From positions 4,499,529 through 4,563,528 of the forward strand of contig NC_031480.1 of the NCBI RefSeq assembly GCF_000006565.2: a stretch of DNA of 64,000 bases, written 5' to 3'. Position numbers and translations under genes: made by a program. Source of the stretch: Toxoplasma gondii ME49 (taxonomy: Eukaryota; Apicomplexa; Conoidasida; Eucoccidiorida; Sarcocystidae). Position 1 is the first letter of the stretch; the number at the start of each line of letters is the position of its first letter. The notes under the pieces are model-generated. The model saw only the letters and a program-made list of their open reading frames with translations. It made no database searches and was not told where the DNA came from. Below are positions 1-64,000 of this stretch, in pieces.

Positions 1-305
1 TCGAAGCTGCAACAGAGCTGAAAGCCCGCGCAACGATGAACAGAAACAGCCCATTCGTTGCTTTTTTTGAAACCCTGTTATGCTTTTAGATCAACTACAA
101 CCCAACACGAGAGACTCTGTCTAACCAGATGAAAACTCGAAACGAACGTGATAATGCAACATAGCAAAAGTCGTGAAGCCGCTATGTGAGACCACACGTT
201 TCCAGTACAACATAGAGTGCAGACGCAAGTGGCTGCTTCTATAGAAAACAGAAATGCAGCATACGACCCCATGCTATTGGGCTGCTGCTTAACAGGCACA
301 AAAAA

Positions 306-1238
306 TCAACTGTGGAAAAAGCACGCCAGCATAGAGCTGGATGCGTGTCCAAATGACAGATAATCACACACACCGCTTCTGTAACTGAGAAAACCCTTTT
401 GTATGAGCAGCGTTCTGGCCGTAAAATCGAGAATAAATGTAGCAGAGCGAACTGGTGAAAAACAGGCACGATCAAGCGCTCGCACAGCCGCCAACGGCCG
501 ACCAAACAGCCACCCCCGGCCGGAAGAAAAGCTGGAAAGTCTTGCAACTCCGGCGATCCACTCGTCTGTACATAGTATTGGAAAAGCATATCCGTCTCTT
601 TTCTCAAAAACAGTCAAACGGCGACAAAAAACCCGGTGACACTCTGTTCGTCTCGTACCTTGTGAGAGACACGGGCGGAAAGCTCCAAGTTGTTTTTGGG
701 CGTCGAAAAAAAAAATCGCTGCTTCTTTGGAGAAACGCGACTCGTTTTTCGTTGCGGTTAACAGGAGGTAAAAACGCTCTAGGCAGTCACGCGACGAGAC
801 CGAAAAGACAGAGGCAGCAAAAGAAGTCCACGAATCAGAACGACATACACTGACGAAAGCTTTTGCGACTCGCTGCGCTGCAACGAAGACGTGAGCCGTG
901 CTCGGCCAAAAAGCAGAACGTGTGGCTAGCAAGATGATCGCGCCAGATTTGTCCCGTGTAGCAGTTCCCTTGACTAAAGGCAGACTGCGTGTTTCGCGGT
1001 TTCGCGCGAGACGTGTGCGAAATGAGGTGACTAGCCAATTCGCCAGATGCGCATCAAAGGTCACCTCTGCTTCCGGTTCAAGCTGCTGAGATGGAAAGGC
1101 GAACCCAATTAACCTAATGGAGAGAGCCGAAATACGAAACATAGGTGTTGTCCAAACACCGTTCCACTCTTCGAAACACGGGCGAAACGACGTTTTTTCC
1201 CCGGGACTTCTTCTCGACCTTGGGTGTGCTTCAATCAT
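306..1238 (-). CDS. Long unassigned open frame, possibly spurious
   Basis: An ATG-started frame of about 310 codons with no family motif that I recognise. It has no signal peptide, clear membrane segment or zinc-binding pattern. Its composition is rich in Arg, Phe, Ser and Cys and shows no domain-like organisation. The opposite strand is also open over parts of the same stretch, so chance openness is likely. A TATA-like stretch (about 1308-1314 on the minus strand) lies just upstream but is not strong evidence. I list it only because its length is above what one expects often by chance. It could also be part of a spliced gene or an untranslated region. Confidence 0.15.
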   Translation of the reverse strand: MIEAHPRSRRSPGEKTSFRPCFEEWNGVWTTPMFRISALSIRLIGFAFPSQQLEPEAEVTFDAHLANWLVTSFRTRLARNRETRSLPLVKGTATRDKSGAIILLATRSAFWPSTAHVFVAAQRVAKAFVSVCRSDSWTSFAASVFSVSSRDCLERFYLLLTATKNESRFSKEAAIFFFDAQKQLGAFRPCLSQGTRRTECHRVFCRRLTVFEKRDGYAFPILCTDEWIAGVARLSSFSSGRGWLFGRPLAAVRALDRACFSPVRSATFILDFTARTLLIQKGFLSYRSGVCDYLSFGHASSSMLACFFHS

Positions 1239-1986
1239 TCGAATATAGTCCGACGTAGCGGTGCACGCACGCCCAAGGGCGACGGCTGGGCAGGTCGCGC
1301 GCGCCACATATAAGCCGATAGGTTGGGGAAAATAAGTGTATGTACCGTGTCTCGAAACTCGAGACCCCGAATATAAGCCGAACTACTCGACTAGCTGTTT
1401 TTCAGAAAGCAGGCGGGGTGTGAGTCAACATCTATGCGGTGATGGGAGGGATGTTTACCCAACGAAGGACACTCTAGCCGGGTATCTTCTTTGTGTCTGG
1501 CTCTGCTTCGAGTTTTATTCTCCTGTTTTTGAGGCAGCCAGGCGCGAGGAAACCGGTAAGAGGAGGCACTCGTGGCCCTTGTCTGCTTTTCCGCACGCTG
1601 ATGCCTAGACCTTGGCTGGTGTGTCTTACAAGCCCGTTGCGGAACTCGTTTTTCAGTTGCCGATCTGGAAAACGCCTAAAATCGAACAGAGTTTTTCTTT
1701 CCTAAGGAGTTCTGGGAAACCCACGTGTCTTGTCAGTCTCCCAGGTTGAAGGGGGACTTCGAATTTTGTCTCATTTCCTCGGTCCGCGCGCTGCAAGGGG
1801 GCAAGATTTCCGCACTCTGCCTCCGAGTCGACCCGGGGCTCAGACTCCCAGCCGGTTTTTTGCCTGCTTCCGTTCCCTTTGCTCTGCTCGCTGGTTTCCA
1901 CACATTGATGAACACAAACCCTCATCAGCTTCAGGGAACGTTTGTGCATTTGAAGGCTAGCCCGGGTCCCACGTGAAGTGGTCGAA

Positions 1987-1998
1987 TGTATGTACACC
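1987..1998 (+). repeat. 12-mer TGTATGTACACC
   Basis: Exact copy of a recurrent 12-base word; it lies upstream of the palmitoyltransferase gene. Confidence 0.6.
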
Positions 1999-3249
1999 TG
2001 CGCCGGGAACGGTTCCGTTTTCCCGTGGCTGCCTCGTTGTTCGTGCGGGACGCCCCTTCGCAGTTGTACAGGTTTACGTCTCCGATTTTCACTTTAACCG
2101 AAAAACCTCTTGGTTTGTCTTTCGGCTTGTCTGCACGTAGTTTGCAGCGCCGTTTATGTCTTTCTCTCTTTCCTGCGACGGAGATACTGTCATGAAAAGC
2201 CTTTGTGTCTTCTTCGCTTTTCCTTCGGCTCGCTCGTGGCACAGATTTCTCTCACGCTGGCAAGTCCCATTGTTTTCCAGGGTGGCTTTGTCAACCTCTC
2301 CTTCTGTCTCGTTTTTCTCTTGTGCGGGTGGCAAGCGTGCGGTGAATTGAGATCGAGAATTCCCGTTCTCGCCTTTGCTGGTCCCGATCCGACTACCAAC
2401 CGTTCTACCTGCACCGTCCAGGGACACAAGTCTCATCGCCGATAGCTGTAAATCTTCAGTCGCCACTGTGTCATGCCGTTGCAATTCGTCTGCAACTTCA
2501 AAGTCGGTTTTCAGGACTCAAAGCCGGTTGTCCAGACTGCTTTCGTGTTTTGTAGGCAACTTGCCTTCTCTCTGTCTGTTTCGTTTTTCTGCCCCCGTCC
2601 TCGCTCCTCTCCTTCGATTCTTTATCGGTCCCTCTCCCACTGTCTCGCGCTGGCCAAGATGATTCCTTCGTCTAACAAAATCAGTTCAGATTTTTCTCCG
2701 TCCGTCTCTGTTTTCTGCGCGTCGCTGTCTCCGCAGACACCTCCCACGAGCCATGGGGGCATGTCCCTCGCTCGGTGACAGATTCCTCTCGTTTTCCACT
2801 TTTGCGTTCCTTTCGGTGGTCTGTTTCGTCCACGAAGGTGCCATCGCGTTTCTTGTCTGCTGACAGACGAACGCCGAAACCAACTGTGCGGTCTTCTCCG
2901 CTGCTTTCGCCTCTTTGCTCGTCTCATCTGTGTCGCACCTTGGTGCAAAGACATCGCCAGTTCATCTTCTCTCGCCCTCGCGACCTTATCAGATTTCTCC
3001 TCAGAGCTCTGTTCACATTTCTCTCAATTCCCCACCTTCCACGTATTACTCTCTTCTTCGCTGTCGACCTCCACAGCGGTCTGCGTCTCCCCCTGTGTCG
3101 ATTTCTCTCCAAGTTCATGAGAGGCGTCTCTTCTTCAGTCTCCTCTCCACACCTGTCTCGCGCGTTGGTTCCGTCCGCAAAAAAAAACAAGTCCGTTGAT
3201 CTTGCAGTCCGGATACAAGCTTGTAAATGTAAGTCTCCATCGGCACAAA

Positions 3250-4959
3250 ATGGCGCACGCTCCGTCTCGCTCTCCTCCTTCTTCTCCCCTTCCTCCCACA
3301 CCGTCTGGTCCTCCTTCTTCTCTCCCTGCTAAGTCTTTCGTCTTACCTTCGACGTCTTCCCCTTCTCCTCCTAAATCTTCTCCAACTCCATTGTCTTCTC
3401 CTCAGCCTCCCCCTTCCTCTCCTCTGCCCCCTTCTCCCCCTTCTCCTCCTGCTCCTCCGCCTTCTGCTCCTTCTCCTTCTCCTCCTCCTTCTTCTCGTTC
3501 GCCGGCTGAGCACTTGTACGAACTGGCTGCCGAGCGTCACCCTGCTCGATGCACAGCGATTGACAGAAGCGATTCTCGTCCTCCGGACGAGGAGATTCGT
3601 CGGGACGGTTTCTCTCGTCCGCTGCAGGCGTTCCAGATCTTGTCGTGGCTGTGTTTCGCGGCCGATGTGTTCCTCTTCTACTTGGTCTTGGTCCCCAGCA
3701 TGTGCTTCGCTCTTCAAGTCGCGGGCGGCGTCGCCTTCGGTCTCTGCGCCCTCGCCGTCTTCGCCTGCGGCTGGATCGCGACCACGACTGACCCGATCGA
3801 CCCGGTGGCGTTCCTCAGTGGGCCGTTCTCGTCTGCGCCTGCTCCGGAGGTCCATCCCGACATGCGCGAGTGCGACGTCTGCGGCTTCGTACACGAGCGC
3901 AGCAAACACTGTCGCGTCTGCAACAAGTGCGTCGACGGCTTTGACCATCACTGCATGTGGATCAACAACTGCGTGGGCGAGAAGAACTACCGGCCTTTCT
4001 TCGCGCTCCTCGTCTTCACCGCGGCGATGACGGCTGCTGTCTTCCTCCTCGCCGTTGGGTGTGTCGTCGAGGAGGCGGTATGGGGCTCTGCCGGCGAGCG
4101 CTGGCGCGCCGCCTATGGCTGGTTCGCCTCTGGAGCGTTCTACGCGCTTCTCGCGCTGCCCATCGCGCTGAACGGACCGCTCTTCGCCCTCGTTGCCCAG
4201 TTGCTCGCGCTGCACATCTACCTCGTCCGGCACCACCTCACGACCTTCGAGTACATCACTCTGAGAGTCCACGAAGAAGACCCTGCGCCCTCGGGTGCTC
4301 CAGAGAAGAAGAAACTTCGCGCATGGGCCGAGTGGATCGTCATCGACCGCCAGCGGCTGCGACGCGCGAAGAAACGTGGCCTGATGCGCGACCTCAGCGA
4401 CGTCAGTCAGTGCACACCGGTTCGCCCTGCAGACTTTGTCCCACCGCGCGACAGTCTCCAGCCAGACAGGCATCCTGCAGAGAGGTGCGACGGCGACGCG
4501 GCCCCGCCGACGCCCGGCGGCCCCCAGGTACGCAGGAGGAAGATCCGCGTGTTGAGAAAACGGGGGGAGAAAGGCAAGCCTGCCGATCTGCTCGTCGCTT
4601 CAGAAAAGCCAGGTTTTCTCCAAGGTGATCCGGTATCCCCTCGTGACGGGGATTCAAGTGTACAGAAGAGACGTTTGCTGTGGAGGTTTTTTCCCCTCTT
4701 CCACCTCAAACAGGGTTCAGACGCGTCATTCGAAAAAGTGCCTTTTTACTGGAATCCCAACACGCCCAGGGTCCCCGAAAATGTGAAGCTCTTAAAAAAA
4801 ACAGCTTCGAGCGTTTCTAGCATCGAGACCAGAAGCGCCGGGGCGAGTTCTCAAAAAAATAGGTTTTCCGGAGGCACTTTAAAATCCCCGGTGATCTCTC
4901 TGTTCCGTCGAGAGTGCGCGCCCTGGTGCTTCGAAATCGTCGGCAAACCTACAAGTTGA
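3250..4959 (+). CDS. DHHC-type palmitoyltransferase
   Basis: Predicted integral-membrane protein S-acyltransferase, about 569 residues, which would attach palmitate to cysteines of membrane-associated proteins. The start at 3250 is chosen because its context (CACAAAATGG) fits the coccidian consensus; the open frame continues slightly upstream without another ATG. Residues 1 to about 85 are a Pro/Ser-rich tail. Two hydrophobic spans follow (about 3630-3790). Next comes the cysteine-rich domain: [13 protein letters not shown] and the catalytic DHHC in [13 protein letters not shown] (about 3868-3975). Two more membrane spans follow (about 4000-4240), then a TTFE motif (LTTFEYI, about 4238-4258), matching the family's TTxE. 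The cytosolic tail is basic and unrecognised. A possible donor, CAG/GTACGC near 4525, means the last ~140 residues could be an unspliced intron read-through. Family assignment is secure; the paralogue and compartment (Golgi, rhoptry, plasma membrane) cannot be told. Confidence 0.93.
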
Positions 4960-7900
4960 AAGTGGGGAGGGACAACGCTGGGCTGCGAGAGGGAAAGGCG
5001 AGGCTCAGTGTGTTCGGAGAGACTCTTCTTTCGACAGTCCCCTGGCGCTTACGCTTCCGACGGGGATTGAGTGTGCACTGCAGGTTACACGCAGTTTAGC
5101 GGGAAGCAAGAAATAAGCGAGGTGCTAATGGATGGACTGGAGAATGCCAAGGTCACCTTGACAACCGCACTGGTTAAGAAGTGTCGTAGAAAGTGTATGT
5201 ACACCAGAGAGCATGAGTCCACGTACAGCTGCGAGGAGCGCTATCTGTACAAGAAAGCGTGGTTTCAAAGGTTCTTCAATAATCTCTGTGCAATGCTGAG
5301 TCGCGGGCCTGTCATTTCCGTTCATTTTGTTTGTTTCAACAGTTGAAATACATCTCTGGCGAATCTGCTGGACAGAGTCGCGGATGGGTCTCCGACGAGT
5401 GTCGCACGATCTTCTCTCCAGTCTTCAGTGTCGGTTTTCATGATATCTTGTTAGGCGCATCCTGAATGAAGTGCTTGTTTCTTCAGTGTCTATGTGAAGA
5501 GCTGGCCTTCGTACACAAGCTGGAGAATTACCATGATGGGTGATAGTGCTGTGTGTGCGTTCAGGGGCGGCCTTCTGGGGTGTCTCCGCAGCTCGCGGCG
5601 CCTTCGCCTGCTCTCCATGACTGCGGGAGCGCGGCAAGTCCAGTTGTGTCTGACTCGGTGGAAGATACTCAAAAGTCGCAGGTCTGAAAAGCGAAGAAAG
5701 CGAAGAGAGAGAAGTCGGGGAAGCCGCGGCGGTAGCCGTGTAGAGAGACTCGACAGCGTCGCGCAGCGGGAGACGCACTGGCCGAGGGGCGCAAGCAGAG
5801 CTCGATTTGGACGAGAAAGAGGTTGGGAGGAGGAACGTCAGATATTTTTCGCAAAGGCTCACGGCCACCGGAAGAAAGAAGCCGCATGCATGCGTCAGAG
5901 TGTGGGTGTGTGTACGATTGTGTTCGAGTGTGCGTACACCAAGTGCGTGTCAGCACTTAGGCTCTCTGTAGGACATGCGTGGATTTTTCATCGAGTTTCT
6001 CGAACGGGAGACGCAAGTTGGAAAGTCTCGCTTCCTCCCGGAGCTGTCCGTTGTTTCACTACCTCTGCGTTGAAGGCGTCTTGAGGCGAATCGGCAGAGT
6101 TCGTTTCTGTTTTTTAAGCATGCATTTTCCGAACAGACTGGCGTCGGGAGGCGACAGCCAAAGTGACTGTGCAGGACACCGTCGTGCAAGAGAGTGGAGA
6201 AGAGTCGAGGAAGGAGGAGAGGCCGGCGGGGAGAAAAAGAGAAAAAAAGGAAGAGAGTGAGAAACCAAGGGAGCGGGAGGACAAGGAAGCAGACGGGAGA
6301 AACGAAGAGGAGGTGGACTCATTCGGCGTTGTTTTTTCAGAAAGAAGAGAGAAGAAATGAAACTTTCAGAGACTCGAGGGATGAGGAAAGCTCCTTTCAC
6401 TTCTTTTTTGTGGTATGTTCAAAACGGCTTTCCGCTTTGTCTGGCAAACACGTTTATCGCGTCAAAATGAATTTTCAGATTCCTCTCGGTCACTTTGTCT
6501 CCTGCGAAAACGGGTGGACAAGGCAGAAGCGACATCTTTGACAGTTTCGAGTCCCGCCTTTGCCTCTTCTCCTTCGCCGACCTCTTCCCTGCTTCCGCTC
6601 TGCTCACGACGGTCTCGCTTCTTCCTTTTTCTCGTGTCTTTTTGGGTCCAAACAACTGAACCTTCTGAAGTGCCTAGCGGCCGCCCACATCGCTTCCGCT
6701 TTCTTGCTTTCTGTCTTTTCGAGTCGATCTCTCTACCTCTGTCTCTGTCTACGGCGGAACTCGTGTCGGAGCCCAGAGCTGAACCACGTTGTGAGTCTGA
6801 CACAGTGTACTCGCCCCGCGGCAGCATGCAGGTTGAGACTTCGCTTGATCGCCAGAAGAGTTTTCCAGCGTTCAGCTCGACTTCAGAAGGGTCTTCTTCA
6901 CTCCTTCGGCGTTAAACGTCGAGTAGAAGGTGCAGCGCAGGGTGGCAGTTCAGAGTTTGACATTCGGAACGACAGCGCTGGTTTTTTTGACTGGAGGGAG
7001 TCTCCGACGTTGTGTTTGTCAACTCGACCCGCACAACGGAGTCGCAAGAAGCAATCTCCCTTTGCAGTGAAAACTCCCCAAAAATGCTAGAAAGGCTTGC
7101 TCGTGTTAGTCAACAGTAAAGAGATAAGTGAACTTTCTGTGAGCAGAGGACCGATCTGAGGACGGAATCGCGAATTCGCAACAGCGAAAGATCCACGCGG
7201 GAGACGATTCGCGGCTTCTCTCTCTTACCTGCACGGGTCCGGCACTCCGAACAAGAGTTTTTTCCAGCAACCAGTCCCCAGAGAAGACGGTTGAAATGGT
7301 TTCCAGAATCTCTTCTTTCAGGAACCCCCATGGGACCGATCCGAGTCACGTTTGCGTTCGAGACTTGTGCGTCCGTTTGTGGCATTCCACGTTTGGTGGC
7401 GGGTCTGCCGAGTCTGGACGCACCCTGCCGTCGCGAGAGATGCGGAACGGATTCTTCTGCAGCAGGAGTAACTGTCTTCGCCGCGGTCTGTTACCGGGCT
7501 CGTCTTCGCTTCATCGAGAAGTGGAGCTCCACGGTCCTGTTGCCACACGCGTCAGGGCGTCTTCGCTAGAGTGTCGCAACAAAGCTGGGGGCTGGCACAA
7601 CTTCCGAACGCCCAGGAGAGAATGGCACTGGAGACAGGCCGCATCCCCCGAAGAAACGGCGACCAAGGCCGGCTCGTTGGACTGCGAAGGATCCTTTAAA
7701 AGACGCGTCGAACCCACCCAAGAGTCGCTGAAAGATCCAGCGAACATTTCTACAACCAGCATTTCAAGCTGTCCAAATACCATGAAATTCCCTTCAGTCT
7801 GTACGGAGTAGACGCCGATGTAAAAAACCAGTCTTGAGAACACGCCCGTCGTCACGGAAAAAAACATCACGATTTAGATCGGTTGATACAGAATGTCAGC

Positions 7901-10414
7901 CTGGTCGTAAAGTAGGCGAGGGCCAACAGGTCAGATGGAATTGCGAGACCTAGTCCTCAGAGGCTGTTCCCGCTTCTGAAGTCGACTCATTCCTCGGTTC
8001 GTTTCCAAGCAGAGCATGGAAAACACAAAGGAACCTGGGTCAAATCCAGCAGAAAAGTCCATCTCGCACTTTCAAGGTCCCCGATCTACGTCTTCCATCT
8101 GACTTCTATAACGGATAGGAGGCAACTAAAGGCGGGGTATCTGTGTGCCTGAGGGTTGAGAAGAAATGGAAAGGAAAGACGCGTGCAGAGACTGGGGGAT
8201 CCGGTGAGGGACTTGGTCACGGTATAATTTCCTTGCCGGTTTTCATCTTAGTCACGTTTCTTGCCGGGCGATTCCTCGGCCACCAAACGTACACCTCTCT
8301 AATCTGAATGCCGTCGCTCTATCTATCTGTACACGCTCATTCCACGCGCACCTATTATATTTGTATACATGCATGTTATTGAAGGTCTGTTTATACCTGC
8401 AAGTACACACTTCAGATGTGTGTGTCGCTGCTTCCTTGAAATCGAGTGTTCTTCAGACACACAGTACCAAACAAGACAGAGTAACAGCCCTTGTGATTTC
8501 CAGGAACGCAGCAATGTTTCGACGCTGACATAGACACTCTTGCGGGGTGTGTGGGTTCGCGAAACCTTGCCGCACCCTTCTCTCTGTGGGTTAGGTCATC
8601 TCTGCCGTCTACACTGAGTTCCCCACGCGTATCAATGGGAGCTCTACCAGACGCGAATCCAGAGAAAGAAGGCTACGAGCTCAGCTGGAAAGCAACTTTA
8701 CCGTGGTTTATTCTTGCTTGTTTTCGCTGCCACTACGAGGAAACTGGATGTCGAGCGTTCTTTGACTGTGGGTTTTGTGGCGTACGTGTGTCTCTATGCG
8801 CCGCTCGACTTCTCCCCCTTCCCCCCCTGCGTTTCCTTTGTTTGAACAGCTGCTGTTCTACAAACATTATAGGGACACCTGAGTCGCGGTTCCTCCACAG
8901 ACAGATGCGGTGGGCGCCTCTCGATTGTGGCTCCTTCTTCTTCAACAGAGGAAAGGTACCCGGCGCCGTTCGTTCCTGCTGAGTGTACATGCACATCTCC
9001 AGGTGCATGAAGCACTTTTCCTCTGCTGGAACACTTCTGCCTTTGTCAGTTTCTCTTCCTCCTCTTGGGCTGCCTCCGCCGTTCGCCTCGCTCTTCGCGG
9101 CGAATGCTGCTCTCTCGCGGTCTGGACTGACCTGGTGCTCACTGTGGAGTCGAAGGACTCAGGGAACGGCGTTTTTCGAGGTGTGTTCCTTTTTTGACGG
9201 AATATCTTGCGTCTAGTCGGACACAACGCTCGCGCGCGCACAGCATGTGTTTACTCCCAGCACACCCATCGTGTTCTCGTGCTGTTTTCTCTATATGGGT
9301 CCATTCGACGCGGAGACATAGGAGAGTCAAACGCGATTCTGAAAGCGACGCAAGCGTCGACATCCAGCGGCAGTCCTCGTGTTGGTGTTGGGGATTCTCA
9401 GCACGGTTTTTGAAGACGCGTCTTTCCCCCTTTTTCCTCTTGTCTCACCGCAAGACTGAAATGGGGACTTCTCCGCCGCGCTGGTCCACGGCGGAAACGA
9501 CGCTTTCAAAAAGGCGAAGAGTGAACCGCGGCGGATTTTTCTGCACTGAGTTCTGGAACCTAAAGGCGTCACCGGGTAGAAGCTGGTGGATTTTCTGACC
9601 AACTGTTTCCTCGTTCCTCTCACGCGCGTCCCGTCTGTCTAGGCGTCTCGCTCCATATTTGCCCGGACGCTCGGGCAGGAACGCGTGTTTTTGAATTTCT
9701 CTCATTTCTCAGAGACGGCCTAAACGCCCTCACCTCGTCACTAGACGCGAGCAGGCTCTGTGGTTTGCAGGTATCTTCCTGCTTTGGTGCGTCTTATTTT
9801 TTTGGGGTGTCGGTGTCTCGTTCCGGAATGTCGAGAAAAGATGTCCGGGTGTTTCTGAGCCCCCAAAACGCGGACACTGGTGTGTATTGTTGAACAGCGC
9901 GTCTTCGGTTACAGGCGTTTGCAGAAAAGCCGCGAAAAGACTCGGACTCTTTCGCTGTCTCTCGCGTGCCTGGCGAGGAGGTTTTTGAGTTTTTCTGTCT
10001 CAGAACTCAGGCTGCAGTTTGCGTTTTTCCTCCTAGCTGTCTCGCGCGCGCTGCGGTTTCCCCACCGGACCGTCATCAGAATTAGAGAACTCGACTTTCT
10101 CGACTTTTGCGACGCGTGCATCCTGCGCTCTCTCGATGGTGCACGTCTCTGCCTCTCTCCCCTTTTCTTTCTTTCCCCGCTTTTTTCTCTCGCAGCCGAG
10201 AGGAACGCGTTCCTTCTGGATTTGCCGCGCAACGCAAGAAGCCTGTCTCCCCGCCTCCCACTCCCGAGCTGTGTCCGGTGCATCCCTTCCCTTCTTCCGA
10301 CCGGCTTTCGCGCATATCGTTCCTCGGCTTTCTCTCTCTCTCTCTGCGCGCTATTCCGACTCGCTCTCCCGAGTTCGTCCTGGACTTGCTTCTGGAAGCC
10401 TTCTCTGCGCGAAG
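4960..10414. other. Intergenic region and glutamate dehydrogenase leader
   Basis: I see no recognisable protein in about 5.4 kb. Open frames of 140-200 codons occur on both strands (for example near 5425-6084 and 7296-7811) but overlap each other and carry no motif. Purine-rich (6190-6360) and pyrimidine-rich (6540-6740, 10130-10380) tracts are present. The last 280 bases are in frame with the downstream gene from an ATG at 10136 and could encode an N-terminal extension. Confidence 0.5.
5194..5205 (+). repeat. 12-mer TGTATGTACACC
   Basis: Exact copy, about 240 bases downstream of the palmitoyltransferase stop codon. Confidence 0.6.
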
Positions 10415-13400
10415 ATGGAGACGACCCTGAACGGCGGCGGACGCGCGCCGTCTGCAGTGTTCCACCCGAGCACGTCAGCTCCGGCGATCTGCTTTCCGAA
10501 GCGCCATGCCTCCTTCTCCTGCTACGACGGCGCTTCGGGAACCTCGCCTTCGACGACTTCGGGAGGCAGCGCAGGTGACCTGGGTGCGCCGGTGTCGCGC
10601 AGTCTGCTCGGGGGGCGTCCGGTCGGCAAGCTCGGAGACTCGACGCTCTTCGGGACCGTGGACTTGACGGCGACTTCCGAGTTCCGCCCAATGTCTCAAA
10701 AGTACGCTGCCCAGTACGAAGAGGTGAAGCAAATTCTCGCGCAGCGCGGCGACCTGTCCAAGCGCGTGATCAGCGCGAACGCCGACGCGTACTACAACCA
10801 CCTGGGGTTGAACGAATACTACTTCCAGACAGCTACGGCCCAGACCGTCGCGAGCAACTTGGCTTGCGTCATCGCCGCGAAAATCCTGAACGAGTTCTCG
10901 CATACCGACTACTTCCCCCAAATTCAACAGGAACGAGACGGAGAAGTCTTCCTCCTCGCCAGAGCCTCTCTGCGAAACCGAAAAGCCTCACAGGTCAGAA
11001 AAGTACACACACGTACACCTGGATAAACATGTATAAACAATTGATATATATATATATATATGTAGATATATACATATATAGATATACACGTGTAACTATA
11101 TACACATATGTATATATATGTGTATATGTATTTTTGAATGTATCCATATATGTAGGCAGATATATACATATATATATATATATACATATGCATATGTGTT
11201 TATGTATCCATGTATATGGATATACATGGGTATGTGATGTGAGTAGATTTATTTGCATGTCTTTGCGTCCATGTTGACGTTGCGCTTTTTTCTGTGGGGG
11301 GTTGTGTGCGCAGAATTTCCAGGTGGAACGCGAGATCGAGAAGAAGTTTCTGGGGCTCTCTGGAAAGACGACTCCGTACCGCATGCAATGCTACCGGTCC
11401 TCGGGATCCTTCTTCGACGACCCTGCTGATGAAAACGAGCGACTGAGAACCTACTTTCTTCAGCAGCCTGAATACTGCGCAGAGACAACGAAGGACGGCG
11501 TAAGACTTGCTTGTGCGCATTTCTGAGTGCCGAGTTTGCTCACTGGATGCCACTGTTCTCAGTGCCGTTTTCAGTGCTATGATCGTGATGGTCGTGGAAA
11601 GCGAAAGGGATCGTGAAATCGGCTGCAAACGAAGACCTGTAGCTTTGTCGCCTGCAACAGGTCTACAGCTCTGCTTTCCTGCGACCGTCACATGCGCGGC
11701 GGCAAGAGGAAATCCTCTCTGCGAGAAAGAAAAAAGGTCTATGAAAAATCCTGTGTCAGAAACATGTGCTGCTGTGGCTGTGTACAGAGGAAGACACCCA
11801 TAGATAAAGATATACATATACATATATATATATATATATATATAGTGCATGTGTTTTCAAGCACGTGTGCTCGGTGTATGTACACTCGAGTGGTGGGGCT
11901 TGTTGAGTCTGTCGGCGAGTCTGGGGATCCCGTGCATTTCTCCGAAATGCAGAGGACAATTCGAGAGCGGTGACCACGAGGCGTTCTGTGGATGCGGCGC
12001 GAAAAAGATTTGTGTTACTTTGCTCCATCTTTTTTTCCGTCCTCGCAGGTGGATCCTTCAGAAACGGACCTCTCCAAACTCCTGGATGTTTACTTTTTTG
12101 CGAACAAGAGAAACACAGCGACAGCTGAGATTTACAGAAGACTCAACGAGGAGGTAATCTATCGCTCGTCCAGACCCTTTCTGTTGACAAAGTGCTGCGC
12201 ATCTTGTCTGTGCATTCAACAATCGTTCTTCAGAAAGGAGATCTTCCCGTTCCAACACTTCACATGTCTTCGGCAGTGAAACACGCTCATCTCGATTTCT
12301 ACACACGTATTATATACATATAAATATATAATTTATATGTGTATACGTGAATATGTATATCTATATCTATATATCTATATATAGAATTTATATGTATGTA
12401 TGTGAATATTTAAAAGTTAAATGTATATATATATATGTATGTATGTATGTATATGCATATATATGGGGATGGGTTATATTTGTTTGTAGGTTGCGCATAC
12501 GGCATTGCTTGTCGTGTTTCACGTGTAAAGCGTCGAAGCATTTTTGTGAGTGTGCACCTTGATTCAAGGATGCATATCTCCGTAGGAAGGCGGTCTCAGT
12601 CTTCGTTCACTGGCCTGGTTTCGTTGGCGACTGCTGTGTGCGACTTCTGTGTGAGATGCCGCCAGCCACAGAGGCGTACGTTCACGCGACAGCCTCAAGA
12701 GCGGGGCGTTCGCCTTCCGAGGCGTTTTTCGCTCGGTGGTGATGCGTTTTGTTGACCAAGGATGGTGTTTCGTTCTTTGCGCGCAGGTCGTGCGCGACTC
12801 CAGTGGACAGAACCTCTTCATCAATGTGGTAAGTTTCTCCTTGAAACGCGGCTTTGCTTGTTTTGTCCATGCGTTTCTGCACACCCGCTAAGTCTGTCAA
12901 GGTGACTCGGTGCATGCGGATTCGTTGCCCTTCTCCTTGTCGACTGGGTGTCGCAGCGTGTGGGCATTTTTTTCTCAGGTTCCGCGAGGCACCGGCTACC
13001 GCATGGGTACGAAGGCAAAACGCAGGCGTTCGGTCTCGCCTCTCCAGCCATCTTCTGCCACTGCATGCACAGTTCTGCAGGTCCACTGTTTGCTTCAAAA
13101 AGTCCACGGGGAAGCCGCTCACGGTCTCACCTCCTCGTCTTGTGCCGATGCAACTGCTCACTTGTCCTATGCGTATGTGTGTACATGAATGTGGTACGTA
13201 TTCACACTCCACCTACAGGCATACATTGGCATGTATATGTATATTTATATAAATATTTATATATATATATATATATATATTCTCTTTTTCAAGCAGCGGC
13301 ATTGTCGATCTGTCTGTGTGTATGTCTAGTTGTGTAGGTGTTTCCATCTGCATATACAGATGCAAGTGCGCATGCAGTTTGTTTGTGCTGGTTCATGTGA

Positions 13401-16400
13401 ATATTTGCATGCGTGGATGGACTCACGGACTTCTCTGTAAACACGTAAATCTTCAAACAGGACGCTTGCGTGTTTTCAGATCTTGCCTTCCGCCGGGGAC
13501 TGCATACAAAGGAATTCTTTTCTCGCTTGGGTGTAAGTTTTCGTTCTGAGGGACAGGCGAGCGAGGATGTTTTTTCCTCGGTGCATGCGTTTAACCTCTT
13601 CTTCTCTTCAAGTCGACTCGATGTGCGCTTCTTCTCGCGTGAGACACTTGGCTTTTCTTGTCGGTCGCCGCGAAGGGCGCTCTTGATCACCTCGACTGTT
13701 TCAAGGCACAAGGGGGTTGAGTCTCTCCGTGAGAAAGCGGTTTTGCTGCGCTGTTTGCATGCGCTCTCGCCCAAACCATGAAGACTGTACTCACGCATGC
13801 ACACACCTGTGGCTTGACGGGGGACTGGACAGACGCAGCTTCCCTCAGGCACGCTACTGGACCTCTGTGCGTCAACGGCGATTGCTGCAATGAGCTCAGT
13901 GGTGTGACGAACTTGGCAAGAAGGACTGGACTTCTCCACAGAGACCGCGATTCGACCGTCGGTGGTCTGCGGCAACTCCACGTCGGAACGTAGTCCCGGG
14001 TGTCCTGCGCGTTTTTTCTTCCAAGACGCTGGGGTCTGTCTACGCAGAAAAATCGTTTCTTACAGAGAAGAGCTTGCGGCGTTGTTTGCAGGATAGCGTG
14101 ACGATGTGGGGCTTCTACTCCCAGCGGAAATACGTCGAACCTCTCGCAAACGGCGTGTCGATCATCACGACCTTCATCGAGGAACTGCCTGAGGATCAGC
14201 TCACAGACTTCCCTGAAATGAGCATGAGCAGACGGTGAGGGAGACGGAGGATAAAGTGAGAAAGATCCGGTTGCGAGACTCCTGAAGCAGACGGGCGGCG
14301 TCTGGCCGCGCCGGGTCTCTCAGCAGTGGACGAACAAGCAGCCAACCAGCAGGTCGCCGTGTGAAGAGAAACGCCGAAAGCCGAAACGGTTGCCAGCTGT
14401 CTGTGTTTTTCTGCAGAGTCGAGCTCCTCGTGAAGGCCATTCGCATGCAGTACATCATGCAGCCTTGCAAGTTCACTGAGCTTGCCCAGGTGAGAACGCG
14501 TGGACGAATCGCTCTATTCCACCTTCGTTTTCTGTCCATCCGTCGTCCTCTCCCCTACTCGCTCTGCTCTTCTCCCTTACTCGCCTCTTTTTCCTCTCTC
14601 GTCTCTCTCCTCCCTTCCACTCTTCTGCTCGATGCGTCTCCGTGTCTTCTGTTCGTTTCTGCCTCTCTTTCCCTCTTTCTTCTTTGGCGTTCTGCGCGTC
14701 CGTCCTGTCTGGCGTTGCTGCGTTGTCTTCTCACTGCCGTCTCGGCCGCTGTGCTCTCTGCTGAGTTAAATCCGACTGCGTTCATGCAACCTTTCCTGTG
14801 CTCGCCAGGAGCGCCGCTTGACGGTGCACGAAGCCGCGTACGCGTGGGCTGTTAGCAAGTTCATCGTCCACTTCTCGGGCACTGTCGGCCCTGCCTTTGG
14901 CGCCATTGAGAAGATGGTCAAGCACTTTGGCTGTGAGCCTCTCATGCAACGAAACTCGCACAACTCGCACAAACGCCGCGAAACGCACAAGACACCACGC
15001 GGAACTTCAAGCCTTTTCGTCACAGAGCGCATCTGCATTTCTGTATATCTATACATATCTTTATGTGTTTAAATATATAGATATATATACATATATGTAT
15101 ATATATATGTATTCATGTTATTAATTATTTACTTCAAACCCGTTGTTTGCGTGGCAACACATCGCTTTGGAAGGTCGTTTTCCCTTTTTAGCACAGACCG
15201 TTTTCCACCAAATGTTTTTCGTCCGACTCAAAGAAAGTGCATGCGCGTGTCTCTGAAACTCCGCACTCTCTGCAGTCAACCCAGTGTCGTTGCCAAGCAA
15301 TTTGCGATTTACAGATGAATTTATACTTCGTGTATACACATGTACAGATACGCATATATACACATGTTGTCTTGTTACGTTCACGTATTTGCAGGATTTG
15401 CTTTTTACGGGCATACGACGTTAAAAGCCTACATCTACTGTCTATGCACATAATAGCGTTAGATGTCTCGCTGGTATGTGTGGCGTACATACTTAAATAA
15501 ATACTTAAATATATACATATGCATATACGTGTATATTTATGCTTTTTTCTGTGGAATGTGTGGCTTGTAGAAACAGGTATCTTTGCAAAGAATTGTATGC
15601 AAAGAGTTTCTGAATATTTTCGCTGTTTCGTTTGATTTAGCGGCGACCCACCTGTCTCACCAAGAGTTGTACGAGCTCCGCACGCGTCTGAAGCTGCCTC
15701 CGTTTTCTGAGGACACAGTCCTGAAAGTCGTCGATTCTCACCCAGACATGATCAAGCGCCTCTACGAGGAATTCCAGGTACTTCACCGGAGAACGATCTT
15801 CGCGGAAGACGTCCGGAAAACGGTGCACAAGTCGAAAAAACGACTCACCAACCTCTCTCGTTCCACCCCACAGACACCATGCATGCATCGCTAGATCTTC
15901 TGTCTACATTTTTCTCTTTCTCATCTATGGTTCTCTCTCATACAGATTCATGTATAAGTGCATAGTATATATATATATATATTTATTTATATAGTTTTGT
16001 GGATTATGTAGAGGTGTATGTGTCGAGTGGACTGCGCGCGATCTGTTGAAAAAGAGAGATTCGGGGTAAGTGTATCTTGCCTCTGTCCGTAGCTCATATA
16101 TATATATATATATATATGTTTATATTACAAGAATGTGTTTCTTGCTCGTTCTCTAGATCAGTTGCGAGTCTCCTTTTCTGTGACTAGGTTTCCACGCGTG
16201 AGCTGTGTTTCGCGGTTCTGTTTCAGGAGATGCACCACCCGCGTGCTTATGCGGAGCGAGGGCACGTCCTGAAGAACTGGGAAGAAGAGACTTCGCTGAA
16301 GAGGGACATCCAGTGTCTCGACAGCCCAGACGCGCCGCCGATTCTGCTCAAGTTCCGGCTTTTCAACAAACACATTGTGCGGACGAACTTTTGGAAAGAC

Positions 16401-19400
16401 GTGAAGCAAGCGCTCGCTTTCCGGATGGATACGTCCTTCCTCCCCGAGGCTGACTACCCAGAGCGCCCCTATGCCATCCTCTTCACCGTTGGGACGAACT
16501 TCACTGGCTTCCATGCGCGATTCGCCGATGTAAGGATCCCTTTCTCCACAGTCGTGAACAACTGTGAGAGCAGAAACGTCTCGGCGTCGACGGATGCATG
16601 CGTCTTTGGGGTTCCCACTGCGTCTGCCACACAGGGCGGGTGCTCCCGTCGCCTCTCTGCGGTCACGCACATGCACTGCGTGTCGTCGAACGCCTGACGT
16701 CCATCCAAAAGAAGCGGCTGCATGCGAGTCTACGGAGGGAGAGAGAGGAACTGTGCAGGAACACAACTGAGAGAGCGTTGAGGTCTTCTGTCGAATGTTT
16801 CGCGAAGGCGAGTGGCGCATATTTCGTCGATCCCTGACTTCTGGGGTGCGGAACGTGATATTGCGTGACTTGTTCTGCCGTAGGTTGCTCGAGGAGGGGT
16901 GCGCGTCGTGCAGTCGTTCACCACGCAGAGCTACCAGAGGAACCGAGACACCGCGTTCGACGAAGTCTACAAGCTGGCGAGCACGCAGAACTTGAAGAAC
17001 AAAGACATTCCGGAGGGAGGCAGCAAAGGCGTCATTCTTCTTAGCAAGACAGACTCGCGCGACGAAGCAAATGCCCTCACCAAGTCGGCCTTCAAAGCGT
17101 ACATCGACAGGTCAGAAAAGGAAAGATACGGAACAGGGAAAGAGGCCCCGTCCCGGGGTGTATGTACACCCGTGGGGGTTTTACCCTGCGAGGGTTTCTT
17201 GGGTGTCTCTCCGCCTTGGTTTCTCCATGTTTTTGGGCCGTGAGTCGTTTTGAGACGGCGTCTTTCGCTACAACTTGTTACAGAAGTGTTTTTTTCTTTT
17301 AGGCATTCGTTGTGTGTCTGTGGCGTTTATCTCCTCGAGAAGCGTGCATCCCCCTGTCGCCTGCCCTGTCTTTGAGATGGATCACCTGGGACCCACCGTT
17401 CTCTTGCGCATGCATCTTTGCGTGTGTCTTTTCGTTTGCGTCGCCTTTGTTTGCTTCTGCCGGCTGCTGCAGCATGCTGGACGTCTTGCTCACGGACCCA
17501 CGGGTGGTCGATCGTCTGGGGAAGGAGGAAGTTTGCTTCCTCGGTCCGGACGAGCACACCGGGACTGGAGGTCTGATGGACTGGGCGGCGATGCGCGCGA
17601 AGGAGAGAAACGCGTGGTTCTGGAAAGCGTTCACAACGGGGAAGCTCCCGGCCATGGGCGGCATCCCGCATGACACGTACGGCATGACGACGGCGAGCAT
17701 CGAGACGTACATCCATGGCATTCTGGAGAAGAAGAACTTGAAGGAGGAGGAAGTGACGCGGCAGTTGGTGGGCGGCCCCGACGGAGATCTCGGGAGCAAC
17801 GCCTTGCTGAAGAGCAACACCAAGACGACTTCGATCGTCGACGGCAGCGGCGTCCTGCACGACCCGGAAGGACTGGACATCAACGAGTTGCGTCGTCTGG
17901 CCAAGAGGCGGTTTGAAGGTTTGCAGACAAGTGCGATGCTCTACGACGAAAAACTGCTCAGCCCCATGGGATTCAAGGTCTCGCAAGACGACCGCGACGT
18001 CGTGTAAGGACGAAGAGACGGAAGAAACGGGGAGGTGCAGACCGCTTCTGCACGCAGTGAGAGTGGCTGGCGGGGAAAACCGGCTGGGGGTTTCGTGAAA
18101 GTGAAGTGACTCTCTCAAACACCTGCTGCTGCGCAGGCGCGGGAGGTCCTTTTTCTGCAAAAAATCAAAGAATCGTCTGCAGCGAAAACGACCGTTGCTG
18201 TGGCAAACACGGCAACTTTGCCATGCAGCTAGATCGTCTCTCTTTCGAAAAGAAACGAGGTCGGCCAAGCTTGTTTTTGCTGTGAGTGTCAAGGCTGTTT
18301 TTCAGCAGAAGTGATGCTTGTCTCATCGCTAATGAGGTACTCTTTCCTAAAGGATCAGGTGTGTTTCATAAAGAGAAAACGAGGTCCCTCTCAATCTCTA
18401 CCTGCTTTTCTCAGATTGCCTGACGGCACAGCCGTTGCGTCGGGCTTCGAGTTCCGAGGCAGATTTCACCTGGACCCTCGCGGATCGGCGGATCTCTTCA
18501 ATCCGTGTGGAGGCAGACCTGCATCTGTTACGCCGTTTAACGTGGACAAGATGTTCGACGAGAAAGGCAAGCCGAGGTTCAAGTTCATCGTGGAAGGCGC
18601 AAACGTCTTCATCACCGATGAGGCCCGTCGCATGCTTGAAGAGCGAGGCGTCATCCTCTTCAAGGATGGTGAGAAGAGACACGGAAGGGGTGTCCAGACG
18701 AGGAAGACAAGCAGGTTTTTTCTCCACAGTCAAGAGGAAAAGGGAGAAAACAGTGACAGGGGAGGTGTCAGAGAAAGAGTGGAGGGAGGCTGTGGCATGT
18801 GAAGAAGAATTGAGAACGCATTTTTCCTCTTTCATACAGTCTGTTGTGGTTGACGCACTTCTGAACGTCTCGTCAGTCAAACACGAAGTTCGTTAAACGG
18901 CGCCCATGCTTATGCTTATCGTGAAATGAAGCGACAGGCGTCAGTCGCACTTGCTTCAGTGAGACATGTGCAGGCGGGGTAAAAAGGGAAGTGACGTCCT
19001 CGCGAACTCCAGAGATGCCTTTGTCTGTATCGGCTGCGCCCTGCCCGTTTCCCTTGTGTCAGTTCTTCGTCGCCGTTTTTCTCTTGTTTGCGTTTCGGCG
19101 AATTTTCGACAGAGAAAGGAACCGTCTCGTTACAGAGCAGCGTCGGGGAACATCCACACGCGTCGGGTGTCTGCGGCTAGAGGGGCTGCTCTTCAAAGTG
19201 TCAATGACTGGAAAAAGGAAAGCAGTCGGCCAAATATAGCTCTTTCCCTACGAAGCGTTCTTTCGAACAGAGAAGACGAGATGCATACAAGAAGGTCTTT
19301 TTCAACTGTTCACATTCCCGTCCATCTCTTCCACCCGTCAGATGCCATCTGCTCCTCTTTTTTCTGTGCACTTTCTCGTTTCTGGGAGCCTCTGCACTTC

Positions 19401-20632
19401 TGTGCGTCTCCCTTCCTCTGTGACTTCGTTTCCTGCGGACTTCGCTGACGCGTTTGAGGCTCGTTTTGCTGCGTTTCAGCGTCCACGAACAAGGGTGGAG
19501 TCACTTCGAGTTCGCACGAGGTGCTGGCGGCCTTGGCCATGACAGACGAGGAGTTCGCGGAGCACATGCAGGTGACAGATCCGAGCAATCCGCCCGCGTT
19601 CTACCAGACGTATGTGCGACAAGTGATGGAGCGCATTCGCGAAAATGCTCGTCTCGAATTCAACGCTCTCTGGGAAGAAAGTCTGCGCACTGGCAAGCCG
19701 CGCTGCGATTTGACCGACGTACTCTCGGCGAAGATCCTCAGACTCAACCAAGACATTCACAAAAGTGACTCGCTTTGGCAAGACGACGTAAGCGGATGCG
19801 GCGGCAAGCACGGAAGCAGTCAGGCGCGCGAAGCGGTGGCTGTCGCTTCGCAACTCAGCAACAAGAGTCAAAGAACCTGCAGACGCGCACAGGGTCCAGA
19901 GAACAATCTGCACCGAACGGCGAGAACCGAAATCCCTGGGCGTGTCTTTGGTGCACCTACACCCCAGAGGACGTCGACGCGTGGCTCAGCCGGGTCGGTG
20001 GCGACCCTAAGGGTACATATATATATATATATATATTATACATATATATATATATATATATATATATGTTTATGTATACGTATTTTTATAAGTTTTACAG
20101 ATGAAGCTTGGGGCGAGAAAGGCGATTGTGGTTTCACCGTTTGTGTTCAGGAATTGGTGAGCTGCGTGCTTTTGAAGGCGTTGCCGGACGTTCTGGTGCC
20201 TGGTTTGATGAGCATTGAAACGCTGCGGCAAAGGTAAGAGAAACGTCGCTGGTCAGTTGTGCAGAAACAAGTTCTTTTCGCGGAGGGCGCGGATGTTAGC
20301 TGCGTCGAAAGAGGACCTCGACGCAGAGCTTCTCTGCTTTTTGGGGTGTCTGTCCGCTCTGGAGAGTGGCCTTGCGGGGAAGGGCGGAAGCAGCTTGTTT
20401 TTTTCTGAGTCTCTCTGTTTTGTGCGTTCTTTGAGTTTCTTTCGCTTTGAGCATTTGTTTTTTCAGAGTCCCGGAGTCGTACCTGCAAGCGATTTTCCAG
20501 TGCTTCCTGGCGTCGCGCTTCTACTACTCGCAACAGTTCACAGACAATCTGTCAGCGTTTGCGTTTTTCGACTACGTTCGCCATTTGAAGGACTCGCAGC
20601 GGAGCTCGACAATGAAGAGAGAAGACAACTGA
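10415..20632 (+). CDS. NAD-dependent glutamate dehydrogenase (large type)
   Basis: Oxidative deamination of glutamate to 2-oxoglutarate and ammonium with NAD; similar in kind and size to fungal Gdh2. Seventeen exons are inferred: 10415-10993, 11314-11499, 12049-12153, 12787-12828, 12979-13006, 13480-13532, 14092-14234, 14417-14489, 14809-14932, 15641-15777, 16227-16529, 16884-17110, 17473-18003, 18415-18668, 19480-19787, 20151-20233, 20467-20632. All have GT..AG borders; phases agree and sum to 1113 codons plus stop. Family landmarks are FPRG-like [37 protein letters not shown] (exons 11/12), the substrate-lysine segment [11 protein letters not shown] (about residue 640), GPDEHTG, and the nucleotide-binding [12 protein letters not shown] (about residue 770). 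Exons 5 and 6 are only 28 and 53 bases long but restore motif and phase. An in-frame upstream ATG at 10136 would add 93 Arg/Ser-rich, acid-poor residues, resembling a mitochondrial presequence; which start is used is undecided. Confidence 0.92.
11036..11230. repeat. TA-rich microsatellite in intron 1
   Basis: Irregular runs of TATA/TACA/TGTA within the first intron of the glutamate dehydrogenase gene. Confidence 0.9.
11805..11850. repeat. TA microsatellite in intron 2
   Basis: Run of alternating TA, about 30 bases uninterrupted, in the second intron of the glutamate dehydrogenase gene. Confidence 0.9.
11875..11886 (+). repeat. 12-mer TGTATGTACACT, one mismatch
   Basis: Eleven of twelve bases match the recurrent word; it lies in intron 2 of the glutamate dehydrogenase gene. 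Confidence 0.5.
12305..12475. repeat. TA-rich microsatellite in intron 3
   Basis: Interrupted TATA, TGTA and CTATAT runs between exons 3 and 4 of the glutamate dehydrogenase gene. Confidence 0.9.
13220..13285. repeat. TA microsatellite in intron 5
   Basis: Alternating TA run between the 28-base and 53-base exons of the glutamate dehydrogenase gene. Confidence 0.9.
15045..15120. repeat. TA-rich microsatellite in intron 9
   Basis: TATA/CATA-rich tract in the intron between exons 9 and 10 of the glutamate dehydrogenase gene. A second, shorter TA-rich tract lies in the same intron at about 15490-15545. Confidence 0.9.
15955..16130. repeat. Two TA microsatellites in intron 10
   Basis: Alternating TA runs at about 15960-16000 and 16095-16130, separated by ordinary sequence, in the intron before exon 11 of the glutamate dehydrogenase gene. 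Confidence 0.9.
17159..17170 (+). repeat. 12-mer TGTATGTACACC
   Basis: Exact copy in intron 12 of the glutamate dehydrogenase gene, about 50 bases after the exon end. Confidence 0.6.
20015..20095. repeat. TA microsatellite in intron 15
   Basis: Two adjacent alternating TA runs, together about 55 bases, shortly before exon 16 of the glutamate dehydrogenase gene. Confidence 0.9.
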
Positions 20633-23600
20633 GAGGCGAGACAAAAGGAGAGAAGACGAGGAAAAGACGAGAAGAAGACGAGATAACTTTGCAGATGGCG
20701 AGAAGATCCGTGACAAGATCTCAGCCATTCGAAGCTCTCGTTGGTGAGGAGATCTTCGCGCGAAGAAGCGTTTCTTCGTTGCGAATAAAGTGTTTCAAGC
20801 GTTGAGAAGCCGAACAACCTCTTCGAGCTTCACTTTCTCTCGCGTTCCCTCGCTCGTTCCTTGAACGGAAAGAAAGACAAAAAGACGAATCGACAGCGAG
20901 ACCACGTTTTGGAGTGTAACGACAGTTGTTTTCGACTATTGTTTTCTTGTGTTCACGAAGCGAAACCTGAAGATAAAACACGGAAGGGCATTTGTAGGAA
21001 GCAGAGCTCTCGTGCACTTTTTCGCGTAAAAGCACTGCGCTCTGCATGCGTTGTCTGTTGACAAGGGTGGTGAACTTGGACGTACGAGAGGCCCCGTGAG
21101 AAGACGAAAAGAGGGTATTCTTGTGACAAAGAGAAACGCGTGTGGTGGTGGAAAGCGGAATCGTTTTTCGACGTGTTCCGTCACGTGAAAGTCTGTGCAC
21201 CGGCTTGTACATTTTCGCTGTCCAGGGTATTGTCAGATAGGCACCGATGAGATTCGAAATTTTTTTCGTGGCCGAAAATATGGGTGTCTTCTGGACAGAT
21301 GCATGTGTTTGCAAACAAATGTTTATGTGATCCCCGTCTTCCCTGTTTGTGAACCGCGTTTTCTCGGTTTCTGGATATCGCCCGTCGGTTGCCTGGGAAG
21401 GAAACGCATGGTGAACGACCGCGGACGATCGAAACCGGAGCTTGTGTGGCAGTGTTGCGAAGATTGGAGAAATCTGTTTTCTTTCTTTGTATCAGTGCAC
21501 AAAATTTCTCGACAGAGACTTCTTGCGCGAGTGGCGCCCGTTGTCGCCAATGTCGAAAGACGCGGTAGAGACTTCAGCAACCGCTGGTGAGGAAAACGGA
21601 AATCTCGTCAGTGAGACTATGAAACTGACAGCCTGTGCTCGGAGAGAGTCTCTCCACTGGCATTAATCGACTGCCCAGTACCTAGGGTACTGAAAGGCAT
21701 TCCAGGCAGGGGCGTCCGCGGTGCACAGACGTGGAAATGACCTCGCGAGGAAACGTTCGGGTGGAAGATGTCTCTCGAGAAAGAACTGTTCACGTGGATG
21801 GGGGCGACACACAAGAGGAGAAGAGTGTAAACGAAGTGGAATCGAGGGCGGGTCAGCCGTTCTTACCAAATTGTATTTGAGAGAAAAAAGTCTGCTTGAC
21901 GAATTGAATTCGAGAGGGCAGAGTGCTGAATTCGTTTCGGGATAGAAGAGACTTGGATGAGACTTCACTGGTTCAAATAGACGGAGGAAGACGTTCGACA
22001 AAAGACACGGAACACATTTGGAAACGAATTCGCTGTGTCACCCAAAAGCTTGACTACGCGGAAACTTGAAAAACTTCGTCCTCCACGCGTCGAAGCAGCT
22101 TTGCGAATTCTGGAAGACGCGGAGAGCCGTTTCGTTCTCTCCATACGAAAAGCAAGAGAATAAAAATACACGAACGTGACAAAATACGACAAGATTCACA
22201 CAGCATACAAAGAAACCCGCGAGTGTGGTTCTCCAATCCCGATGTGCTACGAAAATTTCATCATCCCAGGAGACGCAAACTTCATCTCTACCTCAGACTG
22301 CGGACCCTATACACACCGGCAGTCCACTCCCCTTGAACGCTTTCCTACACATCGCAAAAGTGCGCCTCGAGGCTGGAGTCATAGTCGCCGAGACTCCCCT
22401 ATGGCCGCCACTCGTTTTTCTCAGATGTTTTTCATTTCGAGAAAATTCCGCGTCGCCACGAACGCAGACCTCTTTTACCCGTCACCAAAAGACGCTTGCT
22501 ATGGAGAGAAGCCAGCCCGTGTCCGAGAGCGGGGCAGCATACACACGCCTTTCGAAAGATGTTCTCCAGTCGGGAGTCCAGTCCACTTTCAGACTGCGCA
22601 CCCGCAAACACTCAGGTGTATGTACACCCCGCGTGCGGCCTCAAAACACTGTGTGGCATTTCTTCGCGCCGCGGAGCGAAAGTTTTTTCCCCGGAACGCA
22701 AAACTCTCTTTGCCGACGCGCCTTTTGGAGACTTTTTCCTGGGTGCGGGAGGGCACGTCTACTTTCTCGAACGCACTCTTTCGCAGCTTATCCCGAACAC
22801 TTCACTGCACCCGCACCCACGCTCCTCTTCTGCATACCAACACACTGTCAGATATTCACGAATCCCGGACTGCACATACTGAAGCAAAGAGAGAAACGAG
22901 GCCTAGCTGCAGAAGAGCACTTCAGGCCGCTTTCACAACGCCCTCCCGTTTGCAGCCTCCGTTCGCCGTCAGATGCGTTGAAAGAGCGGTAAACCCTCGC
23001 ATCGCTCTCAAGAAGCGCTCGAACGCAGCCCTGCCTTCTTCGAGTATCCTCAAAAACTCTCAAACACGTTCTCTCTATTTATTCGAATGATGGACGAAAA
23101 CTTGTGAACACATTCCACGCACATATAGTTCCCAAAAAGTTCTGGAAGTCCCCGCTTTCCCGGAACTCCCCACAAAGAAATCTAAACACATTCCAATCTT
23201 CCCCGCATGACTCTCAAAAAAGTTCCCAATCCCTGCTCATATAGTTCTCTGGAAGTCCTCTTCCCCACAAAACGCCGACCTCAATCAAGTACGAACGGGA
23301 GCCGACTCCTCTGGGGGCCGTTTTCGCTTCTACGACTTTCGAGGATTTCCATTTGGATGTGAACCGCACTTTTCGGCTCTGCGCCTGGAAACACTTTCCA
23401 TTTCTTTTTACAACAGGAGGGGATCCTGTCCTTACTTGCGCGGCTTGAACGAGGCGTCAGTGTTTCCTCGTGAGTTTCTCAAGCGCGAAAACGCGATAGC
23501 TTCTGGCTCCGCAGCGTCCTATCACTTGGGCGTTCACTTGAGTCCACGAGCGCGCAAAAGTCGGCGAAACTGACTCACGGGTTGTTCGTCCTCCATGGGT

Positions 23601-23669
23601 GCGCTATCTCGCCACGTTGTGCACTGCCTGCGACGCTCCAGACGCCGCCAGTTTGCTCGTTTTCACAGC
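20633..23669. other. Convergent intergenic region
   Basis: This stretch lies between the stop codons of two convergent genes, so 3' untranslated sequence of both is expected. I recognise no protein. The longest ATG-started frame is about 283 codons (22242-23090, plus), but another plus-strand frame is open over the same bases for about 250 codons, and neither shows a motif. This is best read as chance openness in stop-poor DNA. Confidence 0.5.
22617..22628 (+). repeat. 12-mer TGTATGTACACC
   Basis: Exact copy, preceded by GG as in a near-palindrome, in the convergent intergenic region. Confidence 0.6.
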
Positions 23670-25523
23670 TTACGTTTCTTTGAGAACACAGCAAGCTGCT
23701 CGCTTGGCACAGACTCCGTGGTCCTCCACTGGGAAGAGTCCACTCCTGCGCGAAACTTTCTGGAGAGGTAGGACGCAGCCCTCCGTGAGGGCTTTGCGCC
23801 GCATGTCGAGCTTCATGACTGCAGCACGGTGCTCCGACGACGTCTCGTGCTCACGATACCGCTTCCCTTGGTTTCGCCACAGACAGAAGCCGTCGCTGAC
23901 GAACTTGGAGACGCGGGGAGAGTACAGCAGACACGGAAAGCAAAAGACGGCGTCCGCCTGCTGCGAGTAGAGCATCCATTTGCGGTCCTGGCGTCTGCCG
24001 CCGATCGTGAGGAAGAGTTCTCGCAGTGAGAACCTTCGCCTGTTCGTCAAGGGTGGCACGAAGTTCGTGAAGTCGCACTGCGGGGGACCGTGGAGAATCA
24101 GGTCGTCGATGTACTTGGCTGTCGAGTCCTTCGTCCACGTCGCCGGGTCGTCGATCACGAACTCTGGATCGCTTTCCCACGCCCACCGCCGAGACAGCGA
24201 CGGTCTCTGCGACACGAGGCTCTCAGACGCATGCCGTTTACCGCCTCTCTCCAGCTCTGCGTCCAGTTCGAAGCCGCCGTTTGCCCGCGAGCTTCTGCCG
24301 TCCTCGCAGTGAGAGATGAAGGGAGGAGGTCGGGACCGCTTCCCCGTAGAACTGGGTCGGGGGTTCGCCGCCGACGCGGGCGGGCTCGAGTGCACCGAGT
24401 CTTCCTCCCACTTTTCCGACAGTTTCTGCACCAATCCCAGCTTCAGAGCCGCTTCTTGCCCCGAAAAAACTTCGCGCTCGTTCTTGATGGGGACGCGTTC
24501 TTGGCGCCACTCGTCGCCTGAGTTCCGGAGTTCTTCGTTTACAGCTTGTGCCTTCCCCCTCGCCGTTGCGCCTGCCTCTCTGTCGCAAAAGGGCGCAGCG
24601 AACGCAGTGGTGTTCCGTCTCTCGGAGCCTTCGAAGCGCGCCGAGACAGCTGCCGAGCGCCGCGTCGCGGGAAGCTCTGCAAGCACACGTTCCAGCAGAG
24701 CCAGGGAGGAAGTGTACGTGGCTTCGGGCGCAGTCGAGCGCGGAAACGAAGGCACCTCATGGGCGTCCTCCTCCTCGTACGCGCATCTCTGCGGTCGGAG
24801 CGGCTGTGCGAGAGCGCGGAGAATCGCTGCAGGCAAGAGTCGGGACTTGAGCGAGTCGGTCGACGCCACAGACGAGCAGGTGGTTTGCTGGTCCTCACTC
24901 GCACTCTCCTCGTCGGAGAAGACTGGCTTCGGCCACCGAGGCTCGTTGTCCTCACGCACTTCACGCGACTTGGAGAAAAAGTAGGGGAACGACGAGCACG
25001 CGTTCGCGCGTCTGTCCAACTCGCAGAACTCCGGAGACGCGTCCTGCACGCGCTCACCCTCTCTCTCTCTGGCTGGTTGCAACGGCCATCGCGACGGACC
25101 TGGACTGCGGCGCGCAAGGGCAGACGGGCCGGCCGACGCGACACTGCAGGGGAAAACCTCGTGGTGGGAGCGACCGGCTTCCTCCGCGCCGTAAGCCAAC
25201 TTGTAGCGGAGGAGTTGGAGGGCGTCTTCGGAGAACGCGCCTTTTCTGCCGTGGGCGGAAGGCAGGCCGTTTCGCGAACAACATGAAGGGCCGCTGGACC
25301 CCGAGGGGCCGACTGGCGTTCGACGGGAACTCGGCTCGGCTGCACGCCGAACATCCGTCGGGAACTCCGAGTTTCCGGGAAAACCTCCAGCAGAGGAGAA
25401 GAGTTTCTGCGCGAGGTCGGAGAGCTCGGACAAAGTGCGCGTTCTGCTGAGCAGCGCGACGAGAATCTCCTCCCGCTTCTGTCTGTCCATTCTCAAGAAC
25501 TGGGTCTCAGCGTCCAACGCCAT
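23670..25523 (-). CDS. TTF-type zinc finger protein, hAT-transposase-like
   Basis: About 617 residues from the ATG at 25523; the frame runs on upstream to about 25583 without another ATG. Residues 1 to about 470 are low-complexity and rich in Ser, Arg, Glu and Pro. The C-terminal part (about residues 470-565) looks like a TTF-type zinc finger: a GPPQCDF lead-in, RKWMLYS, the FCFPC knuckle (about 23932-23946), a GF..W segment, and HETSSEH with the two metal-binding histidines. In other eukaryotes this finger precedes the RNase H-like and dimerisation domains of hAT transposases and of ZMYM-like host proteins. Neither catalytic domain is present here; the protein ends about 45 residues after the last histidine. 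Likely nuclear and DNA-binding, and possibly a domesticated transposase fragment (inference). An exon upstream or downstream cannot be excluded. Confidence 0.7.
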   Translation of the reverse strand: MALDAETQFLRMDRQKREEILVALLSRTRTLSELSDLAQKLFSSAGGFPGNSEFPTDVRRAAEPSSRRTPVGPSGSSGPSCCSRNGLPSAHGRKGAFSEDALQLLRYKLAYGAEEAGRSHHEVFPCSVASAGPSALARRSPGPSRWPLQPAREREGERVQDASPEFCELDRRANACSSFPYFFSKSREVREDNEPRWPKPVFSDEESASEDQQTTCSSVASTDSLKSRLLPAAILRALAQPLRPQRCAYEEEDAHEVPSFPRSTAPEATYTSSLALLERVLAELPATRRSAAVSARFEGSERRNTTAFAAPFCDREAGATARGKAQAVNEELRNSGDEWRQERVPIKNEREVFSGQEAALKLGLVQKLSEKWEEDSVHSSPPASAANPRPSSTGKRSRPPPFISHCEDGRSSRANGGFELDAELERGGKRHASESLVSQRPSLSRRWAWESDPEFVIDDPATWTKDSTAKYIDDLILHGPPQCDFTNFVPPLTNRRRFSLRELFLTIGGRRQDRKWMLYSQQADAVFCFPCLLYSPRVSKFVSDGFCLWRNQGKRYREHETSSEHRAAVMKLDMRRKALTEGCVLPLQKVSRRSGLFPVEDHGVCAKRAACCVLKET

Positions 25524-27724
25524 CTCGAGAACGCGGTGTACTGACGCCGGAACCGCGACGCGTTGTGCAGGGGTTTGAAGCAAGTTGGAGCAGTGTTTTG
25601 AACGAGTGCGTCCGCGACGCCGTTCTCACTCCTGCAGCTTGCGGGGACGAGACAACGCAACGCGTGCGGAGAGAGCGTAAAACTCTCGAGTGGAAGAGAG
25701 GAAAACAGACCACGCGTCTGCATCGGTCTTTTCACACACGAATCTCTCGCGACACAAACTCCGCTTTCGAGAGAAGCGTCCGTCACACCTTGGACACCAG
25801 GCTCTTCAAGCAAACTCCTACCTCGTGTCCGGCAGTCCACAACTCTGCAACGGTGTTCGGATACGCGCGTCCGTGCCACGGCAACGCGAATCGGCGCGAG
25901 GAAACACAGGAGCAACAAACTCGCAAAAAAAACACCCCTGACGACTCTACTCGCGAACTGCAACGCCGTCTCAGAAACTGCAACGACGCCCTGCACCCGG
26001 TTCGGGCGACACTCGCCACGGGGACGGTGCCGCTTCGCAAGTCGAGCCTCCTCACCATTGCATTTGGGTTTTTTCGGGTTCCGCGCGGCCTATAAAACAT
26101 GCAGGTGTGGGCGCACCTTTTGCATGCAATACTGAGGGCGCACGTAGGCGTTGGAGGTCCGGTGTATCATTGGCATATTTTTCGAGTTCTGACACACCTG
26201 TCCGCGTTTCTCGGTAGTCTGCAGGACATTGTTCTGGAAAGATATGGAAAAAGAGCAAAACGCGGCGAGAACACGCCCCTCAGCCAGCGCCACCCTCTCA
26301 GTGGCAGTTGCGGAGCGTCTTCCACCCCACAGAGGAGTGTAGTAACCCATATGAGTGTTCCGACCCGTGCGTCCGCGGCAACGGGGCGCCTGTAGACAGA
26401 TTCACGCGGTTGATGTTTCGATAGCTCCAGTAGCAAACATAATTCCACGAGTCTATTGAAAGCTGATACTTTTTTTCGCGGTCGTACAAGCAGTCCGCGG
26501 GGGTAGTTGGGTACAGCAAGCATAAAGAACTTGGATGTGTGTCCCATGTAACTCGAGTCACGTTCAGTATCCAAGGTACTCCAAGGTACGATACTGTGCC
26601 TTTCAATGCCACTGGAAAGTTATACCGCACTGAATCGCAGCTTGTCGTTAGCGGTTGGGAGGTGGATTTTTCGGAGAGATAGTGAGTGCAACAGATAGCC
26701 TTTCACCTTAGTTGCACAAGGCCTACGGAGCGTAGCACTGGCCACCCCACTGATCTGGGGGGATGCAACGAAGTGAACTGTGTGCTGCTTTCGGCTTTCT
26801 GTGTCGGAGAGGGTTGCTGGGGACTATGAGTGAATGTTTTTAAGATAAACAGTTCGCAAGGGTTCTTCACAGACCATTCCGACGGTGTGTATTGATCCCG
26901 GGAGCCAACGAATCCACTTTGCGTGTGCCTCCTTTATCGGAGTTCAACTGCCGGTTAAGATGGAAGGGAAGACAGATGAGAGGAAAGAGAATTCCACTTG
27001 AGTACAGGGAATTCCGCACTTCATCATGGGAAATGCCCTTTGGCTCAAGTACACTGAGCACTCCCCTCTCCTCCCCCTTTCATCCGTTCCCTATTAAGGA
27101 ATCAAGCCACGGTTGCCACTTTGAAAGAAAAGGACCCTTCGTGTGAATTGAGGGATCCTTTGAAACACAGGTTAAGCGACGAAAAGGGGGAAAAGCTACG
27201 AATGTGGTAAGGACTTTGGGTGGGAACGCCAGCCGTTCGTAAAGAAGTTGGAATCCTCAGAACGAAACGTAAAAGGCGGACGTGCGTGTGGCACTTCGTT
27301 GAGTAGAAAGAGGGAGTGGTAGTCCGTCAGACACGCGTTTTCCATGATCTTTTGCGGGGGCACAGCGTACCACGTTAAACTTGCCCCCATAAGCATTTTC
27401 AGATGCACCTGTAAGACCATTCTCTCTACTTACACAGGTGTCGAAGTATATACTATACGTAAATGCTAGAGTGACAACCGCATTTCTTAAGAGTGCAATG
27501 GCCAGTGCAACTAAAAACTCTACATTAAGACCGTGCTTCTTTGGAGACAAGTTGCAAATCACTCTTCAGGTACCAAGTTCCTGCTAAAAATCTTTCGCGA
27601 CGTTTCCAATCAACTCTGGGTTCATAACGCCTCTAACAGTGATGGGAAGCAAGGATATAATTCGCTGTTTCGTAAGGCGTCGAACTGGGACGGGAAGAAA
27701 GGATACGACATGACAATTAAGGGA
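25524..27724. other. Gene-poor stretch entering the repeat region
   Basis: The first few hundred bases are probably promoter and leader of the minus-strand zinc finger gene. From about 26100 onward the sequence becomes less GC-rich and has only short open frames (up to about 110 codons) without motifs. I see no RNA gene or mobile-element terminus. Confidence 0.45.
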
Positions 27725-27836
27725 ACTGTCGTCTCTTCATTCGGAGGCAGAAGACCGCTACGATAAGCTCTGGAGTGCTTCTCTTATACACGAACTCCGT
27801 CACCTACGTTCAAGCAAGGCAAGAGGATACGAAGAC
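27725..27836 (+). repeat. Single copy of the ~132-bp satellite unit
   Basis: Bases with the order 'cattcggaggcagaagaccgc', 'acgataagctctgg' and 'cgtcacctacgtt' match, with substitutions, the consensus of the tandem array at 33245-34180. This degenerate unit sits directly in front of element X (left copy), just as the array sits in front of the right copy. Confidence 0.65.
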
Positions 27837-28280
27837 ACATATTCTGATAGTCGCCCAAATGGGCGTTTGCGATTCAAGCAATGTAAGAGCATACAAGGAA
27901 GGAAAAGGAACTTTCAGCAACGCCAAATGTTTATGGCATGTGCCGGTGACAATTGTTTCGTAAATCTCAAGAATCATCAAAGACATTGTCTGAAAAATAG
28001 CTCACATAAACGACGCTCGTCGGCTACGATCGAAAATGACTTCGCGTACCATCTCGTTTCCCCGCGCACCTACTCTTGTGCCATTAAAGGGTGTACGAAA
28101 TCCCCCGAAAAGCGCCCAGTGCAAATCGCGCCAACTCGTGGTAAAGCGATTTGGCCAGAAAGGAAGTTACCCGACCATGGAAAGGTCACGGCTTTGCTTA
28201 CAGAACGATTCGAAAGGAATAACCGTCATTTTCCTTGTATTACGAAGACTGTATGCGTCAAATGGATGGAAAAGGCTTTT
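27837..28280 (+). repeat. Element X, left copy
   Basis: About 440 bases alignable by eye with 34347-34790 at roughly 80-85% identity with small gaps; both begin with the same ACATATTCTGATAGTCGCCC. The left copy has an open frame of about 154 codons from ATG 27927 to 28391. The right copy is closed early by a stop and indels, and the Cys/His residues of the left frame are not conserved, so a protein role is doubtful. Confidence 0.75.
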
Positions 28281-28750
28281 GAGAAAGATGGCTTCGATTG
28301 CGGCCTATGCATCTGTGGCGGAGCGTGGCTGAGATTGCCCAAAAGGAACGGACGCTTGAGATTGAATAGATTGAGTCTGTCTTGGCTGTAGACAGGCTGC
28401 GGTCCAGACACGCAGGCACCACACAAACACCAAAATATGCAACACGCAAATTACAATAAACACTCACTGGCACATGTATGCAGGCACAGAACACACTTCA
28501 ACGCATATACACATCAGCAACTGACGAACACTGTCCCCTGTAAACAATCCACTACACGATCACGCATCTTTAAAGCGCATGATCGTCCCGTCTTCCGCAC
28601 AGGTATGAATCACGCACAGGCTGACGCATTGCAAGCGTGAAACTTTAAAGGTTTTTGCTGTGCATGCCCTCCGTAGGCGCGGAGGTCCGTCTCGGCACTG
28701 CGCTCTTCCCACTTTATCCGGAGGATGAGACGACGGTGACTTTGATACTG

Positions 28751-31014
28751 TCAATTTTCCTTTCTGAACGTGCCGTCTCCGTTGCTGTTCTGGGGGTCGC
28801 GTTGGTTTGTGGTGGGCATCTCGACACCCTCCCTCGGTTCCCCAGACACCTCCTTGCCCGGGGGGGGGGGGACTGGCGCCTGTGGAGGAGTGCTCGCGGT
28901 TGACTTCGTGTCCTTCTCGCTGATGCTTCTGCGCTGCGCGGAGCTCGAGTTGTTCGATCCCGTCGAACTCCCCAGGGAATGGCGCGGCACAATGAGTCTC
29001 GCGGCTCCACTGACAGCAGGAGCCTCTCGAGATCTCGCGCGCTGCCTCTCCATCGTGCCCTCCCAGAGACGCGGGAACACCGCGGGAGTCTCGCCGGACG
29101 CCTTCGGGCCTCGCGCTTGTTGCGCAAGAGGACGACTATTTCGACTTCGGCCGCAGGGCGGGGCTCCGACAACGCGGTCTCCAGGGAGGGGCTCGACGCT
29201 GGAGTCGCGAGTTTTGCTTCCGATACTCGCGCGGCTCAGGGCGCTGCTCGCGGAAGTCCACGAGGCTGCTCCCACGCTGGAGCGGCTTCTTGCTCCAACT
29301 CCCGACACCACGGTTTCCACCGTGGCCCTCGAGATGCCGCCAGCGGCCCAGAGTTTCGCGCGACTCGCGTTTGCCTTGAGGGGGGTGGCTCGGCGTTCCG
29401 CACAGGTCCCCTCTAGTCTCTTGCGTGCATTTCGAGACGGCGGGCGGGGCAAACAGCGTGCTAGCAACCGCGTCCTGAGGGGTCACAGCGCGTCAACAGA
29501 AGGTTCTGGTGATGCAGACAGAAAGCTAGAAACCAAGCAGCCTCGAAACGTCCGGTCCTTTTGCGCTGTGGCCTTGGGCGCTCGATCAACTGCCTCGGGT
29601 GCGAGCCACTCCGTAAACTGTCGAAGTTGCAGCCGCGTTCGAGTTGGCAGCAGACTTTGCTACAGGACTGAGACTGCTACGCGGACGGACCGAACCTAAA
29701 TCATTCGACCCTTCGAAATGTGTTTTCGCCTTCGAAGATGGGGGATACCGCATCGGCTTCGGCGTCTCGGTCTGAATATTCGCTTTCGGAGGATGTGGTT
29801 CCGCGGTCGAGGAAATTCTCTCCATCACGTCAGTCGGGAGAACTGCGGCTTCGAAGGCGAATCCTGTGGTTGTCATGTTCTCACTCAAAGCACGGTCTTC
29901 AATTTCGGGAGGAAAAGCCCTTCACCGGTGGAAAGCTGGTCGTGAGGCACCGTTGAGGCGGGCCTCGGCGGTCTCACCTCGGTGGTTTCCCTTATTTCCC
30001 ATTTGGCATTGGCCACTGGTGCGAATTCTGGCAGTTGGCTAAGTGGCTCCGGCTCGTCGATCCGTCCGATACTGCGGACTCGGCTGTCTTCGTGAAAAGG
30101 CGAAGTGACTCCTTCGCCGTCGGAATCTTGGGAGAGCTCGAAGCTGATTTCATCGTCTTGGTGGGGAGTTAGCTGTTCTTGAAAGACCATATACTCTTCC
30201 AAACTCGCACGACGGACCGTCTGTCCGACTTCTGTCATGTGGTGCACGCCGTTCGTAGCGCCACTTTCCAGTTGAGAATTTGCTGTGTCGGTGTGCTGTC
30301 CCAGCAGCAGCTGCGCGCGACTGATGCACGATGAGATCGACCTCGTGTTCTCGTTCAGCTGCGCTAGGACTTCCTCTGACAGGCGACTTGTATTGCTGAG
30401 AATGCTAGACGCGCTTTCGTTGCTCTGAGGAAAATTTGTATCCTCTGATGCGGCGCACGCTAGAGTTGCCAGCATACTGTCGCCGCCGTACGCGGTTTCG
30501 AAAGATTTGGTTGTCGCGGGGTCATCCATTGTGACACCGCCCCCGCTGCCGCCAGTTCTTGCTTCAGCGACGGTAGAGTGCGTCTCTCCATGCGGAGCAT
30601 CAGACAGGTCTCTTGTCTAACTCGAAGGATCTTGTTTGATTTACGCTACACCAGTAGTCCATGTCTGCTGTTGGTCTGGTATGTGTGCGCGTCTTCTGTT
30701 CCTCGAATTCCATTCCGCCTCAGGCGAGGCATCATTGCAGCGCTCGGCGATGTTGAAAGACGCTTGACCTCATGGTCCCGTTCGATGGAGAGGTGTCGAC
30801 GCCGGGGTTGCACAGAATGGCCCGTACCAGCTTGGAAGGGAGATGGCGAAGCGAACGCGAAAACGACGGTGAAAAGCGGATTCCCGGGAATTAGAAACTG
30901 TTCAGACTGAGATGGCGGACGTCCTCGTATTTGCCTCTTAAGATGAGTCAGACAGGGGGGTCGCGAGGTGGGTAGAGCTTGAAAGAAGTACAGGGGCGGA
31001 AAGTTGTTTGACAA
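28751..31014 (-). pseudogene. Degenerate copy of the unknown 1048-residue gene
   Basis: The minus-strand frame equivalent to the intact gene at 38317-41463 is broken here into at least three pieces in different frames: 30529-29885, 29888-29586 and 29467-28751. One break is a single-base loss near 30620 that produces an early stop. A second lies near 29900-29950, and the block matching about 39125-39855 of the intact copy is deleted. The initiator ATG of the intact copy (41463) is not preserved. The last ~50 codons, after SISEK, differ completely from the intact copy and run through a 12-G homopolymer (28860-28871) read as prolines. Stretches of the protein, such as the region around SFETAYGGDSM, remain almost identical to the intact copy. 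Function of the family is unknown. Confidence 0.8.
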
Positions 31015-33240
31015 TTGACGTAACCCCTTCTTCTGTTAAAGAGCTGCAGAGACGGTCACTCCCGGATGGAAAGGAAAATAAGAGGTTGTTAAAGAAAAGC
31101 ATCTTCGCGAGGACTTGTAAAGGAAGAGTCGGCGTGCTAGCTGACTTACACACTCTCGTTGGTAGGCGCCATCTCCCCCGAGTAGAGCAATTATTGAGGT
31201 AGAGACGCAAATTTGGGAAGCGAATGGATTTACCTAAAGACAGATTTCGTCTCTCTGTCTTTGAAGCCTTGAAATGCTCCTGAACAGCAACAGATTCTTC
31301 TGCTCAATGCCCTTTGTTCTAAAGGGCAGTCCTTGTTGTGTGCGCAAGTCGCTGTGCGAGTGCCTTCCAGTCCTCTGGGAGTACTTCAGCGCTTCCAAAA
31401 ACAAGTCTTTTAGCGGCTCCTAAACGAGTCGTCGTTCTCTGGATGACGGCTGTCTTTTCCCTGTACGCTCACACCTCAAAGGTTATATTTATAAAATTTT
31501 CTGGGCTACAGTTCACTGAAATTCGCCAAGTGCGAGCTCGTAGATACCTTTGTCTTTAGAAAGGTCAGATGGCTTCTTTTGCCCGCGGTGCTGAGGTCAT
31601 ACCAGGTGCCTACCGTGGACGCGACCAATGAGCAGAGATTACCCATGCACCCGCCGAGCACACCCTCCCAAGAAGCTATACAGTCTAGATAGTCAGGATG
31701 AGTATGCTCTCTGTCGCCATGCTCGTTCGCCTACGACAAACATGTTTCTGATTTGGCTATCTGTCGGACACACGAGTGTGCACGGGCACGGAAGGGCTCC
31801 GTGTCTTGGCGAGAGAAACTCACCAGACCTCTCACGCAGCATGGAGTGTACGGTAGCAGTCCTTCGTGGCCACCGCTATTCCGAATGCGCAGATTTCCCG
31901 GACGGCTATTGTTGCACTGAGAGTACGGGCAGCCTCTTTTCGTTAGTGCCGATTCTATGAGTACAAGAGAAAAACCCGAAGTTGTTCATGCTCTGTGACA
32001 GTGAGGCTGGTAGCCAGGTAACCGAATTATAAGTCGGACAGAAAGCACCAACTACTGTGTGTTAACCCCCCTTCGTCCCCACCGTAGAGCTGCAGACGGG
32101 CGAAACGCCTCTACAACGTTTTGACACATGAAATTAACCACAGGGGCAAACGCTGATTCTTGCTAGCTCGAGCACTAGAAGGCAACAGACGCCGTTTGAG
32201 AGATGGAACGATCTGCAGCCGTCTGCCTTTGGAATTAAGACAATATAAGCGCCACATGGGGGCAACACATGAGTGCAGCATACTTGAATAAATTGTATCG
32301 GTTTCTGGCTCTGTGTCGCGGAGGCGAGAGTCCTGTAAAACGCCTGTAGAGCGGGAACAGCAGATCCGGCACACTCTGAGATGAAACGTGCTTTGCTTCT
32401 GGAGATATTATTGCTTGTGCAGTCGGGGTACACTCTGGGTGATTATTTCCGGGTTGCCACCATTTGCTTGATTCCACTGGTAGGTGCCTAACACTACCAG
32501 GGATGCATGGCAAAATGAACTGGGAATGCGAGTGGAAGCAAATACAGGATACCCGAACCACCGTTTCAAAGTTTTGTGCAACACGCTTTTCGCATGACGA
32601 AGGAACGCCAGGTGCTGGATGCATTGCACATGGTCAAACAGCCAACAGTCTCGTATATATTAGGTACTGATAGTATTGCCAGTTCTACTTTGTGACAACA
32701 CGTTTTTTGTTGCCGGGAGAAAAGGTTCAAACGAACACGGAAAATAAATAAGGTAACAACTAAAGCTACAGAAGGTGGCTAGTTACTGGATGACCCTCGC
32801 GAGCCCGAATTTAGTCTCGATAAGCTACAGTTCTGCTTGATATTACACCGTTAGCTGTCATACTCACTCACGTGTGGTAGTGCCGTATACGGTACTTCTA
32901 ACGTTGAATCGACAACTGTGTGGTATCACATTGACAGTAGATTCTGTCTCTGTACGGAGGATTCGGTAACACTTTAGCGGGTGTTTGAAGGTCGTGTTGC
33001 CAACGAGACTCTTGGATAGCTCTGACGTCAAGGAGCTTTAATAACACTATGTATAGATAAATAAACGAGTATGGGGGTAACCTCGAATATACACTCCTCC
33101 ATTCACCAATGTCTTATTTTTGTTCCTTCCTGGCTGTTCAGAAGGTATTCCCAACAGATAAAGTTTGTCAAAGTTCACTGCAAGTGTTTCAACCAGTGGG
33201 AAAATTGCTACGTAGGGTGTAGCAGTGACATATTACAAAA
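31015..33240. other. Flank of the pseudogene inside unit Y
   Basis: No recognisable gene. From 31015 to about 31790 it aligns with 41640-42420 only loosely (about 75-80% by eye). From 31790 to 32760 it is nearly identical to 42420-43390. From 32760 to 33240 it is loosely similar again. Open frames of up to 129 codons on the minus strand in the conserved tract are shared by both copies but overlap in different frames and carry no motif. Confidence 0.6.
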
Positions 33241-33244
33241 GACT

Positions 33245-34180
33245 TCCATTCCCTGAAACTATCTTGTTTTCATTCGGTTACAGAGAACTGCTTGAATAGA
33301 CTTGAGTGTTTCTCCCGCCACATTTGGACTTCATTACCTGCATTGATGAGTGGTACAGGGATAGTTAGAAGAGACTTCCCCCCAGTGAAACTATCGTGTT
33401 CTCATTTGAATGCAGAGAACCTTTACGATGGGCCTTGGCGTCTCTCTAGCACGCAGTGACTCCGTCCCCTACGTTTGCATGTGGTCCAAGTGTACAATAG
33501 GAATGTCTTCTATCACTGAAACTATTGTGTTTTCTTGTGGACACAGAAAACCTCTAGGATAGCTTTTGCCGTTTGCGTAGCGATACGCTTATATCCCATG
33601 ATCTGCATTTGCAGGTGATCCAAGTACAGACCAGGAAGGGCCTTCCGTCACTATAAAATTATCGTGTTCTCGATCTGCTTTAGTGACCCGCCAGGATAGG
33701 CTTTGGCGTTTCTTCATCACCTCCAACTGACTCAATTACCTCCAGTTGCGGGTGATGCAAGGACGCATGAGAAAAGCTTTTGCAGAATTGGAATTATCGT
33801 GTTTTCTTCCGGATTCAGAGAGCCGCTAGGGTAGGTTTTGGTGTTTTCTCCAACACACCCGGACTCCATTACCTACATTTGCTGGTAGCATGACACATTG
33901 GGATAGCCGTTCCGTCAGTAAAACTATAGCGTTACCCCTCGAATGTAGAGAACCACCAGGATAAGCTTTGGGGACAGTTTAACACATCCTATGTCCACTA
34001 CCTGCAGTTTTTTCTGGTGGTACGACACGCTAGAACAAACCTGCTTTCACTGAAACTATTGTCTTTTCACTCGGATGCAGAGGGCCGCTACGGTAAGATC
34101 TTGCCCCTCTCTAAACTACACATTCCGTTGCCTACATTCGTAGGTGGTAGAAGGACATACTCGAAAACACTTGTCATCTC
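33245..34180 (+). repeat. Degenerate ~132-bp tandem repeat, seven units
   Basis: Units begin at a GAAACTATCGTGTT-like core at about 33255, 33387, 33518, 33654, 33791, 33921 and 34052, giving spacings of 130-137 bases. Within each unit the order is: core, TTCGGATGCAGAGAACC, CGCTAGGATAGG, TTTGGCGTTTCTC, a CACC/ACACA stretch, ACTCCATTACCTACATT, then TGCAGGTGGT. Units differ at many positions, so the array is old. It carries no open frame of note. Confidence 0.85.
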
Positions 34181-34346
34181 TAAGGCTTGCCCCCTGACTG
34201 CCACAAAAGCTGTGTTCCTCACTCTGAAACGAAGGCCTGCCCTGCTCGAACACTAAAGGACCTCCACGTGCGACCGATGAAGGCTTTTCTTTGCTGAGAC
34301 ATACGTGAGTTAATATATGCCGGTTCAGAGTTTTAGGGAACGAAGA

Positions 34347-34790
34347 CATATTCTGATAGTCGCCCAAATTGGCGTTTGCGATTCAACCAATGTAATAGCA
34401 TACACGGAAGGAAAAGGAACTTTCAGCAACGCCAAAAGTTTATGACATGCGCTGGAGACAATGGTTTCATAAACTCAAGCATCTTCCGAAAAATAACTCA
34501 TGAGCGACGCTCGTCGGTTACGAGCGAAAATGACTTCGCATATCATCTCGTTTCCCAGCGCTCCTAATTTATCTGTCATTCATGGGCGTACGAAATCCCC
34601 CGAAAAGCGTCCAGAACAATCGCGCCAACGCGTGGTAAAACGATCTGGCCAAAAGGGAGTTACTCGACCATGGAAAGGTTACGGCTTTGATTGCAAAACG
34701 ACTCGCAAGGAATGACCGTCATTTTCTATTTATTCCAAATACGCTGTAAGTCAAATGGATGGAAAAAGCTCTTGATTCACATATGTACAG
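34347..34790 (+). repeat. Element X, right copy
   Basis: Partner of 27837-28280 in the same orientation, downstream of the satellite array. Similarity stops near 34780-34790, after which the sequence unique to the right copy (the Pro/Gln-rich gene and its flank) begins and runs to about 38030. Confidence 0.75.
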
Positions 34791-35656
34791 GATTAAAAAT
34801 GGTAATAATTTAAAAAGCGATACACAAATGATCAGCTATTTGGAAGCGTTATCCTAAAGAACAATACAAGAAGACTTCAAAACGGTACAACCGCGTAATG
34901 CCTTCCTGTTTGCAGAGTTCATCTAGTTGCTTTTGCAGGCTTCACCGCTTTTCTTCACACGAGCGTTGCCCATATTTCAAGGTCCCTGGCTTCCACGTCC
35001 TGTGTTTTTGCATAACATGTTCTTCTATTTTCGCTTCTGCCCCCTTTGCTGCCTTCTTCAAGCATTTCCCAGAAACAGCGCGTCTTGGTAATGTGCAGAC
35101 ACGCGGAGGCCAGAGACTCGTTCCCTTTCTCGAATCACGATCCAGAGAGGATGGCCTAAAAAACGGTTTCACCGACTGGATGCAAGGACGTAAGACCCGA
35201 AATGACTACGGGGGGTTTTCACTAGTTGGCAGAACACACACAAGCGTAATTTTGTAAAAGGACTCTCGAAACACCAAGCAAAATCAGCAAGCGGCCACAA
35301 GCCAGAACTGGTCATTCATACTACTTCAAACGCCCAAAACACGAAGGTTTCTCTTATTCCATACATGAGTTTCCCGAAAAGATGAAACGATGCAGACGGA
35401 CTTGGGTAAAGCACCACTACACAACTGCTCACCAGAGCAGTGGAACATGAGTCGCACGGAACTTTTTTTCGAGAACAGCATTCTGTATGATTTCCTTTTT
35501 TCATATATATACATATATATACATCTACGCTTGCCTAGTCAGTAAGAAAATACAGAAAACTCGACAACACAGCTGCCTTTGATGAGGCATGCAGAGACTG
35601 TCGTTTAAAGCTTAAGTACGCCTACCTTCACGACAACGCAAGACAGCATTCGACTC
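34791..35656. other. Probable 3' flank of the Pro/Gln-rich gene
   Basis: Relatively A/T-rich, with only short open frames and a small TA run at 35505-35525. It lies downstream of a minus-strand stop codon and may hold its 3' untranslated region. Nothing else is seen. Confidence 0.45.
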
Positions 35657-37957
35657 CTACAGTAAAAATTGAGGTTCAGCGGCAGAAATTCCTCCACCAG
35701 TCGTCGCGCTACCAGACATTTTCTGATTCACCATCTCTCTTGCGCATGGAATCCCGCATGTCGATCCGTGACTTTTTACCGGCTTTGTGCGCACAAACGG
35801 ATTTTGTGCCATGAGAGTTCTTTGCAGCGCGGATCCGGCTTGAATATCTGCTAGTCCGGAAGGACCACAGACATAGACATTTGCATGACGGGACTCCGTG
35901 CCGCATTTGGTGGCATTCCTTTTGTCATCTCCGGAGGGTCCTCCAACTTTGAACAGCATCGTGCCACTCATTGTCGGCTGCGCACCTGCAGGCCTTGCAC
36001 CGGAGTAGTGTTGCTGCCTGTGATTATTCTCATTGTGGATCCCGGCTGAAGAAAGTAATGTGGCCGTCTTCGTGGGCAGAACACGTTGCGCCATTGGTTG
36101 CAGTTTGGCTCCGAACGGGACTGTCACAGGGAGAGGGAATTTACGCGAGATAGCCCCACCAGGTCGAGCACCTAGAGCGGGTTCGAACTCTGTCTCCGTC
36201 CTTTCGCGACAAACGCGGCCATTCTCTTCGACAATTGTGATGGCTAGCGCTTCTTCGGCCTCGGGCCACCCCCAAGCGATTTCATTCTCCTGTTCCGGTT
36301 GAGGCCGTATTAGTGCTTGGCATGTCACTTGCTCTTCAGGTGTCTTCTGACTCGACCCACCTGCTTCATTCGCGTGCGATAACTGCGAGAACGAGAAAGC
36401 AGGAGTGGGGACGGGCGTGGCAGGTGCTCCCGACTCGACCGGTATCGTTTCTTGGTTCGAATCCTCATGCACCAGAGACGCATTTACGCTGGGTGAAGTC
36501 ACCGCGAGGGGTGGGCACGTGGCGAAAGAAAACGAATGAGGAATCGCCTGGGTGTGTTGTGTTTGTTGTGGAACGGCCGCTTCGTCATTGGCTTGGAAAA
36601 CACCTTCCTTCGGAGTCGAAATCGGCGTGGTGGAAAGTTGAGTCGCTGTGAAAGGTTTGACACATACAGAAGGCGCAGGGATAACGAACGGCTTTGCGCT
36701 CGCGGCTTCGCTGCTGTGACCTAAGGAGTGACCTTGTTGCGACTGGGATTGCTGCCACTGCGCGACTTGGAGCTTCCACGCTTCTTGCCATAGTTCTTGG
36801 CGAGACTTGTCTTTTCGATTTCCACTTGATTCGACGCATGCAGACATGCTCTGTGACGAGTGCATTTCTCCCTGTGTCTCCTTAACTTCGACTACGGAGG
36901 GTGCTTCGCCTTTGTCTGTCTTCGGGAGTGGCGCACCTTCTCCAACTGGGTTCTTATCCACAACTTCGGCGTGTCGAATTGAAGTCCTTCCGCTCTTTGT
37001 GCGCACAAAAGGCACGCCTGTGCGTGGAGGTGTTGCCTGTCTTTTGCCTGGCAAACTCGCAGATGGCTGTTTCTCTGGGACAAGGCGAGGAATGGGGCGA
37101 GACTCAATGTGGAGGTTGCTGATGCAGAGTGAAGACAGACCCACTGTCGGGTCCTCTTTCATCATTCGACTGTCCGTGGGCTTGACTTCGCAAACCGCTT
37201 CGGCCTTTCCATCTGGAGTCTTCAGTTCATTCTGGCTAGCCGGAAGGTTTGTTGGATGCTGCGGTGTACGCAGACCTTCTCTATGGGCGGTGCAAAATCT
37301 CTCGACTCCGCGTTCTGGAGTCTCGCTCGCAGGTTGGGCTGCTTGCGGAGTGTAGAAGATGGCAGGAGACGCACCCGCTCCAGGCCCCTGGGGAAACGGC
37401 ACTGGAACGAACTGAGACTGCACCGGAGGTGGCCCGAAAAATTGGTGGAATGGGGGCGTCGTAGACGTCTGAAGTTGTTGTAACGTCATTCCAGCATTCT
37501 GGAAATATTGCTGCGGTGGCATGGACGATGTCTGGAATTTCTGCTGTGGCGACATTCCAGCATTCTCAAATTGTCGTACTGGTGGCGTCGACGAAGTTTG
37601 AAATTGTTGGTAGACAGGGTTGAATGCAGACGTATTTGCAAGCATGGAGGGATTGGGTGGTGGAGAGCGCGCACGAGGATTCGGCGTCATGTAGGGCACG
37701 GGGTTGGTGCCATTGCTGGGGCGGAGACCGAAGGGCACTCCTGGAGGAGGAACTGGCAGTGCATAGCCTGGTTGACCGGCAGAGTTGAGTGCAACGTGGT
37801 GGTTCGCGACGCGCAGAGGATCGATCGGAATGCTTTGGAACGGCGGAGAGATTGGAGGCAAGGCAACTGGAAGCGGAACATTTTGATTCACATTCATCTG
37901 GAAACTCTGGTTGAGACTCCACTGGTCTTGCGAAGCTAGTGGTTGCTGCCCGTGCAT
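35657..37957 (-). CDS. Unknown Pro/Gln/Ser-rich protein
   Basis: An uninterrupted frame of about 766 codons from the ATG at 37957; the frame continues upstream to about 38071 without another ATG, and an acceptor-like CTGTCTACAG near 38031-38040 leaves room for a 5' exon. I do not recognise a family. Residues 1-200 are rich in Pro, Gln, Asn and Phe. They contain three imperfect repeats built on FQTSS.PP and F.NAGM..QQ (about 37440-37620), interspersed with PP-rich linkers. The hexapeptide PFVRTK occurs twice, once mid-protein (about 37000) and once near the C-terminus (about 35790). A lone WGWPEAEEAL segment is acidic. No membrane span or signal peptide is evident. The composition suggests a largely disordered scaffold- or RNA-associated protein, but this is inference only. 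The gene sits inside the right duplication copy and has no counterpart in the left one. Confidence 0.7.
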   Translation of the reverse strand: MHGQQPLASQDQWSLNQSFQMNVNQNVPLPVALPPISPPFQSIPIDPLRVANHHVALNSAGQPGYALPVPPPGVPFGLRPSNGTNPVPYMTPNPRARSPPPNPSMLANTSAFNPVYQQFQTSSTPPVRQFENAGMSPQQKFQTSSMPPQQYFQNAGMTLQQLQTSTTPPFHQFFGPPPVQSQFVPVPFPQGPGAGASPAIFYTPQAAQPASETPERGVERFCTAHREGLRTPQHPTNLPASQNELKTPDGKAEAVCEVKPTDSRMMKEDPTVGLSSLCISNLHIESRPIPRLVPEKQPSASLPGKRQATPPRTGVPFVRTKSGRTSIRHAEVVDKNPVGEGAPLPKTDKGEAPSVVEVKETQGEMHSSQSMSACVESSGNRKDKSRQELWQEAWKLQVAQWQQSQSQQGHSLGHSSEAASAKPFVIPAPSVCVKPFTATQLSTTPISTPKEGVFQANDEAAVPQQTQHTQAIPHSFSFATCPPLAVTSPSVNASLVHEDSNQETIPVESGAPATPVPTPAFSFSQLSHANEAGGSSQKTPEEQVTCQALIRPQPEQENEIAWGWPEAEEALAITIVEENGRVCRERTETEFEPALGARPGGAISRKFPLPVTVPFGAKLQPMAQRVLPTKTATLLSSAGIHNENNHRQQHYSGARPAGAQPTMSGTMLFKVGGPSGDDKRNATKCGTESRHANVYVCGPSGLADIQAGSALQRTLMAQNPFVRTKPVKSHGSTCGIPCAREMVNQKMSGSATTGGGISAAEPQFLL

Positions 37958-38316
37958 TGGTGGGGGAAACTGCGGCTGAGAATGCCATAACGAAGCAGTC
38001 GCCGGAGACTGAAACGGGTGACCCTGACCTGACTGTAGACAGACAGCAGTCTGGACACGCAGACACCACACTGAAACGCAATAATCTTACAACACGCAAA
38101 TGATCTTGAAAGGCGCATGCGGACACAGAACGCCCTTCACTGAGGCAAGTGCACCACTGGCCAGTGAATGAAATTTACTACAAGACATGCTTCTAATGGG
38201 CACGCTCTCCTCTGTCTCTTGTCCCTGAGCACATCGCGAAAATGTCTGCACACTCCAATTGTAAAACACGGAAGGTTTCTGCTTCGCATACCCACTGTAG
38301 ACACAAGAGTCGGTCT

Positions 38317-41300
38317 CTACACAGGACACTCATGGTCCACTCCAACGAAAAACATGGCAGACGCTCGGAAACTGACCGGTCTCTTTCCTTGTGGACAAGG
38401 CGTCTGCGTCGCCGTTCTGGGGGACGCGTTGAGCTTTGCCGACGGGCCGCCTGTCTGCGGACGCCTTGGCCCCTCTTCAGCTCCCAAGACACCTTGACCG
38501 GAGCGGACTAGCGCGCGCGCTGGAGTTTTCCCGTTTTTCTCGCTGATGCTTCTGCGCTGTGCGGAGCTCGAGTTGTTCGATCCCGTCGAACTCCCCAGGG
38601 AATGGCGCGGCACAATGAGTCTCGCGGCTCCACTGACAGCAGGAGCATCTCGAGATCTCGCGCGCTGCCTCTCCATCGCGCCCTCCCAGAGACGCTGGAA
38701 CACCGCGGGAGTCTCGCCGGACGCCTTCGGGCCTCGCGCTTGTTGCGCAAGAGGACGACTATTTCGACTTCGGCCGCGGGGCGGGGCTCCGACAACGCGG
38801 TCTCCAGGGAGGGGCTCGACGCTGGAGTCGCGAGTTTTGCTTCCGATACTCGCGCGGCTCAGGGCACTGCTCGCGGAAGTCCACGAGGCTGCTCCCACGC
38901 TGGAGCGGCTTCTTGCTCCAACTCCCGACACCACGGTTTCCACCGTGGCCCTCGAGATGCCGCCAGCGGCCCAGAGTTTCGCGCGACTCGCGTTTGCCTT
39001 GAGGGGGGTGGCTCTGCGTCCTGCGCACGTTCCGAAAAGTCTCCTCGTTTCCGTCTCTTGCATGCGACTTGACACGGTCGGCTGGGCGAAACCCTTGCTG
39101 GCGATCGCCGCCCAAGACGCGTCCGCTTGGCTACAGAAGGTGCAAAGGCTCTTGTACCTGAGTCCGTGGGGGCACAACAGACGGCTGTTGCTCCGCAACT
39201 GTCCTGGTAACATCGAGCCGATCGAGCTTCGTCCCCTCGTTCCGGAGGCCCGCGGCGCAGGCGTGAGAGTGCGAAGACTGGTCTGGTTTTCGGACAGGCT
39301 TCGCCGCAAGTGCCGGTTCTGTTGGGGGCGGGGGTTCGTGGCCGAGCCAAGGCGGCTGCGTGCGCACAGGGAAAACCGTCGAGGAAGGCTCTGGTGCTTT
39401 CGCGAAGCAGAGCGCGGGGCCACTCCCGAATTTCCGGCTGCCGTCTCGTTCTGGAAGACACCCTTCTGCGCGCCCGCGACGCCTCGACCCGCAAAATTGC
39501 TGCTACGACTAGATGCACCGGATGACCCCGCCAAACTCCGCTCTGAAGTTTTTCCGCAGGCGCGCCGGATGGCTTCGACAGCTTGCCGAATTGTCGTCCC
39601 GCTGGTCAGCACGATCCGCTGTTGGTGGAGAATCTCCACGATTTTTTCCCGAGCGGCCGCGGGCAATTCGGTCCAGGATGGACTGCGAGTCGGCGACGAG
39701 CTGTTCGCCGCGGCAGCTCCGGTGATCTGCTTAATCAGTTCCGCGGCTGAGACGCGACTCGCAACTGCGGGGGAACACGACTGCCGAGAATGCACGGTGG
39801 GTTTCGGCTGAGAGGTTCCTGTCGGGGCACTTCCGAGCTGAGTGTGAGGATGCGGTGTCTTTCTGTCTGGTGATGTGGACAGAACGCTGGAAACCGAGCG
39901 GCCTCGCGCGGCTGGTCCTTTTGCACTGCGGTCTTGTGCTTTCGTTGCATTGCCTCCTGTGCGAGTGACTCCGCGAGTTGCCGAAGTTGAGGCCGCGTCC
40001 GAGTCGGCAGCAGACTTCGCTGCAAGACAGGAACGGCCACAAGGACGGATTGAACCGGAATCTTTTGACTTTTCGAGCTGTGTCTTGTTCTTCGGTGTCT
40101 TGATCGGGTGTCTTTGCTTTGACGTCTCAAGCTGCGTCTTCGATTTTGGCGATCCCGGGGGTTGTTTCACCGTCGAAGAAATTCTCTTTACCGCGGGGGT
40201 CGGGACAGGTGCGCCTGCGCCGGGGAATCCGCTGGCTGTCGTGTGGTCCTTCCGAGGGCGATTTTCACTCTCGTCAAGAGGAAATTCATCACCGGTGGAA
40301 ACCTGGTCGCGAGGCACCGTTGAGGCGGGCCTCGGCGGTCTCACCTTGGTGGCTTCCCTTATTTCCCATTTGGCATTGGCCACTGGTGCAAATTCTGGCG
40401 GTTGGCTAAGTGGCTCCGGCTCGTCGATCGGTCCGATACTGCGGACTCGGCTGTCTTCGTGAAGAGGCGAAGTGACTCCTTCGCCGTCGGAATCTTGGGA
40501 GAGCTCGAAGCTGATTTCATCGTCGTCTTGGTGGGGAGTTAGCTGTTCTTGAAAGACCATATACTCCTCCAAACTCGCACGACGGACCGTCTGTCCGACT
40601 TCTGTCATGTGGTGCACGCCGTTCGTAGCGCCACTTTCCAGTTGAGAATTTGCTGTGTCGGTGAGCTGTCCCAGCAGCAGCTGCGCGCGACTGATGCACG
40701 ATGAGATCGACCTCGTGTTCTCGTTCAGCTGCGCTAGGACTTCTTCTGACAGGCGACTTGTATTGCTGAGAATGCTAGACGCGCTTTCGTTGCTCTGAGG
40801 AAAATTTGTATCCTCTGATGCGGCGCACGCTAGAGTTGCCAGCATACTGTCGCCGCCGTACGCGGTTTCGAAAGATTCGGCTGTCGCGGGGTCATCCGTT
40901 GTGACGGCACCCGCGCTGCCGCCAGTTCTTCCTTCAGAGATGGTGGAGTGTGTCTCGCCACGCAGAGGATTAGACAAGTCTCCCTCGTCTAATTCTGGAG
41001 ATCTGGCTTGATTTACGCTACACCAGTAGTCCATGTCTGATGTTGCACTGGTCTGTGCGCGCGTCTGCTGTTCCTCGAATTCCGTTCCGCCTGCTTCGGA
41101 CTCATCATCGTCGACGTGGGAGCTGTTGTATTTTGAGGTCAAGGCGTCGCTGCCGCACTCGGCAAAGTCGAAGGCCACTTGGTCTGCGTCATCTTTTTGC
41201 ATCGTGTCCTCGCCTAAATTCACAAATGTGGTGTCAATGTCGGCTTCGATTGGAACAGCCACCTTTTTCACACGCCACACGACGGCCGGACTTTTCGGCG

Positions 41301-41463
41301 ACTCTTTTGCCGTCCTCGAGCTTTCATTTTCTCCTGCGTTGAGGTCGCTGGTTCCCGGCCGCCTAGCCATTCCTTCTGGGCAAATTGACAAGCAACTACT
41401 TCCGGAGGTCCCCTTCCGTGGAGGGGAGTCCACGCCCGGGTTCCCGGCAAAAATATGGGCCAT
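38317..41463 (-). CDS. Unknown Ser/Arg/Ala-rich protein, intact copy
   Basis: An open frame of about 1048 codons from the ATG at 41463. The frame extends a further 61 codons upstream without an ATG, and that stretch (FLIVGNPLCTVVFAF) is also recognisable in the left copy, so a spliced 5' exon is possible. No known family is recognised. Residues 1-400 are acidic and Ser/Thr-rich, with segments such as DSDGEGVTSP. A helical-looking stretch lies near residue 600 (AAAREKIVEILHQQRIV). A Cys/His cluster CPHGLRYKSLCTFC lies at about 39139-39180 and could bind zinc. The rest is basic and Ser/Ala-rich. There is no signal peptide and no membrane span. A frame this long in DNA whose sister copy is riddled with frameshifts argues that the protein is, or was recently, under selection. 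Confidence 0.7.
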   Translation of the reverse strand: MAHIFAGNPGVDSPPRKGTSGSSCLSICPEGMARRPGTSDLNAGENESSRTAKESPKSPAVVWRVKKVAVPIEADIDTTFVNLGEDTMQKDDADQVAFDFAECGSDALTSKYNSSHVDDDESEAGGTEFEEQQTRAQTSATSDMDYWCSVNQARSPELDEGDLSNPLRGETHSTISEGRTGGSAGAVTTDDPATAESFETAYGGDSMLATLACAASEDTNFPQSNESASSILSNTSRLSEEVLAQLNENTRSISSCISRAQLLLGQLTDTANSQLESGATNGVHHMTEVGQTVRRASLEEYMVFQEQLTPHQDDDEISFELSQDSDGEGVTSPLHEDSRVRSIGPIDEPEPLSQPPEFAPVANAKWEIREATKVRPPRPASTVPRDQVSTGDEFPLDESENRPRKDHTTASGFPGAGAPVPTPAVKRISSTVKQPPGSPKSKTQLETSKQRHPIKTPKNKTQLEKSKDSGSIRPCGRSCLAAKSAADSDAASTSATRGVTRTGGNATKAQDRSAKGPAARGRSVSSVLSTSPDRKTPHPHTQLGSAPTGTSQPKPTVHSRQSCSPAVASRVSAAELIKQITGAAAANSSSPTRSPSWTELPAAAREKIVEILHQQRIVLTSGTTIRQAVEAIRRACGKTSERSLAGSSGASSRSSNFAGRGVAGAQKGVFQNETAAGNSGVAPRSASRKHQSLPRRFSLCARSRLGSATNPRPQQNRHLRRSLSENQTSLRTLTPAPRASGTRGRSSIGSMLPGQLRSNSRLLCPHGLRYKSLCTFCSQADASWAAIASKGFAQPTVSSRMQETETRRLFGTCAGRRATPLKANASRAKLWAAGGISRATVETVVSGVGARSRSSVGAASWTSASSALSRASIGSKTRDSSVEPLPGDRVVGAPPRGRSRNSRPLAQQARGPKASGETPAVFQRLWEGAMERQRARSRDAPAVSGAARLIVPRHSLGSSTGSNNSSSAQRRSISEKNGKTPARALVRSGQGVLGAEEGPRRPQTGGPSAKLNASPRTATQTPCPQGKRPVSFRASAMFFVGVDHECPV

Positions 41464-43860
41464 AGGAGCAGCTTGAAAGAGAGAAAGGGAATCGAACGCG
41501 AATACGACTGTGCAGAGCGGATTTCCCACAATTAGAAACGAATCGGAGCTAGATTGTGGCCTCAGTTGCCTCTTCCAGGGTAAGCCAGACACGGGGTCGC
41601 GCGGTGGGTGGAGCTTGAGGGAGTTCAGGGGCGAAATATCACTCAACGTTTGGTAGAATGACTTCTCCCGCCAAGCAATGTCGGAAGACGGTCAATCCCA
41701 ATAGGCAAGAGAAGCAGAGAGGTCGTTAAGAAAAGCTTCTTCGATGGGACTTGTAAAGCGGCGAGCCGGCGTGCTAGCTGACTTTGACACGCTAGGTGGT
41801 AGGGACCACCTGCGCGTGATGCAATTCTCAGGGTAAAGTCGCTTTTTCGGGAAGTGGAGGGAATCACTTGGAAAGGGAATTCGCCTTGCTGTCTTTGAAA
41901 TCTTCAGACGCTCCGGAATAACAACAGATTCTCTTACTCGATGTTCTCATGCGGAGTCCTTGTTGTGCGCACAAGTCGCTTGACGGAGTCTTCGCGTCCT
42001 CTGGGGGGCTGTGCGCTGTTCCAGCGTTTCGAGAATCAAGCCTTTCAGCAGCTTTAGAACGAGTTCGTTCGCTGGACGACGGCTGTCTTTTACCTGTACG
42101 CTCACTCCTTAAAATCTGGATTTCTCTAATTTTCTGGGATATGGTTCTCTTAAATTCGCAACTGCGAGCTCGTAGATACTTTTACCTTCAGAAATGTCAG
42201 ATGGAATCTTTTGCCCGCGCCGCTGGGTTCACACCCCGTGCCTACCGTGGAGGCGACCGTGAGCAGAGTCAACCCATCCACCAGCAGACCATACCCTGCT
42301 GAAAGAGATGCGGTCTGTCTTGCCAGGATGAGCGTGCTCTGCATGACCATGCACGTTTGCCTGTGAGAAACAAATCTCTGGCTCAGCTTTCTAGCTGTTA
42401 GACACACGATTGTGCAAGAGCACGGAAGAGCTCCGTGTCTTGGCGAGAGAAACTCACTAGACCTCTCACGCAGCATGGAGTGTACGGTAGCAGTCCTTCG
42501 TGGCCACCGCTATTCCGAATGCGCAGATTTCCCGGACGGCTATTGTTGCACTGAGAGTACGGGCAGCCTTTTTTCGTTAGTGCCGATTCTATGAGGACAA
42601 GAGAAAAACCCGTAGTTGTTCATGCTCTGTGACAGTGAGGCTGGTAGCCAGGTAACCGAATTATAAGTCGGACAGAAAGCACCAACTACTGTGTGTTAAC
42701 CCCCCTTCGTCCCCACCGTAGAGCTGCAGACGGGCGAAACGCCTCTACAACGTTTTGACACATGAAATTAACCACAGGGGCAAACGCTGATTCTTGCTAG
42801 CTCGAGCACTAGAAGGCAACAGACGCCGTTTGAGAGATGGAACGATCTGCAGCCGTCTGCCTTTGGAATTAAGACAATATAAGCGCCACATGGGGGCAAC
42901 ACATGAGTGCAGCATACTTGAATAAATTGTATCGGTTTCTGGCTCTGTGTCGCGGAGGCGAGAGTCCTGTAAAACGCCTGTAGAGCGGGAACAGCAGATC
43001 CGGCACACTCTGAGATGAAACGTGCTTTGCTTCTGGAGATATTATCCCTTGTGCAGTCGGGGTACACTCTGGGTGATTATTTCCGGGTTGCCACCATTTG
43101 CTTGATTCCACTGGTAGGTGCCTAACACTACCAGTGATGCATGGCAAAATGAACAGGGAATGCGAGTGGAAGCAAATACAGGATACCCGAACCACCGTTT
43201 CAAAGTTTTGTGCAACACGCTTTTCGCATGACGAAGGAACGCCAGGTGCTGGATGCATTGCACATGGTCAAACAGCCAACAGTCTCGTATATATTAGGTA
43301 CTGATAGTATTGCCAGTTCTACTTTGTGACAACACGTTTTTTGTTGCCGGGAGAAAAGGTTCAAACGAACACGGAAAATAAATAAGATAACAACTAAAGC
43401 TACAGAAGGTGGCTAGTTACTGGTTGACACTTACGCGCCCGACTTTAGTCTCGACCAGTTTTGTTTAATATTTCACTGTTAGTTGTCGTAATTTCATGGG
43501 ATGGTGGCGTACGGCAGTTCTGTGTACGTTGAGACGACAACCAGGCATTACCCCATTAACAGTATGTATAGTTTCTGAACGGAAGGATGGTTAACACTAA
43601 ATTGGGGTTCAGAGGTCATTTCCCCACTGATATACTTCGATAGCTGGTGGCAAGGAGATTCCCTGAACACCGTGCAAGACGATAGCAAAGCTCCTCCGAA
43701 TACTCTCAAATATACACACCTTCTTTCACCAGTACGACATTTGGTTCCCCGAGGGTTATTCGGAAAGTACTTCGCATGAAGAGAGTCTGTGAGACTCCAT
43801 CGAAAGTGGGTCGGCTACAGAGAGCCTAGCCACGTATACTGTGGCAGTATCACACATGGC
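41464..43860. other. Upstream flank of the unknown gene
   Basis: Probable promoter and leader for the minus-strand gene, followed by unit-Y sequence with no recognisable gene. The tract 42420-43390 is a near-perfect copy of 31790-32760. Confidence 0.5.
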
Positions 43861-45864
43861 CTATGGAACGTTCAAGTTTCCATTCTCAGATAAGTTATAA
43901 CCCAGCACCCTGGATGTTGTGTTGTGATCCTGAGTGTCCAATTTGTTGCAGCTAGACGGCAAAGACGACGTATTTCCTCTATCAGTTAATGGCCTGCATC
44001 CCCAGTAGTAGAAATCCTTTCGGTACTCTGTGCAACGTGACTCCGAAACATATTTCTCCATTCACCTCCGACTTTTCCTTCGTGGACAGGAAGAGCGTCC
44101 ACTGCGCGCTAGAACTACTGTCAGAGAAGCCTACACGTTCGTTTGTTCTGATTACTTTCATGCTAAGAGGCATGCCTGTATCGTCAGCAACGGCGATCAT
44201 TGGCCTCGTATCGCAGAGAAGATGTAGGCACTGTTATAACGACTAAGACGCGTAACGTGATCTTTGACCACGGCTTACCAAGCCACAGCCGCACTATCAC
44301 TCTAGGAGTCGTTACGTGCAATACAGCAAACGATGGATTTTCGGGGCTACCAAATTACCTCACCGTCGGCCGGCAAAACATCCTCTCATCTGCACTTCAG
44401 AGAAGCACCTCCTCACCAAAAAGTTCAAGACTTCGACAGAAAAAACAAAGCGTGACGAAACAACAGTCTGTAGCAAGACGGTTACCTTTCTTGATGCGCC
44501 TCGCTTAACTCGTCTGATAACGTGATAGACAAGCGCAGATGAGTCAACAAGAACTAATGCCGTTTTGTGAACGAAATTTCACCATGAAAAAAGTAATATC
44601 TACAGAATACGGTTCCCCATGATCATGTATCTTCTTCATTAGGGAGAGAGAAGTACAAAGAATGGCGGAGGCGGACCGAGACAGGCTAACGGATCTGCAA
44701 CTGGAAAACCGAGGTCTTCGCACGGAATAGACGCGCCAGACGCTGCCAGACCAATTTCTCGGCTAAGTGTTTCTTTCTCCTCCCCCTTGAGGACAAAAGC
44801 AGCAAATTCTGAAGCCACTTGGCCACCTCCCCGTGACCAACCTCGCTCCCCTTTCTCAGGAGCAACTGCCGTGAACATGCAGCTCATATCAGGCTCTGTC
44901 ACGAAAGGGAAGGAAAATCGTCCTAGAACCTCAAGAGACCCTTCACTGTCGTAACTGTGTTCATTTCCCTCTTGGCGTCCTTGCCAAACATCGCGAGGCC
45001 CTTTACGCAGTGGAACAGTAATCACCTGAACGCCGAAGGTGACAAACCCTTTCAAGAATGTTCTAACCCTGAAGGGACGTGCATGGCAGCGAGTCCCGTG
45101 TCACGAATGGGAAAACGTATTCAGTGAGCATGCTATCACACAGATCTAAGCTGCTCCAGGTGTGTCACCGAGTCCTTTAAAAAAACCCCGTTATGCGGTC
45201 TATATAAATGACTGTTCACTATTTTACAAGACATCCATGCAGGAGCGTGTTCCGTAGTGTCGGTACGTTGAGTGAAACTCTCTTTTTCTGCCTCAAAGGT
45301 AATTTAATCTAAAACGTGAAGCAGCGCCACGGGAGACGGCGGACAAGCTTTTACGCAGGCCGACGTCACTGGCTAAACGTCTGTCTGTCATATGGAAGCA
45401 AAACTACGGAACAACCCGCGACAGGAGCACAGTCGAGGACTAGGCTCAACTTTCTACTCAAGGGACCTCTCCAAGTCAACATCCCGCCCGTCCGAGACTT
45501 TCCATCAAAGTTTAATATCGCAAAAAGAAGTTCAAGGCGTAGGCAGGAAAAGCTACTTCGACCCATCGCATGACCTTAACTCAAGCGGATCCTCTACCAT
45601 ATCTACAGAACTGGGAGAGAGTCTGTGTCTGGGCCATCACAGCATCGCTACCCTTGTTTGTTGTGGTCACGAGAATGAGCCGCTGGCATGCGCTTTTTCT
45701 TTTAACGGCAGTCTCCAAGAGAGACACCGAGTAGTGTACCTTTTCTCTACTACTAAGTGAAGCGTGCGATCGCGTGTTCCCGACGCGCACCGCGCTTCCG
45801 GAGAGCGCCTACGGCTGACGGCCCGTCGAGGTGTCTCTACACCGGACCCCGCTGTCCTTCTACC
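43861..45864. other. Unassigned region right of the duplication
   Basis: No clear gene. One minus-strand frame, 44639-45055, is open for 138 codons with an ATG only at 44887. Its balanced composition (for example SEFAAFVLKGEEKE) looks more protein-like than its surroundings and could be a terminal exon, but I cannot connect it to a start or a family. Confidence 0.4.
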
Positions 45865-48480
45865 TTATGTAACTGCCCCACCGCGTCGCGGCATACCTTT
45901 GCCATCGAGCAACTTCTACGCATCACTGCCTGTGAGCCAGTGAGTCTCTGGTCCGCAGAGCGGTGAGGCTGCTGCCGCGTTTCCCATTGTCACTTTTTCG
46001 CGTGTTCGGCGGCCGCAGTCGCTTACCATCTCGCCTTTTGCGGACCAGCTCGTGACCGCTCCCGTCATGTGGATGACGTCTCCGGGTTGAAGCACTCCCT
46101 TGACCTCGCGAATCAGACGTTCCTTTTCTTCTTCGTCTCCAGAGATGCCGCCGGCTGTCCGGTCGGAATTCCTTGCTTCCTCGCCGCTCCGTTCCGCTTC
46201 GCCTCCCTTCTCTCCTGTCGCCCTGCGGCGCAGAAACGGCAGAGGCAGCACCAAGACGACTGACGCCGAGGCGTCGGCCACCATGTAGTGCAGCCTGTGC
46301 TGTTCGAGGGTGCGCGACAGCGGGTCCGGGAGAGGCCGCAGAAGCATGAAGGTCAAAGACAGCTGACGCTGTTCAGGCCGCAGACTTCGGAGCGGCGTGA
46401 GTGCAGAAGCTGAAGCAGTGCTCGCGTGAAAAGACACCTGGGGAGGGGAGACGCCGTCGGCTGCCGCGTGTAGGTAGTCCAGGGGGGAGGGCAGCGGTAA
46501 AGGGTAGCAGACGGCTGTTCGCAGTTTCTTGACAGGGCAGGAACTCGCTAGAGGAGCTGGAGACGCGGAGGCAGCTGAGTGCCCCTCCAGAGCGCCAGAA
46601 ACAGACGAAGGAAAGACACCTGAAGAAGAGACATCTTTGCCTTCTCTCCGCGCAGCACTGGACCCTGCGAAGCCATCGGGGTCGTGACGAACGTCGGAAC
46701 GACTCGAGGCGCAGGCGTCCTTGTCACGAGACTGCCAGAAGACGTGCAGCGATGCATGCGCACCATACGGAGCGCCTCGCGGCTGCTCCTCTCTCCCTTG
46801 TTCCCCTACAGCCGCTCTCTCGATGCCTTCTCCCCGTCGGGCCTCCTGGAACCTATACGGTCGGTGCTTCCCGCTTTCCTCTTGCATCCGTCTTCGCTGA
46901 CTTTCTGACCGCGACCGACTCTCCCGATCCCCCGAAGCAACTCGCGAGAGAGAATGTGAAGGCTCCGCGCTAGACGCTGGAATCCGAGACTGTCCTCCCT
47001 CTGCGCCTGAAAAAAAGGGCGACACTTGTGGGTATATCCTGGACGCTCTGCATGCAGTTTCTTCCTGTGTGCTCTGCTGCGAAGGCAAACTGCAGCTCGA
47101 CTCTCTCTCTCGCTTGTTAGCACCCGAGACGTCTCCGCTTCGACCTTGCTGTCGAGACTGCCTTTCCTTCCTCATTCTCTCTCTTTCCTCAACAGCTGCA
47201 CCGGATCCGGGTGGGAAGCCCGAAGACTGCGGGCGAGGAGCCGCAGACGCCGCGAACGCCGCTGGGAGCGCCGCAGACGCAGCTGCCCCGGGGTCGGCTG
47301 TATGTACACCGTAAGTGAGGGACGGGTGAGGCGTCGACTCAGTGTGCAACGACGCAGGCGGGGAAGATGGGAGACCCGCCGACAGATGGGATCCGGGCAA
47401 ATGTACAGCCGCCGGAGCACGATAAAGAGTGTGTGGAGGACCATGCGGAGGCGCGGCAGCTGCAGAAACGACGTGCGGGGGTTGACCCCTCAGCGCATTT
47501 TGCCTCCCAGAGGACACTGCAGGTGGCCGCTGCCTGTCGCCCTTTTCTCGTCCGTGAAAAGCATCCCCCTCCCCATACACCGTGCCCCTGGTTTGCGCGC
47601 GACTCCGAGCATCGTCCGGTGGTTCTCGCGAGAGAGAAGCGTCTCCGCCCTCCCGGCCATGTAGCTTTTCAGGGCAGCCTCTCGACCGTTGGTTCTCACT
47701 GTGGCTGGCACCGCGTCTCGTGTGGTCGCGCTCCTGCGAAGAGTCCGTTCTGTGGCCACTCTGTTCCCTCCCAGCGGTCTGGGCCTGAGAGGACCGGAAG
47801 TTCGAAGAGCCCGAGAAGTTTCGACTCGGAGACTGCCGCTCTTCTCGATCGACGCACTCGCCTCTCTCCAGCCGTTCAGAGCCTCGGGCGAGCGATCGCG
47901 GGGGCCACTGCTTCGAGGCCAAAGGCTCACTCCGTTCGTGCTTTTCAGCAGAGTGAGGGTGCGAAAAAGCCGAGCCAGAGGTCGGAGACTTGCTGAGGTG
48001 TCCCTCCCACCTGGGGGAGGTGCACGCACGAAACGGCAGGTGGTTTGGAGGGAAGTAGAGAGACGCGGGATGGGTCGGAGGCCGGGCTGAGCCGTGGGGA
48101 GACACAAGTCGCTCTTGGTCGCCTGCACAGAGACTCAGTTCTGGGAAGTGACAGTTTTCTCGTCCGAGGTGCCTTCTGGCCTGCGCGTCGTGGAGACGGG
48201 AACCTGCACGCGCCTCACTTGGGTGCGGGTGTCCGTAGACCCCTGCGTGAGAAGCGAGGAAGCCGACACTTTCTGGAGAGAGGCCGCCAGCGGGGGGCGG
48301 AGACAAGTGGCCAGGAGGAACCTGCACAAAGTGCAGGGGAGCGTACACTCCTTCGTTTGCAGACGGGACGAGAAGCCGCACATCCCCAGAGACGCGAGAG
48401 CCCGGCACCTGCCCTGCGAACTGGTGCAGCGCTGGACCTTCAGGACGCCGTCCCCCATGGGGGTAAAGAGGCCTCGACAT
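45865..48480 (-). CDS. SOSS-B/NABP-like OB-fold ssDNA-binding protein
   Basis: Predicted single-stranded nucleic-acid binding protein, about 834 residues. Exon 1 is taken as 48480-46027, ending GAGATG/GTAAGC; a 51-base last exon 45915-45865 follows an AG and keeps phase 0 to a TAA. The first ~690 residues are low-complexity: Ser, Arg, Gly, Pro, His and Glu. The C-terminal ~140 residues resemble the SOSS-B OB fold: LRPEQRQLSLTFMLL matches the first strand, HYMVADASASVVLVL the strand that usually reads K.AD.TGSI, and LQPGDVIHMTGAVTSWSAKGEM the usual L.QPGDII.L..GY...F.G segment. An acidic ~40-residue insert (SGDEEEKERL) splits the fold between the latter two. In animals SOSS-B acts in double-strand-break repair and with Integrator; a role here is inferred. 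The upstream frame remains open to 48564 without an ATG. The short last exon is the weakest part of the model. Confidence 0.65.
47299..47310 (+). repeat. 12-mer TGTATGTACACC
   Basis: Exact copy inside the low-complexity part of the OB-fold gene; read on the coding (minus) strand it contributes GVHTA. Confidence 0.6.
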
Positions 48481-50140
48481 GGGGTGGACGGGCGCCCTTG
48501 GTTTAGGTGGGGGGAAGGGTTTGAGCGATTCCAGGTGACGAGGACGACGGAGAAATTTGATCAATCGTGATGAGAGTCAGAGTCGAGAAGCTGGAGGACA
48601 AACAGCGGCAACGATAGGACAGCATGAGAAAGCTCGTAGCAGAAGAGGAGTAGCAAGCGATAGGAGACAGACGTGACTGGTGTTCAAGCAAGAGGGGTGT
48701 TGAAGTGGACAGAAGCGAACACAGAGGGGTTGAGGACAGCAGGAAAAGAGTAGAAACAGCATGAACGCCGAGGAAAACCGAAGACAGATACTGACGTGTA
48801 GTAAGAGGGAAAAGCGAGAAGAGACAGACCCAAGAGTGCAAATAGTGCGCGTGCCATGCTGCCCTCGGTGACGGTCACAACTTCCCGGACTCTTCGTTTT
48901 AATGTAGGCGATGCGCTTTTGCGAAAAGCTCTCTGTTAGTTCCGTGGCAAAGCGCACACGAATGAGACACCTGCGAACTGTCTATCCCGTGTCCGGAAGA
49001 GAATGCGGGCTTCGCAGTTTCCGTCACTCGAGACGTAAAAGTGTGCGGCAGCCGCGCTCTCCGGCACCGGTACGTCTTATCCGAGCGACGGGAATCCCCC
49101 GGAAGCTGGCGCGGGGTCTCCTCTGCGTACCCCAGGCGCAATGCCTTTCTTTGCTGACTCTTCATACGAAAACAAAGATGAGCAGTTTCCGGTATTTTTT
49201 TCAGGCAAAGAGAGAAGTTGGAAACAGGCAGCACGGCGGCATCGTTGTCTGCACGCCAAGCTGGCGTCTCTCGGCTCTGAGCCTATCACCGAAAAACAAT
49301 CTTTACTGCCGCGGGTCGACCGTAAAAGCGTGCAACTATGGTTGCCTTTCCTTGTCTCTGTAGCGGAAAGCGCTTTCAGAAGTTCCCTTTCTTCGGCGTT
49401 CCGGGATTCTTTTGGCCGGGCACGCTTGCATGCAGCCAGAAGACTAGATGGCAGCGTACACATTCAGTTGTCTGTACACTCGAAAGGGATTCCACTCCCG
49501 CTCATGATGCGGACCGCGGACAAAACTGGCCACATCAGGAGAATCGTTTTTTGATCGGGTCGGTGGAGCGGGCCACTTTTTCCAGAATCGCGAAGAACGC
49601 AACAAGACGGTTGTCGCTGTATCGGGTCCAACTGCGACCGCTCGATTTCCTGAGAAAAGTGCCCTCTCGCGGGCGACTCACCGCCGCGTTTTTGCGCTCG
49701 ACTTCAAGCTTCAGCACTTTCTTCGACTGAAATCGATTTTTGTCGAGCCGCGGAGAACGCCACCACGACCGGAGGACTTCTTCCGCTAGCTCTTCGCGCC
49801 GTGTGTTCCGCACTTCCGCTGTCATCTTGCCAAAGTTCGCACATCTGGCTCTGAGCAGAAAAGCGGGCGCCTCAACTTAGCGCCGGACGCAGTTAGTATC
49901 TGTGCCGCGTGAGTTTTTCCTGGGCCGCAAATGAGTCAATGCGCTCAACAGAGATAAGTCGGCCTTTTCCATTTCACAGTTACCGACAGTCCCAGGTGTC
50001 TGCATTCGCTTAACTGTGTCTCCCTCCAGACATGTCGGACATGTGAGCCGTGCAGACGGACGTCTGTAAGGTACCCCGAGAAGACTGAGATGCGTTAAAC
50101 AACAGATGTGTAAACCCTGAACCTCAGCTCCAAAGGAAAC
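48481..50140. other. Shared divergent upstream region
   Basis: About 1.6 kb between two head-to-head genes, presumably holding both promoters. Open frames of 110-190 codons occur on both strands (for example 49877-50446, minus) but overlap one another and show no motif. No core promoter element is identifiable with confidence. Confidence 0.45.
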
Positions 50141-53100
50141 ATGGGCATTGACCCGCAATTCTCCACAGAGGACGGCGCGGCGAACGAGCCAGAGCCACAT
50201 GACGACACTCGCGGGACCTGCGGAGGTGCCGGGGACACAAAACAGGTCTGCCTCTCCCTCATCCCTGTGAAACGGCTCGAACACCTCTACGTTTACCGAG
50301 CCTTTTTTGCGAAAACATTTCGTCGCATAGTGACTCGATTCTAGCGGGCGACACTGTGAGTCGCGCGACTTCTCCAAGCCTCTCTGCGGCAGTGTCTTCT
50401 TTCTTTCTCGATCCCGTCTGCCCGCAGCACTTCTTCGTTTCGTCATACTGTTTCTTCTAGACCTCCTGTCTGCCCATTCTTACCATTCACGTTGCTTCGG
50501 CCTCGCCTCTTCGCCCCGACGTCTCCAGAGTGTCTCGATCCGGCCTCATACGCGCCTTTTCTGTCCCGTTTCGCGCGTCTCCACGACTTTTTCGGCTTTC
50601 ACTCTGCTCGATTTCGCCCTGGTCCGCCTCCGGTCCCTGGAATACGCCTCGCTGCTACTGCTTTCTTGCCAGCTTCACCCTCCTTTGTTTCTTGTGCCCC
50701 TTCACTGTTTCCCCATGCATCCGCGCGTGTCAGACTCTTCGCCTCATCCGCCTTGCGCAGGTCGCGGCGTCCTCTTAGCTTCTGTCAAACAGGAAGATGA
50801 TCTTTCAACGGTGGAAGAGCAGATTCCTTCCTCCTCTTTAGCTCACATTTCCTCCTCCTCTTCCCGTTCTCCGCTGTTTCCCCTGTATACGTTTCCTTCG
50901 TCCTTTCCAGATGCCCCTGCCTGTATCAACCCCGCTACGAATTTTCCCCTGCATAGTCTTCCCCCGGAGTCTCCGGTCTCCTCGTTTCTGTCTTCTCTCT
51001 CTTGTTCCCGCACTTCTGTTGGCGCTTCGAAGGTCTCCGTTCCGTCTTTCCTCGTCCCGCAGGCGAATCGCGGCGGCTCTCCTTCTTTCTATCGACTAGC
51101 ACCTTGCCCTGCTACCGGTCCCGCCTTCTTTTCGCTTCTCTGGGACGTCACGTCCGAGCAACTTCCTCGGCCGCTGCCGCCTGTCTGCTCTCCTGCTCGG
51201 CTTCCGTTGCACCACACGTTCCCTTTCTTCTTCACTGCGCTTGTCGACCCAAGTGCTGCCGAAGCAGCGGCGCCCAAAGGCTCCAGCAATCCCTGCGTCT
51301 CCTCGCCCCGTCGAGCGGAGGCGGGGACACAGTCGGTCTCTGCTTCGCCTTCTCCGTTCTCAGAGCAAGGCGACGCCGGTCACGGGAGCGCCCGGGAACG
51401 GCGAGAAGAAGGAGAGGAAGAAGAAGACGTGTCTCGCAGAGAGGGAAGGGGACGCACAGCCGCGCGGAGCTTCGCGGCCCGGCTGTACAGGCAGCAGGAC
51501 GTGTGGCGACGAGCGCGAGGTATATCGGGGAACCTCTTCATCGACAATTTCCGACACCAGCGGTTGGGTGAAGTCCGGTTGGACGAACTGTCCTATTTCT
51601 TCGAGGTGAGAACTTTGGGGTTTCTCCTGAAAGAGCAAAAATTCGAAAGGGAGGGAGAAAACGCGTTAGGAGAAGGGAAGGAAAGACAGATAGAGCAATG
51701 AACAGGAAAGTCGCAGAGACTGCGAAGAACTTCTGTTGGGACTTTGAAGAATCACAGCGAAAACGAGAGAAAATACTCGGAAACGTTAACCTCCGAAAGA
51801 AGTTCGAAGTAAACGACATATGAAGGTGGATCTCTCTGATGCTACCAGACTTGCTCGTGTTCGTCTCATTGCTGTCCGTGTATGTGGATCTTGGAACTCC
51901 TTGCGCCCTGCCCCCGATTTCGTTTCTTTCTGCACCTCTCCATTCGTCTTCTTTCTTGACCTTTATTGGAACCGAGTTACCTTGTTCGTCTCTTCATTCC
52001 TCTCCATTTGTGTTCTTTCGGCAGACTTGTTATCTGCGGACCCTCGGCGTCAGCACGCAACGAGGTCTTTGGAGTAACCACACTGCGTCTGTCACGCGTC
52101 TGGCTCTGGACCACACCGGGTAAACTTTCTCGGCGTGTCTCTTCTTTCTCTCTGTCCTCGCCTTCCTCCTCTTTGCGGTGTACATCCACCTCAAGCGCTA
52201 AATGCAGCTCGAACAGCCAGTCCGTCGACGAGCTCAGAACGCAGATGCACCGGGGAACACGCGCGCGCGCTTTCGCTCTGTCCTGCGTCTGTCTTTCTGG
52301 ATGCGTTGCGCCTTCTCTGTTTCCGTGTTTCCTTTCTCTGTCTTTTGTGCACGCGCCTCTCGCCAGTGTGTCCGGACCTCCGCGCGGTGTAGGCGGTGTT
52401 TGCTTCGCAGCTCTTTCCACTCTCGAGTGACTCTCGGTCTCCTTCCAACTTGTCGCTCCCGCCGCCTCTCTGCACTGGAGCATCGCTGCCTCTGCGAACG
52501 GGAGGTCTGCCCCGCTCTCCAGACTCTCCATTGGCGCGGGATGCTGTACAGACACGACCTCCTTCCCATGGCAGGATAGCCGCGCATGGCCTAGATCGGG
52601 TGTTCGACGAACTGGTCATCGCTGCCTTTGCTTTACAGCTTTCGTTAACAAACGGACAGTCTGCTTTGCATTCACGTCCTCCTCCTGTGTCTCCAGTGCC
52701 GTCTCGTTGCATCTTGAAGCTGGAGCAGAGTGCTCAACGGTGGATCCGGCGCTTCATGAATCTAGCTGGAAGGCAGATATGTTGATACACTGAACAGGTT
52801 TGTAGAACTCGCATGCTGACTGTATTTGTTTTCCTTGAAATTGAAACCTGCTGGTTTCCGATAACCCTCTCTTGTCGTGGCTCAATCCAACTTCGCCCAA
52901 TGAACAAAAGATTGAAAGGGTCCGACAAATAGGTCAAATAGGTTTCCGGATGTTTCTTTGACGCTTCGACGCATATGTGCAGACGCTTCTTGCTGAGCGG
53001 CAGCGTGGACTGTCGCGTCTCCCTCTACGACCTCGACGCAGATCTGCTGTTCGCCCTCAACGACGGACAGGGCCCGATTACGCGGCGCCTTCCTCTCGGC

Positions 53101-56100
53101 TTCGTCACTCGCAGGGAAAAGCTCAAGTGAGTTAACAGCGAAAGAACGCAGAAGAGAGGAAAGGGCAAAAAGAGAGGAGGAAGAGAGGGGAAGTGAAGAA
53201 GAAGAGGGGAAGCAAAGGAGATGCGACGGAAGACAGGCGGAGAACCGAGGATTAGAAGAAGAGGAGATGGAAAGAGAAGAGGAGAGCAGAAAAGAAGAGG
53301 GGAAGAGGAGACAATTCGAAGAGCCAAGAACAACGGTGGAGTTCCTCTGCACTGCATCATCCTTTCAGACTATGTAAGTTCTACAGGAGCAAAAGCTCTG
53401 TTGTCTGGAGGTGCAAGTGGACTTTGCGTGCTTTCTTTCTGCTGCCCACGCCTCGATGCGCCTTCGTTTTTTCACAAACTCTCCTCAAAAAACGCGACAG
53501 CGATATCTGGCGTCTCTTGTGCAGACCGCCGAAACGCATCCTCCACCCCACGCACTGCCAAGCGCGGCTTCCGCCGCTTCCAGGCTCTCTCGCCTCTCCT
53601 CTCCCAGGCACCAGTTCACGTCTTTCCTCCTCTTCGTCCTCTTTTTCCTCGGTTGCTTCTTCGTCCGCTTCTTGTTCTTCTCTGGGAGGGAGGAGAGGAG
53701 CGGGACGCGGGCACTCGCAACGCGTCACGAGTGTCGCGTGGCTTCCGACCGACAACGGCCTGTTCGTCTCGGTGGGTCTCGACCCCTTCGTCAAGGTGAG
53801 GCTCGAGTGGACGTCCACCCGAGGCTGCTGCGAGAGACGCGCGAAGCCTTCAGAGAGCCTTGGCGACACAGTGCGTCTCTCTAGAGAGATACGACAGACC
53901 GCCTCCTAGGAAAGCGCGACGCGCATAAAAATGTAGATGTCTCCGTAGATCTGTGTGGGAAGACCTGCGGCAACCCTCAAGCACAAGGGGGGATGGAAAC
54001 GCGTCTGCATGTGTAGGAATTTGTACTTCGTGTTCCGAGGACCCAAAGTCAGAAGCCTGGGTCATGCACGTCAACGATTCACAGAAAGACGACAAACATG
54101 CCAAGTTCGGATGCCTTGGTCGTGCTGCCTCTCTGTTGCGGAACGGCCGAGTTGTTGCGGGGACTCGAGGGCGAACGTCTGCTTTCTGTCTCCACGTGTG
54201 TGTCTGTTCTCTTCTTTTACGTTCGCAAGTGTTTCGCAGCTTCTATAAAACCTTCTCTTTCACGCGTCTCTTTGTCGCTTTCCGTAGGTATGGGATACGC
54301 GTGCTTGGGAGTGTGTGTACGACATTCCACTAGGCACAGGGATCCACTGCTGCGCCTTTTCTTCCTGTCTCTCCTCGTCTGTCCTCTCTTCCGGAGACGC
54401 GAGACGGAACTCGCAACCGTTCGTGGAGAACAGACACGCCCAGGCGACCTCTCCTCTCTCGCCTTTGCTTGCCTGCGGCGGCAGCAATGGAAGTCTACAA
54501 CTCTGCGACCTCCGTCTCGCCGCGCCCACGCTCACTCTTCTCGGCCACCAAGGTAAAGAGCGCTGAAAAGACTTCTGTCTGTGCAAGCGGGTTTGTGGCG
54601 CAGGACGCATCCAGACATGCGAACGTGTATTTCTTCCTTTCACACATCCATCTCTATCTAAATGTCACATGTACCTGTCAGATCCGTCCATCTCATCAGC
54701 CGATCTTACTGGCTTCGATCTCGATCTCTGCCGATCTACCGCATCGATCTTTCTCGTCATATCGCTATCTATCATATCGATTTTCCTCATCTTTACGTGT
54801 ATCCATCTATCTATCTTCTCATTATGCTTCTATCGATCGATCTATATATCAGTCAATCACAGTTGTCTATCCCATCTGTGGATTTGTCTGTCAATCCGTT
54901 GATCTATTTGCGAGCGTGGATTTGTTTGAAAGATTTTCTGGTTTCCGTCTGAATTTGCAAGATGACATGTGAGCTTCCCCGAGTGTTCGTCTGTGTCCGC
55001 ATGAATCCGTTTTCACATTTCGGGTGTGGGCCGCTCCCTGGTTTGCGCCCAAGTCAGTCTTATAAAGTTTCGACTTTCTTCGCAACGCATGCAGAGCTTC
55101 CTTTCTTCTGCGTCACTTCTCTCATCTTTGCCCGTGTCGTTTGCTTCCTCTTGTCCAAGGTTCGGTGCTCAGTGTCTGCTGGCACCCTCGGCGGCCCTTC
55201 GAGATCTTTTCGGGTGGCCAAGACGGGTGAGAAACTTTGGAGACAAAGAAAAACAGTGGGAGAGAAGAACAAACAGTTCGTGTTGAGCGGATTCTATTCT
55301 ACACAGCGCCCCAGGAGGTGCGCGAGGAGGAAGAAAGCGACTTCGCCACACGCTTGCAGAGTCTGCTTGCAGGTGTATGCCGCGCATGCCGCGCATGCAG
55401 TGGTGCAGGACCGCATGCGCATCTCCGGCTAGCCACCGCTCGTTTTGACATTTCGGCGTGTGCCACGCATGCACAGATATGCGTCGATGTACCTCTGCGA
55501 AAACCTGCTGTTTTCGTCTGCTTATTGACATCTGCCCGCCGGCGTCGTGCAGACGTCCTGTCTCCTTCATCTCGTAGTTCGCCTTCTACGTTAATATGTC
55601 GATGTGGAGATACACATGCCGGTATACACATGCTTATATATCTGTATATATATATATATATATGAATATATATGTACATATATATATATATATGCATATG
55701 TGTATATATAGAAATCTAGATGTCGAGAAGATGGGTAAACAGGGATCAGCTTCATGCGTATCTCTCTTCACCTTTTTCTCTGTGTTTTACGTTTCTTCAT
55801 GGATTTTTGGTTCGTCGTTTGTTCCACGAAAACGGGATCTTTTTTTCAGGACGATGCGAACGTGGGACATCAGGCGAGGCGACTCGCCTCTCCTTCAGTT
55901 CAATCATCTCGTCCCTGACGTCGAATTCCTCGAAATCCATGGAACGACGCTGCCTCCGACTCTCGGCAGTCGCGACTCTGCGGAGAGAGATGACCTTTAC
56001 GACGGTGCGAGAACGAGAGCTAGTCGTCTTCTCTTCAGTCCTTAATTTCGTCTTCGTCAATCGTAGCTGCGACGCTTTTTTGATCTTGAATTCCCCACCT

Positions 56101-59100
56101 CCTACCCCCTTCAGACATGCATAGACGCGTCTAAATATATATATATATATATTATAGATTTGCAAGTCTGCAGAGTTACAGCTTTATATGAGCACACATT
56201 GATTGAACCATGTATCTTGCAGAGAGACGCGGCATCCTCAGACGTCAATTTGGCTGACATATCTGGTGGGTTGTGCATGTCCGCGTGGAACATCTGGAGT
56301 TTCTCTTCATCTCTCTTGTCTCTTTTCAGCACTGCCCTCTCGTGGCGCTTCCTGCAAACAGACACTTTCAAAAGCAGAAGAGCCGCGACCGTGCAGCTCT
56401 CGAACCCTCTCTTCTCCCTCTTCTTCTTCATCCTTACCTTCTTTTTCTTCGTCCTGTTCATCATCTGCATCCTCCTCTTCTCCACCATCTGTTTCTCCAA
56501 ATGCTTCCTCTTCTTCTTCGTCGTCTTCTGTGGCCTTCGCGTGTGCCATCCCGTCTCTGGACGAGCTTTCAGAGCTCTGGGAAGAGGCGCCTTCTCTGTC
56601 TTCTCTGTCCTCTCCGTCGCGTTCTTCTGCTTCGTCTTTCTCCTCTCCAGGGCGGAGGAAGTCGCATCAACTCCCTCCGGATTTCTTCGGTCGCCGCGAC
56701 GCGTTTCAAGATATTCGCTCTGCCTTGCCTGCCTCTTCCCCCTCCCCTTGTTCTCGACGCGCCTCTGTCGCAGAACTGGAGCAAGATGCAGAAGAGCAAG
56801 CGAGGGCATGGCGCACCCTTCTAAGCCACAACTCGAAACGCATCTCGTCTTCAGTCTCTTCCTCTGTGTCTTCTTCGAGTGGTAGACTGTGCGGCCTTTC
56901 TGGGGTCGCTCTGTCGCCAGGGCACCGAGAAAGGATGGAAGGAATGCATGCAGGAGAGGGAGAACAGCAAAGCTCGAGTCTGCGTTGTGTGTCTCCTGAA
57001 GGCACCAGACAGGACGTCGGACGAGCGCGGAGAAACACTCCAGAGGCTTCGCCTGCTCGTCTCCAAGTTAAGAGAAGGAGACGCGGAAAAGCGTTGCTCC
57101 CCTACATGCCCTCTCTCGAGAGAATTTACCGCCCCCTGGTGGCCGAGCAGGGACAGGGAGAACAAGAGAAGAGAGAGAGAGTGCGAGCAGTGGAGGAGAC
57201 TCGAAGGACGGAGGGAGAGCAACGGACGCAGAGAACGAGTGAAGTCGACCAAGACGCATGCGAGTTTTCTTCCAGATCTCCTGCCCACATAGAGAAAGAA
57301 GGCAGACAAGCGAACTCGGTGTCTTCTCGCGGACGAAGGGAACAGCCGGAAGGTGTCTCGGCGACAGGTGGAACACAGAGAACGCGAGCGGAACGAAACC
57401 AATCCGAAGGCGGATTGATGTCGTTCCGCTGTACAGACACCGAGAACAACGCGCGAAAAAAACAAGTGTTCACTTCCTCGAACTCCTCTTCAGCAACTGC
57501 GACCCAGAGGACTTCCTCGCTACGAAAGCCACGAAGTCGTACCTCTTCCTCTTCTTCTTCATCTTCGTCGGTATCTTCTTCTTCCTCTTCTTCCTCCTCT
57601 TCCTCTTCTTCCTCTTCGTCTTCGTCGACTTCTGAGAACTCGCAGAGCGATGGCGAAGGAACGCGGGAGAGAAGAGCTGTAAGGCTGAATGGAGGAGAAC
57701 GGAGAAGAGGCGAAGCCGCGCTACGGTCACCCTCGCGCGTGAAGAAAAAGAATTCTTTCCGACCTTCTTCTCTTCCTTGTCTGCGTCCTGTCACTTCGCA
57801 TGCACGAGCTGTCAGAGGAGACCCTGAGTCGCTTCTGTCTGAGAGCTGCGCAGAGTCCCTCTCCACATCTCTTGTCTCCTCTGCGGTCTCTCCGTCGCCT
57901 TCCGCGTCTCGAGGGTCTCTCTGTGGGGAGAGACGGCACGAGAGGCAGACAGAGGGCTCACGCGACCTACGGGGGGAAAGAGAAGTTTTCGACCAAAACG
58001 AAAGGAGAGCAAGCGCGGCGAGTCCGACAAGATGCGGGGCATCTTCCAAGGAAGAGGAGCGCAGAGACGAAGAAGCGTCTGTTTCTGCCGCCTCGCTTAT
58101 TGCGGAGTATGGAACGCTCATGCGGAGACATCTTCAGACTCGCGGCCGAGGCGTCTCCTGTCCTCCCAGATGTCGCCGAGCATCTCATCTGTCTTCTTCT
58201 CACCCTTCTTCTCCTGCTCGTCTCCCTCCTTCTTCTTCCTCACGGAGAGGCGCCCTTATCGTTTGCGGGGAAACGAGTATCTCTCTTTCTGCACGCACTT
58301 CCTCTCCTTTATCTAGAGGAAGCGATTTTGCGAGGCCTGAGAGAGGCCGAAGAGGGAGACAAGTCGGTTCTTCTCCGTCCACATCTCGCGGTGTTCCTTC
58401 ATCTTTTTCGCGTTCTTCATCCTCGTCTTCTCGTTCTGTAAATCCTCCTCGAGCGCCGAGAGCCGCGCGAGTCGCAGCCGCAAGCATTGATGCGAAGAAA
58501 GAACCAAGTCGAGAACTTTCGTATTTAGGGCGGCGAGAGGGGGTCACCGACCGTCTTCTTCCCGCAGTTGCTTCTCGCAAACTCGGCCGCTTTTCTCTCC
58601 ACTCTCCGGCGCCGCCTTTGCCGTCTGCCTCGGCCTCTGGCTTCGCCCACGAAGAAGGCGTCACGGAAATCGTCAGCGATGGGCACTTTGTCCTCTCTGC
58701 AGGTGCGGACGGCTGCATGCGTCTATGGAACGCAGATCGAGGCTCCCATTGCTTCGTTCACTACGACCTTCTCAGTCCTCTCCCGCAGCGCCCCAGAGGC
58801 AGAGGGCGAGGGGACAGAGGGCGAGGAGACAGAGGGCGAGGAGACAGAGGGCGAGGCGGACCCAATAGGGTTCTCGACGTTTTGGAGGAAGAACAGGGTA
58901 CACGAGTTCGAAGAAGACTGGGTCGCCTGGAGGCGTCAGAGGTGTTTTCTGAGGGCAGAAAGAGAGCGCGAGGAAGCGCACAGTTCGCTTCCACGCAGTT
59001 CACTTTAAGTCCTTCAGGGCGCTTCGTCTTGACGGGGAAAGGTGAGGGTCTGGTCGTACTGGAAGTCGTGACTGGAATCCGACAGGAGGCGCGTGCATCG

Positions 59101-59800
59101 GCGGAGACGCACAGAGACCAAGTGAGATGCGTCGTCTGGAACGAGAAGCGACGAGAAGCCTATGTGGGTCTTGGCGACGGAAGCATCAGCGTCTGGGATA
59201 CCGGCGGTAAGGTCCAGTGGAAAAGAGGAAGAAGGATCGAAAAGACGAGAGAGGGGGGGGAGACAAGGCGAAGCTGGTCGCGGGCGTCTTGCCCCACAAG
59301 GGGCAGGCGAACTGGTTTGTTACGCTTTTTGATAGATGCAGGCGACACCCAGCAGTCCTATTCAACCTCGAAGGTTCTCACTGTCTCGGATTTCAACCGT
59401 ACAGTTTTCTGGGCTGCACATACTTCATGCGTAGGTATTACATAGTAGTGGTGCGATTTGGAAATCAGATTACACTGTCTTTATATCGTGCAGAGATATT
59501 GCGCTGTATATCTACCCCAGCGATGAGATCGAGGTGTATTTACATAGGGCAGTGTGAAGTCTACACTAGTGAAACATCACCTCCGTGAACTTTTCTTTCC
59601 GGCTGTTGCCACGGTGGCAGGGAAACTGGAAAGCTATTTAGCTCATCGTGGCTTGTGTTTGTGTGTTTTTCTCAGGATTCGAGTGGCTTCGTGCGGTCTC
59701 GGACGACGAGGATGAGGAGGAAGACGAAGCAGACTGGGAAGAACTTGGTCTAACACCGGAGGAGAACCCTGTCCTGCACATCAGGCCCGCCTCTCTTTGA
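50141..59800 (+). CDS. ERCC8/CSA-like WD40 repair protein
   Basis: Probable orthologue of Cockayne syndrome A, the substrate receptor of a CUL4-DDB1 ubiquitin ligase in transcription-coupled repair. Inferred exons: 50141-50245, 50793-51605, 52025-52119, 52983-53126, 53525-53795, 54288-54552, 55160-55226, 55850-56004, 56182-56265, 56330-59206, 59676-59800; phases agree and give about 1666 residues. Propeller segments follow CSA order: RFLLSGSVDCRVSLYDLDAD, HSQRVTSVAWLPTDNGLFVS, VWDTRAWECVYDIPLG, LQLCDLRLAAPTLTLLGHQG, SVLSVCWHPRRPFEIFSGG, GTMRTWDIRRGDSPLLQFNH, VLSAGADGCMRLWNADRGSH, and CVVWNEKRREAYVGLGDGS. The acidic tail (SDDEDEEEDEADWEE) also resembles that of CSA. A ~770-residue Ser/Arg/Glu-rich insert lies between blades 5 and 6, and ~270 Ser/Pro-rich residues precede blade 1. 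The borders at 50793, 53525 and 56182 are the least certain; an alternative start is 50715 without exon 1. Confidence 0.85.
55625..55720. repeat. TA-rich microsatellite in an intron
   Basis: Alternating TA runs within the intron between the WD40 exons 55160-55226 and 55850-56004. Confidence 0.9.
56130..56160. repeat. Short TA microsatellite in an intron
   Basis: About 20 bases of alternating TA, upstream of the 84-base exon of the WD40 gene. Confidence 0.85.
57537..57640 (+). repeat. TCT/TCC trinucleotide tract coding poly-Ser
   Basis: An almost pure run of serine codons (TCT, TCC, TCA, TCG) inside the large exon of the CSA-like gene, in the insertion between blades 5 and 6. Confidence 0.9.
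58799..58856 (+). repeat. 15-bp coding minisatellite (GRGDR units)
   Basis: Three to four tandem copies of a GGAGACAGAGGGCGA unit in the CSA-like gene encode RGRGDRGRGDR-type residues between blades 6 and 7, resembling an RG-rich nucleic-acid binding segment. Confidence 0.85.
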
Positions 59801-61658
59801 CAGACGAAGCCGTCACCCACACCGGTGCGCAAAAGGCACTCAGGAGACAGGAAAAAGGGCGACAGAAAACAGTTGACGGAGTCCGGGTGGACAGGCAAAG
59901 CCTTTTGCGATGTCTCGATTTGCATGCGCGGCCCCCATGGAGGTGCCACAGGTGCCGTTGCAAATTTCAGAAGGAAAATAGAAAGCATCTGAGCCTCAGA
60001 ACCGCCAGGAAATTGGCGTCCAACATAAACAACCCAGTACCGTTTGTACAGACTTGACTCCTCAGTTTAAGGCAAGAGTCCTTCGTGGACAGCCCGTGGT
60101 GGTACAGTCTGTAGCGTGGTTGCTCTCAACGTTTGCTCGTCTGTACGATGCCACCTGCTCACAACCGACTTCCGGGGCTGCTTCAGAATCAAACTAAAAA
60201 CTGCCGTTTGATTCAGAGGCATTTTCCAGAAAGGCGTGACCACTTTCCTCCAGTTCGCTAGGGATGCAGACGGAGCACTTTCTCTGTAACCGCAGCTTCC
60301 CGAGAAATGCCTGAACTAAACTTGAAAATGAAAAGGAAATTCTAGCGCAGGTTTCTGTAACCTCAGCGCCAGTGCTAACGGTAATCCACGTATCAAGTCT
60401 AGAACATGACCGCTGCGGAATCACCTTAACGTCGTCGGATAGTGAAATCCAACACTTTCAGATGCCTTACTACACTGCGCTTATTCCTGCGGCGGCTTCT
60501 GATCTTACAAAGTCAGCCACAATGGCAAATGACTTCACACAGGTTTGAGAACTGCTCAAGTGGCGTCCGTCGGCCTATCGCGTTCTGACATGACACGAAC
60601 ACGCAGTTTCTGATGTTGATGTACAACAGACGCACGAAAGAAATTATTTTAAGGAACTACGCGCAACAATCCTGTAACTCCGAGATAAAGGATGTCTACA
60701 GTGTGTTGCGAATTCGCACAGAAATGCGTGACCAAGGCAGTCCTCGGGATTGGGAAGACCAGGACGCTCCTCCGATGCTTTTTACGCGTCATGGGTACAG
60801 AAACTAGTAGAGGTTTTTATACTTTTGCCGCGAATTCTGGGACTTCTACCTCAACGCCACAATCAGTTCTTGTACGGTTACTGCCTATAGGGTTCCTCAA
60901 TTCAAGCAGAGCTGTAGTTTATCGGGACTGAAGTACGAGTCAACGCTTTCTGTGCGCCACGGGTGCCGGAGGGTTGCCGCGAGTTTGGAGATCGTTGACA
61001 ACGTTTCCACAGAGAAACTGGAGAGGTCCTTATCGTCATTTTTAGGAAAACAGAAAGCTCCGGCTTCCGACCTATGTTTCAGTCGGCCGGGACCAGTGTG
61101 TGGTAGACGTGTCTACACTCTGGAGAAGCGATACGCGAGTACCGTGACACGGTTGTCCCTCACGGTATCTGTACAAAACCGCGCATAACACAGCAAAGGA
61201 ATCTCCCTTCAGAACCACAAAGTGTAACAGCCGCACCTAAAGGCCGTGTCTGGCATTGCGCCACAGAAAGTTGATGCACCGCCACGCTTATGCGGAAAGA
61301 AAAGCAAGTGCTACAGCGTGGAATCACTGCTTGGATGCTGACGCTTTTAGATCTCACAATTTAGTTTACCCCGGTTTTTCCACCATATCACCACCGTATT
61401 GCAACTATCGCATTTCTCCGGAACGCAAGCGTTATCATTCCTGCTTCCAGCAGAACTTGTTGCGACGGTTGATCGGCGCGAGTCAGGAGCTCAGCGCGTG
61501 TTTCGAGTGTTTCCACTTGGACTGGGGTCTGAGCCTCTCCGTCCTGCGGAGTGGTTCCTTGATGTTTACGTTTTCCACTGGAGGCGGAGCCTGGATCTCT
61601 TGCCGCCTGCACAATATCCCATCGAGACACCCGTCCTCCAGGCAGGGCCATAGAGGTT
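59801..61658. other. Convergent intergenic region
   Basis: This lies between the stop of the plus-strand CSA-like gene and the stop of the minus-strand kinase-like gene. Only short frames without motifs are present. It probably consists of the two 3' untranslated regions and spacer. Confidence 0.5.
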
Positions 61659-62617
61659 TTAAGGAAGGTCATCGTCGTCGCTGTCTTCGTCAGCGTCTGA
61701 AGCCGTAGTGGCTGCGTCATTTGCAGACATTTTCTCCCGCCGCCAGCGGCATGAGTAGACACATGGATTTGTGCGAGCTCGCACCGAGTCGAAATCGACG
61801 CGGTCGAAAAATTTGTCTCGTGCAATGTCGTTGAGACTCGGTCTCTTCTCCGAGTCCGCTTGGGTCATGCGCTCCACCAGAACTTCCAGCATGAGTCGGT
61901 CCCCGTTCTCGAGATCTGTGAGGTCCGCGAGAGCCTCAAATGCCTTCCCTAGACTGAAGACGTCTGCTGCCTTAGTGTGGAGGAGAGAAATGTTCAGCTT
62001 CCGCGACAGCGCCCTATACCCGTCCCGCACCGGTTCGGCCATCTCCGAGATCGGCCGGAAGACGTTGTCGACAATGGCGCTGTCGAAGTCGCTCAGCTGA
62101 ACATGACCCTCCCGGCTGACGTAAAAGGCATCCAGCGAGAGCGCTCCGTGGAGGATTCCGAGGCCGTGCAGCGCCTCCACAGCCGCCACCATCTCGGCCA
62201 TCACCAAGACTACATTCAGCTTTTCTGGGGCCTGCGTGGCGATCGCCCGGAGACTGCCGCGCGTCGGAGGAAAAAACTGAAGCGTGGCTGCCTCCTTCCC
62301 TTTCGCTGTTGCAACCAGCGGCACAAAAAACGGGGAATTCGGCGGCAGAAGTTTCTTCCTGAGAAAAATCTCTGTAAGCGCTTTCCACGGCTTGCTTCTG
62401 CTCCCCGGGCACATCTTGACGGTGAAGCCGCCCGTCAACAGTGCATGTGGAACGCGAAGATCTTCAGCCAGCTTTGCACTCCCCATGTACACCTGCCTCG
62501 TCACAGGCTCCTTCGAGGACTCCATCGACCGTACCACGTCCTTCATTTCTTCGTAGTCCGTCTCAACCAATTCCGGCAGATTCGCATAGAAAGACCACCA
62601 TTTCCAGAGCGACATCC
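61659..62617 (-). CDS. Rhoptry-kinase-family pseudokinase, 5' end unresolved
   Basis: About 319 residues of a divergent protein kinase fold resembling the coccidian ROP kinase family. The sequence includes an N-lobe with FTVKM (possible VAIK lysine), FFVPLVATAKG, a helix NVVLVMAEMVAAVEALHGLG, the catalytic-loop position ILHGALSLDAF, GHVQLSDFDSA at the magnesium-loop position, and a C-lobe helix with TKAADVFSLGKAFEAL (the usual D.WSLG). HRD is replaced by HGA, the loop Asn is missing, and DFG reads DFD, so catalysis is unlikely. The tail is acidic (SDADEDSDDDD). The exon begins after GTGTGTGCCAG near 62618, leaving two bases before ATGTCGCTC; either translation starts there or, more likely for a secreted rhoptry protein, an upstream exon supplies the missing signal peptide and glycine loop. 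No such exon was identified. Confidence 0.7.
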
Positions 62618-64000
62618 CTGGCACACACGCAGAAAGACAGTGACCGTAGCCCCCGACTCGTGATTCTGTGCGTACCCTGGAACACCAGCTCTTACCACTA
62701 CAGCTTCCACACTCAACCGACACTATACCCGCCACGTGAAAACTGGGAGGAGTTTGGGAGACAGGACCAGATGTCCACTGGGTTTGAGAGCCGTTGTCAG
62801 AGGCATCCAGGGTGGTATCTCCGATTCACACTTTCATAGGCCACACAACGGATCCATGCAGTCATCTAGGGTCGGGAAGATTCCCAGGAACCTCGCACAT
62901 TGCATGTCTGCAACCCTGTCCGTCTCACAGGAGAAAGACTCGTTTTGTCCAGTCTCGTTCACTGCTTCGTCGCCTTCCTTCTGTTTATCTCTGCTTGAGT
63001 TGGACGACTGAAGGTCTTTCAGACTGCAGCACAGAAAGGCAAGCGAACGAGGGGCGCGTCTTTTATCGATCCTCAAACAAAGAGTCGCAGTGCGTTTTCG
63101 AGTTTGTCAGACAACCCCCCCAGTGGCAGCATTTCCGTAGAAGACACCCGTTCTGTCAATATGCCGATATCGCGGGGCTACGCTGCAAGTCTCAACCTCG
63201 AGTCCTCGTCGGACAGGCAGCTCTGAATAGGGCAAACTGGTAACTCTGTGGGGCTGTCTGGACAGACGGCGGCGAAGAAGAAGCGACGAGGATCAGGACG
63301 AACGGAGGAGCGCGAGTTTTCACAAGCCTCGAAGATGCTAGCCGGCAACCAGAGTGCCTAAAACGTGCTAACAACAATCGGATGAGCGAACTCCGAAGAT
63401 GCAAGGTCAAACTCAGAATCCTGTATGCAGCACAGTCCGGCTTACTCATCCCAGACACTCCCTGTAGAGCAAACGGAGGACACCACAGGGTCATCAGTGT
63501 GAAAGGAAATGTCGAAAACTCCGAGAAGAAAGAGACAGTACTTTCGACCCTGCGGTCGCCGAGGGTAGTCCTGGGAACTGCCGAGAAAGTGGAGAGCATC
63601 GAGCACTGAGCTCCTTTCGGCCCCAATAGCTCACGCGAAGTCGGAGGGCCAGAACATGCATATTTTCGGTGTCTCGGCAATCTACACTGAGTGAGCAGGA
63701 CCACTGTATCGAGCTGAAACATACAACGTGAGGGGTCTCGCCGGCGAACAAAACTGCATCGTAGTCTGGAACTATGCTACCCTAAAATGGAACCGAAGCC
63801 CTTCCCTATAAACCACTACAGCGCACACGGAGGGTATGCAGTTCACAGCAAGCAGTCGCCGTGGCCGTGCCTCTCCGAGCGCTTAAAGCACCGAATCTCG
63901 GCGCGCTGTTGGCTGTCCTGCGTGGCATCTCTGTATCAACACTTTTCGCTAATGTAACGACGACAGTTGCTTACGGACGAAAGACCAGCCGAGACCAAGG
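62618..64000. other. Upstream of the pseudokinase exon
   Basis: Should hold the remaining 5' exon(s) or promoter of the minus-strand kinase-like gene. Minus-strand frames at 62834-63076 and 63192-63722 are open, but neither starts with a convincing signal peptide and neither has kinase motifs. Nothing further is recognised. Confidence 0.4.

What the first reader, a model, noticed from the sequence alone, without database searches (positions are those of the whole stretch)
27725..43860. Tandem duplication of a satellite-X-Y block, with a whole gene present in only one copy
The order is one satellite unit, X, Y in the left copy, then seven satellite units, X, a unique ~3.2-kb segment, Y in the right copy. 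X (27837/34347) and Y (28375/38030) pairs are collinear and in the same orientation. The unique segment holds an intact ~766-codon gene. Either a gene was inserted into the right copy or it was deleted from the left one. This is a compact case of gene presence/absence inside a segmental duplication.
Basis: seen in the sequence. Interest (0 to 1): 0.75.

Follow-up and report, generated by a model that had tools for sequence, protein, structure and literature searches.

The report
Gene beside its patchily overwritten pseudogene
A Toxoplasma gene sits next to an old, broken duplicate of itself; the 'extra gene' seen in one copy is that gene's own second half, and parts of the broken copy appear to have been overwritten from the intact one, which is an ordinary kind of event.

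Summary
The window has a collinear, same-orientation tandem duplication (left from 27829 to between 33038 and 33240; right from 34340 to between 43660 and 43860), with one partial ~132-bp satellite unit before the left copy and seven between the copies. The stretch 34776-37942 has no left counterpart. But its 766-codon ORF is not a separate gene: it is most of exon 2 of a two-exon gene whose exon 1 is the neighbouring 1048-codon ORF. One 1789-aa T. gondii protein matches both, across a GT-AG intron. Hammondia, Neospora and Besnoitia proteins match both halves, so the stretch is ancestral and was lost from the left copy, a truncated pseudogene. By its Hammondia orthologue's number the gene is AC12 (249440), a daughter-bud apical-cap protein. 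In the two coding tracts the left copy shares T. gondii residues that differ from Hammondia at 37 of 42 sites. This indicates gene conversion, gene to pseudogene, after the split from Hammondia.

The parts
27722..27829 (+). single partial satellite unit in front of the left copy
   Evidence: nhmmer profile of the seven other units, E 2.8e-13
27829..28282 (+). X, left: matches the DNA downstream (3') of the right-hand gene
   Evidence: 83% to 34340-34775
28283..30720 (-). left pseudogene body: about 1884 of 2994 nt of exon 1 and about 90 of 2376 nt of exon 2 have a counterpart; indels and one codon-aligned stop in the unconverted coding stretches examined
28914..29391 (.). conversion tract T1, left (partner 38537-39014)
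   Evidence: 472/478 identical
29922..30507 (.). conversion tract T2, left (partner 40289-40877)
   Evidence: 575/586 identical plus one 3-nt gap
30774..33240 (.). left counterpart of the gene's upstream region; blast match ends at 33038, similarity fades by 33240
31796..32789 (.). near-identical tract T3, left, upstream of the coding region (partner 42430-43423)
   Evidence: 985/994 identical, no gap
33255..34183 (+). array of seven ~132-bp satellite units between the copies
34340..34775 (+). X, right: 3' flank of the intact gene
34776..37942 (.). 3.17-kb segment without left counterpart: most of exon 2 and about 0.9 kb of DNA 3' of it
35657..38032 (-). exon 2 of the intact gene (AC12/249440 by orthologue number); the reported 766-codon ORF 35657-37957 is most of it
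   Evidence: P0001 residues 999-1789 match 38032-35660 at 99.7%
38033..38376 (-). 344-nt GT-AG intron
   Evidence: donor GTCAGT, acceptor CTACAG, both exons in phase
38377..41370 (-). exon 1 as in the VEG protein; an in-frame ATG at 41463 aligns with residue 1 of the Neospora protein
   Evidence: P0001 residues 1-998; P0003 residue 1 at 41463
38537..39014 (.). T1, right (inferred donor)
40289..40877 (.). T2, right (inferred donor)
42430..43423 (.). T3, right; direction not determined

Best explanation
An ancestral two-exon coccidian gene (by its Hammondia orthologue's number AC12/249440), with its upstream region, 3' flank and adjoining satellite, was duplicated in tandem. The right copy stayed intact. 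The left copy became an unprocessed pseudogene: it lost most of exon 2 with the 3' end (3.17 kb), a net 0.74 kb inside exon 1 and a net 0.26 kb around the annotated start, and gained frame-shifting indels. After T. gondii split from Hammondia, parts of the left copy were overwritten from the right by interlocus gene conversion, seen today as three tracts: two in exon 1 and one 1-2 kb upstream of the annotated start. Shown here: the duplication, the two-exon gene model, the missing segments, the mosaic, and the shared T. gondii residues. Inferred: loss rather than gain, direction in T1 and T2, and that T3 arose in the same way.
For: One T. gondii protein (P0001, 1789 aa) covers both ORFs at 99.7% identity, with an in-phase GT-AG intron. 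Hammondia, Neospora and Besnoitia proteins match both halves. The left copy keeps the start of exon 2 and the 3' flank on either side of the missing 3.17 kb. Mosaic: T1 472/478, T2 575/586, T3 985/994 of ungapped columns, against the seven low stretches 288/336, 420/565, 13/19, 293/409, 182/212, 767/984 and 298/421. The longest identical run is 432 in 4103 ungapped columns (three of the five aligned segments); the highest of 2000 shuffles was 104. Where the right copy differs from Hammondia, the left copy sides with the right at 16 of 16 sites in T1 and 21 of 26 in T2 (2 like Hammondia, 3 neither). Where Hammondia and Neospora agree against T. gondii, the left copy has the T. gondii residue at 3 of 3 sites in T1 and 7 of 9 in T2 (one Hammondia-like, one neither). 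Direction: the right copy is as close to Hammondia inside the tracts (144/160, 171/197) as elsewhere (exon-1 parts from 137/164 to 258/277; exon 2 646/718). No stop and no frame-shifting gap lies in the left copy inside T1 or T2, while two unconverted coding stretches (140 and 71 codons) hold 8 and 3 indels and one stop.
Against: No second strain and no Hammondia or Neospora DNA could be compared: age and conversion rest on one assembly and on proteins. T3 has no outgroup. The divergence of T1, T2 and T3 does not differ significantly (p 0.25), so one patchy event cannot be told from three. Three of the 12 residue differences between the copies in T1 and T2, all near one edge of T2 (residues 342, 354, 357), carry a Hammondia or Neospora residue in the left copy, so that edge is blurred. 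Two of the 8 indels in the longer unconverted stretch are 3 nt long, and all indel counts depend on the alignment. Most of the intron has no blast-level counterpart on the left. The gene number is taken from the name of the Hammondia orthologue, not from the T. gondii record.
Confidence: 0.88

Rival explanations
1. A complete gene was inserted into the right copy, for example by retroposition.
For: The segment contains a long uninterrupted ORF and has no left counterpart.
Against: The ORF continues in phase across a GT-AG intron into exon 1 and lies within residues 999-1789 of one protein whose relatives in three other genera match both halves. No other copy of the segment was found among the scored candidates in the genome.
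Confidence: 0.02
2. The near-identical tracts are an assembly artefact: reads of one copy used to build parts of the other.
For: The tracts are short (0.5-1.0 kb), repeats of this size can be mixed up, and only one assembly was seen.
Against: Each tract carries its own differences (6, 11 and 9 substitutions) and is flanked by diverged sequence. The window has no N.
Confidence: 0.07
3. The tracts are near-identical because selection conserves them in both copies, not because of conversion.
For: T1 and T2 are coding in the intact copy.
Against: T3 is 99.1% identical with no ORF of 150 aa or more and no Rfam match at the curated thresholds. The broken left copy is closer to the right copy (residue differences at 4 of 158 and 8 of 195 codons) than the Hammondia protein is (16 of 160 and 26 of 197).
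Confidence: 0.03

Closest known systems
Unprocessed (duplicated) pseudogene beside its parent gene, with interlocus gene conversion from parent to pseudogene (general kind, recalled)
   Same: Tandem copy with flanking DNA, large deletions, and patches of near identity in a diverged background
   Different: Nothing essential found; three separate tracts in one small locus are the notable point
Gene conversion at the tandem SRS19 surface-antigen locus of T. gondii and N. caninum (PMC3310773, passages read)
   Same: Same organisms; tandem copies evolving in concert
   Different: There a multigene surface-antigen family, inferred from trees in which genes group by species; here a single gene and a broken copy, seen as bounded tracts

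Membership tests
Unprocessed duplicated pseudogene | derived by DNA duplication, keeping flanking and intron DNA | tested here: met
   5' upstream, 3' flank and the acceptor end of the intron have blast-level left counterparts; the rest of the intron only a weak collinear alignment
Unprocessed duplicated pseudogene | disabled coding sequence | tested here: met
   three right-hand stretches without left match; indels and one stop in the two unconverted coding stretches examined
Unprocessed duplicated pseudogene | no functional product | tested here: inconclusive
   the left 214-aa ORF has no match at E<=0.001 among 230 candidates of eligible length; longer or shorter annotated products would be missed; expression not testable
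Interlocus gene conversion | tracts of near identity with sharp edges in a diverged background, beyond chance | tested here: met
   0 of 2000 shuffles reach the longest identical run
Interlocus gene conversion | paralogues in one species more alike than orthologues in the tracts | tested here: met
   left/right residue differences 4 of 158 codons (T1) and 8 of 195 (T2); right/Hammondia 16 of 160 and 26 of 197; T3 not testable
Interlocus gene conversion | same copies unconverted, or converted to another extent, in other strains or species | not testable with these tools
   no other Toxoplasma or Hammondia DNA was available to me
Retrogene or other inserted gene | self-contained gene absent from the ancestral locus | tested here: not met
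   segment is an exon whose protein sequence continues the same protein in three other genera
AC12 (TGGT1_249440) | orthologue of the gene so named | tested here: inconclusive
   the Hammondia match is named HHA_249440; that ToxoDB orthologues share numbers is recalled

The most novel reading that the evidence does not exclude
The left copy is not merely decaying: conversion has kept its upstream region (T3) and two exon-1 modules current, so that it is transcribed with the AC12 cell-cycle programme and its RNA or a short peptide acts on AC12.
Probability: 0.04. Interest if true: 0.5.

Novelty: new member of a known kind. Interest (0 to 1): 0.25.

Why it matters
It removes a spurious 'gene presence/absence' case and gives a clear natural example of gene-to-pseudogene conversion in an apicomplexan. 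In practice, 2058 bp of the AC12 locus (T1-T3) has a 98-99% identical second copy about 10 kb away, so short reads, probes or guides placed there may not be specific to AC12 (inference; no published reads or guides were examined).

Tried and rejected
Separate-gene reading: the 766-aa ORF has no Pfam match up to E 1 and no homologue at E<=0.001 among 7989 scored candidates. The latter is explained by the search's length limit, which shuts out the 1789-aa full protein; with the neighbouring ORF (4 proteins at E<=0.001 among 7990 candidates) resolved it.

Structural RNA as the cause of T3's identity: no Rfam match at the curated thresholds in 26000-46000.

Satellite on all sides of the duplication, as expected for exchange between satellite units: no unit found after the right copy (E 7.7), so that mechanism is not supported. 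The left unit is 0.49-0.63 alike to the seven array units, highest to the last one but not clearly so.

Satellite elsewhere in the genome: a DNA search with the array found only itself. With units 53-67% alike this would miss diverged copies; it also did not list the known partial unit at 27722-27829.

Reverse conversion (left to right) as the source of two of the five residues (456, 458) in which the window differs from VEG: the left copy carries the VEG/Hammondia state there, so rejected. The other three were not checked against the left copy.

A 97-bp piece at the start of X (93/97) was also called high by the segmentation; it is too short to build on.

Papers: '249440' with Toxoplasma gave 14 papers; I read passages in three: two concern this gene, one is an antibody number; the other 11 were seen as a listing only. 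'AC12' with apical cap and Toxoplasma gave three papers, of which two more were read in passages. Searches on gene conversion, pseudogenes, tandem or segmental duplication and concerted evolution in Toxoplasma (355 papers of which 20 were listed, 10 listed, 12 listed) showed no title or abstract start on this locus; only PMC3310773 of these was opened, in passages. Subscription papers and supplements were not searched.

Full report
Observation. The duplication described is real and its coordinates are good. Whole-window self-comparison gives six rows, five of which form a collinear same-strand series between 27829-33038 and 34340-43660. A profile of the seven satellite units at 33255-34183 finds an eighth, partial unit at 27723-27829 directly before the left copy (E 2.8e-13). 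The seven match the profile by construction, so only the eighth is a test. Searches of the window's own genome (65.3 Mb, 1959 contigs, unnamed) find no further copy of the block; these searches score only the best candidates.

The 'extra gene'. The 766-codon ORF (35657-37957, minus) found no homologue, but that search admits only proteins up to 1.75 times the query's length. The adjoining 1048-codon ORF (38317-41463, minus) found four proteins: T. gondii VEG (1789 aa), Hammondia hammondi HHA_249440 (1783), Neospora caninum (1797) and Besnoitia besnoiti (1759). Mapped back by tblastn, residues 1-998 of the T. gondii protein lie at 41370-38377 and residues 999-1789 at 38032-35660, each at 99.7% identity; the three other proteins likewise match both places. 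The 344-nt interval begins GTCAGT and ends CTACAG on the coding strand, both exons are in phase, and the joined frame has only its final stop. The ORF is therefore most of exon 2 of the duplicated gene.

Identity of the gene. From the orthologue's number the gene is 249440. [quoted passage not shown] It stands in a protein table of the PPKL study (PMC10746186, passage read). The AC12 promoter is reported to be bound by AP2XII-9 (PMC11481911, passages read). A preprint lists AC12 among proteins enriched by RCC1-2 proximity labelling (PMC12918799, passage read). The shared-number convention is recalled, not tested.

The left copy. About 1884 of 2994 nt of exon 1 and about 90 of 2376 nt of exon 2 have a counterpart (coordinate sums). 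Without a blast match on the left are R 34776-37942 (3167 bp, 15 bp in its place), 39034-39865 (832 bp, 94 bp in its place) and 41093-41406 (314 bp, 53 bp in its place). The two unconverted coding stretches that I examined hold 8 indels and one codon-aligned stop (140 codons) and 3 indels (71 codons); the coding stretch 38377-38536 was not examined in this way. It is a duplicated pseudogene. Because both sides of the 3.17-kb gap survive on the left, and the exon is conserved in three other genera, loss from the left copy is the economical reading.

The mosaic. A two-state segmentation of the piecewise alignment (identities fixed beforehand at 0.985 and 0.72) finds T1 (472/478), T2 (575/586) and T3 (985/994), and a 97-bp piece of X (93/97). 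The seven low stretches are 288/336, 420/565, 13/19, 293/409, 182/212, 767/984 and 298/421 of ungapped columns, together 2261/2946. Across 4103 ungapped columns of three of the five segments the longest identical run is 432; the largest in 2000 shuffles is 104. In T1 all 16 residues at which the right copy differs from Hammondia are shared by the left copy; in T2, 21 of 26. So the left copy's tracts come from a T. gondii-lineage sequence, later than the split from Hammondia. The right copy shows no loss of similarity to Hammondia in the tracts, so it was the donor. Of the 12 residue differences between the copies in T1 and T2, the right copy agrees with Hammondia at 7, the left at 2, neither at 3. 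T3 lacks an outgroup, and the three tracts do not differ significantly in divergence (p 0.25).

How it arose. Tandem duplication of a unit made of satellite, 3' flank, gene and upstream region fits the order, since the end of the left copy (between 33038 and 33240) runs into the array that precedes the right copy. Whether satellite units took part in the exchange is not shown: none is found beyond the right copy. The background divergence of 14-32% suggests a duplication older than the split from Hammondia, but without neutral DNA from Hammondia this is inference.

Verdict. A correct and well-placed observation with a mistaken headline. What is there is an old tandem duplicate, one copy intact, the other a pseudogene that appears refreshed in patches by gene conversion: known kinds of event, in a clean example with a practical warning for work on AC12.

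Noticed in passing
window 41371-41463: The VEG and Hammondia proteins start at 41370, but an in-frame ATG at 41463 aligns with residue 1 of the Neospora protein; the T. gondii model may be 31 codons short.
   Followed up: partly
window 33255-34183 and 27722-27829: A ~132-bp satellite with units only 53-67% alike; a DNA search of the genome with the array found only itself, a test that would miss diverged copies.
   Followed up: partly
window 37476-37605: Two 64-nt direct copies 72% alike inside exon 2; the Hammondia protein is shorter in this part.
   Followed up: no
P0002, residues 203-336: The Hammondia protein holds a tandem repeat of 67 residues (66 of 67 identical) that is single in the T. 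gondii protein; real or an assembly effect is not known.
   Followed up: partly
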